This document shows positions 1 to 64,000 of a stretch of 64,000 nt of DNA, piece by piece (within the stretch, counting starts at the first letter, position 1; each line of letters starts with the position of its first letter). Made by a program: the position numbers and the translations under genes. The notes under the pieces are model-generated. The model made no database searches. It was not told where the DNA came from and was given only the letters and a program-made list of their open reading frames with translations. Source of the stretch: Clytia hemisphaerica (Eukaryota > Cnidaria > Hydrozoa > Leptothecata > Clytiidae); assembly GCA_902728285.1 (NCBI GenBank), contig CACVBU010000910.1, positions 1,868,080 to 1,932,079 on the forward strand, in the 5' to 3' direction.

Positions 1-1020
1 GATGTATCTCGATGACTCTGCTCCTAACCCATTGTTTCAAGGTTTTCTGGTCATTTGATATCCAGTGTAGTGATATCTGGATGATTTGAAGAAGGATTTG
101 AAAGAGCGACGAACAATCTCTCCTGTATGAGCATTGATCAGCGATGCCATTAGTTCAGCACGAGGAAGTGTCAAATCTTTTGGAACCATTCGTGAACGTG
201 CAAACACCAACTGACAAGAGAATGTTCCATCCTTTCGAAGGAATCTAGCATAGATGCCAACACAGATAGTTGTTTGACTGGAATCACCAAAATCCAAGGT
301 TTCAACGTCAAGTGAGACTGCATCTTCTGGGACCACAAGGCGTTTGAATCTCAAATGATTGATTTCGGACATCATCTCAAAGTGGGATAACCAGACTGGT
401 CTCAGTTCCTCTGGTATTGCATCATCCCAGCTGAGTTGGCGATCAGTTAATTCTCGTAAATCAATTTTCATTGCAGCTATCAATGGGACAATCTTTCCGG
501 TTATGTCGAATATCTCTCCAACTTTTGATAGACAGTGTCGACGTGTCAGAACATCAGGAATCAAATTGGTTGAATTGGAACTTTTCTTACCTCTACGTTT
601 GGGCGCAAAGTTGAGATCTGGAATAGACAATGACAATTCGTCAGATTTGGAAAACCACTTCATTCCACCAACACCAACGGAAATGCCATCTTCAGTCAAA
701 TGTGATGGTGGGTTTTCTCCAGAAATTGTGATGCCTTTCAGATTGAAAGCACCTTTGGATGTTACAATTTGAAGCTCATCAGCACGTTTGTAAGCTTCTT
801 CTTTGGTGTCAGTTCCAGTAATGCAATCATCCACATATACGTCTTTTTGGATGATTTGGTTGACTTCAGGGGACTCCTGGCTGTTCATTTCAGCAATACG
901 TCTGAGAGCGAATTCCGATTGGTTACCACTTGATTTAATACCATAGATTAAAGTTTTGATAACTTTCTCTTTCGGAATTTTGGTAGGATCCAATTCTTCA
1001 TTCCATAGGTAACGTTGCAA
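1..1020 (-). pseudogene. BEL/Pao RT (YVDD) and RNase H, frameshifted continuation
   Basis: This continues the RT domain from a shifted frame. It holds the catalytic motif KDVYVDD, the connection region (RRHCLSKVGEIFDITGK) and a Pao-type RNase H segment (GIYARFLRKDGTFSCQLVFA, then LPRAELMA). The frame ends at 37, but a +1 frame continues to the window edge with a recognisable RNase H tail (KTLKQWVRSRVIEI). That places another frameshift near 45-60. The rest of the element, with the integrase, is outside the window. Confidence 0.88.
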
Positions 1021-3989
1021 TGATCTTGGTGTAGTTTGACAGTATTGTACATCTTGCTTACATCGCTGTGGATACCTACAGGGTGTATTTGAAATCGGAT
1101 CATGAGATCTTGTAGTTTGTTGAGGTTGTTAGTTCCCTTTGCTAATATGTCGTTCAAACTGTGTCCGGATGCTGTTGGGTGAGAAGCATCAAAGACAATA
1201 CGGCATGGAGTGCTGATGGATGAAGGCTTCCATACAGCTCGCCAAGGGATGAAGTTCTGGATACTGCTTAAACGCAGCATTTCTTGTTGTGAAGATGGAA
1301 GGTCTTGGACATAGGCGACAAAACCAAGGGTCTCCAACTTCTTCTCTGAAGTGATGATGTCATCCTTGTCCTGTTTGTTCTCTGGTTTGCAAAGTTTCTT
1401 GAGCTGCTGGTTGTAAACCTTTAAAGCAATGTCTTTATTTGGTGCCAATCTTGAAGGGTCTTTAATCAGTGGTAAGGTTGCAGTCACAGTGTTCGTTTTG
1501 CTATCAAAGGATACTGAGTTGTTTATGAGTTCTTGTTCAGCTTCCTCTCTGATGCTCAAATCATGAGTATGATCTGATTCCTTGCATGTCCTGCAGCTGC
1601 GACATTTCACACAACGATATGTGATTTCTGTTCCTGTGGTTTCAACTTCGTCAAAGCGTTTCAGTTTGGATGTGAAGGACAGTCTCTTCAGATCAGGGTT
1701 AATTTGTACACCCCATTTATAGAGCTTCAATTGATCGGTGAAGAAATCCATTGCTTGATCTTCACTGAAGTAGGATTGGTGGATTGCTGTAAAAATCTCA
1801 TGGGGTCCTCCGATTACTCCCCTTCCACCATCGGCGTTCTTGAAAACAGATTCGTAGATACCCAGACCAGATGGTAGCTGATAGATTAACTTGGGATGAT
1901 AACGAATATACTTCATACCTATCATCATATGGACGTCGCCACCAACCACTGGTGCAGGTTTTGGAAGAGTTGTAGAGGAGCCACTTGCGATGTGTGACTG
2001 CTTGATGTCGTTCATGACTTCGCTCAACGGGTACTGTGGAAATGTTTCTGTAATAGCATCCATGCAGATCCCACATACTGAAGCTTGTTTTCCATCAGCT
2101 AGTGGTAAGTGAATGCTGTAAATTCCATTGTTGGTTTCTGTTGATGTACCACCAACACCTCCAATACGCATGGTTCCTGATGACACTTGGGTTGCATTGT
2201 CACCAAGGAGTGAGATTGCTGATTTTTTGACGATAAAATCACTGCATCCATTGTCATAAAATATGGTCATACGATTCTTGTTAACATTGATAGTTTGAAG
2301 TAAATAGATACCTCTGTGCTCGTCCTTCTTTGGTGTTGAAATGTTGGATGGGAAGGCAGCATGAAAGATACTGATGTCCTTTGCAAATCTTGGTAGGTTT
2401 GCACTCTTCATGTATCTGTCTTTGAAGAGTTGAAGAACATCTTGATTTTCCTGTGAGTTTTTCTGCTCCTCACAGACCAGAACATGTTTGCGGATTGGAT
2501 ACTTCGCATGTGATGGATGTGGACAGGTGAATGTGCTTTGACATCTATGTCTTCCGGATGAAACATCAGCACCAGGGAACAAGCATTGGTGACAGAAGTC
2601 CTTCTTGCGAAGCAATGAATATCGATGTCCAGGTGTCATCTCGACGAACTTCTTGCAAGTGAAATATTGGATGAGTTGAATCTTGTTGGGTCCATTGGTT
2701 GCGATGTGGTCATCACTGCCGTCAGGACTGTCACAGATTGAACATGTTGGATTCGGCAGTGGACCAGAAGTGTAGGTGCTGTTTGAAGATGAATTTCGAT
2801 TGCCTCGATTGCCTCTTGAATCTGAATTCTTTAGAGGTTGCTTTTTCTTGGAATCGGATGCCACTGAATTGAAGATAAGTACTTTCTGTTGTTCGAGCTG
2901 CAGTTCCTTCTCGAGAAACTTAATGAATCTCAACCATGTTGTTTTGGGGGATAACGTTTCGTTGGAAATTGAGGTTAGCCATCTGGTCAATCTGGTAGTG
3001 CCAATGGTGCGATAAATCTGGTTCAAGCCATCACCGTAGAATAAATGTTCTTCTATATTGTGTTCGACGGCAAGTTTCATCAATTCTTTGATAATATTGA
3101 TAAGATTGTTGAGAGAGTTGATGAGATTGTCAGAATCTTGTTTGCGGTTGAGCGATTCATTTTCGGTGAGTGAATGTAATTTCTTTGATAAGAGTAGTTT
3201 GGTGTCACCATAAGCAGACTTCAGACGCGACCACATCTCGTCAATGTCATCTAGGGTCGTGACGAGTGACAGGGCAGCACCTTTCAGTAGATTGTTTTTC
3301 AGTAGGTCTGGAAGCATATGATGAGGGGTTGTACGATGATAAATCTTTTCGAATGCTGTTTTGAACGAATAGATATCCATCGGACTGTCGTAGCCAGAGA
3401 ATTTGTCAAGACGTATGTTGAGTTTGGACTCATCGAAACTACGTTGTTTGTAGACATCTCTTGTGGTGAGTGAGTCATTGAGCATCTCTTGGTATTTGGC
3501 TTCTGATTTACAGAGTCCTTTATGCTGTTTGCCTATCTCGCCTAACTTATCGAGAAGTTCTGTGTCGTTGATATCTGATTGTAGTAAACGTTCATACCTC
3601 TCCGAAATTTGGATGACTGTAGTTGCTAGGGATGTCGAAGAATTTTTCAGCTCGATGAGTTGAGCATCACTTATTGCGTCGAAATCAGGTGATAAACTGG
3701 ACTTGACGAGGGCCATACTTTGGGTGATGGAATCAATGTTCATGTAGATACGTTTGTACGTCCTTGCATCATCAGAAGACTTGAGAGATCTTTTTTGACT
3801 TCGATTGAGTTGTCGTTTGTAATTATTTGAGTTTAAGACAAACTCTTTGATGGTAGCAAGGGTCGAGTTGATGAATGATAACAGCTTGGCATCTTCTGGA
3901 CTGGGATCGTCAGTGGTTTCGTCTTGGTTGAGAACGTCCAAACGATATTGACGTAATTTGAGTCGAAATTGTTCTTTCAAGCGTTTCAT
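948..3989 (-). pseudogene. BEL/Pao gag-protease-RT (N-terminal part), frameshifted
   Basis: A 1,013-codon frame. Residues about 1-190 are helical and coiled-coil-like. About 190-370 match the DUF1759/gag region (LDKFSGYDSPMDIYSFK). A cysteine/histidine-rich segment follows (CSICD, FCHQC, HRC, C-P-H-P-S-H). Then comes a retropepsin-like segment with FYDNGCSDF, where the usual D-S/T-G is D-N-G. The RT start carries WRAVWKPSS, RIVFDAS and GIHSDVSKMY, the last holding the first catalytic aspartate. The frame then slips just after the LHQDH motif, and the true continuation lies in the overlapping frame below 1020. The ATG at 3989 may not be the original start, because a neighbouring frame upstream looks like the true gag N-terminus. 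Confidence 0.88.
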
Positions 3990-4066
3990 CTAACTGTGGT
4001 ATTGGACAACCATCCACTTGAACTTCATCAACGATATCGGTTACTTGCTCGGACATGAGCATGACA

Positions 4067-4708
4067 TCATTCATTACGGATGTCATTTTGGAAGGGCAAT
4101 TTAACGTTCAATACGATGTCTTCAAGTGAAGAGGAATGGTCTTCGAGTGATTGCAAAATAGATAGTAAGGATAATCGATGTACCTCAACAGATTTGATGA
4201 TTGGTTGAAGTGTGAGTTGATCGGCTGAGGATCTTGAAGTGAGTTGATCGGCTGAGGATCTTGAAGTGAGTTGATCGGCTGAGGATCTTGAAGTGAGTTG
4301 ATCGGCTGAGGATCTTGAAGTGAGTTGATCAGCTGAGGATCTTGAAGTGAGTTGATCGGCTGAGGATCTTGAAGTGAGTTGATCGGCTGAGGATCTTGAA
4401 GTGAGTTGATCGACTGAGGATCTTGAAGTGAGTTGATCGGCTGAGGATCTTGAAGTGAGTTGATCGGCTGAGGATCTTGAAGTGAGTTGATCGGCTGAGG
4501 ATCTTGAAGTGAGTTGATCGGCTGAGGATCTTGAAGTGAGTTGATCGGCTGAGGATCTTGAAGTGAGTTGAGGGACCTTCTCTCCAGTATTGTTGAAGAT
4601 ACGGTAGTTGATGCGGGGATTTCGTCTACCAGACAAACATACAGTGCACTTTGTTTGAATGTGCCGTGTCAGTCTGCACACGAGCGGGGAATGGTTTGGA
4701 ACAATCAA
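4067..4708 (-). CDS. BEL/Pao leader ORF with 9-residue tandem repeats
   Basis: A 213-codon frame just upstream of gag on the same strand. Residues about 50-170 consist of a 9-residue unit (ADQLTSRSS) repeated about 13 times, encoded by the 27-bp minisatellite. The non-repeat C-terminal part (LSLLSILQSLEDHSSSLEDI) looks like a gag-type helical leader. About 70 bp lie between its stop and the gag ATG, and a third frame starting near 4056 (MSEQVTDIVDEV) runs across that gap. The three frames may be one gag N-terminus broken by indels. Whether the repeat was ever translated is uncertain. Confidence 0.4.
   Translation of the reverse strand: MIVPNHSPLVCRLTRHIQTKCTVCLSGRRNPRINYRIFNNTGEKVPQLTSRSSADQLTSRSSADQLTSRSSADQLTSRSSADQLTSRSSADQLTSRSSVDQLTSRSSADQLTSRSSADQLTSRSSADQLTSRSSADQLTSRSSADQLTSRSSADQLTSRSSADQLTLQPIIKSVEVHRLSLLSILQSLEDHSSSLEDIVLNVKLPFQNDIRNE
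4205..4572. repeat. 27-bp minisatellite, about 13.6 copies
   Basis: The unit gagttgatcggctgaggatc plus ttgaagt repeats head to tail. Copies are identical except for two single-base variants (gatcagctg and gatcgactg). The period is a multiple of three, so the reading frame stays open. The near identity points to very recent expansion or homogenisation. Confidence 0.95.
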
Positions 4709-4721
4709 AATATCGGTAGCA

Positions 4722-5500
4722 TGTCAACTATCTTTATTGATATCAGAAGGTTCAAACTAGAAAAGTAAAAAATGACAAACATAAGGACTAGAAAAACAAA
4801 AAACAAAACAGAAATTTTCTAAGTTCTGAGGCTAGTGTAGTACTAGCCAAAGATGGCTCAGAGAAAGACAAGTCTTAAGACAAAACACTATTATCAAATT
4901 CATTGTATAATTATATGATGTAATAGTATAAAGTAAAAGTGAAAGATAGACTAAAAATATCTACCCTAACCTAAGTCCAGTGCTGTGCCTCAACACTGGA
5001 CTGGTGAGCTGATGGGAGAACAAAAAGCAAAACAAAAACAAAAATGTGGCCATGCAAAAAGGTTGCAAAAAGAGGAGTGGCAAAAGAAACTTACCAAATT
5101 GGCCACATGTGTGAGCTGGTGAAAATAGCCAAAAGAAAACACTACTGATGTGTTGACTGATCAGTGAGTGTGTGTGCAAGTGTAAAGTGTATTAACAAAA
5201 ATAAAAAAGTGTATTAAATTTGTTGCATCCTCTCAAGAAAACATACATCTTGACTCTATGAAGTATTCTCAAGAATGAATAGAAAAATGACACAAATCAA
5301 CTCTTATATACATGTGTGAGAAATCACTGCAGACCAATTATAAACTAATTATAAAAAGAGAAACGCTTTTTTATAAGAATATTTAAATCTAAGAAACATA
5401 TTTTAACATAGTCTAAATACATGGCTCTTATGTTTTGATGTGGTTTTTAGTAGTTTTGAAAGTCTTTAGAGCTTGTGAAATAAGAGTTTGTATGGTAAGT
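4722..5500 (-). repeat. Candidate BEL/Pao 5' LTR and flank (outer boundary not determined)
   Basis: Reading on the minus strand, an AATAAA-type signal (caataaag at about 4731-4738) is followed by GATAGTTGACA, a plausible ...CA terminus at 4722, just before the leader. Position 4974-5002 holds a 9-bp-arm hairpin (AGTCCAGTG / CACTGGACT). No second LTR is in the window, so the outer end is only a guess. The ORF at 4961-5179 has no recognisable domain. Confidence 0.3.
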
Positions 5501-6671
5501 TTGCAATGGTAATGTGTGTTTGCCTGGGTTTCCAAAGTTCAGAAAGTTTGTCAACAAGGGTTCACACACAGACTGTTTCAGACCATTATTATTATTATTA
5601 TTATTAATTTATTTGGTAAAGCAGGTCAGGTTCTATATACAAAACTATATACAATTATACACAATTCTGTACATATTGGCAGTAAAAAACTGATGTGGAC
5701 CTACTGGCTAAAAAACGAAAAAGTAAAATCTTGTGAATCAAGCTAAAAGTTGGATGAATCGAGCTAAAAGTTAGTTGAATCTACCTGCACCAAGCTCTAT
5801 AATCTTAGAACTTTGTGAGGTGAGGTATTTTTTGCTTATTCTAAGATTATGAGCTTGGATTCCCAGGCTAGATAAAACCTAGGCGTGATTCAAAATCTTC
5901 GAGATTTCTGAAATGCCAGAAGAAGAAAATGTATACAAAAAATCTCATTATTTTGGTTAGCAGAATTTTTGCTGTGGGAAAAATATTCTTAATTCAAGCA
6001 AACATGATCATTGACAATTTAAACAAAGATTTTCTACGGTTGATACATTATTCAGATAAAGCAGCATGAAAATAATCCTTACTTGAGGGTTGTTTTGTTT
6101 TTCATGGGTTTGAAGACTGTATGAGTAGCATATGAGAATGAGTCATTGTTTGATGTTGAATATATTTTTGCCACAACAATTAAACAGTAATGCTTTGATT
6201 GAACCGTGAAAATTAGGCACACGTAAAGCATATAGAAAAAAGCTCATCATCGAATTGATTTTGGCAATGGATTCAAGTCCAGTTTATGTCACGGCGATCT
6301 GAGTTTGAATCTTTGATCCGCGCGGCAAGCAAAGTAAGACTGTATCGGTGCCGGTAAAACCTGCTTTATCGGAAAATTTGCAATCTCAGCAAAATTACGG
6401 TTTGTAGCTGGTTCCTAAAGAATTTTGCGGCTCAGTCGGACTCAGCCGAGGCAAACCTTTATACTCTCTAACCAGTTCCTTGCTTTCCGTATTATATTAT
6501 TATAACAAGTCCTTTGGCGTTCTTCGTTATGCGATGTTACGATGCGTAGTTAGCAAATAGTACAGAATGCGGTTTTCACATCATTTACATGTTGAATCGG
6601 ACTGTGCCGTTGGTATTTACAAGTGTTTTTTGGTTTTTGATCGATTGTTTTGAATTTTAATTCTTATACAG
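5501..6671. other. Intergenic stretch with microsatellite and hairpin
   Basis: No gene recognised. It holds an (ATT)n run at about 5586-5609 and an imperfect 19-bp-arm hairpin at about 5790-5856 (CAAGCTC..ATAATCTTAGAA / TTCTAAGATTATGAGCTTG). From about 6300 the sequence is less AT-rich and may contain the promoter or 5' UTR exon of the next gene. Confidence 0.5.
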
Positions 6672-7564
6672 CCATGGATTTCAAGCAAATTTTTCTTGAT
6701 TCATGCAAAGATTTTAAATTGACTGTCACCTCAAAGCTTAAAGAGTTGAATAACTTTCGTGTTTCAAGCTTAGATGTTGTTAAAACTTTAAAAAGCCAGT
6801 CAATTCATGAACAAGTTTTTAAAGGTTGTTTCAAAGAAGGTGAGCTCAGTACTTTGAGGCTAATATGGAAAGTTTTTGGCAGTGAATCAATCATGAGGTT
6901 TAACGAGCATAAGGATCTTTCTCTTGTGTGTCCTCTCATGTATGTCACCCTCCCCCACGATAATGATTTGGAACGTGGCGATCTGGTCATCCCGGTCTGC
7001 AAGCTTCCCCCTTTAACTGAGTCTACTGAGGATCAAAGTATGAGAATATTTGTTCCTAGTGACAGTGATGATCTGGAGGAAGCAAGCGTTCCACTGGATG
7101 AACTATTCCACTTTAATCCAAAAGTCCTACCTGAGCAACGGCTGGTTGGCTTTGAAATTTCAACGCGCAACGAGCGAAACTTTCTCAGCGTGAAGATTGA
7201 TCATGGTCTGAATGTTGATGACTATATTGTTGTCCGAGGTAAACATTATAAAATCACAGACATTCACCCTGACGATTGTTTTACAAAAGTTGAAGGCTCA
7301 AGGAACATGATCTACGTTGATCGCAATTTTGAAAATAATGTGAACAATCAGCCGTTGCGGTTTAAGAGAATGATTTACATCCATGGGAAGTTGTTAAATA
7401 TTCCAGTTAGCAAGTTGAAAGTTTTTCGTGGTTTTTCTGTTAACTTTACACATAATAGAAATGACACCAACCATGGAGAGATGTGTATTAAGTTCTCTTG
7501 TGTTGTTTTCAACTCTGGTGGTTTTTTTACTAGAAATTTAGCTATTACAGAGGCAGATATATAG
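6672..7564 (+). CDS. Orphan intact gene, about 296 aa, unknown function
   Basis: An open frame runs from 6650 to the TAG at 7564. The better start is the ATG at 6674: it has a strong context (GCCATGG) and sits directly behind a good 3' splice acceptor (ttcttatacag), which suggests a noncoding upstream exon. The protein is soluble, with no signal peptide or membrane segment. It has an acidic central stretch (SDSDDLEEASVPLDELF) and a mixed alpha/beta C-terminal half with a conserved-looking block (DYIVVRGKHYKI, YVDRNF, RFKRMIYIHGKLL). I do not recognise a family. No TE termini flank it. It could be a host gene or a captured element gene. Confidence 0.6.
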
Positions 7565-8014
7565 ATTATGTTTATAATTAGAGCATGAGCAATTTATCTA
7601 TTTTGAGATTTTTATTTGACAGTTTAACTACCAATATCTTCATTTTTTGATACCCAAGATTGCAAACTAGAAAATATAGACAAAAAGTGTTAAGCAGCGG
7701 TAGTTGTGTATATTTTTCAGTTCTTCTTGTTCACTTCTTAACCAGTTGGGAAAATTTCAGATAATCATTGATTAAGTTTTTTAAAAAATATGGACCTTTT
7801 GCTTGTTAGGTTGTTTTTTCTTATTATTGTTTTATTATTGCCCTTTAAAACTATTCAACATGAAATCACGCCAGGCAAAAAGGTCTATAGAAACAATGAT
7901 GGCAAAATTATTTTTTCCCAACTTGGGCTTTTTCATTTATATATACTTTAAGGCTTGAACATAGGTTATTGTTTACTAGATTATTGAATTTTTTAATGGT
8001 ATCAAATAAAATAG
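7565..8014. other. AT-rich intergenic stretch
   Basis: Probable 3' UTR of the preceding gene, then AT-rich DNA. No coding region or repeat structure was recognised. Confidence 0.4.
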
Positions 8015-8157
8015 GCAGTAATCACAAATCAGCCAAATTTTCTCACCGGTTGTATATTCGACTCAAGCAAAATTGACGCAAATCTCCATTTCGCGTCAAT
8101 TTCGCTTTGCGTCTAACATACAACCTGTGAAAAGAATTGGCCGTTTGTGATTACCGC
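8015..8157. mobile_element. Palindromic MITE, about 143 bp
   Basis: The two ends are inverted copies (GCAGTAATCACAAA at the left, TTTGTGATTACCGC at the right). Inverted similarity continues inward (TTGTATATTCGAC / CTAACATACAAC and GACGCAAAT / tttgcgtc), so the whole unit can fold into one hairpin. It has no coding capacity. Confidence 0.75.
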
Positions 8158-8480
8158 GTTAGTATATATTGTGGTATAGCAATGAAATACAGTGTGTTTT
8201 TGATGACAAAAGGATTCTAAGATATTAAACTACTGATATCATCATTATTATCATGTTCTAATAGGCTGATCTGATCTGATCTGATCAACAACACAAATAG
8301 GATTCTTAATTTAACAAGAGTCGTTGCAATAAACAGACTGTACCCTTATAATCATATAGGTTGGTGAGTCCAGTCAGAACACAGATTCGATCTGCAGCGT
8401 CATGCTTCACCTTTTCTCAATAGTGTAATAGTAAACTTTAATTTATTTTTTTTTCTTTTTAGATGAAACTATAAACATAT
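8158..8480. other. Intergenic, simple repeats only
   Basis: Contains a short (TGATC)n run at about 8268-8285 and a pyrimidine-rich tract just before the tRNA-like array. Nothing coding was seen. Confidence 0.4.
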
Positions 8481-8949
8481 TGCCACGTTAGCTTAAGTAA
8501 AGCGCCTAAGGGAGATCCGGGTTCAATCCCTGGGCGTGGCAGGTTTTCAACTATCAGACGACTATCTGAAGATGGCTCAACCAATATCAAAAGTGTAAGG
8601 AATTTTCTTATCAAGTCTTTGAAGTACATTAAGACACCTGTATAAATAGAGTATTTTTCCTTTTTAAATGAAAGAATAAACAATTGCCACGTTAGCTTAA
8701 GTAAAGCGCCTAAGGGAGATCCAGGTTCAATCCCTGGGCGTGGCAGGTTTTCAACTATCAGACGACTACCTGAAGATGGCTCAACCAATATCAAAAGTGT
8801 AAGGAATTTTCTTATCAAGTCTTTGAAGTACATTAAGACACCTGTATAAATAAAGTATTTTTCCTTTTTAAATGAAAGAATAAACAATTGCCACGTTAGC
8901 TTAAGTAAAGCGCCTAAGGGAGATCCGGGTTCAATCCCTGGGCGTGACA
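8481..8949 (+). repeat. Three tandem 204-bp units, each with a tRNA-derived (SINE-like) head
   Basis: tRNA-like segments lie at 8481-8541, 8685-8745 and 8889-8949, exactly 204 bp apart. Each has a 7-bp acceptor-like stem (TGCCACG with CGTGGCA), an A-box-like TTAGCTTAAGT and a good B box (GGTTCAATCCC). At 61 nt the segment lacks an anticodon arm, so it is not a working tRNA gene. The 143-bp spacer is also nearly identical between units. The third tRNA-like head has a GTGGCA to GTGACA change that weakens the stem. The minus-strand frame across the array (with RPGIEPGSP) is read-through of the B-box region and not a protein gene. Confidence 0.85.
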
Positions 8950-9574
8950 GGTTAATACACCATCACACAACTACCAGATGTTTTTTTTTTAAGAGATAAA
9001 TTTCTATCCATTTGTCATTCTCGAAATCTTAATGATTTTTGGAGTGGCTTAAGGAGTTAGAAATTATTTACAATGTGAATTTTCCTTGCCTAAATGCTTG
9101 GAAAATATTATAGAGAAAATTTTTGGAACACGTAAAATATTTCTCCTATTGTACTCACTACTTATCAATTACAAATATTAAGAACAATTTATGAACAACT
9201 TTCTGTTTCAAATACCTCAAGCAAATTGTAAAAATTTACGTGAGGTACAAGATAATAGAAAGTTTCTTTTTGATTTGAAGAAATAAAATTCCTAAATTTA
9301 ATTTTAATTGAAATTACTACTTGGGTTTCAAATTTGATATTATGAAATATAAAATGAAAATTAACTTTCTTTTTAAATTTTAAGTTCTAATAAAAGTATT
9401 TTTACTTTCTGTTTCTAATACCCCAAACAAATTGTTAAAATTTATTCGAGGTACAAGATAATAGAAATTCTCTTTGATTTTAAATAAATTATCAATAAAA
9501 GATAAAATTCCTAGAATTGTACGCTCATCTAACAAGTGATATATTTGAAACAATAAAATCAATAGTTAAGTTAT
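8950..9574. other. AT-rich stretch with a diverged internal duplication
   Basis: Two related segments at about 9195-9290 and 9400-9490 share ttctgtttc...aatac...caaa..aaattgt..aaaattta and gaggtacaagataatagaaa. This is an old tandem duplication. No gene was seen. Confidence 0.45.
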
Positions 9575-10240
9575 AGTGTTCATCTAACGTTACTCAAATA
9601 AAATAATACATAATAAACCATGAATTGATTAAATTATAACGTTCATCTAACGTTACTCAAATAAATGAATAAATCTTGAATAAGTCTTGAATAAATTAAA
9701 TTATAACGTTCATCTAACGTTACTCAAATAAATGAATAAATCTTGAATAAATTAAACTATGACGTTCATCCAACGTTACTCAAATAAATGAATAAATCTT
9801 GAACAAATCTTGAATAAATTAAATTATAACGTTCATCTAACGTTACTCGAATAAATCTTGAATAAATTAAATTATAACGCTCATCTAACGTTACTCGAAA
9901 AAATCTTGAATAAATTAAATTATAACGTTCATCTAACGTTACTCGAATAAATCTTGAATAAATTAAATTATAACGTTCATCTAACGTTACTCAAATAAAT
10001 CTTGAATAAATTAAATTATAACGCTCATCTAACGTTACTCGAATAAATCTTGAATAAATTAAATTATAACGCTCATCTAACGTTACTCGAATAAATCTTG
10101 AATAAATTAAATTATAACGCTCATCTAACGTTACTCGAATAAATCTTGAATAAATTAAATTATTATAACGCTCATCTAACGTTACTCGAATAAATCTTGA
10201 ATAAATTAAATTATAACGCTCATCTAACGTTACTTCAACT
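9575..10240. repeat. 48-bp AT-rich minisatellite, about 13 copies
   Basis: The unit contains cgctcatctaacgttactcg followed by an AATAAATCTTGAATAAATTAAATTATAA-type tail. The distal copies (9840-10240) are almost identical at a 48-bp period, while the proximal ones vary in length (about 48-65 bp) and sequence. The minus-strand frame through it (repeating VTLDERYNLIYSRFIR) arises because 48 is a multiple of three. Confidence 0.92.
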
Positions 10241-10412
10241 AATTTAATGAATAGGATTTCATAACTGAAAATGGCAAATGAAAGAGAATGAATCTGGGCC
10301 TTAATATTAATGAACATACAAAAACATTTTAGAAAAACCTTTAAAAATATTGTAAAGGAGAATAGTAAATAATTAATAAAAATAAAATCAATAATATGGA
10401 TACGTACAAAAG
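10241..10412 (-). other. Probable 3' UTR of the RAG1-like gene
   Basis: Short AT-rich stretch between the minisatellite and the stop codon. AATAAA-like signals on the minus strand are plausible but not diagnostic in such AT-rich sequence. Confidence 0.3.
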
Positions 10413-11070
10413 CTAATCATCAGATTCACTGTCAGACTCATCAAACTCCACAAGTTGTGGCTGACTTGGGTGACCTCTGCAATTTTTATTATTTTTGTTA
10501 TGTCCTACTTCATGGCAAACTGAACAAACTACATTATGTTCCTTGGACTTAAATACACTTTCTGGATAATGAAATTGTTTCAATCCAATAATTCTTGCAA
10601 CATTCTCAAACTGATCACTGTCAAAGTTAGTACCATTCATCTCCAAAGTCTTAATGCGCTTGTTCAGATGCTCTCCAGCATTACAGTTGAAATAACCATA
10701 CGCAAACCCAATTTTTGCCCAGAAACTCATAACAATGGGAATGTGTTCCCGCAAGATATGGAGATATGGTTTTCTACCAGTTAATTTGCCGAGACAATAG
10801 CGCTTAAATGTTTTAAAGAATAATTCAGCTCTCTCCTTAAAACTATCAATGCGCTCCATATCAACGGTTGTTGTTCTGATATCTTGAGCCAATTCGCGAA
10901 ATAGACGATATAGTGAAATAATCTGCCTGAATTTACCAAAACTTTTACTGTTAACCTCCTCTCCTTCTTTCAAAAATGTGTAAATAAACTTTTCAATGTT
11001 GACCTCAAACTGCTTACAGTCCTGACCAATCATTTTCAGTGTTGAGCTACCATCATAATACTTTTTCTTG
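10413..11070 (-). CDS. RAG1-like gene exon 4: third acidic residue and zinc knuckle
   Basis: Encodes residues 800-1018 and ends with TAG at 10413-10415. The acceptor is attattatttcag. It contains the F-K-x-x-Y-x-x-G-K-L-T block, H902/H909, E933 in NAGEHLNKRIK, and the knuckle CSVCHEVGHNKNNKNC. An acidic tail (EFDESDSESDD) closes the protein. Confidence 0.75.
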
Positions 11071-14000
11071 CTGAAATAATAATAAAAACACTAATAATAA
11101 CATCAATAATTAATTTTAAGACATTCAAAACCTAAATAAAATTGAATAAGCTAAAGACTGTAACAAAAATGACTGAGTTTGATTATCTGGGATTTCAAAT
11201 AGGAAAAAAATCTGTCAAACCTTTTATGATAGCATTCAATTTGAAAAGCCAAATAATCGCAATCAATGCCACGCAACGCACAAGGAATCAAATCTTCTTG
11301 CTTCCTATCAACAACAACATCAAACATGAATTTCCACATATAACGATGATGAGCAAGGATCAAATGAAGACCACAAGGAACAATCATCATCAAATCAGCA
11401 GCATCAAATAGAAGTGGAGCCTATGATAAATTTTCAGAAAAAAAAAATTAGCTTAAAGGAACTGATAGCTGAACTTTTGCCGGCAATGAAGAAAAATATC
11501 CATCGCTATGCCGACAACAAAGAAAAATAGCAGCCAATTTGCCAGCAACAAAGAAAATTTATTTACAGTTTTTGCCGGCACTTTTTCCACCCTTTGCTGG
11601 TTATTATTATTATATTGCCGGCTACGCAAAACAGATGACTGGCAATATGTCAGTAAAAACAAAGCCGACTAATCCTGGGTAGAATTTCATGTCCTTTGAA
11701 TCACTGGTATGGTCACAAGGATGTTATAAGTTATTTTCTTGAGTCTTACTAAAATAAAAGATTTTAAAAGTTGCTTACATACTGCCCAAAATGAGCTTGT
11801 TGAAATTCTGTGAATTCCTTTGTATCGTGTTTTGGGTCTTTGCCTAGAACCTCTAGAGCTTCTTTTCCGAAACGACACATCTCCTCGATCGACTGTTTTG
11901 ATGCTGTTGTCACTGTGTCTTCGTCCCACTTGGATATCACTTTTTTGCAAAATAAACAACCAAACATGCTAGTACATGAACATTTACCAAGAACTTCTTT
12001 CACAAAGCTGAGATCAGCACAAAGTATAGGAATCACATTAAAATTCTCAGTTTTTCCATTTAAATCAACTTCAAAACCTTCTAGGAGGAGAGACTTCACC
12101 TCAGTATAGTGCTCAGCAGTATGAATTTCAACATTGATCCTTGACTCTGCACCTCTCCACAAAGATGATAACATTTGAGCATATGGAGAGTGTAATGTGT
12201 CCTTATTGTTTAAAATAGAGAAAGAAATTTGTTCTGTTGGACATTTGCTTGCTGCACGAAAATTATCCCCTGTTAAACGCAAAAACAATGTCCTGTGATC
12301 TGCACGTAAATGTCCATAGAGGGATGAATTTAGATCTTTAAGGTCTGCAAAAAATGTGTTTTGTTCATTTGGCGCTAAAAAGTTTAGTTGTTTGTACCAG
12401 AAATCATTTGAAAGATACAATTTTAAGCTCTCCTTTACTGTCCCACCAACAGAAAAGCAAACATCATCAGGGCATTTACAAAAAGATCTACGTAAATTTC
12501 CAACATTGAGACTTTTTAAGTAGCTTGTAACATTATCGTACGAGGCCAGCTCAACTTGTTCGTTACTAAGTACTTTCTTCAGATTTTTATAACCCCGTTG
12601 AGTCAAGTCGGTTTGTGAAATGAGAAGAGATGCGCTTTCCCTGATTGGAATTACTTTTCGAGGAGGGTTTTTCATAACGTTCTTGCAAATACTTCTCTTA
12701 AAATTGTCATCATCAATGATACTTTCCTGAATTATTTCAGGATGTTTCTTGAGCAAATATACGACATAGCCTGAATTTGAAAGAAAAAATATTTCTTAGA
12801 AGTTTATGTTATATAGTTTAGAAGTTACACAAAATCAGCTAGAATTGATAGAAAGGGCGAAATTGTTTTTCTTTGCTTAGTACTTAGAGGGGTATAATCA
12901 TTCTGCCATTTTCCCCTGTTTCTAAAGGTACGAAAAATCTTGTGTTTCACTAAGATCCCCTAACTTTCCAAAGCTTATTTTTCAACTACCTGAAGTCCTG
13001 GCCTTTTTCCTAGAAATGTGGCAAAGGGATTTTAGTGCGGAAACGGGAAACTTATACAAAACAACGGTAAAGGTTAAGAGTTAAGGTTATTTCGTTTATT
13101 CGATCAAAAATATCATTCAGCTTGTTGAGATCGTCTTTGTTATGTATTCGTGGATCCCGTTCCATTTGGAGTAGAGAACTGAATACAAATGATATTGAAC
13201 TGACTAACTCTCGTTCAAGAGTTAGCAATAATTAATGTTTCTTAATTAATTTTTTTTTTTATAAATTTTATTGAGTTTTTATGAAATTTTCAAGTTTCTG
13301 TTTCTTTACAGCCCGGCGCAACTACTTAGTTGTGCTATTACATTCTTTTTCAATCGGTCATTTTCGTTAGATCCTAGGTTAGACTCATTGTTACTTGCTG
13401 CTAGCTACAGTCTAGTGCCACTAGCGGTTATTGTTTTCAATTATTATTTTATTTATTTATCAAACCAAATTTACTCTAATTTATTGCCCCTATTGTAAGT
13501 ATATCTGAAATAAAATATTCACGGAAATTCAAAAAAAAAAAAAAAAAGGTTAAGAGTTACTGTTTAAAAATAGACCTTTTGCAATGACGTAATGTTGAAT
13601 ATAATTAAATAATTTCACTAACGTAAAAATTAAAAGAATTCAGTATAGACATTTACGCTTTTGTGTATTTTGTTATGATTTTTCAATTATTCAACATGAC
13701 ATTGTATTCTATAACATTAAGGTCTATTACTCGTGGCAGAATCAGACAAAAAGATAAACACTGGAGGAGGATAAATTGATAAAAACTTACTTTTGAGGTC
13801 ACCAAAACTAGCATAATCAACAATTTCATCTATCTTCTCATTTCTTTTATCCATGGACCTTTTACTCTTCAATTCACTTGTGGGCCCAGCATTTCTATAC
13901 CTAATGTTTTGAATTTCTTTGAGGGGAACTTCATCGACTTGTACTTTTACCTTCTCCAAAACTTTCAAAATATCAGCTCTGTAGAGACCAAAAAATTCAA

Positions 14001-14997
14001 AACCAGACCAGTTCTTTTTGGAAACAGCATTGATATGGGTCAACATCCGAGATACAGAGACAGAAATACTTTCAGATTCAACCCGATGATCATTTGTCTC
14101 CGTAATAAAACAAGGAGTTGGCCCAGAAGCAATGATTTTACAATAAATCAATACAGTTTCTCCATTTCGAACCTTGACACCACGACTTGAGGTAAAGCCG
14201 TTTTGTAGATAGAATGTGATACCTTTGTAGGTTTTCTCATACAATCTTGCGAATTCGCCTGTGACGCGTTTCCCATAACAACTTACACCAATCCACGTAC
14301 AGCATTCTTGGAAATCAAGATTAGAATTCAATGTTTCATTTTTATCCATCTGTGGGGTACTGATAATTTTACCAGATAAGTTGTTGGTCGAAGATGATGA
14401 AGATTCACTTGCTGAGGATGAACAAAGTAAATCTTGCACCTCCTTACGATCCAAACCAAAAAATTTAGCACCAGGCCACCTTTTAGTGGTCTTAACCTTT
14501 AATACATTTAAAATGGCATTTGAAGCAGTAGTTATTTTTAATGAGGTTACATTTCTACCCAAAATAACATTCTCGGGCTCCTCCACAATACTGATGATTC
14601 CTTTATCAACATTGACTTTCTGAGATGCTACATTGAAAATAGGTAGTCCAAGAAAACTTTTACTTATAGAACAAATAACTTTGTAATAGCTGTCCTCTCC
14701 TTTTACTAATCTTGTGGATTTGTATCCGTCTGTAAAAATACCATTTTTGAACTGCCATCCTTCACCTTGAACTTTTCTGCCTTTAGCAACACAAGCAAGC
14801 CAAAATACTTTTAATTTTTCATTGACTAGAAACTTTTCCATTTCTCTAAGAAGTATAAAAGCAAATTTAAATAATGAACTATGAAAATCCAGAAAACAAC
14901 TACTTCCACCATTTCCACCATTTTCATCTAAGGATGAACCAAAACAATCCTTCCTTCCCTTCCGCCGCTTAAAATAAATCCCGCGAAAATCTACCAT
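10413..14997 (-). CDS. Intact four-exon RAG1/Transib-superfamily recombinase-like gene, 1,018 aa
   Basis: The CDS joins 14997-13791, 12770-11779, 11420-11221 and 11070-10413 on the minus strand (3,057 nt, no internal stop). All three introns have GT/AG ends and the splice phases match. The start ATG has context CAAGATGG. Residues 1-400 hold two related modules of unknown fold. From about 410 the protein follows the RAG1/Transib core: D571 in TGDNF followed by TEQISFSIL; D655 in ADLSFVKEVLG followed by CLFC (C674, C677); a helix with LHLILAHHRYMWKFMFDVV; then YCLGKLT...H-L-R-E-H-I-P, and E933 in GEHLNKRIK. A C-terminal zinc knuckle (C982, C985, H990, C997) resembles the CX2CX3GHXnC tail of invertebrate RAG1-like proteins and Transib. 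Family assignment rests on remembered motif order, not on a search. I saw no terminal inverted repeats or target duplication around the gene, so it reads as a resident gene or a domesticated transposase. No RAG2-like Kelch gene was seen nearby. Confidence 0.75.
11221..11420 (-). CDS. RAG1-like gene exon 3: linker helix region
   Basis: Encodes residues 734-799 plus two bases of codon 800. The acceptor is tttatcatag; the donor is AAAAG|GTTTGA. It contains PCGLHLILAHHRYMWKFMFD, which corresponds in position to the helix after the first zinc cysteine pair in RAG1. Confidence 0.7.
11421..11778 (-). other. Intron 2 of the RAG1-like gene
   Basis: Bounded by GTAAGC (donor) and tatcatag (acceptor). 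It contains a short locally repetitive tract around 11470-11650 in which gccggcaa/ttgccggc and caacaaagaaaa recur, possibly a remnant of a small repeat. No coding signal. Confidence 0.6.
11779..12770 (-). CDS. RAG1-like gene exon 2: core with first two catalytic aspartates
   Basis: Encodes residues 403-733. The acceptor is TTTCAAATTCAG at 12771-12782; the donor TAT|GTAAGC ends the exon in phase 0. It holds the candidate catalytic D571 (TGDNF) and D655 (CADLS), the C674/C677 pair (CLFC), and a further cysteine group near 500-507 (CKCPDDVC). Confidence 0.75.
13085..13547 (+). mobile_element. Poly(A) retrocopy inserted in intron 1, with 12-bp target duplication
   Basis: The insert ends in 17 A residues (13531-13547), 18 nt after an AATAAA signal. 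It is flanked by direct repeats GGTTAAGAGTTA (about 13072-13083 and 13548-13559). These are the marks of LINE-type target-primed reverse transcription of a polyadenylated RNA. The 75-codon frame inside (13271-13498) is hydrophobic and not recognised. It may be a 5'-truncated LINE 3' end, a SINE or a processed pseudogene. Confidence 0.85.
13791..14997 (-). CDS. RAG1-like gene exon 1: duplicated N-terminal module
   Basis: Encodes residues 1-402. Two modules, about 62-191 and 231-347, each begin with a tryptophan block followed by G-x-x-V-x-G-E (FWLACVAKGRKVQGE; TWIGVSCYGKRVTGE). Each ends with the same signature (RWPGAKFFGLDRKEVQDLL; NWSGFEFFGLYRADILKVL). A serine-rich linker separates them. 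The function is unknown; DNA or protein binding would be a guess. The donor is AAAA|GTAAGT at 13790-13785, phase 1. Confidence 0.75.
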
Positions 14998-14999
14998 CT

Positions 15000-15294
15000 T
15001 GAATATTTTATCGGCAGATCAAAACAGATAAGAGATCCCTCGATCCCTTCCTCATCCCGGGTGAGATCCCTCTAAAAAAAGTTTGAATTGTCGAGCCTAT
15101 AGGGCTTTCATTAGTGGTCTTTCTTGCATATTTAACAGATTTATTAGCATAAATTCAAAAATGACATAAATTAGAGTGCTTCCGTGTATTTTTCTCTCAA
15201 AAAATAACAAATACCGGTACTTTGGAGTTAGCCTCTCCAAATCGAAATACGGAACTTTAGTTATCCCCGCAAACCCCAAAGATCGCCGTGTGTT
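15000..15294. other. Upstream region of the RAG1-like gene
   Basis: Presumed promoter and 5' UTR of the minus-strand gene at 14997. Contains a short repeated word (gatccctc) at 15034-15072. No heptamer-like or inverted terminal sequence pairing with the 3' side of the gene was seen. Confidence 0.35.
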
Positions 15295-15657
15295 TCAACT
15301 TTTGCAATCAGATATGGCGTTCCAAAATAATAACACATATTCAATGCAAAAAATGATAATCAAAATATCACAAAAAGTCCAATTAGTATTGATTTTTTTG
15401 GCAATTTGAATATCTCTATTCAACTTATTGCTTAAAAACCTCCTGAATCGTACAGATGTGTAAATGATAATACAGTAACGGAAGACAATTACTATTGCTG
15501 GCAATATGAATACGACCACAAAAACAAAGAAGAGAGCATAATATCTTTTATCCTCCCAAAAGAATCTCAAACCAGCCGTTATTATACCAATACCCCGAAC
15601 AATGTTGTTTAGACTGTTATGTCTAAAGGCAAACTTGGCAGCCAACATTCTGATCAA
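15295..15657 (-). pseudogene. Possible rhodopsin-type GPCR fragment (TM5-TM6)
   Basis: A 120-codon frame with two strongly hydrophobic helices. The first (ALFFVFVVVFILPAIVIVF) contains a proline and is followed by a basic loop, as in TM5 and intracellular loop 3. The second is CDILIIIFCIEYVLLFWN. Helices 1-4 and 7 and the DRY, CWxP and NPxxY motifs are absent, so if this is a receptor it is a remnant. Another two-helix membrane protein is equally possible. Confidence 0.3.
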
Positions 15658-15788
15658 TACTGATTGCTGTTAGTAATAAAATTGAGGTTTTACTAAAGAG
15701 GACATCCAAATAATGAGTTAAATTCATAAATGATATGTTCATGTGTCATGAAATCTATAACGAAAGAAAAACTTTGCCACAAAATATG

Positions 15789-16044
15789 TTTATTCCTAAC
15801 TTCAGTTGAGCTAGAATCTGACAATGTCTGTATGCCTGTCCAAAGACTTTGAGGCAGCCTGGAGATTTCAAAAATTGTTCGATTTGGCTGAAATTTTGCA
15901 TACTTGTTCCTTGGGTGAATATCTGGGGGTGTTTTTCATTCTTCAAAAATTTTGATTTTTGGGGCCCGGGGACGAGTTTTTCACCAAAACGAGGCTGAGA
16001 CTTAAAACTTTGCACACTTGTTCCTTAAAATGTTACAATTGGGC
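15789..16044 (-). repeat. Dispersed repeat, copy 1 (inverse of 40178-40495)
   Basis: On the minus strand this matches the segment at 40178-40495: gcccaattgta, gaacaagtgtg, ttcagccaaatc, ccccagatattcacccaa and cagacattgtcagatt occur in the same order. Copy 1 has lost part of the first internal subunit. It has no intact coding capacity. Confidence 0.8.
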
Positions 16045-16513
16045 TTTTATCATCCAGAAAAATTTTTAAATGTCATTCAAGCTGCCCAAATATTAGTCAC
16101 TTAGGTATGTACCATATTGAAGTATTCTGATAATAGAGCAACTACGATGCAAAAATGGTGCAAAAGTATTAGTCAGTAGTCAGTATTTTTAGCTCTCGAA
16201 GCTTTTGTAGGGTATCAGTAACCGTGAAATTAGACAACATAATAGTCGGCGTCAGTTGCATTGTTTTTTAGACACTTAAAAATTGCGATCAAGTCTGATC
16301 TTTCTCCCAGAGTAATAACAAATGTCTTATTAAACGTTATTTGGTTCCTGTTTTAATTTGATCCATATGAGCTCAACTCAGGACGTACGTAGTTAAAGAC
16401 AAGAATTACGAGATTAGTTAACTGTCATGTTGGTGTAGCTTACTTGGAAGAAGAAGCGATGCAGTTCAATAGAAGCCCAGGATTTTCGATTCTTGGTGTT
16501 CCTTTGAAATATA

Positions 16514-16779
16514 TTAGATGTAGAGCACTTTTACAATCAAATTGCATACTTCATGCTCCAACCTGAAGAAAAAGTGAAAAAGACTGTAGCTAGGTCCAAT
16601 TCCGATGGAGTGATCAAAATAAAACAACGATACAAATAAGACAAAATATGTACGATATACTTGCTGGATGTTTGTCTAAAATTTGTCAAAAATAATGTAT
16701 CCATGAAGAAAAGTTTTCCAGACCAGTCAAAACATCCAAGGACAGAGTTTGATTTGAAAGCCCATTTCTGGGATGCCAT
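16514..16779 (-). CDS. Possible small two-exon gene, 55 aa
   Basis: An ATG at 16779 in good context (CAAGATGG) opens MASQKWAFKSNSVLGC and so on. Joining 16779-16661 to 16562-16514 uses GTATATC and cttcag splice sites and gives 55 codons ending in TAA. The first segment alone also stays open for 80 codons. No domain was recognised; the splice signals are the only support. Confidence 0.25.
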
Positions 16780-18906
16780 CTTGAATCATTGTTTTCCTTT
16801 AATGTGGTGAAAAACGCGCGCAATGATTTTTGCATTTTTTAGGCATACTCAAGCCGCGCACATAAACGCGACCGCTTTCAAGTTTGTTTCGAAGATCAGG
16901 TGGATCTTCAAAAGAAACTTGAAAGCCTTCGCGAAAAAGAAAAAGGCGTTTTAAGAAAAATTCCCCTAGAAACGGGAAATTTTAAAAAGACTTGCCTGTC
17001 TCCACTTTACATGACACTTTCAGTAGTTTCCAGACGTTAATTCATAGATCAATTTATATTTCAAAGGCAAAACCCAATGATGACCAAATAAACCTGTAAA
17101 AAGGCTTGTATACTCTTGATTTTCGAACTTTGAAAATTAAAAACGAAAAAAATAATACCGCTTTTTAAAAACCAGACTAGTTAAATTGAAAAGTTGTTGG
17201 GAATGAATTGGACTCGTGTTTATTGCCAAACCACACAAACATTCTCCACGTTGTTTCAGTTCATCTGAATCAAAATGACTAATGACTATAAAACTTTGTG
17301 AATGATTTAGCGGTTTTCTTTATAACCATCTTAGCGTCTTTTACCAATTCGTTTTCAAAGATGCAAAGCAAACGATAACTGTATTCTCGAAATACAATAG
17401 TGACATACATAGTCACAAATTTCCTCAGCATTTCCATCATTCGCTGGTTTTGATGACATCAGTTTTTCCTTGACAGAGCGTGCTAGTTTTCCAACTGAAG
17501 TACCGGGTTCACGGAGATTGTGAAATCACTGCGATCTTTAGAGTAATGTTTAATAATCGGGGAAATCGAAAGTCTATTTTTGTAAAAAGTGCTGTAAAAG
17601 TTCTTAAAAGGACCCCATTCTTTGGGTGAATAAAGCCCTAGTATGTACAATTTCAACACAAAACTTTTTTTTTTAAGATTGTGGTTCAAAATCGGATAAT
17701 TTTGGAAATGTTTACTTTCAGCTCCCTCAATATCCCACCACATCCTGCGTGAGCTCCCTCAAAATCGGAATTGGAATTATTCCGGACTGGAAAGGAGTAG
17801 AACTTTGAAATTTTCACTGTAAATTCGCTTTTTAGTTCTTCTACGGATAAAGGAAAAATGATCTCTTTAGACATCGTCGATTTTTCTTTATGGCCAAAAT
17901 TGAACATTTTTGAATCCGATTTAAGATCGCCGTGAATGGATATACAATGGCTTCCTCAAACACATTTGTTAAGTATGTGATTCCTCCTTGGATTGATTCC
18001 AAGAAGTGAGAGATGGAATTTGATTAAAATCGCTTGGATATGGATTTATGATAGAAAGAAATTTTGTAAGTCAAAGACTTTTTCAGTGTCAATCCACTTA
18101 AGTTCCTTTATAATAAATTACATGAATATCATATGAATAATGATTTCATTTATCTGGTTGACTGGTTTTTTATTTTGTGTTGTTTTTTTTTAATTAGAAT
18201 CACTATTAAATTTGCTCTAAATTCTGTTGTTTTTGATTGGCTTTTATTCTACCTGGGAAATCCTGAAATTCCGACCCCACTGTGTATTCCAGAGAATTCA
18301 CATTTGAGGACAACCCACGCTTGTTTCTCGAAACCATACCAAGTTCCGGGATCTTGTCCACTTTTCTTAGCTTGCATGCCTGTTTCCATATCCTTACCTT
18401 ACAGGGAGACTCCATATTGAACTCTAACCGTATAGAATATTTCTACTGAAAATTGAGTTATTTGAGGATAACCTACGTTTGATCCTCAAATTCTGCAGTT
18501 TGGAAAAATTGTTCGTTTTTACTGCCATCGGAAAAACGGAAATTCTGCAACGCCTTTGTTTGTCGAATTGACGCCCCTTTTCCGTGTTTATACCGGTGAA
18601 ATCCTAATCCTTACCGTATTCTCGAAATTTTCGTATACTGTAATTTCCTGTCTGTTTTCCGAGTTTTAACCGTTTCCGAAAACTTACCTTACCGCATTCA
18701 GGAAATTCCGCGTGTTTTCAGTTTACTTCTAAAGCTTTTTACCGTCAAGTTCTTACCGTATCTCCGAATACCGCATTCTGTCTGTTACCATTCCAAACGT
18801 TTGAATTTCTCCTTATCTGTAACTCCTGTTTCGTATCGTTGTTCCACATATACCATATTCCATCAAAAATAATCTCAAAATTTTTCTGGCAGGAAAACTA
18901 CAAGAA
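16780..18906. other. Long stretch without a recognised gene
   Basis: Frames at 17483-17907 (minus) and 18133-18420 (both strands) have no recognisable domain. The 17730-17765 region repeats gagctccctcaa(t/a)atc. The 18450-18870 part is rich in short degenerate ccgt/ttcc/gaaa words. I see nothing here to support a gene. Confidence 0.4.
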
Positions 18907-19414
18907 ATGGAGGAAATCAAGCACTCAGCAGAAATAATGACGGAGACATCAAAGAAAACATGCGCCGAAATTACTAAGAAGCACAAAGACTTAAGATCTG
19001 CCGATGATCAAAAACGGAAGGAAGAAAGTGAGAAGAGAGAGATGGACTCTATAAAACTAAATATTATCGTTCACGGGTTTCTCGAATATTCAGGCCCATA
19101 TAAGGTAGAAGAAGAAAATTGGAGAAAATGTGACATAATTCGGTTCAAGATCACAGATCATTTCACAATTAACGAACGGAAAAAGATAAAGCAGATGCAC
19201 GAACAAGCAAAGAAAATAAACTAAAAACAATAAAGACTTCAACTGGCGCGTAAGAGGAAGCCTACGAACAAAACAACGCATCGTTAAAAAATTACAAAAT
19301 CAAACCAACATATCGTCAAAATATAATGAACAAAAATACACTACAGCAGAAATCGTCAGCGATCGGGCATCAACAGATGGCGTAAACTATTCCGCTACAG
19401 ATGATGATGAATGA
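18907..19414 (+). pseudogene. LINE ORF1-like fragment (L1-type RNA-binding region)
   Basis: The frame at 18907-19224 has a charged, coiled-coil-like start, then SIKLNIIVHGFLE...DIIRFKITDHFTI. That is the style of the RRM-like region of L1/Tx-type ORF1 proteins. A shifted frame downstream to the TGA at 19412-19414 (FNWRVRGSLRTKQRIVKKLQ and an acidic end, ATDDDE) looks like the C-terminal continuation, so there is a frameshift near 19200. No reverse transcriptase is adjacent. Confidence 0.45.
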
Positions 19415-20000
19415 TTTATTTTGTAAATAGGCAGTCGAACTCTATTAGCTTTAAAGCTAGTACAGATATGATTTTGTTGTTACTTAAGCTACGACAGCTT
19501 CGTGTATTATGTTTTGTTGAATATCATGTGATCAAGTGATCAGACTTATTCAGCATTTATTATCGCAAAGCATTATTGTAATAATGGTAGACCGAGTTGC
19601 GAAACATATATTATATCTCGCGTTAGTAAACAAACACGCACGTTACCACTTATTAATTATCACAGGTTTTTGAACATGCATGCACATGCGGGTGGCTTAC
19701 GGTAAACGTAACATCATGGATTTATTATAGAGACTCTGGATAAACATCGAATGAAACGGTGGAGAGCGAAGTATTGTATTTCCATTGTTTCAGAAAACAA
19801 TCGATGTACAGGCTTTGTTCGCAAAGGACAACTGTCATGGCGGCTCGAAGGACTCTTATTTCTTAAATGATCTCTAACTTTATCTATTCATACTTTTGCT
19901 GGCGAAAAGTTTGGAAATAAATGCTAGTATACCAACCGGATACATTTATGAAATCTGGTATGAGAAAAACATCACCAGACAAATAAAATCAAAGAAGATA
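19415..20000. other. Stretch without a recognised gene
   Basis: Mixed sequence between the ORF1-like fragment and the next element. Nothing coding or repeated was recognised. Confidence 0.35.
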
Positions 20001-20882
20001 CGGTTAGTGTAAAACGCAGGTCACAGGTCACAGGTCACGGGTCACAGGTCACAGGTCATACAAATTACAGACCGGAAAACTATAACGCACTCGTAACATA
20101 CAACCCATAACATAAGCTTAGACATAAATATTAGATGTAATGTAAATGTAATATTAAAATATGTTATTTAGAAGACTTAAATGACAAATCATCAACCCAA
20201 AATATTGAAAACAAATGACACTTAAATTATGTAAATAATGATGTTATCTCAAAGTATGAGGTTTTGTACACCAATTAACAATAAAATATTCTTCGTGCAT
20301 AATAGGATGCTGATACTGCAAGTGGATATAGATTGACAGGTTTCGAAATCAAGAAATACTCCAAGAGAGCTGTTTTAGAGAGATGAAAATAGTGACGTCA
20401 TTTTATCAAAAGTACAAAGCAGGGGATAAAAATGTTGAAACATTTATAAAATATAAGCTCATTGACACTATTTTCATCAATTCTTGTTATCATACCCAAG
20501 GTGATGCAGGAGATAAAATGAGATACGACATAGTGATTGTGAAATAGCTATTTTCCTGATAGGAGGCTGTTCAAAGCAAAGGTGAGATCGATATTCGAAT
20601 ATTTCTTTATTCTTTGTATATCACATACGTACGTAACATTCGACATGATATTTTGTTTACATATGTGATATAGATGTAATATATAATACAAGTATTACAG
20701 GTCCGTGTTATACACGGCATAAAACGCGAAATCACGTGGTAAGCACTTGGGTAGATTTTTAGCTTTAAAATAGTTCTAGATCAATAAAATACCTCTGTAT
20801 TGGCAAATGATGTATTTATGATTTGTAAGAGGAAAGATATCAAATTGACAGTGACTTGGATTGCTGTGTTTTACACTAACCG
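20001..20882. mobile_element. Non-autonomous TIR element, about 0.88 kb
   Basis: Ends are CGGTTAGTGTAAAACGCAG (left) and the inverted CTGTGTTTTACACTAACCG (right), one mismatch in 19. Just inside the left end, 20019-20058 carries five to six copies of (GG)GTCACA. Flanks (AAGAAGATa / AAGAAAAT) could be a decayed 8-bp duplication, which would fit hAT. No transposase is encoded. Confidence 0.6.
20019..20058. repeat. Tandem gtcacag repeats
   Basis: Repeats of ggtcaca (one copy gggtcaca) lie head to tail just inside the left terminus of the TIR element. Subterminal repeats of this kind can be transposase binding sites. Confidence 0.8.
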
Positions 20883-22316
20883 AAGAAAATGCTTATAATG
20901 ACACGAAATTGGGAAAATACAACGAAGAGCTGAGATTAACATGACAGCTCCACTGTGGTATGAAAATCTTTTGGTGGCACAGTGGATATTTTGAAGTTGA
21001 ATTTTAAATATTTCTGGTGTCAATACTCAATTTCTTATACATAGCATGTTTTTGCATTTTTCTCGCAATTTAAAACGTCATAACGACCTATAATTAGCAA
21101 GTAACTAGAAGAGTTTGAATCTCAGAGGAGAACTTAAAGTCTCATTTGGGAATTGGATAAGTGTAATTGATGATAAATGCAATTAGAATGCCATGAAGAA
21201 TCACTTTAGTGGTGGAAGGAGAGTGAACAATACTGTCATTACTGCGGACAAGAGTTGCACATGAGAAATTGGCAAAAATCAGTCAGTTGTTTTTCCAGTG
21301 TCTATAATAACTCCTTGGTAACATTAAATTCTTTCAGGCTTATAAAAAAACACTCAATAAATATCTTTTTACTAGAGAGCAGAGCATTTACGCATATCTT
21401 TATAGCCGGAGATTCGTTCTTATGTATTACAAAAGAGGTATTGTCAAACAAAATTTCTTTTGTATAGTTCGATAGTTGTTGTGATCTATATCCTGAAATT
21501 TCATTTTGCATAAATACTGAAAAAATTTTCATTTATAGTGGGTGATAGCCTAAAAAGTAAATTGATTTGGATAAAATGAAAATCTATTTTGAAATTGATT
21601 TTTTTACGAGATTAAATTAATTCGATTTGAACTCAATTGGAATATTATTTTAAAAATATCTCAATTTAGAAATAATTAGTTTTTTTGTTTTTTTTTTCAT
21701 TAAAAGAACTACTTGGCATTCTTCAGAATCCATGTACCGAAAGTATAATTTGAAAAATGAAAAATGACAATTTTCATTTTTTTAATAAAAGAAAAAAGGA
21801 GTGTGAAATCTATTTTCGAAAAAATAGAATATGAATTTATTAATATTTTCTATGGTAGTCAGTCTGGCAGTGAATAAAGAGCTGATATCATGAATAATAT
21901 AAGAATCGATGACTTGATTACCGTCCATAAAACTATTCTGTCGCGCTAATAACTTGTCACCTAGAGTAAGCAGTGATTATTTATCTGATTTGGTCAATGT
22001 TCATGAGGTAAGTTTAATTTTTTAATGCATGAATTGTTTAAGGAAGGTTATCTATTCATAATTTTTTATGTAAAATCTGAAAGTTTAGCCCACGCTCAGT
22101 TGGTCTGGTCTTCTTAGAAATAATTTGGCTTATGATTCTCGCGGAATAAACAAGTATAACCATTTCATTAATGTTCAGGGGAAAATCGAAAAATGATTTG
22201 GAAACCCAAACAAAGTGTTCGGTATAATAATCTGACTCTGAATCTTATCTATTCTCAATTTAACTTATGGAAGGAAAATGCTTACTGGTTACACCAGGCA
22301 CAAAAAGAAATTAACC
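20883..22316. other. Stretch without a recognised gene
   Basis: AT-rich. Overlapping frames on both strands at 21255-21532 show no domain. 21540-21860 is rich in attttcattttt-type words. Nothing else is supported. Confidence 0.35.
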
Positions 22317-24131
22317 ATGGCCGGAAGGAGAGTTGGAGAAGCCCTTAAAACCGGTTTTCCGAGACTCGGGTAAGTTATGGCATGACTGAAAAACTGAAAA
22401 TTACCATAATTTTTAGATCACATTAGTCGACAGAAAATGACTAAAAATGAAGGGTACTATGATGAAGTTTCTAAAAAAATAAATTTTTCGAAATTTTCGT
22501 GACATCAGCAAAAATTATAATAAAAAGGAAAAATTTTGTTTTTCGCTGACGTAATCAGAATATCGAATAGATTTTATTTCAAGTGAGATACATCTTTGGT
22601 GAAAGTTTGAGGATGATTGGATAAACTACCCTTGAGAAATTCAATTTTTAGTTTTTATGACGTCATCGATTATGACGTCTTAATCAGATTTTGCGGTTTT
22701 TCGGGAAAATCGGCGAAAAAAAGAATTATGTTACACATCAGAAACTACATCATAGTACCCTTCATATGCGATCTAAAAATTATGGTAATTTTAAGACATG
22801 CGATAACTTACCCGAGGAGCTGTTGCTGAAAGAAGGGGAACTGTGAATCGTGTTGTTAATCCTATACCGTATCATGTCGATTATTTCGGTCATAAACTAC
22901 ATGTTGACCAAAATGAGCAGTTGGTTATCTATGGGGCTACCTATGTTGCTGCAACGGATGGACACAGTCGATATATCGTATCTTGGGCAACAATGCCAAT
23001 TAAAAACAATCTTATCATCTACACAGGTTTATAGGTAAGATTCGTTTGTGTCACTGTCAAATTCATACATATTAGAGTTAAGCTATCAAGTTTCAAATCA
23101 GCTGAATTTTATTAAAAATACCATTTTTATTTTTTAGAGATACATTATTAAAACACACGGGATGTTCCATGAAGTTCGAGTTGATCATGGCAAAGAATTC
23201 TTTTTGGCACTGTTTATTTAAGAGGAATATCAGCTAATGCGAAATAATACCAGACAAATTGCCTGCTACAAACAAACAGAGTCTAAAAAGGTAGGTTAAC
23301 TGTTATTTTTTTCATAAAGAAATATTCTCAAACTTCTCGAATAAAAGCTTCAGCGCTACATAGCCAACGGGAGTTTTTTGTAAAAATTTAAATCTAATTC
23401 CTCTAAATAATCCTTTGGCCCCTGATCTGTTTTATTGGTTATATTTAGGTCTTGTGTAATTTTCAAATAATTTCCATTGTTTTGTAAATTATTCTAGATG
23501 GGAGGAAACCCAACATTTATCACTGAACTCGAAATAGTTTTTTAATCATTTGAGTTTTGTAAAAAGGGGGAAAAGTTAGAATGTGGTGCCCAAACTCTTC
23601 ACCAACACATTGCTTCTGAGAACTAGTCTATTCATAAAAAATATTTCTTTTGTCTAGAACCTACCGATTGAACGATTCTGGCTAGAGATAAACGTTAGGG
23701 TCAATTATTCTATCAAACAATTACTTGTAAGGATGGATAATGACGGTCTTATAGACATGTATTGTTACACGCGAAAACTTTGTGTTTCTTATATCACTTG
23801 TGAGACTGCTCAAATTGATATGGAAAGAGCTGTTGGTGCATGGAATCGTCATAGAATAGCAGGCAAGTGTTTATTGAACGTTTTTCTTTGGATCTGTAGG
23901 GTTTGTGAAATGAGCATTTTTCATATAAATAGTACTCCTAACAAATGTTACTCACTTATACATATATGCAATTCTACATTATCTCTATTTTTTAGGCAGT
24001 TGCAGCTTAATTCACATGTTTCTTTTTCTAGGAAGAGGTGTCCCGGAAGATTTGCGTAGGTATACAAATAGACTCGTCCCGATACCCGGAAATCATATTA
24101 AAGTCATTTTAAGGTTTATTTTGATTCCACA
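22317..24131 (+). pseudogene. Intron-containing integrase-core-domain gene, broken
   Basis: Exon pieces at 22317-22364, 22817-23035, 23139-23290, 23658-23866 and 24032 onward read, in order, RRVGEALKTGFPR; NPIPYHVDYFGHKLHVDQNE ... ATDGHSRYIVSWATMPIKNN; THGMFHEVRVDHGKEFFLAL; IERFWLEINVRVNY ... VGAWNRHRIAG; GRGVPEDLRR. This is the integrase-core family widespread in marine invertebrates, related to retroviral-type DDE integrases; HVDQNE, VDHGKEF and ERFW sit at the expected catalytic region. Introns have GTAAG/tttttag, GTAGG/tttgtctag and tttctttttctag-type ends. In-frame stops (after IIYTGL, and in LALFI*EEY) plus a foldback insertion in exon 1 make it a pseudogene. Confidence 0.75.
22365..22816. 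mobile_element. Foldback MITE inside the integrase-core gene
   Basis: The ends are long inverted repeats: CTCGGGTAAGTTAT at the left, ATAACTTACCCGAG at the right. Inverted similarity continues inward through AAAATTACCATAATTTTTAG and GAAGGGTACTATGATG. Removing the element plus one 2-bp flank (GA) restores the integrase reading frame across TGFPR/AVAERR, which fixes the insertion site and a GA target duplication. Confidence 0.85.
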
Positions 24132-24295
24132 AGGCCTTGTAAGTTATTTTTTCAATGTTTTCTTTAGTCTTCGAAGTCTGAATCTTAAGTACTTGCTCTT
24201 AAAAAACGAGTATGGAATGTCGGAGCTAATAATTAGAATCGAGAAAAGGTCGAAATTAGTAAAATTTTCTGGCTCTAAATATTTTTCTTGTGACA

Positions 24296-25863
24296 TACAC
24301 GCTTTTTTTTATTAGAGCAATTTTATAAGAACACAAGGCTGAAATTTGGCCAAAACCTAAGAACAAATTAAGAACGATCTGAGCCTATTAATTACTGAGA
24401 AAGTAATGACTTTAATAGAATTTAAGGTGGGAGTCATATGAAGTTTTGAGATTTGGTGAAAAAATTATCGATTTCGGGATTATGCGCGTTTTATGACCCT
24501 ATACCCTTTCTGAACACACTTTGAAAATTTTAAGGCCGTAGCATTTATATTTCCTGAGATATAAGGTTTTTTCGAGACCCTGATCTAAAGTATTTTCCTT
24601 AGCAACGAAAAATCATACCCGTTGCTTAGGGCCCGATTTCGTTATGGTTGATCTAAACATAGGATCATGACATACCAAACGAAAGATCTTTTTACGCCCT
24701 TTTCGGGCGTCTAAATCAATACCGCCTTTTTCACGGGATTTCCTAATATGGCGTAATCAAAGATGGTAACCAAAGAAGTGATATTTTTAAAAACATACAA
24801 ATTTTGGAGGCTGTCAGCCAGTCAGCAGTGTCTTTGACTACGAAAACTGCTTTAATTTGGAAATGTTGGATTGACTGATGACATTTTAAGCTCTTTAATG
24901 TCATTCTTCTTAACTAAGAAAGCTTGAGCTAGGTGAAACCAAAGACTTGATTCTCAAACTCAATGTTTCCGATATGAACTTAGTTTGACGACAACCGAAA
25001 TAAAAACTTATTAAAGGACGAAGACCAAAGGCATATTCAATGATGTATCTATTTAAAGATCCAAGTGTTAAGGGAATTGAAAGCCTGGAGGCTGGTTTAA
25101 CAAGTGTGTGTATGATGAATTATTGAAGGTCTGGAGGCTGGTTTAACAAATGTGTGTGATGAATTATTGAAGGTCTGGGACGCTCCCTCCGCCCTCTGGC
25201 TGGATTATTTACATTCACAACAAAGAAATTGTGCACGGCTAGATATCCAAGTGGATTCTTGTATCACAACAGATCAACTTTAGATTAACTTATAACTGAC
25301 AGAATCAGTGAGGAAAATGTACTAGGATGATCTATTACATTGAAAATATAGTTTTTGTTGTGAAAACACATTTAAATTGACTTACATCAATGTTGACGTG
25401 GAGTTTGGCGCAAAATTTTAAGGATTGGCGCACATCACGTGAACGTGATAATTTGGAATTTCTGGACTATTTTGATGTTTCAAAGACTTTTCTAAAGTAT
25501 ATAAAGTAGAACTTTAGTCCATTTTCCAGACAAGCTGCAAAAAAAATTTTGTGATAGGTTTTGTATATTTTTCTAAAACGTTGACACAATATTTTCACAG
25601 TACATTACCCCCTGGCTGATTTTACCCCCGTCTGGGCTATTTTTAGATTTGTTTACATTTTTGAAATCATCTATTGTTAAGTTATCTCTGTAGAAAATTT
25701 AATTTAAAAATCTCTTCAAGTTCAAAAGTTATACAGGAAAATGTAAAAAATCAAAGCGTATTAAGAACATCGTAAGAACATTTAAGCCTGAAAAATTCAA
25801 AAAATTAAGAACAGCCCAGCCTGAGCCAAAATTTACTGGTTCTTATTAAAGAAAAAGCGTGTA
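24296..25863. mobile_element. Candidate TIR element, about 1.6 kb, non-coding
   Basis: Imperfect inverted ends: TACACGCTTTTTTTTATTAG...ATAAGAAC (left) against GTTCTTATTAAAGAAAAAGC followed by GTGTA (right), with CAAGGCTG/CAGCCTGAG also mirrored. No transposase is encoded. Includes a stretch around 24470-24760 with no features and the tandem duplication at 25075-25170. Confidence 0.45.
25075..25170. repeat. Two tandem copies of a 51-54-bp unit
   Basis: The unit runs ctggaggctggtttaacaa then (g/a)tgtgtgtgatgaattattgaagg, present twice, with a two-base length difference. Confidence 0.85.
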
Positions 25864-26045
25864 CCCCTAAAATGAAAGTTCAAACCTAACAATTGCAAAC
25901 CAATCAATACTGGAGGAAACTATGTTTTTCTTCTATTTTCTTCAATAAATAACAAAAGATCACAAAAGTACAAAATAAATCCTTTTGCAGAAGGCCTGAT
26001 GTTGGTTTACGTTTTCAGTTTTAACATAAGATGTACAAAGAGTTT

Positions 26046-26411
26046 TCAGTTTTGTAGAAGTCTGTCACGTTGCAATAAGTTGTCACAGCAAGTCAATTCG
26101 ATTACTTGATACCCATTTGATCGACAGTGCGGACAGGAATTCGAAACCCGTGCATCATTGCAAACTTTACACGCTATGTTCTTCTCGCAACATTTTGCAA
26201 ATACTACAGGTGGGGTCATTAAGTCCAAGCAAATGAGGCAAGTAAACATATCATTCACTGCGAAAATCAGTGATAATTTCTCCACTGCTGTAGCGACCAA
26301 TCTGCAATCTTCAATAGTGAAACAGTGGATAGTAATTGAGTTGTTGGACGCGATTCGCAAGTCTTCCATTTTCTCAATCAACGATTCTATTGTAAGAGAA
26401 CCATTAATCAT
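26046..26411 (-). CDS. RING-finger protein, last coding exon
   Basis: A 121-codon frame ending at 26046. A splice acceptor (ttctcttacaatag) about 20 nt into the frame suggests the real exon begins with ESLIEKMEDLRIAS, so the listed ATG need not be the start. The C-terminal half is a RING-type zinc domain: C-L-I-C, then KCCEKNIACKVC, then CPHCR. The first histidine ligand of a C3HC4 RING is replaced by cysteine. The helical ICL-like part before it (IEDCRLVATAVEKLSLIF) matches uncharacterised invertebrate RING proteins I have seen. Likely an E3-type or scaffold protein. Upstream exons on the minus strand were not identified. Confidence 0.55.
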   Translation of the reverse strand: MINGSLTIESLIEKMEDLRIASNNSITIHCFTIEDCRLVATAVEKLSLIFAVNDMFTCLICLDLMTPPVVFAKCCEKNIACKVCNDARVSNSCPHCRSNGYQVIELTCCDNLLQRDRLLQN

Positions 26412-27082
26412 TATTTATAGAACATTTATCAACATTTGTAATTTTTATGAAAAAAATTATATTTTAACAGAAATAAAAAAACAAAGGCAAATGGAACTCA
26501 CTAGAAAAAGTGTCATTATTTCAAATACTTCATACTCCAGAATTCTGTAGTCTGGTTCGCAGAACTACAATTCTTGTACGAAAGTTAAGGGCTACACAAC
26601 ATACTCAGCAATATATTGCTGTAGTGTATGTACCCATTTAGGGAATGAGTAGAAGTCTAAGAATCCTGATGTTTAAAAGTGGTTCACAGGAAAAAAGAAA
26701 CTTATAAAGTCCGTTAAATACCTATTTTGTTTTCACTCTGGCCATCTTGTTGGATTTCTACGGCAAAGATCTTCCTCACTACGCAATTCCAAAATTGAAT
26801 ACCTACAAGAACACAAGAATACAATATAGTGCCTTTAATTTATTTCCCAGTGTCACCACCAATTAACCATGAGGCCTGTCCCGACCATACATAAATTTTG
26901 CACCGTTTTTAGAGGCTTTCTGAATTCCGTGCTTAACCAAGTAGACAGTGCGGTATCGTTAAGGGGTTTAGCGGAAAATCTGAAAAATGCGTGTAATTTA
27001 CTCTTCCCGAAAAGACCTTCGTCATTGAAGTTACTCAGAAGACAAATAACCGGTTTAAATGAAGGAATCTAATAAAAGATAA
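26412..27082. other. Stretch without a recognised gene
   Basis: Possible upstream intron of the RING gene. The 67-codon plus-strand frame at 26869-27072 has no recognisable domain. Confidence 0.3.
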
Positions 27083-29443
27083 CTAGCCGGTACCCGGCGT
27101 CGCACGCCGGTTTAGTACCCTGAGTATCAGTGGTTAAGTTTTCAAAGAAAATAGTAACCTCTGAAGACAAATAATAGAAATTTTATCGCGCATGTGTCAA
27201 TCTAATCACTGTAGAAAAAATCAAAGATGAAGAGCAAATATTACCATATTAATGTCTAGCAGACTGTATCAGTATGCAGTTTACTATTTACGAACTCCCC
27301 AGAAACCTCCAAGTGTAGTTGAAATGAGTTTATTTCGAAAGAAATCTTTTACATGATCCCCAAATGTATAACAGTAATTACTAAACTTTTGATTATGGAA
27401 ATGTCACTTTAATTGAATCGAAATAATAGACAGACTTTATGTTATGATTCTCTATCACTGACTCTTTTTACAAAGCATTGATGACTTTTTGTAAGTTGTG
27501 TTTTCAACGACGGGAATAAAAATATCGACTATGACGCTCATCCAAGATCTTGGATGGTCGTCATGGTTACTTTTGTCTTCGCTGATTGCGTGATGAATAG
27601 AATCTGGATTCGTCGGCACAGCGTAAATATATGATTTTGAGCTGTGCTTTTCACGGTACCGGTTTAGCTGTTTGCTGAACGCATTTAAATTCCTTTGGAT
27701 GTTGGGAAGGTGGCTTAAACACGTTGAAATCAAAATTAAAGAGAAAAATTCTCTTCAAAGTTTGATGTCAAGATAAGCGAAGTGAAATAATAGACATGAC
27801 ACGAGATTCGTCGAAAAAAGGCAGCCGGGGGGGGGTACTTAGGCAAGAGAAGGGTATGGGTATGTGCCGGCCTTAAGGGTGCCTTTTTTGAAACATGGCA
27901 GTTTGAAAAATCGGAAAATCAAACTTCAGTCCCACTAAGAATCGGAAAAATAGGAAAATTTCAATTTTTTGCCCCCAGAAAGATAGAAATTTGGTCAAAT
28001 TAGTTCCAAAAAGTGAATTAAAATGCACACAAAATCCCTTGTTTCTTCTCCTCTTTATTCTGCTAAGGGTCCGAGGGGCAGGGCCGAAAGTCAGCTCGCA
28101 ACCATAGTCCCCCCGGAAGGCAGCTAGGACACGCAGACAAAAAAGCGTGATAGCGCAATTTTATGTTGCTTTTTATAAAATAACTTCGTCATAACTTCGA
28201 TAACTTTTCAAATTCAACAATGACTTAGATTTACAGCAAAATAATTATCGACATAGATGTTTAAAGGTCCCTTTTTACGAAGGAAGACCGCCTTTACCGC
28301 CTTTTGAATGTATTTTTAAAGGGATAATCAGATGGTTGCCAAGATTGAGATATTTCACTACTGAACCTACAGGGAAAAACAGACTGCTCTTTTTCTTACC
28401 CAAAACTTTAATAGTGTTTCTTAATCTCCAACTTAAATTATTGGTTTTTAAAAGATCTCAAAAAGCAGTCGCCATGTTCTTTTATGGATCTCGCATTGCG
28501 CTTTCCAGTTTGTTATTGTAAACCGAGTTGGCTTACAAACTCAAAAAATTCCGAGAGATTTTTGCTTTCACTTTCGTTTATTTGTTTATGCGGACCGTTG
28601 AGGAGCAGATTTTTAGTATTATCGCCGCTTAAACGGTTCCGAAGAAAACTTTTCTGTCAGGGGGTTTAGCGTGTAAAGTCTTGCAAAGCATTTGTAAATT
28701 ATTTCTTTGAATGGGTAAGACTTTTATACTTTTTATTTCATTTTCCTTTTATTATGTAAATATATAACCATGATGATTCCTATTTTGAGTCAAGAATGTT
28801 CAATATACATCATCGATTATCTTTGAGAAAATTCTACAAGACCCCCTGAAGTATAACTCACCTTTGACAAGTCCGAAAGACTTCTCAGGAATTTCAAAAA
28901 AAAACAGTGGGACCTCTCGCGGACCTTTCACGTTGGAAAGACCTCTGAATTTGAAATTTTAAAGTGGAATATCTTGACACAGACTCGTCAGTTGGCAAAA
29001 CTACTTGGGGAATCACGTTTTCTCATGTATGAGAGCAGGTACCCTTAAAATCTCAGACCATCTGATTATCCCTTTAATGTTGCTGTTGTTCTAACAAACT
29101 TGTCTTGTGATTCTTATGTTTTATTTTATATTTGTTCTTTTCTTTAACAGATTCTGTTTAAAAGATTTTCTTTTGTTTTGAAAAGAATTCGAATGTCTCA
29201 AATCAAATAAGGTCGTTAATTACATTCGAAAACATAAAACAAAAAAAAAGAAAGAAAAAAAAGAAAAAAGTCTAATCTATCAATCAAAACAAAGTCTTTA
29301 TAAAACGGCGCGAATCTGATTTAACACATTTGTGGAGCAAGAAGCAAAAGTCATCTTTTAAAAGAACAAAACATTGCTTGCGAAAACGAAAGTGACACAC
29401 AAAAAACAAACACACATACAGACTACGGCTATTAATATATAGA
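27083..29443 (-). mobile_element. Non-autonomous Helitron, copy A (2.36 kb)
   Basis: On the minus strand it begins A|TCTATATATTAATAGC (29443) and ends with a GC hairpin (CCGGCGT GCG ACGCCGG), then GTACCGGCTAG|T (27083). That is the Helitron pattern: TC start, hairpin, CTRR end, A/T target. Copy B at 61599-62895 shares both ends and most of the interior in opposite orientation. Copy A differs in two ways. It carries a TTAA-flanked insertion (28320-29073). It also extends about 570 bp past a decayed terminus (about 27655, ggtaccggtttagctg) that corresponds to the true end of copy B. No Rep or helicase is encoded. Confidence 0.85.
28320..29073. mobile_element. TTAA-target MITE nested in Helitron copy A (754 bp)
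   Basis: Inverted ends AGGGATAATCAGATGG / CCATCTGATTATCCCT, flanked on both sides by TTAA (28316-28319, 29074-29077). Copy B of the Helitron has the empty site (gttaatgttgc), which confirms insertion. A TTAA duplication with an AGGG terminus fits Kolobok- or piggyBac-like transposases. The frames at 28336-28669 show no domain. Confidence 0.88.
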
Positions 29444-29720
29444 TAAACATTGTCTAGCACTTACTCTGAGTAACATCATTACCTCAACACGCATTCCATT
29501 TGATTGGACAAGTACCAGCCCCTGATTATTGAATAAATTGTGTGCTTTAGATGTGATGTCTGGGACGTTTGCGTTTGCGTTGTTCACCTTAATATATTGC
29601 ATTCGTCGATGGGTACCTTTAAAATTAGAGAGAAATTACATTAGAAATAGTACGTTTTTAACTAACCCTCAATCTTTGCCAAAATATGTTGAGATGTGAA
29701 TCTCCAATTAAGTGTCTGAT

Positions 29721-29841
29721 CATAGACGGAAGAAGAATTCCATAGACTGGAAGCGAACAATAGGCCATTGTTTTAACTCTTTCAATTTGTAAACACTCGG
29801 GCTCAGACTTTACGAGGGGGAAGCGGTTTTCAAAATGGCGG
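29721..29841. repeat. Left terminal inverted repeat of P element, with promoter-like end
   Basis: 34 bp perfect (first 20: CATAGACGGAAGAAGAATTC), then imperfect identity with the right end through GAAGCGGTTTTCAAAATGGC. At this end the ATG opens only a six-codon frame (MADILA), just upstream of the transposase start. Confidence 0.85.
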
Positions 29842-29944
29842 ACATTTTAGCTTGAGAGGTCTTGTTTCTGAGAGTATTTTTATTACATTCTGTCTCTAAA
29901 TCATTGTTTTATCTTATAGAAAAGCTAATAAACAATTTGATGTT

Positions 29945-32900
29945 ATGACTGGTTCAAACTGTTCGATTGTGGGATGTACTACCAATAGAAACACCCATAA
30001 AGATCGTTCTATCTTTCGCCTTCCAACTGGCAAGAAAAGTCCTCAAGCATTGGAATGGAGGAAAAGCTGGTTAAATGTGATACTAAAAGACCTTGATAAC
30101 AATTTCAAGAAACAGATTGAGAAGAATAATGTTTTTGTTTGTGAGAGGCACTTCAAAGAAACTGATTTGTTGCAATGTAAGTTCAAAAGTTTGATGTTTT
30201 GTAAACAGTTGTTTATATATAGTGTGATTTCTAGCCTAGCAGTCTGCAAACTCTGATAATCCATATAATACCTAAATAATCTAGCCTGAAAAATACTTGA
30301 CTGTCTGAATTGGTTGGTCATTGATAAGCTTGGTTCCTTTGTATTTTGACAATTGTAAACAATCTTTTTCCAATTTTAATTTTTTAGATGCATCCAAAAA
30401 AGAGCCTTGGGAATACTGTTTGCCAACAGAGAATCTACCTTCAAAGACTCATCAAAGCCAATCTGTTGAGCGACCGACATCAAGTATCGAGAAAAGGGAA
30501 TCATTCCAGACAAGTCAGAAACAAAATCAAATAGAAACAAAAGATTGTTACAAAAACTTTGAAGAATTCTCTACCTGAATTAATAAGCTGAATTTACCAA
30601 AACAATGGAGCATAATGATTGGACCAGAAACAAAATACATTGAAATCAGGAAGAACGAACGTGAATATCTGTTACCAAAGTTTCAAATTTTCGTCAAGGA
30701 AGATCTTACATTCAGGCTCAGATGTTATGGTTGGGTCCTGTCGTCTTCTAATACAGAAGTTTTGAAAGATTACACTTCCATGCGTGGCATTACTCTGAGT
30801 AATCTCATCATTGTTTTGGAAAAATACCAACTTTGTAAAGGTAATTTTTTAAACTTTGTAAGGCATTGAATTCAAAATGAAAAATGTTTTAGCCCTGTTC
30901 AGTTCATAGGAACATAATCTTTATATCTTGATTTTTGAAATAATGTATGATTCTTAAAAAAAGGTTTTGGTTGATCAATTATAAGACCTTTCCATTTAAT
31001 TTAGTAATTAAACCATATATCATAGTGTGCACCCCCAAACTGAAAACAATTTTGAGTTTATTATTTTTAAATTGTTATATATATACACAGGTTTCTGTTT
31101 GCGGTGTTATTGTAAACATTAGTTTGTTTCTTCGTATAGATTGATCCTACCAAAGGTTTTTAATATAAAGTTTAGTAACAGAATCGTTATATTCTTGTAT
31201 AAAATTTGTTTTGTTTCTAATTTTTAGGTGTCAGTTTGGTTGAATTTAAAGAGGCTGTAAACCTTCAACACCACATGATTCCAAGAAATTTTGACTTCTC
31301 AAAATCTGAAGATATACAAACACCCCTATGCCAAGATGAGTATTTGCGATCCAGGAACTGTTTCTTGCTTCTTGAAAAAGAAAAATGCTCAGAATGTCAA
31401 AAGATGGAAATCAAATTTCGCAGTGAATTCAACCTAGAAGGAAATCTCTGCAAACTCCAGTGAAGCCAAATGCACCCTTATCAATTGTTTCAACAGATCG
31501 TCTGGTATCCACAGTCAAAGCTCAAAGAGAGGAGAACAAAGCATTAAGAAGAGAAACAAAAATACTTCAAGAACGATTGAAGGCTGCCATCTCCGCAGAT
31601 CCAATGGCAGTTAATGATGATCTGAACAATGACTTAGTCGACATATTCAAAGGTATCCCAAATGAAAAAGTTCCACCATTCATGCGTTTATTTTGGGAAG
31701 AACAACAAAAATATATTCGTACGAAACATGAATCTCAAATTCGTTACCATCCAGCAATCATCAAGTTCTGCTTGTCAATAGCATCCAAATCTTCTTCTGC
31801 ATATGAGCAACTTCGTTTGGATGAAAAGGAGGGGACAGGTTGTTTGGTTCTTCCTAGTCAAAGGACATTGAGAGATTACAGAAATTACATAAAACCCAAG
31901 CAAGGTACAATTTTTAGAGCCATGAATTTTATCCTATCATTCTGAATTTCTCATTGATTTTTTAAACTTTTCTCCAATCACAGGCTTGTTAGATTTCTAT
32001 AATTTTCAGCTGATTGAAAATATATACCGGCAATGCACGAAAAAGTTGAACGTGTATGTAAACTTTTTTTCTGGTCTTCAAAATAGATTTACCTCACTTA
32101 GAGTGTTTTCACTGTTTGTCGGTGACGTAAATCTATTTTGAAGACCAGAAAAAAAGTTTGTTTACATTCATTCAACTTTACATACATGTTCAACTTTTTC
32201 GTGCATTGCCGGTACTTCAGGACCCCTTCAGCTAAGACCGATGCCAATTACCATCAATACATATTTACTACAATTCTTGTTTTTTTGCTAAAATCATAAT
32301 ATTATTTTTATAATCTTTATTTTTATTTGAATTTCTAGGATTCAACCCTAAAGTCATTAAAGATCTGACTGACAGGACTAAAAACTTCAGCGATTCAGAA
32401 AGATACATCAATATCCTCATTGACGAGATGAAAATACAGGAAGATCTCGTCTGGAATAAACACACCGGCGAGTTAATCGGTTTCATAGATCTTGGTGATG
32501 AAAACCTCAATGAAAGCCTTCTTCAGGACAAAACGAAATTAGCCACACACATTATGGTTTTTATGGCAAAGAGCTTGAAAAATCCCCTATCATTTGCTTT
32601 TGCCAACTTTGCTACTGACGGAGCCACCAGCGAGCAAATATTCTCCTTGTATTGGAAGGCAGTTAGTATTTTGGAAATGAGCTGCAACTGTGGCTGATGG
32701 AGCATCAATCAATAGAAAATTCATGCAGATGAACAGTGTAAGCTAACTTTATAATATAGTTTCAAAAACATCAAAATATGAATTATGTTATAGTGCCTTG
32801 AGTCAAAACTTCAAGTCAAGTCTTTTTTTAATCTAGTGGTCGTGTATATAGATGTAAAGTGTGAAAGTTTGAGTTGTGATATTTTATTTCAAATGAAGTA

Positions 32901-34385
32901 ATGGTTATGAAAATCACTCACAAAATCTGAATGATTAATGGGTTTCTTTTTAAATACTCGGTTTTTTGGAGATTGTTTTTACAAAAAATTCACAAATTCT
33001 TTTTTTTTCTTTTAGGATGATGACGCCAAAAGTTCTGACCTTGTCTATAAGGTAAAAAATATGTATTCAGTGGATGAGCGCTACATATTCTTTTTTGCAG
33101 ATGTGCCGCATCTTATCAAGACTGCACGGAACTGTCTCTGGGCATCTGGATCAGATTTCTCTCCAAGATTTATGTGGAATTCTGGTAAGTTCAAGTATAA
33201 TATGAAAGAAGAAAAATCAAATAGATCACAATATCCAGAGCAGCCACTTTTTATAAACAGCTGAAATTTTCTTAAGGGTGGTGTTTGGTAAATTTCTGCA
33301 TAGTAACTGCAGTGTAGTTACTGCTTAAAATGGTAATTTGAGAAAAAATTATTTGAAAAGTTTTTTTTTCCAAATAACTTTGGAAATTTTTTCAGAACTT
33401 TCTTTAATTTTCAGACAGAGTTTTTGAAAAATTATATTATCTCTCGTCCACTCAATCAAAACCTATATTTCAACAAGAGCTTATTCAAAGGGGGGTAGTA
33501 TAGAATTGTTGGCTTCAAAAAACAATCACTACTGATGATGTCATGTAGAAACTGGCTAACCCCTTGGTTTATTATACCTTGTTGATATTCGATTACATTA
33601 AGTCTATTTCCAAAATAAGTCACTTATAATATTCATGAAGTTTCTAAGTGCGTTTCTTTACAGTTGCTTTTATTTTCTCTCTTAGGCTCCTATTTGCTTT
33701 GGGCGCATGTCAAATCTATGTTTTACGAGGACATGGACAATGGTTTGAAGTTAATGCCAAAAATAACGACTGACCACATCCTCCTTAACTCGTACTCCAA
33801 AATGCGAGTGCATCTTGCATGCTGTCGAAATTTGGTCCGGAAGAAGCCAAAGGAACTGCAGATTTTGTTTGCAAATGGATCAATTTTTCGATTGTTTTAA
33901 TGTCCGAAACACCAAGGAGTACAAGGATAAAGGAAAACCGTACTTAGCACCATACACCACAGCTGACCCTAAAAAGGACGAACGTTTTGGGTTTCTCGAC
34001 TCTTTCGTGAAATATTTGGACAATTGGAAAAAAAGTGCAATTGAACGCCCTGGAAAATTTTCCCAAACTAACAGAAACAACATGTTTCATGTTTCCTACT
34101 TACAATGGTATCAAGATTAGTATTACCTCACTAAAAGAAATAATCCCATATCTTCTTGCAAATGGTTTCGATTATATCCTAACAGAAAAGTTCTGTCAAG
34201 ACAATATCGAGAATTATTTTGGCCGACAACGTGCCATTGGTCATCGTAAGGACAACCCTACTGCGAAAGATTCTTTGCAAAATGACAATATCATTAAGTC
34301 TCAATTTGATACACAACCTATAGCTGGTAAAAGAAAGGCTGAATTTGACCCTAGTCATATACAAGACACTCCTCTGAAGAAATGA
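29945..34385 (+). pseudogene. P-element-like transposase with THAP domain, decayed
   Basis: Exons 29945-30176, 30388-30840, 31228-31904, 32339-32737, 33016-33184 and 33686-34385, all with GT/AG introns and matching phases. Residues 1-78 form a THAP zinc finger (C-x4-C, FRLP, W, VCERHF). Downstream come IDEMKIQEDLVWNKHTGE (first acidic motif), a VADGASINRKF block, FFADVPHLIKTARNCLW, and the late NIENYFGRQRAIG motif typical of P/THAP9 transposases. Breaks: an in-frame TGA at 30576-30578, and frameshifts near 31455, 32680, 33820, 33860 and 34100. It cannot make a full transposase. THAP domains bind the transposon's own subterminal DNA in known P elements. Confidence 0.85.
32027..32212. mobile_element. 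Palindromic MITE in a transposase intron, TA target
   Basis: Starts CCGGCAATGCACGAAAAAGT and ends with its inverse, flanked by TA on both sides. Inverted similarity continues inward (AAATAGATTTAC / GTAAATCTATTT), so the unit is a near-complete hairpin. It sits in the intron between transposase exons 3 and 4. Confidence 0.88.
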
Positions 34386-36301
34386 AGGCGTTGATAGAAT
34401 TGTTTTTTGATTATACTACACGACTCGAATTTATGATATCTTTCCTACGATTACTTTTCAAATGTTATTATTTTTAAAAGTATAGATGTTTTTCAAGTTA
34501 CTTTTGGCTATACTTAAAAAACATTTCATTAAAAAATGAATTTTTCTGATTTTGGATTTTTCTATTTTGGTCCTTTTTTTTCAAAGAAGTTACGTAAAGT
34601 TGCTTCACCCTACCATTTCCTGATAAACTCCCAATACAAATTTTAGTTTTTTTATTAAGCTGCTCAAAACAATTACAGCATCCAAAATGAAAGTCCCATA
34701 TTTTGATCTACTCTTTTCTGCTAAATTATCTCTCATTGATCTCTTCCAGAAAAAACCGTTCATGGGAAAAAAAGTACATCGTCCAGGGGTATTGAAAAAA
34801 CCCTGAAAAACTGCCATGACCATAAGGTGAATTTAACATGTCCAGGGTGGTGTCAATTTGATGCTTGTCCAGGGGGTGAAAAATTATAATGTCCATGGGT
34901 AAAGCACTGAAAAAATAATATATCCTCCACCCCCTATGAACGGTTTTTTTCTGGAAGAGCCCATATTTTAGGAAATTTTCCTGAAAAATTCCTTAAAACT
35001 CATTTTCTTTGGGAAAATCATCACTTAAATACACGGCATTGTAAGAATCTTCCCCTGCTTATTCTACCCACTCCTACAGAAGACCCATTTTGATTTGACG
35101 ATCATTCGATCTATATTATTGATCCTTTGTAATTTTCAAGAATCTTTGGGTATCTTTTTTCAGAGGATCTTCGTAGAACCTGGGATATTCGGGTAGGCTG
35201 CACGCATCCTTTAGACTTTTTTTTTCTTTTATAAGAACCACGAGGGAGAAGCAAGAACGGTATAAGGACTATCCAAGGCGATAATTGTGTTGAAAAAAGG
35301 AGAACAAACTGGCCTGAGCAAAAAGTCACTAAAAAGGTGTTTGTAGGAAGAAATTTTAGCAGGAATTTAAATTTGGTTGCAGGATATCAAAGCAAATAGA
35401 GGGTTCATGATGAAATGGAAAAAAGTCATTTTTATAAATAATGAAATAGTAGACAGTCCCCATATTGGATTCAATAAGAATAATAACCAGGGAGAGATTG
35501 AGCTCACTATTGAAAATGTTTTTAAGTGAAAAGTATCATTTTATCATTTATTTATTCATCCTCATAGCTTTCTCCATTGAAAAGATTGGATGAACTAAAC
35601 TACTTATAAGCCACAATAGGTTGAAAAAATGCTGCTTTTAAAAATAAAAACTTTTAACAAATTGATAAATTTTTTCAATATAAACAAACTGATTAATGAG
35701 AAACATTGCTAGTTTTGGTAACAAATACAGTGATGGAAATTCGAACATTCTTAAGTTACTGTAAGTGGCAAAATGGGTTGTAAACAGCCTTTATTTGAAA
35801 GAAAACAGATGGAAATTATCAGTAGTGACTCCTTCAATAAAGAACCTAAGCATAGTTTCATACCCCTCTTTCTTCTGGAGGGGGGGGGTGGGTCAGAAAA
35901 TTCTCCAAAAAGGATTGGAAAGGTGAAAAACATTTAAGGGGGGATTCTGAAAAGGGGCAAAGAAATCTTACTAGGGGGGGGCTGGGATTTTAGAATCAGA
36001 GCATTGAAAATAATGTTCAATTCATTTAAGTTTTGACAAATCTCATTTCAAAATTTTGCATTTTCGTAAAGAAGGTAAAGAAGGGGCAAAAAAAATTTTA
36101 ATTTTCTGGAGGGCCAGACCGGAGGAAACTATGCTAAGTAGCTTGTTAATTTAACCGCTTCTAGCTAAATATGGTTAGCAAAACTAAAGTAAAATTAGTA
36201 AAATCTGTTCAGAAGTTTTTATGAAGAAAATTACTAAAACTGTAACAATAATAGAACTCAAGTTTTAAATATTAAACATGCATAACACAAAACAAATCGA
36301 A
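34386..36301. other. Middle of P element: non-coding, with a second MITE
   Basis: The space between the 3' ends of the two convergent genes. 34741-34959 is a MITE (CTCTTCCAGAAAAAACCGTT and its inverse). 35870-35985 has several G-runs of 8-9. No coding region was recognised. Confidence 0.5.
34741..34959. mobile_element. MITE with 26-bp inverted ends
   Basis: CTCTTCCAGAAAAAACCGTT...CATGGG at the left is mirrored by CCCTATGAACGG...CTGGAAGAG at the right, with one or two differences. The inside repeats gtccaggg words. No coding capacity. Confidence 0.8.
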
Positions 36302-37785
36302 TCAGGGCTCTTCTTGCTCTGCTTGTTTCAAATTTGTTCTCAGAGAGTGCTTTTTGGTAGACTTGTTTTTGAATTTGTATTTTTCTTTGATACTTTTTGC
36401 ATAAGAGAATCCTCTAATTCTGAGGTATAAGGAAAGGAGTTGCTCAAGTAAGTCTTTCCCAAGTTCAGTATCTATATTTGACGAGGAATCACTAATAAGC
36501 TGTTCCCAATACTTCTTCACGAACAAGTTTTTCATCAGAGTTTTAACAATTGCTTTGTAGTCTACTTTTGTAACATGTCTACATGTTTCCCTGGTGAACA
36601 TAATTTCAGCATGTTCAAAAACATTTACCATTAATTCACAAATACACCACAGTCCACCTCTATTTTTTGCATTAATCAAAGCATGCTCCTCCAAATCAGT
36701 AGGTTCGATTTTAAATTCTTTCAACAAATTGATTGATTTTTGAAAAACTTCCTTGCTCCAATGTTTGCTTAGGCGTAATTTAGCGTAAATTTTGTGGACA
36801 GTATGACCTGCAATGTAATTGAGGGCTGCCTTCTCCTTTTGCCCTAGTTTTGTTCTGATGTCAACATTTACATCACATTGCTTTGGTTTAAGATGCTTTA
36901 TACAGCTGCCTGAAAATTCCAACATGAGAAGATTATGGACTCGCTTATCTGGAAATAATTGGTCAAGTTTTGAAGAAGTTATCCGGCGTAAAGCTGCAAG
37001 AAATTCATCGTTTTTAGTTTCTTTGTATTTCAAGATAATTCCCTCCATTTCGTTAAAAATCAAATCTGCTTGGGCTTTGGTGATCTCAAAATCATTGAAT
37101 TGGAATCGAGAAACCTCTGGGTAGCATTCGTTAATTGATAATTTCTCAGCAGATTCTTTGATGAGTTTAGCAATATCCTGTGATCCCAATTTGGAGCTTG
37201 CAAGTTTGGTTTTTTCTTCTTGCTCTTTGACTTTCTCTAAGTAAACTTCATTTGGATGTTTGGCTGACTTGTGTCTCTTTATACCAGCTTTTGTTTTGCA
37301 AGTTTTTCCACATACTTCACATTCGAACGTTGCTCCTTGTGAGGTCTTTGCAAGCTAAAAACAAGAAGAGAAAAACATTAAATTTCTTAAGTAAAGTTTT
37401 TATTAGCCCAGCAGAATCCCCCACAAAGGTTAAGGCTCAAGGTAATCCTGCTACAAGGGTGGAGTGCCATGACTCAATTGAGGATAGAATTCTGTTCTTT
37501 TGTCTAAATAAAAGGAAAGCTTGAAACACATAGCAAAAAGAAAACGTATTTTCAAACACCCAAAATATAACGAATAACAACAAGATTATTGATGACCAAA
37601 AAGAGAGTTTTGAGCCCTAGAAACTCGAGAATTTCTACAGATTAGCGACCAATACTCACATCTGACTCCATAGAATTTATTTGTTTCAACACTTCCTCTT
37701 CACAATCAAAGAAACCAGTATCAAGCAAAGAAAGCACATCCTCAATGGGGTAATCACAGCCAGAACTGCCTGAGTTGGACGCCAT
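36302..37785 (-). CDS. Intact accessory gene of P element: C2H2 zinc-finger protein, 392 aa
   Basis: Two exons, 37785-37660 (42 codons, donor GAT|GTGAGT) and 37354-36302 (acceptor cttcttgttttag). Both are phase 0, with no stop or frameshift. Exon 1 encodes a short acidic N-terminus (MASNSGSSGCDYPIEDVL). Exon 2 opens with one classical zinc finger (C54-x2-C57-x12-H70-x4-H75; FECEVCGKTC...RHKSAKH), then a charged linker and a helical region. That region has LNYIAGHTVHKIYAKLRLSKH, RGGLWCICELMVNVFEHAEI and LRIRGFSYAKSIKEKYK, all motifs familiar from uncharacterised invertebrate TE-associated proteins. It runs antisense and convergent to the transposase, starting inside the right TIR. A regulator or DNA-targeting partner is the natural guess; the function is unknown. 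Confidence 0.7.
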
Positions 37786-37899
37786 TTTGAAAACCGCTTC
37801 CCCTCCATAGAGTCTGGGCACAAGTATCTTGAGTCAGGCTCGCTAAAACAATGCGCCTATTGTTTGCTTCCAGTCTATGGAATTCTTCTTCCGTCTATG
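37779..37899. repeat. Right terminal inverted repeat of P element, containing a start codon
   Basis: Inverse of the left end. On the minus strand the same TTTTCAAAATGGC leads directly into the coding sequence of the accessory gene (ATG at 37785), so its promoter must lie inside the repeat or outside the element. Confidence 0.85.
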
Positions 37900-37906
37900 G
37901 TCTGAT

Positions 37907-40177
37907 ATATGTTTTTGTATATCAGGGTTTAGATGCAATTGGTTTGTTTTGGTTCTAATCTGGGCTCTTGTTTTAGCCTCACTTTCATGCCCCTTTAAGG
38001 CCTCAGATTTTCCGCATGGGTCTTTTCAGTTCCTCAGTGCAGACTGCTGTTTTTTTGCTCCGCCTCCCTCCCCAACATCTTCGTGGAAGCTTTCCTAGGT
38101 CGAATGTTATTTAATGCTTAGGTCACCGGATATTTTGATATTTTTCTTAGATTTTCTTTATGTGAACCGTTTCCTTTACGGTCTATACTATGTATTTGCA
38201 ATTTACTGGTTCATTTGTTTTATTTTCCTAGCTTATATTCCTGTACATATTTTGTCTGTGCCGTTTTCACAGTGTTTATTCCGTCAAGAACTGAAAGTAC
38301 CATGTAGACATATCTGTGTGCTTTCTGCTTATCCTTTGCCTAGTAGCCTTTTGTGTTTAAATACATGCGTTAAGGGACACGAGCATACTATACAATAAAA
38401 TATTTTTAGCCTTAATCACTTTCTTTCCCTCCATATCTGCCAATACGATCTTCAATGCATAAGAGGGTTATTTTTCTGCATTGGTTGAATGGTCGTTTTC
38501 GGCTAAACATAAAAAATATGGAAATATTCAATAATAATGGTTATGAATGTACCCCAGGGAGGGGGGAGTACTTAAGCAAAACAGGTGATGGGTATGCGGA
38601 CCTTAATGGGTCGGTTTTTTCACCTTCCAAAGACTCTCTAAAGGCCCACTTTAGTGCGAAGCGCGCGAAAGATTTTTTCTTAGCCGTTTTTGCCTGAAGA
38701 AAATATTACGTCATAAAAAAGTTTTGCACGAATAAAAAAAAAGTTGAAGGAAGTTCAACTTTTTTAAACCGTTACGTCAATTTTGACCAATGGAATTGCT
38801 TCTTTTTTTAATCAACTAATGACGTTACAAATAACGTGAGAAGTTTTGCGCGCTTCCCGCGAAAGTGGACACCGGCCTTAAGGTTTACCAAATCAACAAA
38901 AAGTCAAAAACAGTATCTCTAAGGGTCGGGTTTTTCACAAAATCGAGTCCAAGAATGGTGAAAAAGTAAAACAGTAAGAAAATTATTCAAAGTTTCGACC
39001 AATTTTTTGTCTATGTAAGGGTCTTTTTAGCAATTTAGTCTCTCTAAAGAATAAAAAATACAGTTACCTTGACTGGTTCTGATTTCTATGGAAAGCGCCA
39101 GTCTGCACTTGCTGATGGTTGTTTTCCCGGTTGTTTTGAACATAAGAAAATAGCCTCAAAAGTATTGGAAATCATAACTCGTATACTGGAAATCATCCTC
39201 AAAGTTTTCCTAAATGAAATCCTGATGAATAAAATCAAAATTTCAACAGTTCAATCTTGACAAAACCCAATCGAAGCTCATACTGCACATGAAGATTCTT
39301 TAAGTGCGAAAAAGGTGCTAAAATCAATAGTAAGATGATGTAGAAAATATTTATTAAAAAATTACCTTGGACATCAAAGCCAGTCTCCCTCTGGTTACTT
39401 GAGAAGATTTAAGTATACGAGTTATTGTTCCGTTTGTCAGAGTGACGCTCATTTTGATAGATTCTATGACCTACCCAGAAACTAATTTACCACAAATAAA
39501 TTGAAGTATCCCAACATAAGGCCAAGTTTTTAACAGCAAAAAGTGTACAGGATATAACAATTCAAACAAAAAACAACAATCAAGAAAATAAATAATCACA
39601 AAGAAAACTCGTCTTGATAGCCCAGACAAAAACAATTAACTTCACCTGGCGATTGATTGATGATGAATGCGTTTACTCTCAATGTCCCGGATTAAAGCTA
39701 AAGTAGTTACATATGGTGACCAGCTATTCAATCATAAAGCAAAATATCAGCAGAAATTCTTCCTTCGCAAACAAATAAGCAATTTACGTCACTTACTATT
39801 GAATTCAGTTATATGACAAAAATACATGCTGTAGCTATTTGGCACATATTCATCTTATCCTGACACAAAGAACACAATGTAGAATAAATCATTTTTATAA
39901 ATAATATTTGTTTTAAAAGAAAGTTGTAAGTGTTAGCTGCTAGCCGCTCAAAATTGGGCACGCTCAAACGCACCTTTGGCAAGATCTGCGTACACGGGAC
40001 GTAAATTTGTATATGTTCGAGAAATGCTACCGATTTGGTTCACGAAAAACACAGAGCAAAGTAGAATTTTCTTTATTTTATAAAAGTGTTTTCAAAATTA
40101 TATCGAGTTTGACTATCCAATAGTCGAACGTGCGCAACGCACTGGGCTCAACTTCAGTGGCTTCAAATTATATATAG
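37907..40177. other. Stretch with MITE and diverged repeat, no recognised gene
   Basis: Frames at 37877-38398 show no domain. At 38555-38620, gggggagtacttaagcaaaa and the following ggtatg..gaccttaa..gg resemble the interior of Helitron copies A and B (27820-27890; 62450-62500), so a fragment of that family or a shared dispersed repeat is present. The MITE at 38641-38879 sits inside it. 39000-40170 shows nothing. Confidence 0.45.
38641..38879. mobile_element. MITE with GC-rich inverted ends
   Basis: AAGGCC-CACTTT..GCG..GAAGCGCGCGAAA at the left is mirrored by TTTTGCGCGCTTCCCGCGAAAG and TGGAC..GGCCTT at the right. The centre (aaaaagttgaaggaagttca...) is also palindromic. Confidence 0.7.
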
Positions 40178-40495
40178 GCCCAATTGTAGACCCCCAGATA
40201 TTCACCAAATGAACAAGTGTGTCAAATTTCAGCCAAATCCAACAATTTTTGAAGTCTCCAAGCTGACCCAAATCTTTAGCCTCGTTTTGGGGAAAAACTC
40301 GTCTTCAGGCCCCAAAAATCAAACTTTTCAAAAAATGAAAAAAACACCCCCAGATATTCACCCAAGAAACAAGTGTGCCAAATTTCAGCCAAATCCGACC
40401 ATTTTTGAAGTCTACAGGCTGCCCTAAGGTTTTTGTGACAAACAGACAGACACACAGACATTGTCAGATTGTAGCTCAACTGAAGTTGAGAATCA
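40178..40495 (+). repeat. Dispersed repeat, copy 2, with two internal subunits
   Basis: Inverse match of 15789-16044. Two subunits of about 95 bp (40190-40285 and 40349-40445) share CCCCCAGATATTCACC, GTGT(G)CCAAATTTCAGCCAAATCC and TTTTTGAAGTCT. Ends with aacagacagacacacagaca and a short hairpin (tagctcaac/gttgag). Non-coding. Confidence 0.85.
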
Positions 40496-41193
40496 AGTGC
40501 GAGATGTTTGTTTTTGTGTCGTTGCTGCTACGCTGCTACTTTCACTTTTGCACACTTGCGAAACAAAGATGGCGATTTTTGTCATGGCAGGATCCTGCTG
40601 ATTTTTTAAGCAGGAAGGCATCTTTTGCTTGTAAAATAACGTTGCTGCTGCTCACACTTATTGGAAATTTTACTCGAGTATCATTCTTGAGGTTTTTTAT
40701 CCTTCCTCTTGGAGAGGAGAGCTGTCCTACCACCCACTTGCTAATGTGACAATGTGTGTGGCTGTTTTTTTTTGTCAACTGAAATTTTCGATAAATGGGC
40801 TGACAGATGCAGATGGTTGTTTACCTTGTGGCATCCATACTGCATGGCAAATTTTTGTGACAATTGATTGGAGTAACCATTCCTATTACATCAGTTGATC
40901 GCATCGAAAACTATTTTTATGGCTTGCAGAGATTTAAAGCAACATTTGGATTTCGAAATATTTTAACATTTAGACTTTATAATTTTATTGGAAATGTCAT
41001 GTATCATGGTTAAACTTTACATTCAGCCGAACAATGATTTTTTTGTCATGTTGTCAATACCTACACGGTTCAACGTACTCGAGTAAACGCTTTTACGAAA
41101 AAGATCATACATACGTCATCGAATATTGGCTGATTGTGGTCAGTAACATTTGTTGAGGAGGTATGCTGCGAAGAACAGACATATTTTTTAATG
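40496..41193. other. Stretch without a recognised gene
   Basis: Frames at 40375-40778 overlap the repeat and have no domain. Nothing supported. Confidence 0.35.
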
Positions 41194-41347
41194 GACCTTA
41201 TCAGAGTTTTTGACTTTTCTAAAAAAGCGATGCATTGTTGGATTGTTTCGAGTGTATTACAAATAATATCTCTTAGGAACTCCTCGAGGGAATTCTATTG
41301 TAATACACATCGCTTTTTTAGAAAAATCAAAAACTCCAATAAGGTCT
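41194..41347. mobile_element. Palindromic MITE, about 154 bp
   Basis: GACCTTATCAGAGTTTTTGA then CTTTTCTAAAAAAGCGATG is mirrored by CATCGCTTTTTTAGAAAAAT then CAAAAACTCCAATAAGGTC. The inner part (GTATTACAA / TTGTAATAC) is also inverted. Confidence 0.85.
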
Positions 41348-44300
41348 ATCATTCAACACAACATAAGAAAGACTTTGTTGTAGTTTGAGATCAAGCAAAC
41401 GCAAACATTACCAGATTCCCATCAAGAATCAATATTAATATTATGTAGCTACGTATAATATAATGCAACACAAGAAGGGAAACTGTGAATGTTTTGGTGG
41501 TACATGAGATGTTTTGTCTGTGAAATGTGATGCTTAATGACATTAACTTTTACTTGTTAAGGCAGCAATCAGAAAATACACTTATCTTTTTAAGTCAGTA
41601 TTAGAAAATTTCAAATTCACTGCTGCTTGTGGTCATTATTTGGGAGGTAGTCAGTAGTCCGACACTTTCTAGTCCGACAGTAAAAATGTCCGACGTTGGA
41701 TTTGACGAATGCGTCAGTATTCCAACAACAATTTTGTCCGACAACGAGTCAAAAAAAACATATGAAAAACAAAATATGAATCGGAGGCACATCTTTTATA
41801 AAAATCCAACGTTCCGACTTTTCTTAAATTTTGGGAAGCTTGTTAGGATAGGATTTCAAGAGTCAAGAAATTGGATTTAGCTTTTTTTACGACCCTTCTT
41901 TAGTGATTTACAACCCTGGTTGGTCCTTTATTTCTAATTATGTCAAACTGCCGCCAAAATGAACTTTTATTAATATTATCTCTGTGAAAAACCCTTATTC
42001 AACATTCGGCACAATTTTTCGTTTTCGGACAAAAGTGACGTCGGAAAAAAAGTCTTCCAAATTGTTAATTTATTTTAAAGATTCGGACTAGTTACATGCA
42101 CCCCATTATTCAGTTCAAACACTTTAAATAATTTCCAAATAAAATAACCTCTTTCTTTTGGTCATTATTCAGTTCAAACACTTTAAATAATTTCCAAATA
42201 AAATCATCTTTCTTTTCACTGCATTTTCCTCGAAATTTATGAACATGTTTCTGGCAAAATGAAATGCACGGAGAGGTTTGTGATCGCTGCGTTATAATAT
42301 TGGAATGTTTCAAGGGGTTTGAAGTCATTGTATGATTTGTTTTTTTGATTGCATGAGTGTATGAAAACTAAATGAATTATAGATAAGTGATATTTTTTTA
42401 AAAATAGATTATATTCTTTACCACTTTTAGTTATGACATCCTAAACTATCAAAAAGCCCGTACTACATTGTCACATTTACTGTAATATTTCAAAACTACA
42501 GAATCAAAACAATGATGAGAAAGACTACATTATTACTAAAACTACACATCAGTGCGTTATTGTTTTTATGACTTCATGACTGAAATAGGGTCTTTTTTCA
42601 CAGGATACGTTTGTATTGAGCAGATATCTTAATACTTTTTCCAGGAAGATTTTTTGAAACTACTACAAAAGTATTACAAAATCGAGTACAAATGACTTTT
42701 TTATCTGTCTATTTTCTAACATCCTCCTCTTTGACATCATTGTTATGACTCACTGGCAATAAATTCTTGGTGAAATGTAAAGGTCTTATTAGTTTGTATT
42801 TTAAATTCTGTATCTTTGTAAATTCTGAGTCGTCCATTTATTATACATTTTGGAATTTCTTTGCGACAACAGGTCGATCGCTCCGCAAGCCCTTTTATGT
42901 TGATAATTTTTGAAAAATGAATTAACCTGAGGGCGCGAAGCGCACGAATAGGGAGTGAAGCATCCTTTCTCTAGATCTGCGGGTGGCGTAAAAAAATCTG
43001 TATATGTACGAAAATTTCTGATAATGAGCCGGATGGATGGCGAAATATCGACTTTGCTTCGTGTTGGATGGGATTAAAATTAGTTTAGCACTATTCGAAG
43101 TATTTGTTTCGTAAATTACTTAGTTTAATAGAATATAATCTATGTTGTGAGTATTATAATGGAAGATTTTTTATTAAAATTGCAACTTTTGTACAAATAA
43201 TAGTAATAGTACCAAAACTTTATCTCCTTTGCTTATTTCCTGCTTCTTCCAGATCTCTGGGCCCAGTCTTTTTTCTGCATTTCATTTTCAAAACAACAAA
43301 GATGGCCCAGAAAACCAACAAATCTCAAGGTTTTTGATGTGCACGCATTAACTTTTGGACTGTTTATGGCCCATTGCAAGGTAAATCGAGGTTATCTTCA
43401 TTTTCTTTCGCCTTTATAGTTTCAACTACCTTTGGAATGTAACATTAGTACTTTTTCTTTGTGTTGACTTTTTTGTATTAAATTGGATTTCATCTCACAA
43501 AAAAATGGTTTTTTCTCGGCCATGTGTTTCATGAATATCATATGGCCATGTTTTCTTTCCACAGGCTTATTTTTATTCATATGGGTCGTGTGTTTATGCC
43601 ATTTTACTCTAACTATAATTATTTTCATCTCTTCTGTCTTCAGGGTTCAGATCAGGTGAAGGAGCTTGATGTGATGGGTGACTTTTAACTACCAATCGGC
43701 CGACTGGCTGAATCAGCAGTGTTTCAGTGTTTTGGTGGGTGAACAGGCACAACAAAGAAGCAGCATAGAACCAAAATACGCATAGCATTATGACTGTATG
43801 AACAGATTGTGATTGACGGAGAATAATAAAATGGTCCTGGTGAATATAAATTGTGCCAGTTCCATGTTAATGTTATTCCGTGCAATGTTTACGAGACAAA
43901 AGAGAAGACTGTACTGAAAAGCAGAATCAAAATGATAATTACTGGTTGCTATTTTCGTCATTGATGATGACTCTAGCCCAAAAGACAACTTAAATGATAA
44001 AAGTACCTATATGTTACTTTTGATGCCAGCACCAATATATTTTCAAACAAGATATCTTTCACAAAAAAGTATTTTTGATATACTGGTGAATCAACTTATA
44101 TTTTCAGAAACACTTTGACGTGAGATTGTAGATAACGCTTGTTATTGTTACTGCCTAATAAATAGTAATGGCATTACTTTAATTTTAATATACTTAAATG
44201 AATTATAGAAGTTTTTGAATTTTATTCTGCAAGGTAAGGTATTTGAAAAAATTAGTTTGGACTGGTTTGGATTGATTTTATAAATGAAACATTGGGAACA

Positions 44301-44857
44301 TCTTTTTGCCGAACACACAATATCGCAAAAATAGACTCACAAAAAGACAAAATTTCATCACGCAAAAAATCTCGCTAGTCTTGATAAGTTACTGGAAATT
44401 ATTTCAAGGCTGCTGATTCCTTTTCAGAAAATTGATACTACATTTGAAGTGAATGATATCATAAAGAGGTAGCACATTTTGAGAGATTGTATAGGCTTTA
44501 ATGGCTGAAAAGCTCAAGATAATCTTTCAAACTACGCACTATATTCTTTTAAATTTTGAAGGGAAATGTATAATATATTTTTTGAATTGTTGATAAATTT
44601 GCGTTGTAAAAGTTTTATAGAGAGCGAAGAAATTGTTTTAAAAAGTCACAAAAAGATGGGATAAAAGTCTTTCAATTTCTTTAAAAGAACCAGTAAACTT
44701 TTTTAAAGGTTTGGCCGTCCTTTTTTGCACTCGGAGCCTGAAATTGTTTTTGAATTGCTCAAAACCCGGCGTATTTAATTTTTGAGCCTCGTATTGTCTT
44801 ATAAAATCTTTAGCACGCGGATTCTTCCGGCACCATACACTAGTAAATTTTGGTTAA
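41348..44857. other. Long stretch without a recognised gene; small tandem repeats
   Basis: 41655-41750 holds several (a)gtccgac words. A 59-bp tandem duplication lies at 42105-42222. A short frame at 43304 (MAQKTNKSQ) is followed by a plausible GT and, at about 43640, by a cttcag acceptor, but the joined product would be only about 17 residues. Nothing else coding was recognised. Confidence 0.4.
42105..42222. repeat. 59-bp tandem duplication
   Basis: attattcagttcaaacactt then taaataatttccaaataaaat occurs twice, 59 bp apart, almost identical. Confidence 0.9.
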
Positions 44858-45386
44858 AGGGACCCCTCGCTTGTTTGTGATCTTTAGGAAATCAAACTAT
44901 TGTTGGTCCAAAAACCCCTAGCAGTATATTCAAAGAACATAAAACTTACTGCTAGTTCCTGTAGAGATATCGAAAAATTCCTCTGAAAACAGTATGGCGT
45001 CTCCGTCTGACTGAAACCAACACAACCGGGGCTCATTGGGAGTTCTGAAGCCGATACCGATACTCCATAAACCCGCAACTCGACACCAAGCAAAGCCTTT
45101 TTCTTAGGAGAAAAGCGCAGATTCTGTTCGAACCAGAGCTGGCATCTACACTCGTACTGTAATTTTCGGATGCATTTGTGTCGACAACTTGGTGCGACAA
45201 TAGCGCGAGAAAATTCGAAGGCCTTCAGAAGTCATTTGAAATTTCTGAAAGTTGAGTGAACATCAAAATTTATAGTTTTTAATTATGGAGCGAAGAAAGA
45301 GTTTTGCGTGCTAATACTTTGGGAAGTTGCTTTTCATATGATTATGAAGTGAGTGTCTTGTTATCATTTTTAAGCGAGGGGTCCCT
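44858..45386. mobile_element. TTAA-target MITE, 529 bp
   Basis: Inverted ends AGGGACCCCTCGCTT / AAGCGAGGGGTCCCT, flanked by TTAA at 44854-44857 and 45387-45390. Same target and AGGG terminus as the element at 28320-29073 but a different family. The 69-codon minus-strand frame inside (44884-45093) has no domain. Confidence 0.9.
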
Positions 45387-45639
45387 TTAAATAAGTTCTT
45401 CCTCGTCATTTCCTTCTTCTCTTTCAGTCGAACGGCCACTGGGATACGGTACGCCGAACCGGGCTCTGGGCCAACTTTTCAATATTACGTCTTTATTTCC
45501 TTATCTCTAAAATCTTTTATTCCACCATTGGTGCAGAAATCTTGAGAATATTATATTAATACTATTTCTTCTCCACACACCCGATACTTCGATTTATAGA
45601 TTTGGTTTGATCTGTTGTTGTTGTAGGCATACTGTAAAA
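45387..45639. other. Intergenic
   Basis: No gene recognised between the MITE and the following repeat. Confidence 0.3.
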
Positions 45640-45765
45640 GTCGGACCCGGACCTTGGACCCTGAACCCGGACCCTATTTCGGACCCAAAATCGGACCTCA
45701 AATCGGACCCTAGTTCGGACCCCAAATCGGACCCCCATCTAAAAAAGTCGGACCCCACAAAACCC
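45640..45765. repeat. Degenerate 15-bp tandem repeat (tcggacccnaaa type)
   Basis: About eight copies of cggaccc with 5-8-bp spacers (cggacccaaaat, cggacctcaaat, cggaccctagtt). The plus frame reads SDPKSDLKSDPSSDPKSD. On the minus strand it directly follows the zinc-finger coding segment. Confidence 0.85.
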
Positions 45766-46930
45766 ACATACATTACATCCAGAGATAATTCCTTTGGTGA
45801 TGTGAATACCTACATGCTTTCTCATATCGCCAAGGACCATCTTGGCGTTACATACCTTGCATTCGATTAGGATGTCAGATTTATCTGCTGTGCTCTGAGC
45901 TTTTGACGATTTTGACTTTGATGATATTTTGCAGGTTTGTGACGTTTTTGTTGAAGATGTTGCATTTGAAGAAGTTTGGAGCTGCAATGAAACGTTTAGA
46001 CCCAAGATAAGCTGCCTATCAAAAGCAAACTCTATGTCACCATCAAACTCTTTCAAAGTTGGTTTAATGGCAAAGCAATTTGATCCCAAAGCATCAATCT
46101 AGGAAAAAATAGAGATATGTATCATCCTACAAGGTTATAAATTTCTATATAAATGAAAATTTTCCAATTTAGCATCAATTTTTTAATGTAAACTCAGGTA
46201 AACTTCAAAAATCATGTAATGTAAGTACCTGATCTTTAAGAGATCCTGTCCAAATGAAGAAATTTTCTTTTAATTCCATTTCCATTAAACGGGCCTGAAT
46301 GAGAACGTTGTCGTTGCTCAGTTCCTCGGCTGAGATTATTTTAACTTTTCGATTTGCTTTTTTCACATTTGAGATCTTTGCCAATTTCAGTGTTCCTTTC
46401 ATATTGATTAGAATTGCTCAGATGAATTGTTTCCACTGATGTGCTGCACTGTGTTTAGTCATTGCTCTCACTCTGCGAAGACGATCTTTCGAGAGTGGTT
46501 TTGAAGAAAAAAGGCTCTTGACGACAGTTGCTTTATAAGTTCTATCAACCTAAATATAAAATGAAAATTGATATCATGTATACCATCCGCCTAAATATAA
46601 GATGAAAATTAATATCATGTATACCATCCGCCTCAGGTAAATATCTCCTTTAGCTCAAATTTCCCAAAGATACTGATGATTTGTGTGATTCAGCAGAAAC
46701 TTTTGATGTATTGGTCAACGACTTCTGACGATATAGGCTTAGCCTTAAAATTTAATTTCTTTCTGCTACTGTAGTTTAAAGTTTTAAAAGTTTTTTCTTG
46801 ACGATAATCATACACAGAAAAAAGTACCAGAACAAAGACATTTGAATTATCGTTATTGAAATCAACAGAAGTTGGTGAATCCATGGAAGCTAAAAAATTT
46901 TCATCTATTAGCACTTCTCTGCACAGGGTT
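45739..46930 (-). pseudogene. Unrecognised multi-exon gene with C-terminal zinc-finger-like region
   Basis: Minus-strand pieces: about 46930-46690 (LIDENFLASMDSPTSVDF...), 46541-46229 (starts after tttatatttag; VDRTYKATVVKSLFSS ...FIWTGSLKDQ) and 46098-45739 (starts after tttttcctag; IDALGSNCFAIKP...). The 46229/46098 junction is phase 0 with a clean CAG|GTACTT donor. One in-frame TGA lies near 46420 in the middle piece. The last exon ends in a cysteine/histidine cluster (CKVCNAKMVLGDMRKHVGIH, CNVCGFCG) and runs into the 15-bp tandem repeat, where it stops. I do not recognise the family; similar segments occur in uncharacterised invertebrate proteins. Confidence 0.4.
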
Positions 46931-47883
46931 TGTAGGCTTCATATTCATGCTAGTTATGATTTAATCTTTTCTAGTAAACAAAGACCCACAATAGATATTG
47001 TGCAACACCTCGCCGCAAGAAAACATTTTACAGTGTGGTGTGTCCCAAAAAAAGCGGACAAATTTTTGTATAAAGTAAAATCCTGAAAAATCTTGTCACG
47101 ATAAATCACATATGTTGTTTTTTTTTTTAAAGCAAAAGTAATTAAATTGTCTGGAAAATTGGATATCTTTTGTATAAGCCAAAGAATTCTAATATGCAAT
47201 CATTAATTCAAACCCCATAAAAGGCAGAGAATTTTGAGGATTTTATTATATATAAATTTTTGTTCGCTTTTTTCAGGACATACTGTATATTTAAACAGAA
47301 GGTTTTTATAAAAGGAAGCCTAATAACTTAAAAGCTTGGACCTCACTTGTTGAAAAAAGTCGCCTGCGTCTAACTTTTGCACACATTAGGAAACTTTTGA
47401 TAAAAAAATTAAAAGAGAAAGTAAAATCGAAAGTGGAAGAGGGGAAAATCACTAAAGAATTGAATTGATTACATTGCAGTGTCTTTGAACTTTAGATGCC
47501 TGGAACAAATACTTTTTGTTCCACGCCTTTAACCAATTTGGGCTAAATCCAGGCTAAATCCATCCTTGTGTCTACGAGTGCACCCACTAGAGGTCTCAAA
47601 TGCTTAGACACGGGCGTCTAATGTTAGATGCCGGAGTCTAATTTTGTCAACAAGTAAGGACCAAGCTTTAGTGTTTTTCTCAAATAAAATTAAAAAAATT
47701 GAGAAAATTGATTGCAAATAATTAAAGAATTTTTATCAATGAGGGGTTTTATTTAAAGTATTTGAGCTTGTGTGGTGATCTTTTAACTTTTCCAGGGGGT
47801 CTTTGCTTGAAAAACATTGTAGCAGGCAAATCTTCCGCCACCAATAATGGTCAATTAAAATAATATTTCCTCTAGGCAATAAA
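46931..47883. other. Stretch without a recognised gene
   Basis: Overlapping frames at 46954-47199 show no domain. A 45-bp tandem duplication (ataaaatgaaaattgatatc then atgtataccatccgcct) sits just before, at about 46552-46633. Confidence 0.35.
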
Positions 47884-49200
47884 ACGTACCGTCTCTATCA
47901 TTTCCAGATTCTTCAGCAGCTGTTGTGTAGCCTGCACCTTCCAACTCTACACATTCCTCTTTTGACCCTAATTTTAAATGGGCAAAAGATGTTCCCAAAT
48001 TTGAAGATGGAAAAGAGAAAAACATTGAACATATAGATAAAGTTATCTCTGCTAATGCACCTGATAGGGATGAAAGTCCTGAGCTATGGAATTTAGTCAC
48101 AAACATGCTGCAAATATCGCAAAAGTGAGTGCAGGTTTCGATTTGGAAAACCTTTCTGTAAGCGTACTATTCTGTCTGAACCACTTCCTGAAGACCTACC
48201 TTAGTTTCACGAAACAATGTTATTCAAACTGTTCAAGAGTATATCGACGCAAATTTACATCCTAAAAAGAGAAATATATTGGATCCTGAAAAGCCTGATT
48301 TTATTGAAATTAGAACTATCGATGCAATTTTAGAATCTTTAGGGCTAACATACGAAACTTATGAATATTATTTATCAATCTCACCTGACAAAAATCAACG
48401 TTTATTTTTGAAACGCGATGCTTATTCCTGCTTTGTCAATAATTATTTTGCCAGGAGGCCCTGGCATGGGAGGCCAACATTGACATTCAACCTGTGTTTA
48501 ATGCAAAGCAGTTACTTATATGTGTGCTTACTTTTCAAAGAGTGAAGATAAGTGTTACACCGCAATGCAACAAGCACTACAAGAGGCCAAGGATTCTAAT
48601 GACAGTCACTTTGAGAAATTGTCAAAGATTACAAAAATTTACAAATCAAATAGGGAATGCTCAATTCAGGAAGCAGTTTATATAACCATACCAGAACTAT
48701 GGCTCTGGAAATGCTTTCCAGCTATTTCTTTTGAAAATACTAACTTGCCAGATCAAAGATATAGAATATTCAAGTCAAAAGAAGAAATTGAGGAGCTTCC
48801 AGAAGATTCAGATGATCTTTTCAAGCGTAATATGCTCAATAGATACACTGATCGCCCAGATGTTAGGTTTAAGGCAGCAGATATTCTCAATTTGATATAA
48901 TGTGTTATGCAACATTTTGTGCAAATTATACATTGGGCACACAGAAAAAAGGAGATGAAGAGAATGATTGGCAGCCAACCGTTCTAGATGATCCCACTAA
49001 TGAGCTGATTCACAAGAGCCGCAATGATTTCCAAAATTCGTTAAATTGGTGCATAGTGAAGAGAAACTGAAACGTAGAAAAGTTCCTAAAGTTTTCAGAT
49101 ATTATACCCCAAATAAGAATAAAAAACCTGAAGTGTTTGCACACCATATTTTAATGTTGTTTTATCCATTTCGATGTGAAGAAACAGACTTGAAAATTGA
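47884..49200 (+). pseudogene. Helitron Rep C-terminal part and linker, decayed
   Basis: Pieces in several frames match the region that follows the HUH motif: WAKDVPKFEDGKEK, ISANAPDRDESPELWNLVTN, KHRCRFRFGKP...ILSEPLPED, ANIDIQPVFNAKQLL, YFSKSEDKC, CSIQEAVYITIPELWLWKCF, FKRNMLNRYTDRPDVRF. At least four frameshifts and several stops. Confidence 0.8.
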
Positions 49201-51078
49201 TGGGTCCTGTCTTAAAGCTTAATATGGATGAAGTTAATGCAATAGTAAATGATAATAAGAAGTTTTTTGAACAGGATGGTGACCTTGTTGATTTAGAACT
49301 GCAAAACTATTGCAATGGCATGGAACATAATCAAGATGCATATGCACAACAAGAAAACGATGGAAGTCCGCGACATGATGAATAGCTTTCAAGTATCTGA
49401 TGATGATGAAGATAATAAAGATGATAGTGATGAAAGAGAACAAAACTTTGCACCATTCTCTCAAACAAAACATGACTTACAGTATGGTGAAGAAATAAAT
49501 GCCCATATTAGATCTTTGAATTCTAAACAAAGAGGGATTTTCGATGTAGTACTCAACTGGGGTAAAAAACATTTTCAAAATTTTAAAAACCAAGCATCCC
49601 ATACCATTAGATCCTATAAGGATATTCCTAACAGCTGGAGCAGGTGTAGTTAAATCTCACTTAATAAAATGTATATATAATTGTTTATCAAAAGTATTAG
49701 CTTACAAGAGTGAAGAGCTTGAAAAGCCGCGTACAATAAAGTTGGCACCAACTGGGATTGCTGGTATTAACATAGAAGGGACAACTATACACACAGGTTT
49801 AAGTATTCCAGTTAGGAAATTTATGAGTACGAGTGACAAACAACGTACACTTATGAGGAATAAGCTATTGCATGTGCGTGCAATTGGTGATAATCGTTGA
49901 GATATCCATGGTTTCATCCCAACAGCTTTTAAATATCCACACAAGGATTTATGAAATTTTTGGCACAAATGACGACAAACCCTTTGCAGAAAAACACATA
50001 ATTGTTTGTGGTGATCTCTTCCAGTTACCCCCAATTTTTCCTAGTCAAGTATTTTCAATTGAAGAGTCAATTATTGGTGCTTATAAATTGTGGCACGAAT
50101 TTCAACTTGCTGAACCTGATGAAATAATGCGTTAACGAAATGATTCGGCTTTCATCGATTTGTTAAACAATGTAAGAGTTGGTGAATTGGACAAGAGTGA
50201 TGAAGATACAATAAAATCTAGACTCATAGTAACGGGAGACCCAAGCTATCCAATTGAATCATTACGTTTATTTGCTGAAAATGTAGCAGTCAACCTTCAC
50301 AATGCTGAAAGGCTTGATACTTTACCCTCTGAAATAGTGAACATGCAGTCTATCGATATCTATCCTCGAGGTTTGACTGAATCTCAAGTTACCAAGATTA
50401 AAAACATGGCTCCAAGTGATACAGGTGGTTTAGCATTTGAACTTGACTTGAAAATGGTGCAAGAGTTATGTTGATATTGAGGATAGGTTAATTAATGGTC
50501 AACTAGGGACCATCAGGGAAGTTAAATTCCAAAACAATAGAGTAGAGCAAATATATGTGAAGTTTGACGATGAAAAGGCTGGGCTAAAGGCCCAAAGTAA
50601 GGATCAACGTGCTAGGGCTACTCAAACTATTGCCATTGAGAGGGCTGAAGCTAATATTCCGTTTGATGAAAAAAATCCTTTCAGTTCTCCAAGTATTGCT
50701 CGAACTCAATTTCCTCTTAAATTAGCTCATGCTTTCACTGTGCACAAGGTACAGGGCTTGACGTTAGATTCTGTGGTAGTTAGTTTTGACCTAAGAAGTC
50801 AAAAAAGGTTTAATCCTGTTCAAATGTATGTTGTCATGAGCAGAGTAAAAAATATTGATGATTTGTATTTTACTGGCCAATATCGACGCAGTGCTTTTGT
50901 CAGCAGTGAAAAAGTTTGTGCAGAATACACAAGGTTGCGTGTGCATAAAGTTGAAACAATAGATGATGTTCTAAGGTTCTACTCCACTTTGAATATTTGT
51001 TTGTTGAACGTTAGATCCTTGAGAAGACATGCTGTTGATATTCAGAAGGATAAGTTGTTGTATGAGAATGATTTATTA
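49100..51078 (+). pseudogene. Helitron PIF1-like helicase and start of endonuclease, decayed
   Basis: VFAHHILMLFYPFRCEETDL and NKKFFEQDGDLVDLELQNY lead into the helicase. The Walker A region (TAGAGVVKSHLIK) has lost the GK(S/T) spacing. APTGIAGINIEGTTIHTGLS, a damaged Walker B/ISMVS region, HIIVCGDLFQLPP, and the C-terminal FPLKLAHAFTVHKVQGLTLD and MYVVMSRVK are recognisable. The last 190-codon frame then begins an endonuclease/exonuclease/phosphatase domain (LNICLLNVRSLRRH) and stops where the pogo-like element enters. In-frame stops and frameshifts show it is dead. Confidence 0.85.
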
Positions 51079-54000
51079 CAGGTAAAGGGACCTCAAAATG
51101 CAGTGGGACCTCAGGATGTCAGGTTTTGAATTAAGTTGAATGGAACTCAAACTTTTCTATTTAAACTAAAAATGACAAACAATATGAATAAAGGGTATAA
51201 TATTACATAGTAAAAACAAATTGTATTACTTGCTACCCTAAAGGAGCATCCTAAATGAATAAAAAGTCAAAAAAGTTTCAAAGACTTCAACAAAATTTTT
51301 GGAATTAATTTTGAATTCTGCAACTCCTTCTAAAAATAAGTTTGTAAAGCGTTATGAAAAATGTTCTTTTAGGACTCTAGAAACATGGTAAAAAAAGGTT
51401 TCTCAAAGTTATTACAATTTCATTTAAATAGACTCCAAAACCACCTAGCGTTTTGAGGTGCCAAACCTAGCGTTTTGAGGTACAAACAAAAACGCAAAAT
51501 CTTCTCTTGAATCTCCTTTGAAATTGTAACAAATAACTCTAAATAACTATATAATGAATAAAGAACTATAAATGAATAAAGAATATGAACATTTTTGAAA
51601 TTTTAACAATACATTTAAAAAGGGACTGCAGAATGCTAGGTAGTTTTCTTGAAAAAAAATCAGTCAATTAAGGAAAGCCTACTTGAAATAATAATGTGAT
51701 CTGTTGTCCATTGTAAAGTTCTCCACCTTTTCAAGGTCTCCTCTCTCTCGGGAATCTAAATCCTTTTCTTTTAGGACCCACCATTTACTTCTATGCTCAA
51801 AATAGTTAAGTTCTGTCTCTCCGCCGTATCCATCGCCAGTTACCAATGCAAAATATCCAAGATAATTCCCCTTAACTACCTTGACACAATCGCCTCGTTT
51901 TAAACCAACTTGCTGCTCATCACTGCTTGAATCATGATCCGCATTATCAACCACCTTTTCAGAGCCACTCATATCGTCATCATCTACATCAGTCAAGTTG
52001 TCTTCAATTCCGATGTCATTTTCATCATCTGATTCAAAATGAAGGCTTTTCTTTGAACCATTATCACAAATTGGCTTGATCATTATTGGTTTTGAGCCTG
52101 ATTCATCTCTGCATGAAAGTTTACTGCATATAGATTTTAAAACATTATGACAACATGGGCATTCTCGAAGCTTACTTGCAGCACAAATATTCTTACCACA
52201 TGTACATTGATCCTTACACTTAAAGAAAGCTTCAATTTGCTGCTGTTGATTAGATTTCTTATCTTTCTTTAATTGCTCCTTTTGGCTTTAGCTTCCTTGA
52301 TTTCTGAAACTTTTTCTAATATTTTTTTTCCCCTCCATTGAGCCCTGAACCTGGGTAACTCGAACATTTTCTTTGTTGGGTTTTGGTGTTACTTTGGTCA
52401 CAGGTAGCAAATTAGGAATTTCCTCTAGTGATAGTGCTTTTTCAGATATTGTTTTGATAAGCTTCCATGGCACCATGATATTTATGCTTCCAATAGGCTG
52501 CAGAGTCATAACGAACTTGTTTTGGAGATGAAATGGTTACTGAAGAAGATGAAGGTTGTTCAGTATTTTTGGTAATACACAGCTCGGCTCTTGCAAACTT
52601 ATCTGCTTGCATCCATTCAACACTGAGGCCTTTGCATGAGATGCCAACCTTTTTGCCTGCATTTGTAATTGTCTCATTTGATGCCCACTCTGGCCACAAC
52701 TCTGCAAGTATCTTCATGAAACCTTCCCTGTTGATTGTCATAAATGGAGAGAAAAGTTCAGACTTAGCACTTCTGTACTCAGAGTGCAACTTTTGATTTA
52801 TCTGATCAAGGAGCTGGGTAACACCAGTTGTATCAGGAGGGCTGATGAAAAGTCTAATGTTTTTGTTTCTTAAAAATGTCAATACATCACTGTCAAATCG
52901 TGAAGAATGACCATCAGATAAAACAACAACAGGTCGTTGAATACTATTCTCATCTAAATAGTGGTCAAACATTTCATAAGCACTCAGAAGTGTACTGTGA
53001 TCTTGGCTGCCACTGTCATTTGTGGAGATTAAAAGATTGGGAATCTTTTCGACTGCTTCCTTTGGGGCCATATGGGCACTAATACCTTTCCCCTTGAAGA
53101 TGATATGGCACATAGCTATTTCTCCTCCAAAAGAAACGAAAGGGTGTAAAGTTACACACTCCCTATTTTCTCTTATCATTTTCTGGCAGCTTTCCCTCGC
53201 CCAGCATATGCTAAACCATTTGGAGTACCATCTACTCCATAGTTTACAAACTGGGGAGTTTCATCATCATGATTGAAAACTCTTGTTGTATCAATATGCC
53301 CCTGCCAAACACCAGTTTCTAATTGGACTGCATCAACAAAAATATCAGTTTTTATAAGCTCTTCAGCTAATTCATTCAAATGGTTACAAGCCATTTCTCT
53401 TGTGCAATTTAAAGCTCGATTTATTGATACAGTCCCTTGTCTTTTCTTTGTGATCTGCTTTTGATACTTTGAATCCCAACGCCTCCAAAAAGATTTGCTA
53501 AGCTTTTTTGTTGTGAGTGCTCGTAGTGCATTTGGGGATAGTTTCTTGATGTTACGTCCGCGAAGGTTTTTGTAGGCATGCTTTTTACTTCCAGAACATT
53601 GAGCATTGTCCTTGTCAACTCTGTTTTGTTCAGTCCTTGGAGGCATCTAAAATATATGAAGTTTAATTATAGAGGATTTCAATGTTTCTTGGAACAAGAA
53701 GAGGAACTACAGGAACTTAGGAAAGATTTTCCTTAATTCAGCAGAAATGAAGAGAAAAAGGGATAACTTTCCAAGTCCAGTGTATGTTGACGTTTCGTTT
53801 TACATTTAATTATTTCCAAGCTTTAAGAAATATTGCCAATATTGAATCTTACCTATTTTTGTTCTTTATATATTGAACTAGCGACTCTTCTTCCTCTGTG
53901 GTGAATATTGAGCAATACTCCTTCTCTTTTCCAGTCTCAATGATACCATCAAGCCGTGCATTTATTGTTCTTAGATCTTTGACTAGTGGAAATTTTCCTG

Positions 54001-54923
54001 AATTAACTGCAGCCCAGCCACGTTTTTTGTTAACTCTACACCATTCAACTGCCTCCTCAATCTGCTTACTTTTCATGTTTATGTTATCTCTTAAAACACT
54101 GCATCTTGATTTGCTGGTGGGTTTCACACTCTCAGATTGAAAGGCTTACCCATTTCTTATCTATATTTTCTCAATTCTTTACTCTAGAGGAAGATCAAAA
54201 CTGCAGTAAGTTAACATATTAAGCTAGATTTCCATCTGTCATGCATATTTCTTTACTAAATAGCTAAAAGCAAAGAGAAGAAGGAGAACTCTGATTTCTA
54301 TTATTCTATTTCAAAGAACTTTCTTAATTTCTATAAACCAAAGTTGGGCAAACATAACCCATAAAACAAAATATAGAAGAAATAATTCATAAACACCTGA
54401 ATTAAACAGCCTATTAAAAAGGCTGAAATAAATTGAAAGAGGGAAATTGATAGTTGAATTGTGACAAGAATATCCATGTCATTATGTGAAAAGAAATTGA
54501 AAAAAGATATTCTTATAAAAAAATGTATATTTAGTTTTATTTACCTAGCATTCTGAGGTTCCTTGACCTAGCATTTTGTGGTGAAATAGAGAAAATTTTA
54601 GGCATAAAAGAACCAAACATTTAAAATATACTCAACATTGAAAAAAAAGGTGTTATGCAAAAAATTGTCATTATCTAAGCAAAATTGGCAACATTATTGA
54701 CTAATATGTGACCTAGCGTTTTGAGGTCCCTAAAGAAAAAAGTATATATTAGAACATTAATTCAAAATGTATGAAAACTGTATCCAAAAAGTTTTCAACC
54801 TTTTTGGCATTCAAGCAGGTATATTTTCCAAACACTTTAAAGTGAAAACCAAGTGTCTGGCTAAATTTATCAACTTTGATGGGATCTCAAAAAACACCTA
54901 GCATTCTGAGGTCCCTTCACCTG
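51079..54923. mobile_element. pogo/Tigger-like DNA transposon, 3,845 bp, inserted in the Helitron endonuclease
   Basis: Ends CAGGTAAAGGGACCTCAAAA (left) and CAGGTGAAGGGACCTCAGAA (right, reversed), flanked by TA on both sides (51077-51078; 54924-54925). Removing the element with one TA joins the interrupted endonuclease frame exactly (NDLL / CLTETQ). It carries a minus-strand DDD transposase. Both ends contain copies of a subterminal motif ACCTAGCRTTYTGAGGT (51108 inverted; 51447, 51467, 54542, 54565, 54712, 54896). Confidence 0.92.
51679..54127 (-). pseudogene. pogo-like transposase with C-terminal Cys-rich and KOW-like region, frameshifted
   Basis: The first part (54127-53849: AVEWCRVNKKRGWAAVNSGK, EEEESLVQYIKNKN) is an HTH-like DNA-binding domain. 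A GT/AG intron (53853-53647) follows, then ITKKRQGTVSINRALNCTRE and FNHDDETPQFVNYG (first catalytic D). One frameshift at about 53178 separates this from VVVLSDGHSSRFDSD (second D) and GVTQLLDQINQKLHSEY (third D), making a DDD triad. Further frame changes near 52290 lead to a cysteine-rich block (CKDQCTCGKNIC, CPCCHNVL) and a KOW/SH3-like tail (LKRGDCVKVVKGNYLGYFAL). Only a few lesions, so the insertion is relatively young. Confidence 0.85.
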
Positions 54924-54925
54924 TA

Positions 54926-55186
54926 TGCTTGACAGAAACACAAATTAGTTATGAGTAATCTGAGTAAGACATGCACAATATAAGTGGACATCTTTCTAAT
55001 TATACCCTGAGTCATAATATCGACCCACATAAATTTAATAGTATTTCTGTCCATCATTTCCCACTTTTGTAAGCATTCTAGAATATGACCATTCTTCATG
55101 CTTTTCTCTTGTAAAATTCAAGAAAACTGAATTTACTGAAAAAGAGTTCTGTATTTTAGTTCTCTATAAAAGTTCAAGAGTTCATC
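54926..55186 (+). pseudogene. Helitron endonuclease, middle fragment
   Basis: Begins CLTETQISYE directly after the pogo-like element (LTETQ is the classic endonuclease motif) and continues with stops to ILVLYKSS before the foldback element at 55189. Confidence 0.7.
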
Positions 55187-55188
55187 TA

Positions 55189-58100
55189 GTCCGGGAGCCA
55201 AACCCTAAAAATGGCATTTTGCTTAACCCAAGATTCTACAGGATAAACTATACACTTTTGGAATCCTCAACTATCCTAGTTTTGGAAATGGTCGGTCCCC
55301 AAAGCTAACTCCTGGTCAATTTTTCATACTGGGCCCGAGTTTAGGGGGTACTTTTTACCCTTTGTAAGGATTTGTTAAGGAAAATGCCATTCCAGGGATG
55401 ATATAATTTGCTGTATCTAGTCAATCAGTTGACCAATTGCTTTGAAACTTTGCAAAAAGTTTCAAGGTAGGCTGATGATTATTTTCGGAAAATGGTTTTG
55501 TGAAAAATTATTTTTATAGGTTTACCAGGGGGAAAAAAGGGAAAATTTGGGTATTTTAATTAAATTTTGACCCTTTTTAAGTCTGGGACTTACCCAAACA
55601 ACTTTTAATGAGACACAAACTAAGTGTTATGATAGACTTTGATGCAATACATCAGAAAAATTCCAAACAGACAGTATTTAGTATTATTTCAGGGCTGCAG
55701 TGGAGTAAAATTGCCCATTTTTATGGGTTTTTACCTTATTTGAGCAATTTTCACCACTAATCTTGGTTAAAACGTCATCAAAAATAGTTTTAACTTGATT
55801 TTTGTGTAATATATCCTGAAAGATTACAATGCTGACTTAAAACTAACAAAAAAAGGGTGCAAATGGACAAACCAGGGGGTAAAAATGCCCATTTTAGGCG
55901 ACTTTTATCGTTTTTGGACCTATTTCACCCATAAAGCGGTTTTATGGTGTACCAATTTTATTTCTGACCACTGAAACAAGGGTAATTTTGTAGTAGGAGC
56001 AATGGAAAAGTTATTTGTGGTTTTCATTGTCTGTAATCAGGGTCACTGTGGGCAAATCAGGGGGTAAATTTCTAATTTAGTTTGACACGCGTTTTCTGAA
56101 TTTTAATTAGCTTTTTCAGATAAATACACCACCTCTTGGTAGTTGTTCCCTGAATTTGGATGTTTTTATTGTATGATAGTCTCAAATTTATGAAATTTTG
56201 AGATGGAAACCAGTTATATATCCTTTAGTCATTTCTTAGTACTTTCGTTGACAACTACACAAAATAATGACGGATTTAAAACTTAAGTTATGGCCAAATG
56301 ATAACATTTATTTGACGTAATTTTGTCAGTTTTTGCTTTGAGATTCCACTATATTACTATTCAGAGCTTCTCAAAATGGTCCCAGCTACTTGTAGAATTA
56401 TTATCTTGAGACTAGCTAGTAATACAAGGTCAGTTAAACGGCAAAAATGATCAGTCAAATTATGAGTATGTAGTACATAATGAGTATGCAGAGGACGGTT
56501 AGTTTTGTTTTCACAAAACAATTAGAAATTTTTCATCAAAACAGACCTTAACAATGACACAGCACTTTTATTTCTACCCAAGTTAACAATATTTTACAAA
56601 TTATTAGGCTCCAAATAACTATTCTACTTAAAAACCAGTACAGGGACCATTTTTGGAAGCTCTGAATAGCGATATAGTGGAATTTCAAAGCAAAAACTGA
56701 CAAAATTACGTCAAAAAAATGTTATAATTTGGCCATAACTTAAGTTAAATCCGTCATTATTTTGTGTAGGTTGTCAACAAAAGTGCTAAGAAATGACTGA
56801 AGGGTATATAACTGGTTTCCATCTCAAAACATCGCGCAGAATTGATGTAACAGTTTTTGACATCAAACAAATCCGGGGGTTTTGACGTGGATTTTTGACG
56901 TCAAAAAATTAGAAGTTGCAAATTTCTTAATTTTTCCTTCCCCTTGTTTATTACACTGCTTCCTGTGTATAATGTTTTCAGACATAAATTTGATATTTTT
57001 GAATCACTGAATCTGTCCTCTTTTAAGAAATACCAAACTTGCTTAGATTTGTAAGTTTGTAAAAATGTTTGAAGCGATAATGTAAGGGTTACTTTTTTTA
57101 TATGTTTTTGAAATTTTGACAAACTTTAAGAGAACAGGAACGATACAAGTTGAGTAGCTTTCAATTACCCACCCCTCTAGAGAGAAAGCTTATCCCTTTT
57201 TCTTTTCAACGGTGTATAAATATATGTATCGATTAAGACAATTTCCATCGACTTTTTTGTCCTAAAGATAGGCACTCTCACTCTGACGAAAAAAAATAAA
57301 GGCTGATAAATTCTGACGTTAATGACAAAAATGATGACAGAGATTTAAGTATATTTGGACAATTTTCACACCCATGGCAAGTGAAAGAGGATAAAAAAAT
57401 GCAAAAAAATGATCTGGTTATCCTTGGAAGTTTTTGATGTCCAAAAATGAATCACCATTAATATAAACAAAGTTTAGATAAAGTTTGGATGAATAAAGGC
57501 TCCCATCGAAAACTGAATTTCAAAGGGAGGAAAGTCTGTAGTGAAAACTGAAGCAAACAAAGCATTCCATTTCCATACATACATACCTCTTACAACCATA
57601 TCTCAATGTAATAAATTTTATAACTTTCTGTTTTCAAAGACAGTATGATATATGAATAAGATCACAATATTTTAGGTTTAATTTTTAGAAAATGTTTTCT
57701 TCTCAAAACCAAGCTCACAAATGAATTCAATGTTTTGATTGCCACATTTTCGAATCTTTCGAATGCGTGACGCAATTTGATTGGCAGAAAATAGAACTCG
57801 TGCGAAAAACAATGCAACGACTTAATTTTTTAGATGACAAAAAGTACAACATCAATTCTGCGCGATGATTTCATAAATTTGAGGCTACCATACAATAAAA
57901 ACATCCAAATTCAGGCAAAAACTACCAAAAAGTGGTGTATTTACCCCCTGATTTGCCCACAGTGACCCTGATTACAGACAATGAAAACCACAAATAACTT
58001 TCCCATTGCTCCTACTACAAAATTATCCTTGTTTCAGTGGCCAGAAATAAAATTGGTACACTATAAAACCGCTTTATGGGTGAAATAGGTCAAAAAACGA

Positions 58101-58801
58101 TAAAAATCGCCTAAAATGGGCATTTTTACCCCCTGGTTTGTCCATTTGCACCCTGGTAGTCAGCATTGTAATCTTATAGGATATATTACACGAAAATCAA
58201 GTTAAAACTATTTTTTATGACGTTTTAACCAAGATTAGTGGTGAAAATTGCTCAAATAAGGTAAAAACCAATAAAAATGGGCAATTTTACCCCACTGCAG
58301 CCCTGAAATAATACTAAATACTGTCTGTTTGAAATTTTTCTGATGTATTGCATCAAAGTCTATCATAACACTTAGTTTGTGTCTCATTAAAAGTTGTTTG
58401 GGTAAGTCCCAGACTTAAAAAGGGTCAAAATTTAGTTAAAATACCCAAATTTTCCCTTTTTTTCCCCAGGTAAACCTATAGAAATAATTTTTCACAAAAT
58501 TCTTTTGCCGAAAATAATCATCAGCCTACCTTGAAACTTTTTGCAAAGTTTCAAAGCAATTGGTCAACTGATTGACTAGATACATCAAATTATATCATCC
58601 CTGGAATGTCATTTCCCTTAACAAATCCTTACAAAGGGTAAAAAGTACCGCCTAAACTCGGGCCCAGTATGAAAAATTGACCAGGAGACCATTTCCAAAA
58701 CTAGGATAGTTGAGGATTCCAAAAATGTATAGTTTATCCTGTAGAATCTTGGGTTAAGCAAAAGTGCTTATTTAAGGAGATATAGGATTTGGCTCCCGGA
58801 C
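55189..58801. mobile_element. Large foldback element, 3.6 kb, TA target, with nested insertion
   Basis: Ends GTCCGGGAGCCAAAYCC and its inverse, flanked by TA (55187-55188; 58802-58803). The left arm (55189 to about 56390) and the right arm (about 56640-56829 plus 57868-58801) are long inverted repeats of more than 1 kb with small differences (for example tgctaacc/gcttaaccc blocks, ctgattgactaga, agtcccagactt). The loop is about 56390-56640. No transposase is encoded; the element is a giant palindrome. Confidence 0.9.
56830..57867. mobile_element. TIR element nested in the right arm of the foldback element, 1.04 kb
   Basis: Inverted ends CATCGCGCAGAATTGATGT / ACATCAATTCTGCGCGATG. The foldback arm is continuous without it (tctcaaaa / tttcataaat), so the left arm serves as the empty site. 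The 73-codon frame at 56901-57122 (minus) has no domain. Confidence 0.88.
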
Positions 58802-58803
58802 TA

Positions 58804-59112
58804 ATCATGATGTTTTTTGTTATAGCCTTTCTCGATTTATTGAAAGACACTCTGTTGATATCATTTTAGGCGACATCAACCTTGATGGATTCAAATCAAA
58901 CCAAGATCACCTGTTGAGTCAAATCTTTCAAAATAATGATTTGGTTACCGATTTTCCAACCCATATTGATGGAAATATGCTGGATGACATTTGAGTGTTA
59001 GAAGATTTGAAAATTCGATTTGAGCTGCACGTCATACGAAAATGTGTCAATATATCAGACCACGACGCTGTAAAGATATCTTTGAAAATAAACAGAGCCA
59101 ACTTGGGAAGTT
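58804..59112 (+). pseudogene. Helitron endonuclease, C-terminal fragment
   Basis: FSRFIERHSVDIILGDINLD (LGDxN motif), LLSQIFQNNDLVTDFPTHID and ISDHDAVKISLK (SDH motif) are the C-terminal motifs of the endonuclease family. One in-frame stop after GNMLDDI. Ends with TAG (59110-59112). Confidence 0.85.
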
Positions 59113-59889
59113 AGAAATGCCTTTGCACTGAAGGGGAGGCACAAGGGAGGTTGGGGATGGGGTGACCTTTATTCTTTTGTGATTAATTATGGAAGGTCTG
59201 ATACTTAAGATGTAGGGTGGGGTGGTCAAAATTGTAAAAGAAGAGAGGTATTTCAGCTTTTTTCTTACTTACTAGCTTTTAATTACATTAACGAAATGGC
59301 CTATCCCATAAGGCAGACATCGAAAAATTATTTTGTTCCCGTCGCAGCGTGTCTTAAAAATACATGCGGGTGGGTGATCGTTAAAAAGTCGGGTTTTTTC
59401 TAATCGATAACCCAAAATACTGAAATTTGCTTCCTTTCTGTCATGCTTCACTCGAACCCACAAAATAGATCTAATTTTATTACGCACGGAGCGAGCGTTA
59501 GCGAGCGGAGTGCGACTCTTTTGGCAAACGCATGCGCGTAAGCAAAATTTACAAAATTTCAATGATATGCGGGCCCAAAAAATGAAATTCAGTTTTTTTT
59601 CACGATTTTTTTCGTCTAGCCGCTATTCCACCATGTTTAGCCTCTGGAATGTTTAAATTTTGAAAATTTCGTCAAAATTAGCTTTTTTAAGAGAAGTCGT
59701 TGCAGTGTCAATCTTTCGCAAATTTAAAAACCCACTTTCCCTTGGAAAAAATTGACTTTTTTTGTTTTTTTGGGACCCTTGGGGCATAAGGTACCTGTTG
59801 ACCGCAAAAATTTCAAAATTCGCGAATTGAGCGTTGACAACATTAGGGGTAAATAAAGGAACCCACTGACGTCACGGGTTTGGGAAAAA

Positions 59890-60225
59890 CTTCAAAATGC
59901 GATATCTCGAGTTTGAAGAAGAGTGGAGAGGTCGTTGACCCCTCATTTTATCGGGAATTTTATGGGGAATGAGATGAGAGGGTTTATAAGGCTTGAGTAG
60001 GACTTTCAAATTTGGCTGAATTTTTAGCCATTTTCAGCTGATTACGTCATCAAAATAGAAAACATGCGATATCTCGAGTTTGAAGAAGAGTTGAGAGGTC
60101 GTTGACCCCTCATTAGATCGAAAACTTTATGGAGAATAAGATGGGTTTGGAAAGGAGTTTGGAAATGGCTAACCCCTCTTTGGATCGGAAAATTTATCGA
60201 AAATGCAATGAGAGAGGGGTGTTAT
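59890..60225. repeat. Direct repeats, about 165-bp unit
   Basis: atgcgatatctcgagtttga starts at about 59898 and 60063. Both are followed by agaagagtkgagaggtcgtt and gacccctcattn-atcg. A third, shorter unit (aatggctaacccctctttgg atcg) follows at about 60165. Confidence 0.85.
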
Positions 60226-60821
60226 GAGCCCTTAGGACGACTTTAAATAAAAATTGGTTAACATTTGGGTAAGCAGCAGAAAATCAAAACAAAACAGCCG
60301 AAAAGAACTGAACTCTCGGAATAAATAATGGAAAAACGTAAAAAAGACTATTTTTTGATGAGCTCTTACTCCATTCTTTCCAAAAAGTCAGTGAAATTAA
60401 AACTGATTCAATATATAGAAATTATTACAAAACTACTCGACAAACACGTGACACGACCCAAAGCAAATAAAATTCAGCTTTCGGCACTTTCGTTCGTTTC
60501 GTGAAAACCAAACAGTTCTTTTTATCAATGTATGCATAAAAACTTGAAATTCTTTAATACTTATTTTCAAGAATATTTTCCATAACAAAACGAGGGAAAT
60601 TCAATGTCTTTGATTAAACCAGGTAACGAGGGATTTTTGTAAAAACTCTTTTGTGTCTCTCCCAATTCTCCACAAAACTGTTTTGAATCTCATTTAGAAG
60701 CTTCTGACCACAAAAATTTTCTAACATAACTTCGAATGTTTTCGAATCTATAATTCGAATCTAACAAGATTTTCGAACAAAAGCATTCGAAATTATAGAG
60801 ACCCGGAAGTTATTTTCCATT

Positions 60822-60960
60822 TTTTAACTTTGGAATTTTTGTTTCCTTTAGCTTTCCGAGTTATTTTTTATTTTCTAACTCGGGAAATTGTGCTTCCTTT
60901 AACTATCCAAGTTATTTTTCTTTTTTTAACTCGGGAATTTTTGCTTCCTTTAACTTTCTA
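60822..60960. repeat. Tandem repeat, about 58-bp unit, 2.5 copies
   Basis: Three rounds of ttttaactyggraatttt-g-ttcctttaact, separated by (c/t)ccgagttattttt or tccaagttatttttc. Confidence 0.8.
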
Positions 60961-61598
60961 TAAATAGATTAAATCTATTGAATTTTATCAATATTATTTA
61001 TAATTATATTATATTTATAAGAAAATTATGTTAAAACAAATAAAATAAAGTTTTTGTTTTTCAAGAATTCGTTAAAAATTAAGGTACCTTTTATGAATTT
61101 TAATTTTGGAATTTTTGCAGTACATTTATTCTGAAATTCGAGATATTGCACCCTGAAACTTTTTCAGTTCATTCGTTTTCCTTGGAAATTTCTCACAATA
61201 ACTTTCAATAAGTTAAGCATCTTGTAAAAACCCCCGTTTTTGGTAATAAGTTGGAGAATTGATATTTCACAGAAAAGTGCTACCAAGGGGTATTTCGGGT
61301 CCCATATCTTCCGAAGGACTTTTTTGTTTGCCTTGAAATTTAACAAACTTCTTAACCTAAGGTTGAACTACCACTGGTGTAAAAATGAACGTTATAGTAT
61401 AAGTAGAAAAAAAAGCTCAATTTTTACAATTGCAAATTTAACCGCTAAAAATCGCGAATTTTTCAACCAAAAATATATTCAAATATAGCGCTTTTGATTC
61501 TCTAAAACAAGCAAAAAAAATTTCTATAATTATATTTGACTATCAAAAGTTACAGGCATTCTTGTTTCCACTGCCAATTATATCTGGACTTTAATTAA

Positions 61599-62895
61599 TC
61601 TATATATTAATAGCGGTATTCTGTATGTCGTTTTGTCTGTCTGTTATACTTTCGTTTTCGCACGCAATGTTTTTGTTCTTTAAAAAAATGACTTTTGCTT
61701 CTTGCTCCACAAATGTGTTAAATCAGATTCGCGCCGTATTATAAAGACTTTGAGTTGTTCGATAAGTTTGTTTTGATTGATAGATTATAATTTCTGCCCA
61801 GACGTGCCCGAGGCCGCCGCTTATTTTTTTTTTATTTTTTTCTCTCTATTCTTTTGTTTTATGTTTTCGAATGTAATTAACGATCTTATTTGATTTGAGA
61901 CATTCGAATTCGTTTCAAAACAAAACAAAAGAAAATCTTTCAAACAAAATCTGTTATAGAAAAGAACAAATTTAAAACATTTAAAACATAAGAATCACAA
62001 GACAAGTTTGTTGGAACAACTAAACAGCAACATTAACAATACATTCGAAAGGCGGTATAAACAAAAGATCTTTCTTCGTAAAAAGGGACTTATAAACATC
62101 TATGTCGATAGTTATATTGCTGTAAATCTAAGTCGTTCATTGTTGAATTCAAAAAGTTATGACGAAGTTTTATAAAAAGCAACAAAATTTCGCTATCACG
62201 CTTTTCTAGCTGCGTGTCCTAGTTCTCTGACTTTCGGCCCTCGGACTCTTAGCGAGACTAACAGAAGACGAAACAAGCGAAATTTTGTGAAGTTTACTTC
62301 CCTTATTGGGACTAATTTGATTAAATTGCTATCTTTCTGGGGGTAAAAAGTTGAATTTTTTTCCCTATTTTTACCGACTCTTAGTGGGACTGAAGTTTGA
62401 TTTCCTGATTTGTCCAACCCTTGCAGGGACTGCCATTTTTAAAAAGGCATCCTTAAGAACGGCTCATGCCCGTATCCTTCTCTTGCCTCAGTACCCACGG
62501 GCTGCCTTTTTTCGACGAATCTCGTGCCAGGTCTATAATTTTACTCCTCTTATCTTGACATCAAAGTTTTCCTAATCCTCAACAACTACGGCAAATGTAA
62601 AGCGAGCGAAGCGAGAAAAAAATCTAATTTCAAAGCCGTTTCGGACGTCGCAGGTCGCCGGTATGGTATAGTTTGAATAACGCCCTTTCTGATCATTTTT
62701 GCATGAATTTAAAAATCTTTTTCAAAATATGGTTAAAAGATACGTGACCTGGGAGGGACAGAGTTCAACTTTGAAGAGAATTTTTGCCTTTAATTTTGAC
62801 TTCATCGTATTTTAAGCCAGCTTCCCAACATCCAAAGGACTTTAAAATGCGTTCAGCAACAGCCAAACCGGCGTGCGACGCCGGGTACCGGCTAG
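61599..62895 (+). mobile_element. Non-autonomous Helitron, copy B (1.3 kb)
   Basis: Starts A|TCTATATATTAATAGCGG (61599) and ends with the hairpin CCGGCGT GCG ACGCCGG, then GTACCGGCTAG|T (62895). The interior is homologous to copy A in inverse orientation (cgctatcacgcttttctagc / aaaaaagcgtgatagcgc; ttcttgctccacaaatgtgt; ggctgccttttttcgacgaa). It serves as the empty site for the TTAA element in copy A. Confidence 0.88.
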
Positions 62896-63410
62896 TATGG
62901 TTTATTTACATAAAGGCTATTAAGGTTACAGATAGGTCAATTTGATTATTTTTAAAAAGTATCATTAATTGTTTATCATCCTTTCTTTGATGAAATTGGA
63001 CTGGAGTGGTTAAAGTGCAATTCAATGGCTTTCTAAATATTTAATTACTTTTTCGACATATTTTTCTAATTTGGAATTATGACGCGATTTCAAAAGACGA
63101 ACTTTGAACTTTGACGAGTTACTCTTCAAAATCTACTGAATATTTTTCAATGAAATCTTTTGTATTCGAAAGCCCTTGTTCTCCCCTACAAAACTGTGCT
63201 CCGCTTTATCATTTACACGCCCCATTCAAAAGATATTTAACTTTTCATGTTATGCGATGTTAAAAAACAGGTTTTTCACGCTTAAAGCGAGTTTTCTCCA
63301 CAACAAAACCTCGAATCAACAATCGGAGGCACGGTTTTGCTATTCAACCTTTTCTGAATAGAATGACGTAGGTTTCAGAAATATCGACCAACCAGATCTT
63401 GTAGAGTACT
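62896..63410. other. Stretch without a recognised gene
   Basis: AT-rich flank. The frame at 63176-63361 has no domain. Confidence 0.35.
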
Positions 63411-63944
63411 CTCGGGTGCCTAATAAACGTACATGTACGTTTATTTTTTTCATGTCAAATTTCCCGCCTGTACGCACCTTATTAGGAACTGTACGTTTAT
63501 TTATTCTGAAGAATTTTCCCGCCTGTACGTTTATTCCCTCCTGTACGTTTATTTATTTTCACCCAATATCGCCCAATTCATACTGCAAAATTTTTTTATT
63601 TTTTGTTCAAGTAAGATATGTTGAAAGGCCGTTAATTACATTCGAACGTACTGTGGGAGATTTCGAGTGTTACAAGAGTAAATTCGAACGTTTTGCTAAT
63701 TTAGTACTTGTCATTGATCTATAAGAAATATACCTATACTTAAGTTAGTCGTTTCGACCTGGATGTTCTACTTTTGAGAAATTGGAAGATTTTTCCCTGT
63801 ACGTTTATTTTAGCCTGTACGTTTATTTATTTTAGCTCTGATTTCTCGCCTGTACTTTTATTTCAGGCTGTACGTTTATTAATTCCAATTTTATTCTCTC
63901 CCCCGTACGTTTATTTTGGACTGTACGTTTATTAGGCACCCGAG
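63411..63944. mobile_element. MITE built from repeated TGTACGTTTATT motifs, 534 bp
   Basis: Perfect 23-bp inverted ends (first 20: CTCGGGTGCCTAATAAACGT). TA lies next to both ends, with two extra bases (CT) at the left. Inside, TGTACGTTTATT or a one-base variant occurs about ten times in the same orientation (near 63434, 63489, 63524, 63542, 63798, 63815, 63853, 63871, 63903, 63921). The left terminus holds the inverse copy. Plus-strand frames across it encode only this repeat. Confidence 0.9.
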
Positions 63945-64000
63945 TAACCTTTCAAAGTTGGTATGTACACTGGATTTTTGAAGAAATTGTGATTCTGAGA

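Follow-up and report, generated by a model that had tools for sequence, protein, structure and literature searches.

A 9-kb transposon of Clytia hemisphaerica with CACTA-type ends, two convergent genes and a predicted transposase that combines a RAG1-type residue layout with FYR domains

The ends of Transib and RAG1 systems carry a CACARTG-type heptamer. According to the portions of PMC12730594 drawn on here, EnSpm, Mirage, Chapaev, Transib and RAG1 form one group (CACTA-Mirage-Chapaev-Transib, CMCT) defined by a DDE triad with C(2)C and H(3-4)H motifs, and CAC..GTG ends with 3-bp duplications support the EnSpm label. A 5-bp duplication is typical of Transibs (PMC4411706, in extract), and RAGL transposons carry a convergent partner gene (PMC7204232, in extract). 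Within the window, the whole stretch of 64,000 nucleotides analysed here, an earlier note had read a four-exon gene as a domesticated or long-resident RAG1-like gene. Judging from its sequence, this gene very probably belongs to a cut-and-paste DNA transposon of some 9 kb that is intact and autonomous. The element has 11-bp CAC..GTG inverted ends, duplications of 3 bp and two convergent genes, and it comes with numerous copies dispersed in the genome and a short non-autonomous relative.

The complete transposon spans 9001 bp (6290..15290), an extent common to the window and to a copy on another contig (G000:C594). Across this interval the two copies share 94-98% DNA identity in large pieces, and no C594 match was found outside it in the 16 kb compared, the flanks being unrelated. 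The window element starts with CACGGCGATCT (6290..6300, plus strand) and finishes with AGATCGCCGTG (15280..15290, the minus-strand repeat as it reads on the plus strand), a perfect pair of 11-bp terminal inverted repeats bracketed by TGT/TGT target-site duplications (6287..6289 on the left and 15291..15293 on the right). These repeats lie 4.1 kb past the stop codon and 0.3 kb past the start of the transposase gene; the coordinates of the earlier note, which had reported no TIR or target duplication, span about half of the element. The ends were recognised through comparison with the second copy. Searching the window by itself returned nothing usable, both between 6000-10412 and 14998-21000, where the best 15 hits were longer chance matches, and with the left flank taken from 7500, which is inside the true end. 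A tandem array of 48-67-bp units downstream of the transposase (9566..10234) was also considered as a transposon end and rejected, as the array is internal to the element.

Both ends were located in nine of the 15 copies examined, each within 3 mismatches of CACGGCGATCT; this count leaves out C358, C596 and C237, with one or no end recognised, and C901, C747 and C250, of which only the ORF2 side was examined (the C901 end aligns from its fourth base). A 3-bp duplication fits eight of these nine copies, the exception being C633, where 2 bp fits; the C594 duplication is ambiguous, as it falls within a T run. In C113 and C560 the ORF2-side end was chosen between two candidates (with 3 mismatches each in C113), a choice supported because the duplications match. 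Dispersed copies with unrelated flanks were seen in the window/C594 and C232/C633 pairs, and the inverted repeats, target duplications and dispersed copies by which a cut-and-paste DNA transposon is recognised are all present. Furthermore, the family agrees with the CMCT group at large (CA..TG ends, 2-5-bp duplication) and with EnSpm/CACTA (CAC..GTG ends, 3-bp duplication). The TIRs and the duplication are of another kind than those that the earlier note had named for a flank search, the ends being CACGGCG/CACAGCG and not of the CACARTG type and the duplication 3 bp and not the 5 bp of Transib and RAG1. On both counts the element follows EnSpm/CACTA rather than Transib.

The four-exon gene model held up. 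Exon 1 (13791..14997), exon 2 (11779..12770), exon 3 (11221..11420) and exon 4 (10413..11070), all on the minus strand, join through GT..AG introns into 1018 stop-free codons in frame; ten splice combinations are open in the gaps searched, and judged by eye the sites of the one given in the earlier note look best. Each of the three junctions lies within gap-free alignment of the relatives reaching it, with the exceptions of P0018, which shows one gap at the exon 1/2 junction, where its frame begins, and P0015, which has a deletion at the exon 2/3 junction. In the C232 copy, as in gene models P0007 and P0010, the frame starts at the equivalent of Met53 (14841), and because the relatives give no support to codons 1-52 the transposase may start at this methionine, its length then being 966 aa. 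Scans for Rfam families and tRNAs gave no match, and a scan of viral contigs found no relative.

At the positions previously given, exon 2 encodes D571 (12265-12267), D655 (12013-12015) and C674-x2-C677, and exon 4 encodes H904-x4-H909 and E933 (10671-10673); H752 of the LH motif lies in exon 3. The triad and the zinc residues are conserved in every family row reaching them, bar one misalignment at E933: all 20 rows keep D571 and C674/C677, the 19 with a residue at that position all keep D655, and H904/H909 are found in 17 of 17 and E933 in 14 of 15, where the exception is a truncated, misaligned row. The letters GKLT vary among relatives, so that from the earlier observation the exons, the frame and the catalytic and zinc residues stand, and the conservation of GKLT and the absence of ends do not. 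A DDE triad with C(2)C and H(3-4)H between the second D and E is the CMCT residue signature, and the family is best filed, from its sequence features, as an active-looking lineage of this group.

The C. hemisphaerica genome holds at least 106 matches to transposase exon 2, of which 14 are stop-free over the full length (query start 1 or 2, end 329). Clytia gene model P0007 matches locus L030 of this genome at 100% over 370 aa, and Clytia protein P0009 matches locus L028 at 98.5%. Constraint is seen in exon 2: between the window and C594 it shows five synonymous and four non-synonymous changes (dN/dS 0.21), and between the window and C358 157 of 202 synonymous and 137 of 785 non-synonymous sites are changed. 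A RAG1-like host gene under selection would be in keeping with the intact frame, with the residues that the window protein keeps at 69 of the 71 positions where the remaining family rows do not vary, and with an insert in intron 1 (13084..13545, plus strand; 14-bp repeat AAGGTTAAGAGTTA at 13070 and 13546) that is poly-A-tailed, apparently retroposed and missing from the C594 copy. Against this, instead of a single locus without ends there are mobile ends, perfect and with a target duplication, a sister copy elsewhere with unrelated flanks, the many genome matches and non-autonomous relatives. The earlier note had itself named a multicopy family with TIRs as what would speak against domestication, and since such a family is what we found, the gene is part of a transposon; domestication, a highly improbable reading, is refuted for this locus by the ends and copies. 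In this regard, a 408-bp non-autonomous element with 40 scored matches (17527..17934; ends CACTGCGATCT / AGATCGCCGTG, duplication AAT) lies 2.2 kb from the 9-kb transposon and has nearly the same ends.

The second gene of the transposon, ORF2 (6674..7564, plus strand, in an open frame at 6641-7564), encodes an orphan protein of 296 aa with homologues in other copies and is tail-to-tail with the transposase. Its 70 genome matches merge to 52 places; 30 of these lie no more than 16 kb from a transposase, and there the pair is convergent in 29, divergent in one, which sits in a tandem cluster, and on the same strand in none (input: 106 exon 2 rows and 70 ORF2 rows). The other 22 of the 52 ORF2 places have no transposase that close, and a convergent ORF2 is lacking at 42 of 73 transposase places; therefore, many copies are partial or were missed by the search. 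ORF2 is broken in the C594 and C232 copies, and none was found in the 17 kb examined of the divergent C237 copy. The protein has no recognised fold and no PDB match, its 14-member family gave no kelch or PHD match of the sort that a kelch-type RAG2L partner would give, and a helix-turn-helix model matched one of the 14 members weakly (E=0.0015) and was absent from the rest.

The RAG1 order D, D, C2C, H, H4H, E is present in the transposase core with similar spacings, and 0 of 200,000 shuffles match it under tolerances that were set after the spacings were known and are tight only for 19 (+/-1), 3 and 5. The D2-C2C and H4H blocks of RAG1 are the best matches of the family profile (rank 1 of 391 and rank 1 of 404, respectively). 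Together with the C-terminal CCHC tail and a partner gene placed convergently, such as RAGL transposons have (PMC7204232, in extract), these likenesses could point to a true RAG1/Transib superfamily member that has drifted past profile detection. However, the best RAG1 windows for the D1, LH and E blocks (three of five blocks) are not the catalytic ones, and the masked RAG1 block scores are individually modest (p 0.018-0.064). The profile test of the core against RAG1 came out negative as well: Pfam RAG1, with a positive control of 3.4e-254 on mouse RAG1, is absent from the matches of all 15 family members at E<=1, hhalign against one mouse RAG1 sequence gave no match (probability 0.3%), and the PDB profile search at E<=10 returned no RAG1 or Transib chain for profile A1 (whole family) or A2 (seven rows, most core-only). 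The residue signature is, moreover, common to the whole CMCT group in the portions of PMC12730594 cited above, and the duplication and ends differ. All these data make such membership unlikely; what survives of the RAG1-like reading is the layout of catalytic and zinc residues, and membership is supported neither by profile nor by duplication.

The front half of the transposase is, by profile comparison, two FYR domains of the chromatin-protein type, domain 1 (14422..14814, minus strand; residues 62-192) and domain 2 (13948..14310, minus strand; residues 230-350), which match each other in hhalign (E 3e-24 to 9e-24). Their joint profile finds the TBRG1 FYR domain (2wzo, E=5e-5), as expected of a FYRN-FYRC domain; Pfam FYRC is weak on the window protein (E=0.11, below the curated cut-off) and was found in five of 15 family members (best 8e-4). 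The C-terminal zinc knuckle, Cx2Cx3GHx6C (10470..10526, minus strand; residues 982-1000), was read directly as a pattern, and Pfam zf-CCHC_6 was found in seven of 15 family members and nine of 11 tails, the window's own tail not being among the matches listed. An EnSpm/CACTA family proper, perhaps already in Repbase for hydrozoans with its FYR domains never noted, would account for the CAC..GTG ends and 3-bp duplications (PMC12730594, in extract), but none of the 15 members matches a Pfam transposase family at E<=1 and no paper on a FYR-bearing transposase is among the matches listed in literature searches. We regard this assignment as possible, if on balance doubtful; nor is the combined architecture of the element among those listed matches.

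In the transposon that we favour, gene 1 would be a DDE transposase with an RNase H-type core built on D571-D655-E933, in which C674/C677/H904/H909 would hold one zinc. It would bind the CACGGCGATCT ends, partly via the C-terminal zinc knuckle, excise the element and join it to the target with a 3-bp stagger. The N-terminal FYR pair probably mediates protein-protein contacts that hold the transpososome on host chromatin or join it to partner subunits, and the ORF2 protein is probably a required partner, an end-binding or target-choice factor, by analogy with RAG2L and RAG1L. Weighing against this reading are the misfitting duplication of C633 and the ambiguous one of C594, the insert in intron 1 of the window copy, the broken or missing ORF2 in C594, C232 and C237, and the unpaired ORF2 and transposase places.

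More speculatively, and with less confidence than doubt, the family may be an undescribed deep animal transposon lineage with CACTA-type ends, a RAG1-type core and its own two-gene convergent system, where the FYR domains would tie the transposase to host chromatin complexes (e.g. H3K4-methylation) and the orphan ORF2 would take RAG2's part. If true, the RAG1-RAG2 design would have been reached here along an independent or a sister route, in an element that can still move. A RAG1-type residue layout inside a two-gene transposon that is non-Transib by its ends offers a testable comparison case for how RAG1's dependence on a partner arose, and the FYR domains are the first found in a transposase among the literature matches listed. 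Clytia is a laboratory jellyfish, and activity is directly testable because its genome contains copies that are intact, copies that are nearly identical and non-autonomous passengers.

Lastly, the element resembles EnSpm/CACTA in its 5'-CAC..GTG-3' ends, 3-bp duplication and C(2)C and H(4)H between the second D and E, and differs in its two FYR domains, its convergent orphan partner and its lack of a Pfam transposase match. With Transib it shares the CMCT residue signature and CA..TG ends, whereas the duplication is 5 bp there and 3 bp here and the PDB search gave no Transib chain. Residue order and similar spacing are common to RAGL transposons and vertebrate RAG1, two convergent genes to RAGL transposons and a C-terminal CCHC tail to invertebrate RAG1L; that tail reads Cx2Cx3GHx4C against Cx2Cx3GHx6C here, the N-terminal FYR-FYR, 3-bp duplication and ends set the element apart, and, compared with RAG2L, ORF2 shows no match to kelch or PHD models. 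The zinc knuckle of TAF1, the best PDB match (E=0.11), has the same Cx2Cx3GHx6CP pattern, whereas that of the window sits at the C-terminus of a transposase. The FYR domain is common, by profile, to chromatin proteins such as TBRG1 and MLL/KMT2, and of the two it is in the window protein that it is duplicated and fused to a transposase.

The recombinase-like gene lies within a 9-kb transposon. A whole-genome search placed the window at G000:C628 (417-Mb assembly, 951 contigs), and scoring 122 of 128 candidates gave at least 106 genome matches to exon 2 of its transposase gene at E<=1e-3; by our own count, 14 of them are free of stops and extend from query residue 1 or 2 to 329. The closest match, on contig C594, was 99% identical. 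Window positions 6290-15290 are common to the C594 locus, with large pieces 94-98% identical, and no shared sequence was found outside this block in the 16 kb fetched. The block starts CACGGCGATCT and finishes AGATCGCCGTG, and the C594 copy has 2 kb extra at window position 8350. The earlier note had reported no TIR or target duplication; however, both ends were recognised, with at most 3 mismatches, in 9 of 15 copies (window, C594, C232, C633, C804, C133, C113, C797 and C560), and a 3-bp target duplication fits 8 of these 9. For 7 of those 8, duplications of 2 or 4-8 bp do not fit. The C594 duplication falls in a T run, and only a 2-bp duplication fits the C633 copy. One or no end was recognisable in the C358, C596 and C237 copies, and a single side was fetched for C901, C747 and C250.

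The transposase gene was rebuilt from the window by trying splice choices in the gaps between open stretches. Ten choices preserve a single frame; of these, the choice whose splice sites look best yields the four-exon, 1018-codon gene proposed earlier, with D571, D655 and E933 at the positions originally assigned. Among 5834 candidates, 15 relatives were recovered, coming from the hydrozoans Clytia and Hydra and from other sources, with 35-48% identity over 84-100% of the core, and two further searches (8000 candidates scored each) added 1 and 4 more. At the exon junctions the alignment is gap-free in the rows that reach them, except for relatives P0018 (first junction) and P0015 (second). The place of intron 1 is where P0016 leaves its frame and where P0018 starts, pointing to an old intron. 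Translation more likely starts at Met53, since this is the residue where the C232 copy and two gene models (P0007, P0010) begin. By eye, the N-terminal residues of P0008 (Hydra LOC124814958) resemble a fused reverse-transcriptase fragment, probably an annotation chimera.

The catalytic core was aligned in 20 rows, made up of the window and every fetched protein (19 of 20) except P0016, which is N-terminal only. D571, C674 and C677 are conserved in 20/20 rows, D655 in all 19 having a residue there, H904 and H909 in 17/17, and E933 in 14/15, the odd one being a misaligned residue in a truncated row. We take the RAG1 counterparts to be D600, D708, C727, C730, H795, H937, H942 and E962, their letters checked on the PDB-corrected sequence. 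Distances between successive anchors (RAG1/transposase) are 108/84, 19/19, 3/3, 65/75, 142/152, 5/5 and 20/24. This order and spacing were reproduced in 0 of 200,000 trials shuffling the letters of 95 conserved columns, with looser tolerances set after the fact, and in 0 of 50,000 trials with random positions. Residue similarity around the RAG1 anchors was weak but present (p 0.018-0.064 for each block), and a block search in RAG1 ranked the correct site first for 2 of 5 blocks and not for the other 3. The catalytic and zinc residues of RAG1, together with H795, are treated in PMC7204232, and this residue set is a hallmark of the entire CACTA-Mirage-Chapaev-Transib (CMCT) group, RAG1 included (PMC12730594). 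The transposase family gave no match to Pfam RAG1 (control scored) and no RAG1-type match in PDB profile searches, and direct comparison with one RAG1 sequence found nothing. Since the signature residues mark the whole group and these searches were blank, the core is best assigned to the CMCT group with a RAG1-like layout; that layout bears out part of the earlier RAG1/Transib-like designation, but the RAG1/Transib identity itself is unsupported.

The DDE core sits between a pair of FYR domains and a C-terminal zinc knuckle. Residues 62-192 and 230-350 are one domain in two copies (hhalign E 3e-24 to 9e-24), and a joint profile of 16 segments matched the greater part of the TBRG1 FYR domain (PDB 2wzo) at E=5e-5, the second-best match reaching only E=0.16. 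Of the 15 family members, 5 matched Pfam FYRC, the best at E=8e-4; the window transposase scored E=0.11, under the curated cut-off. The knuckle (Cx2Cx3GHx6C) matched zf-CCHC_6 in 7 of 15 family members and in 9 of 11 C-terminal tails, the window's own tail not among these; its nearest PDB match was TAF1 (E=0.11).

Compared with C594, exon 2 of the window shows 5 synonymous and 4 non-synonymous changes; compared with C358, it differs at 157/202 synonymous and 137/785 non-synonymous sites, so the transposase protein has been kept between subfamilies. Intron 1 holds a poly-A-tailed, apparently retroposed insert (13084-13545; 14-bp duplication, repeats at 13070 and 13546) which probably arrived after the window and C594 copies parted, as it is present in the former and not in the latter. 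Outside the transposon, a 408-bp element (17527-17934) has an AAT duplication and carries the transposon's 11-bp ends with one mismatch; 40 genomic matches were scored, itself included (233 candidates), 28 spanning exactly 1-408. Because of these ends, duplication and copies we regard it as a non-autonomous passenger, presumably moved by the element's own or a related transposase.

Several other features were observed in the window and copies. Inside the element, 8449-8953 holds 2.5 copies of a 204-bp unit whose GGTTCAATCCCTGG stretch seems by eye to derive from a tRNA, although ARAGORN detects no tRNA, and 9566-10234, a short way past the transposase stop codon, is an array of 48-67-bp units with AACGTTACTC that could hold protein-binding sites. 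Elsewhere in the window, a 1013-codon open frame (951-3989, minus strand) resembles a BEL/Pao-type retroelement protein by eye, with no Pfam match at E<=0.01; a dispersed repeat occurs in the element's outer flank (15789-15996) and at 40190-40496 (83-88% identical); 52445-53260 matches DDE_1 as part of a pogo/jerky-like transposase (E=2.3e-5); and 31427-31945 weakly matches a P-element HTH (E=0.0029). The sequence on either side of the C232 copy (C232 ~204779-205951 and 215658-216200) reads by eye as parts of a Rep/helicase-like open frame that the copy appears to interrupt. A 323-codon open frame resembling, by eye, a protein-kinase-fold cargo gene (bases 2454-3422 of the fetched piece L036, G000:C232:209001-217000) lies inside this related element, in a stretch common to C232 and C633.

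The element carries a second gene, ORF2, a 296-codon frame (6674-7564, plus strand) tail-to-tail with the transposase. Relatives occur in the C358 (59%), C596 (48%) and C633 (43%) copies, and 70 matches genome-wide merge to 52 places, 30 with a transposase place within 16 kb and 22 without. Among these 30 pairs 29 are convergent, one is divergent (C600 tandem cluster) and none is same-strand; the convergent pairs include ORF2 relatives at 20-25% identity (C327, C759, C265, C592 and C226). Across 14 members no Pfam family is common and no PDB chain fits; a lone member weakly matches a helix-turn-helix model.

The ends, duplication length, copies, two genes and conserved catalytic residues are direct observations. 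The element would be moved by cut-and-paste through a DDE active site whose insert is stabilised by zinc, and its ends would be recognised by the transposase core and zinc knuckle. The FYR domains may serve protein-protein contact: FYRN-FYRC holds the MLL1 halves together (PMC8022399), and a protein-protein function is considered likely in JMJ14 (PMC12985737). ORF2 could be a partner of the transposase. A CMCT-group DNA transposon is a known kind; in literature searched by title and abstract start, with Repbase and most subscription papers outside this scope, an FYR-bearing transposon with such architecture was absent among the matched papers that were listed, and the architecture is, as far as seen, new. 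RAG1L and RAG2L gene pairs are likewise convergent (PMC7204232), although ORF2 has no kelch or PHD match. Transibs typically have a 5-bp target duplication (PMC4411706), whereas CAC..GTG ends with a 3-bp duplication, as in this element, lend support to the EnSpm/CACTA label (PMC12730594).
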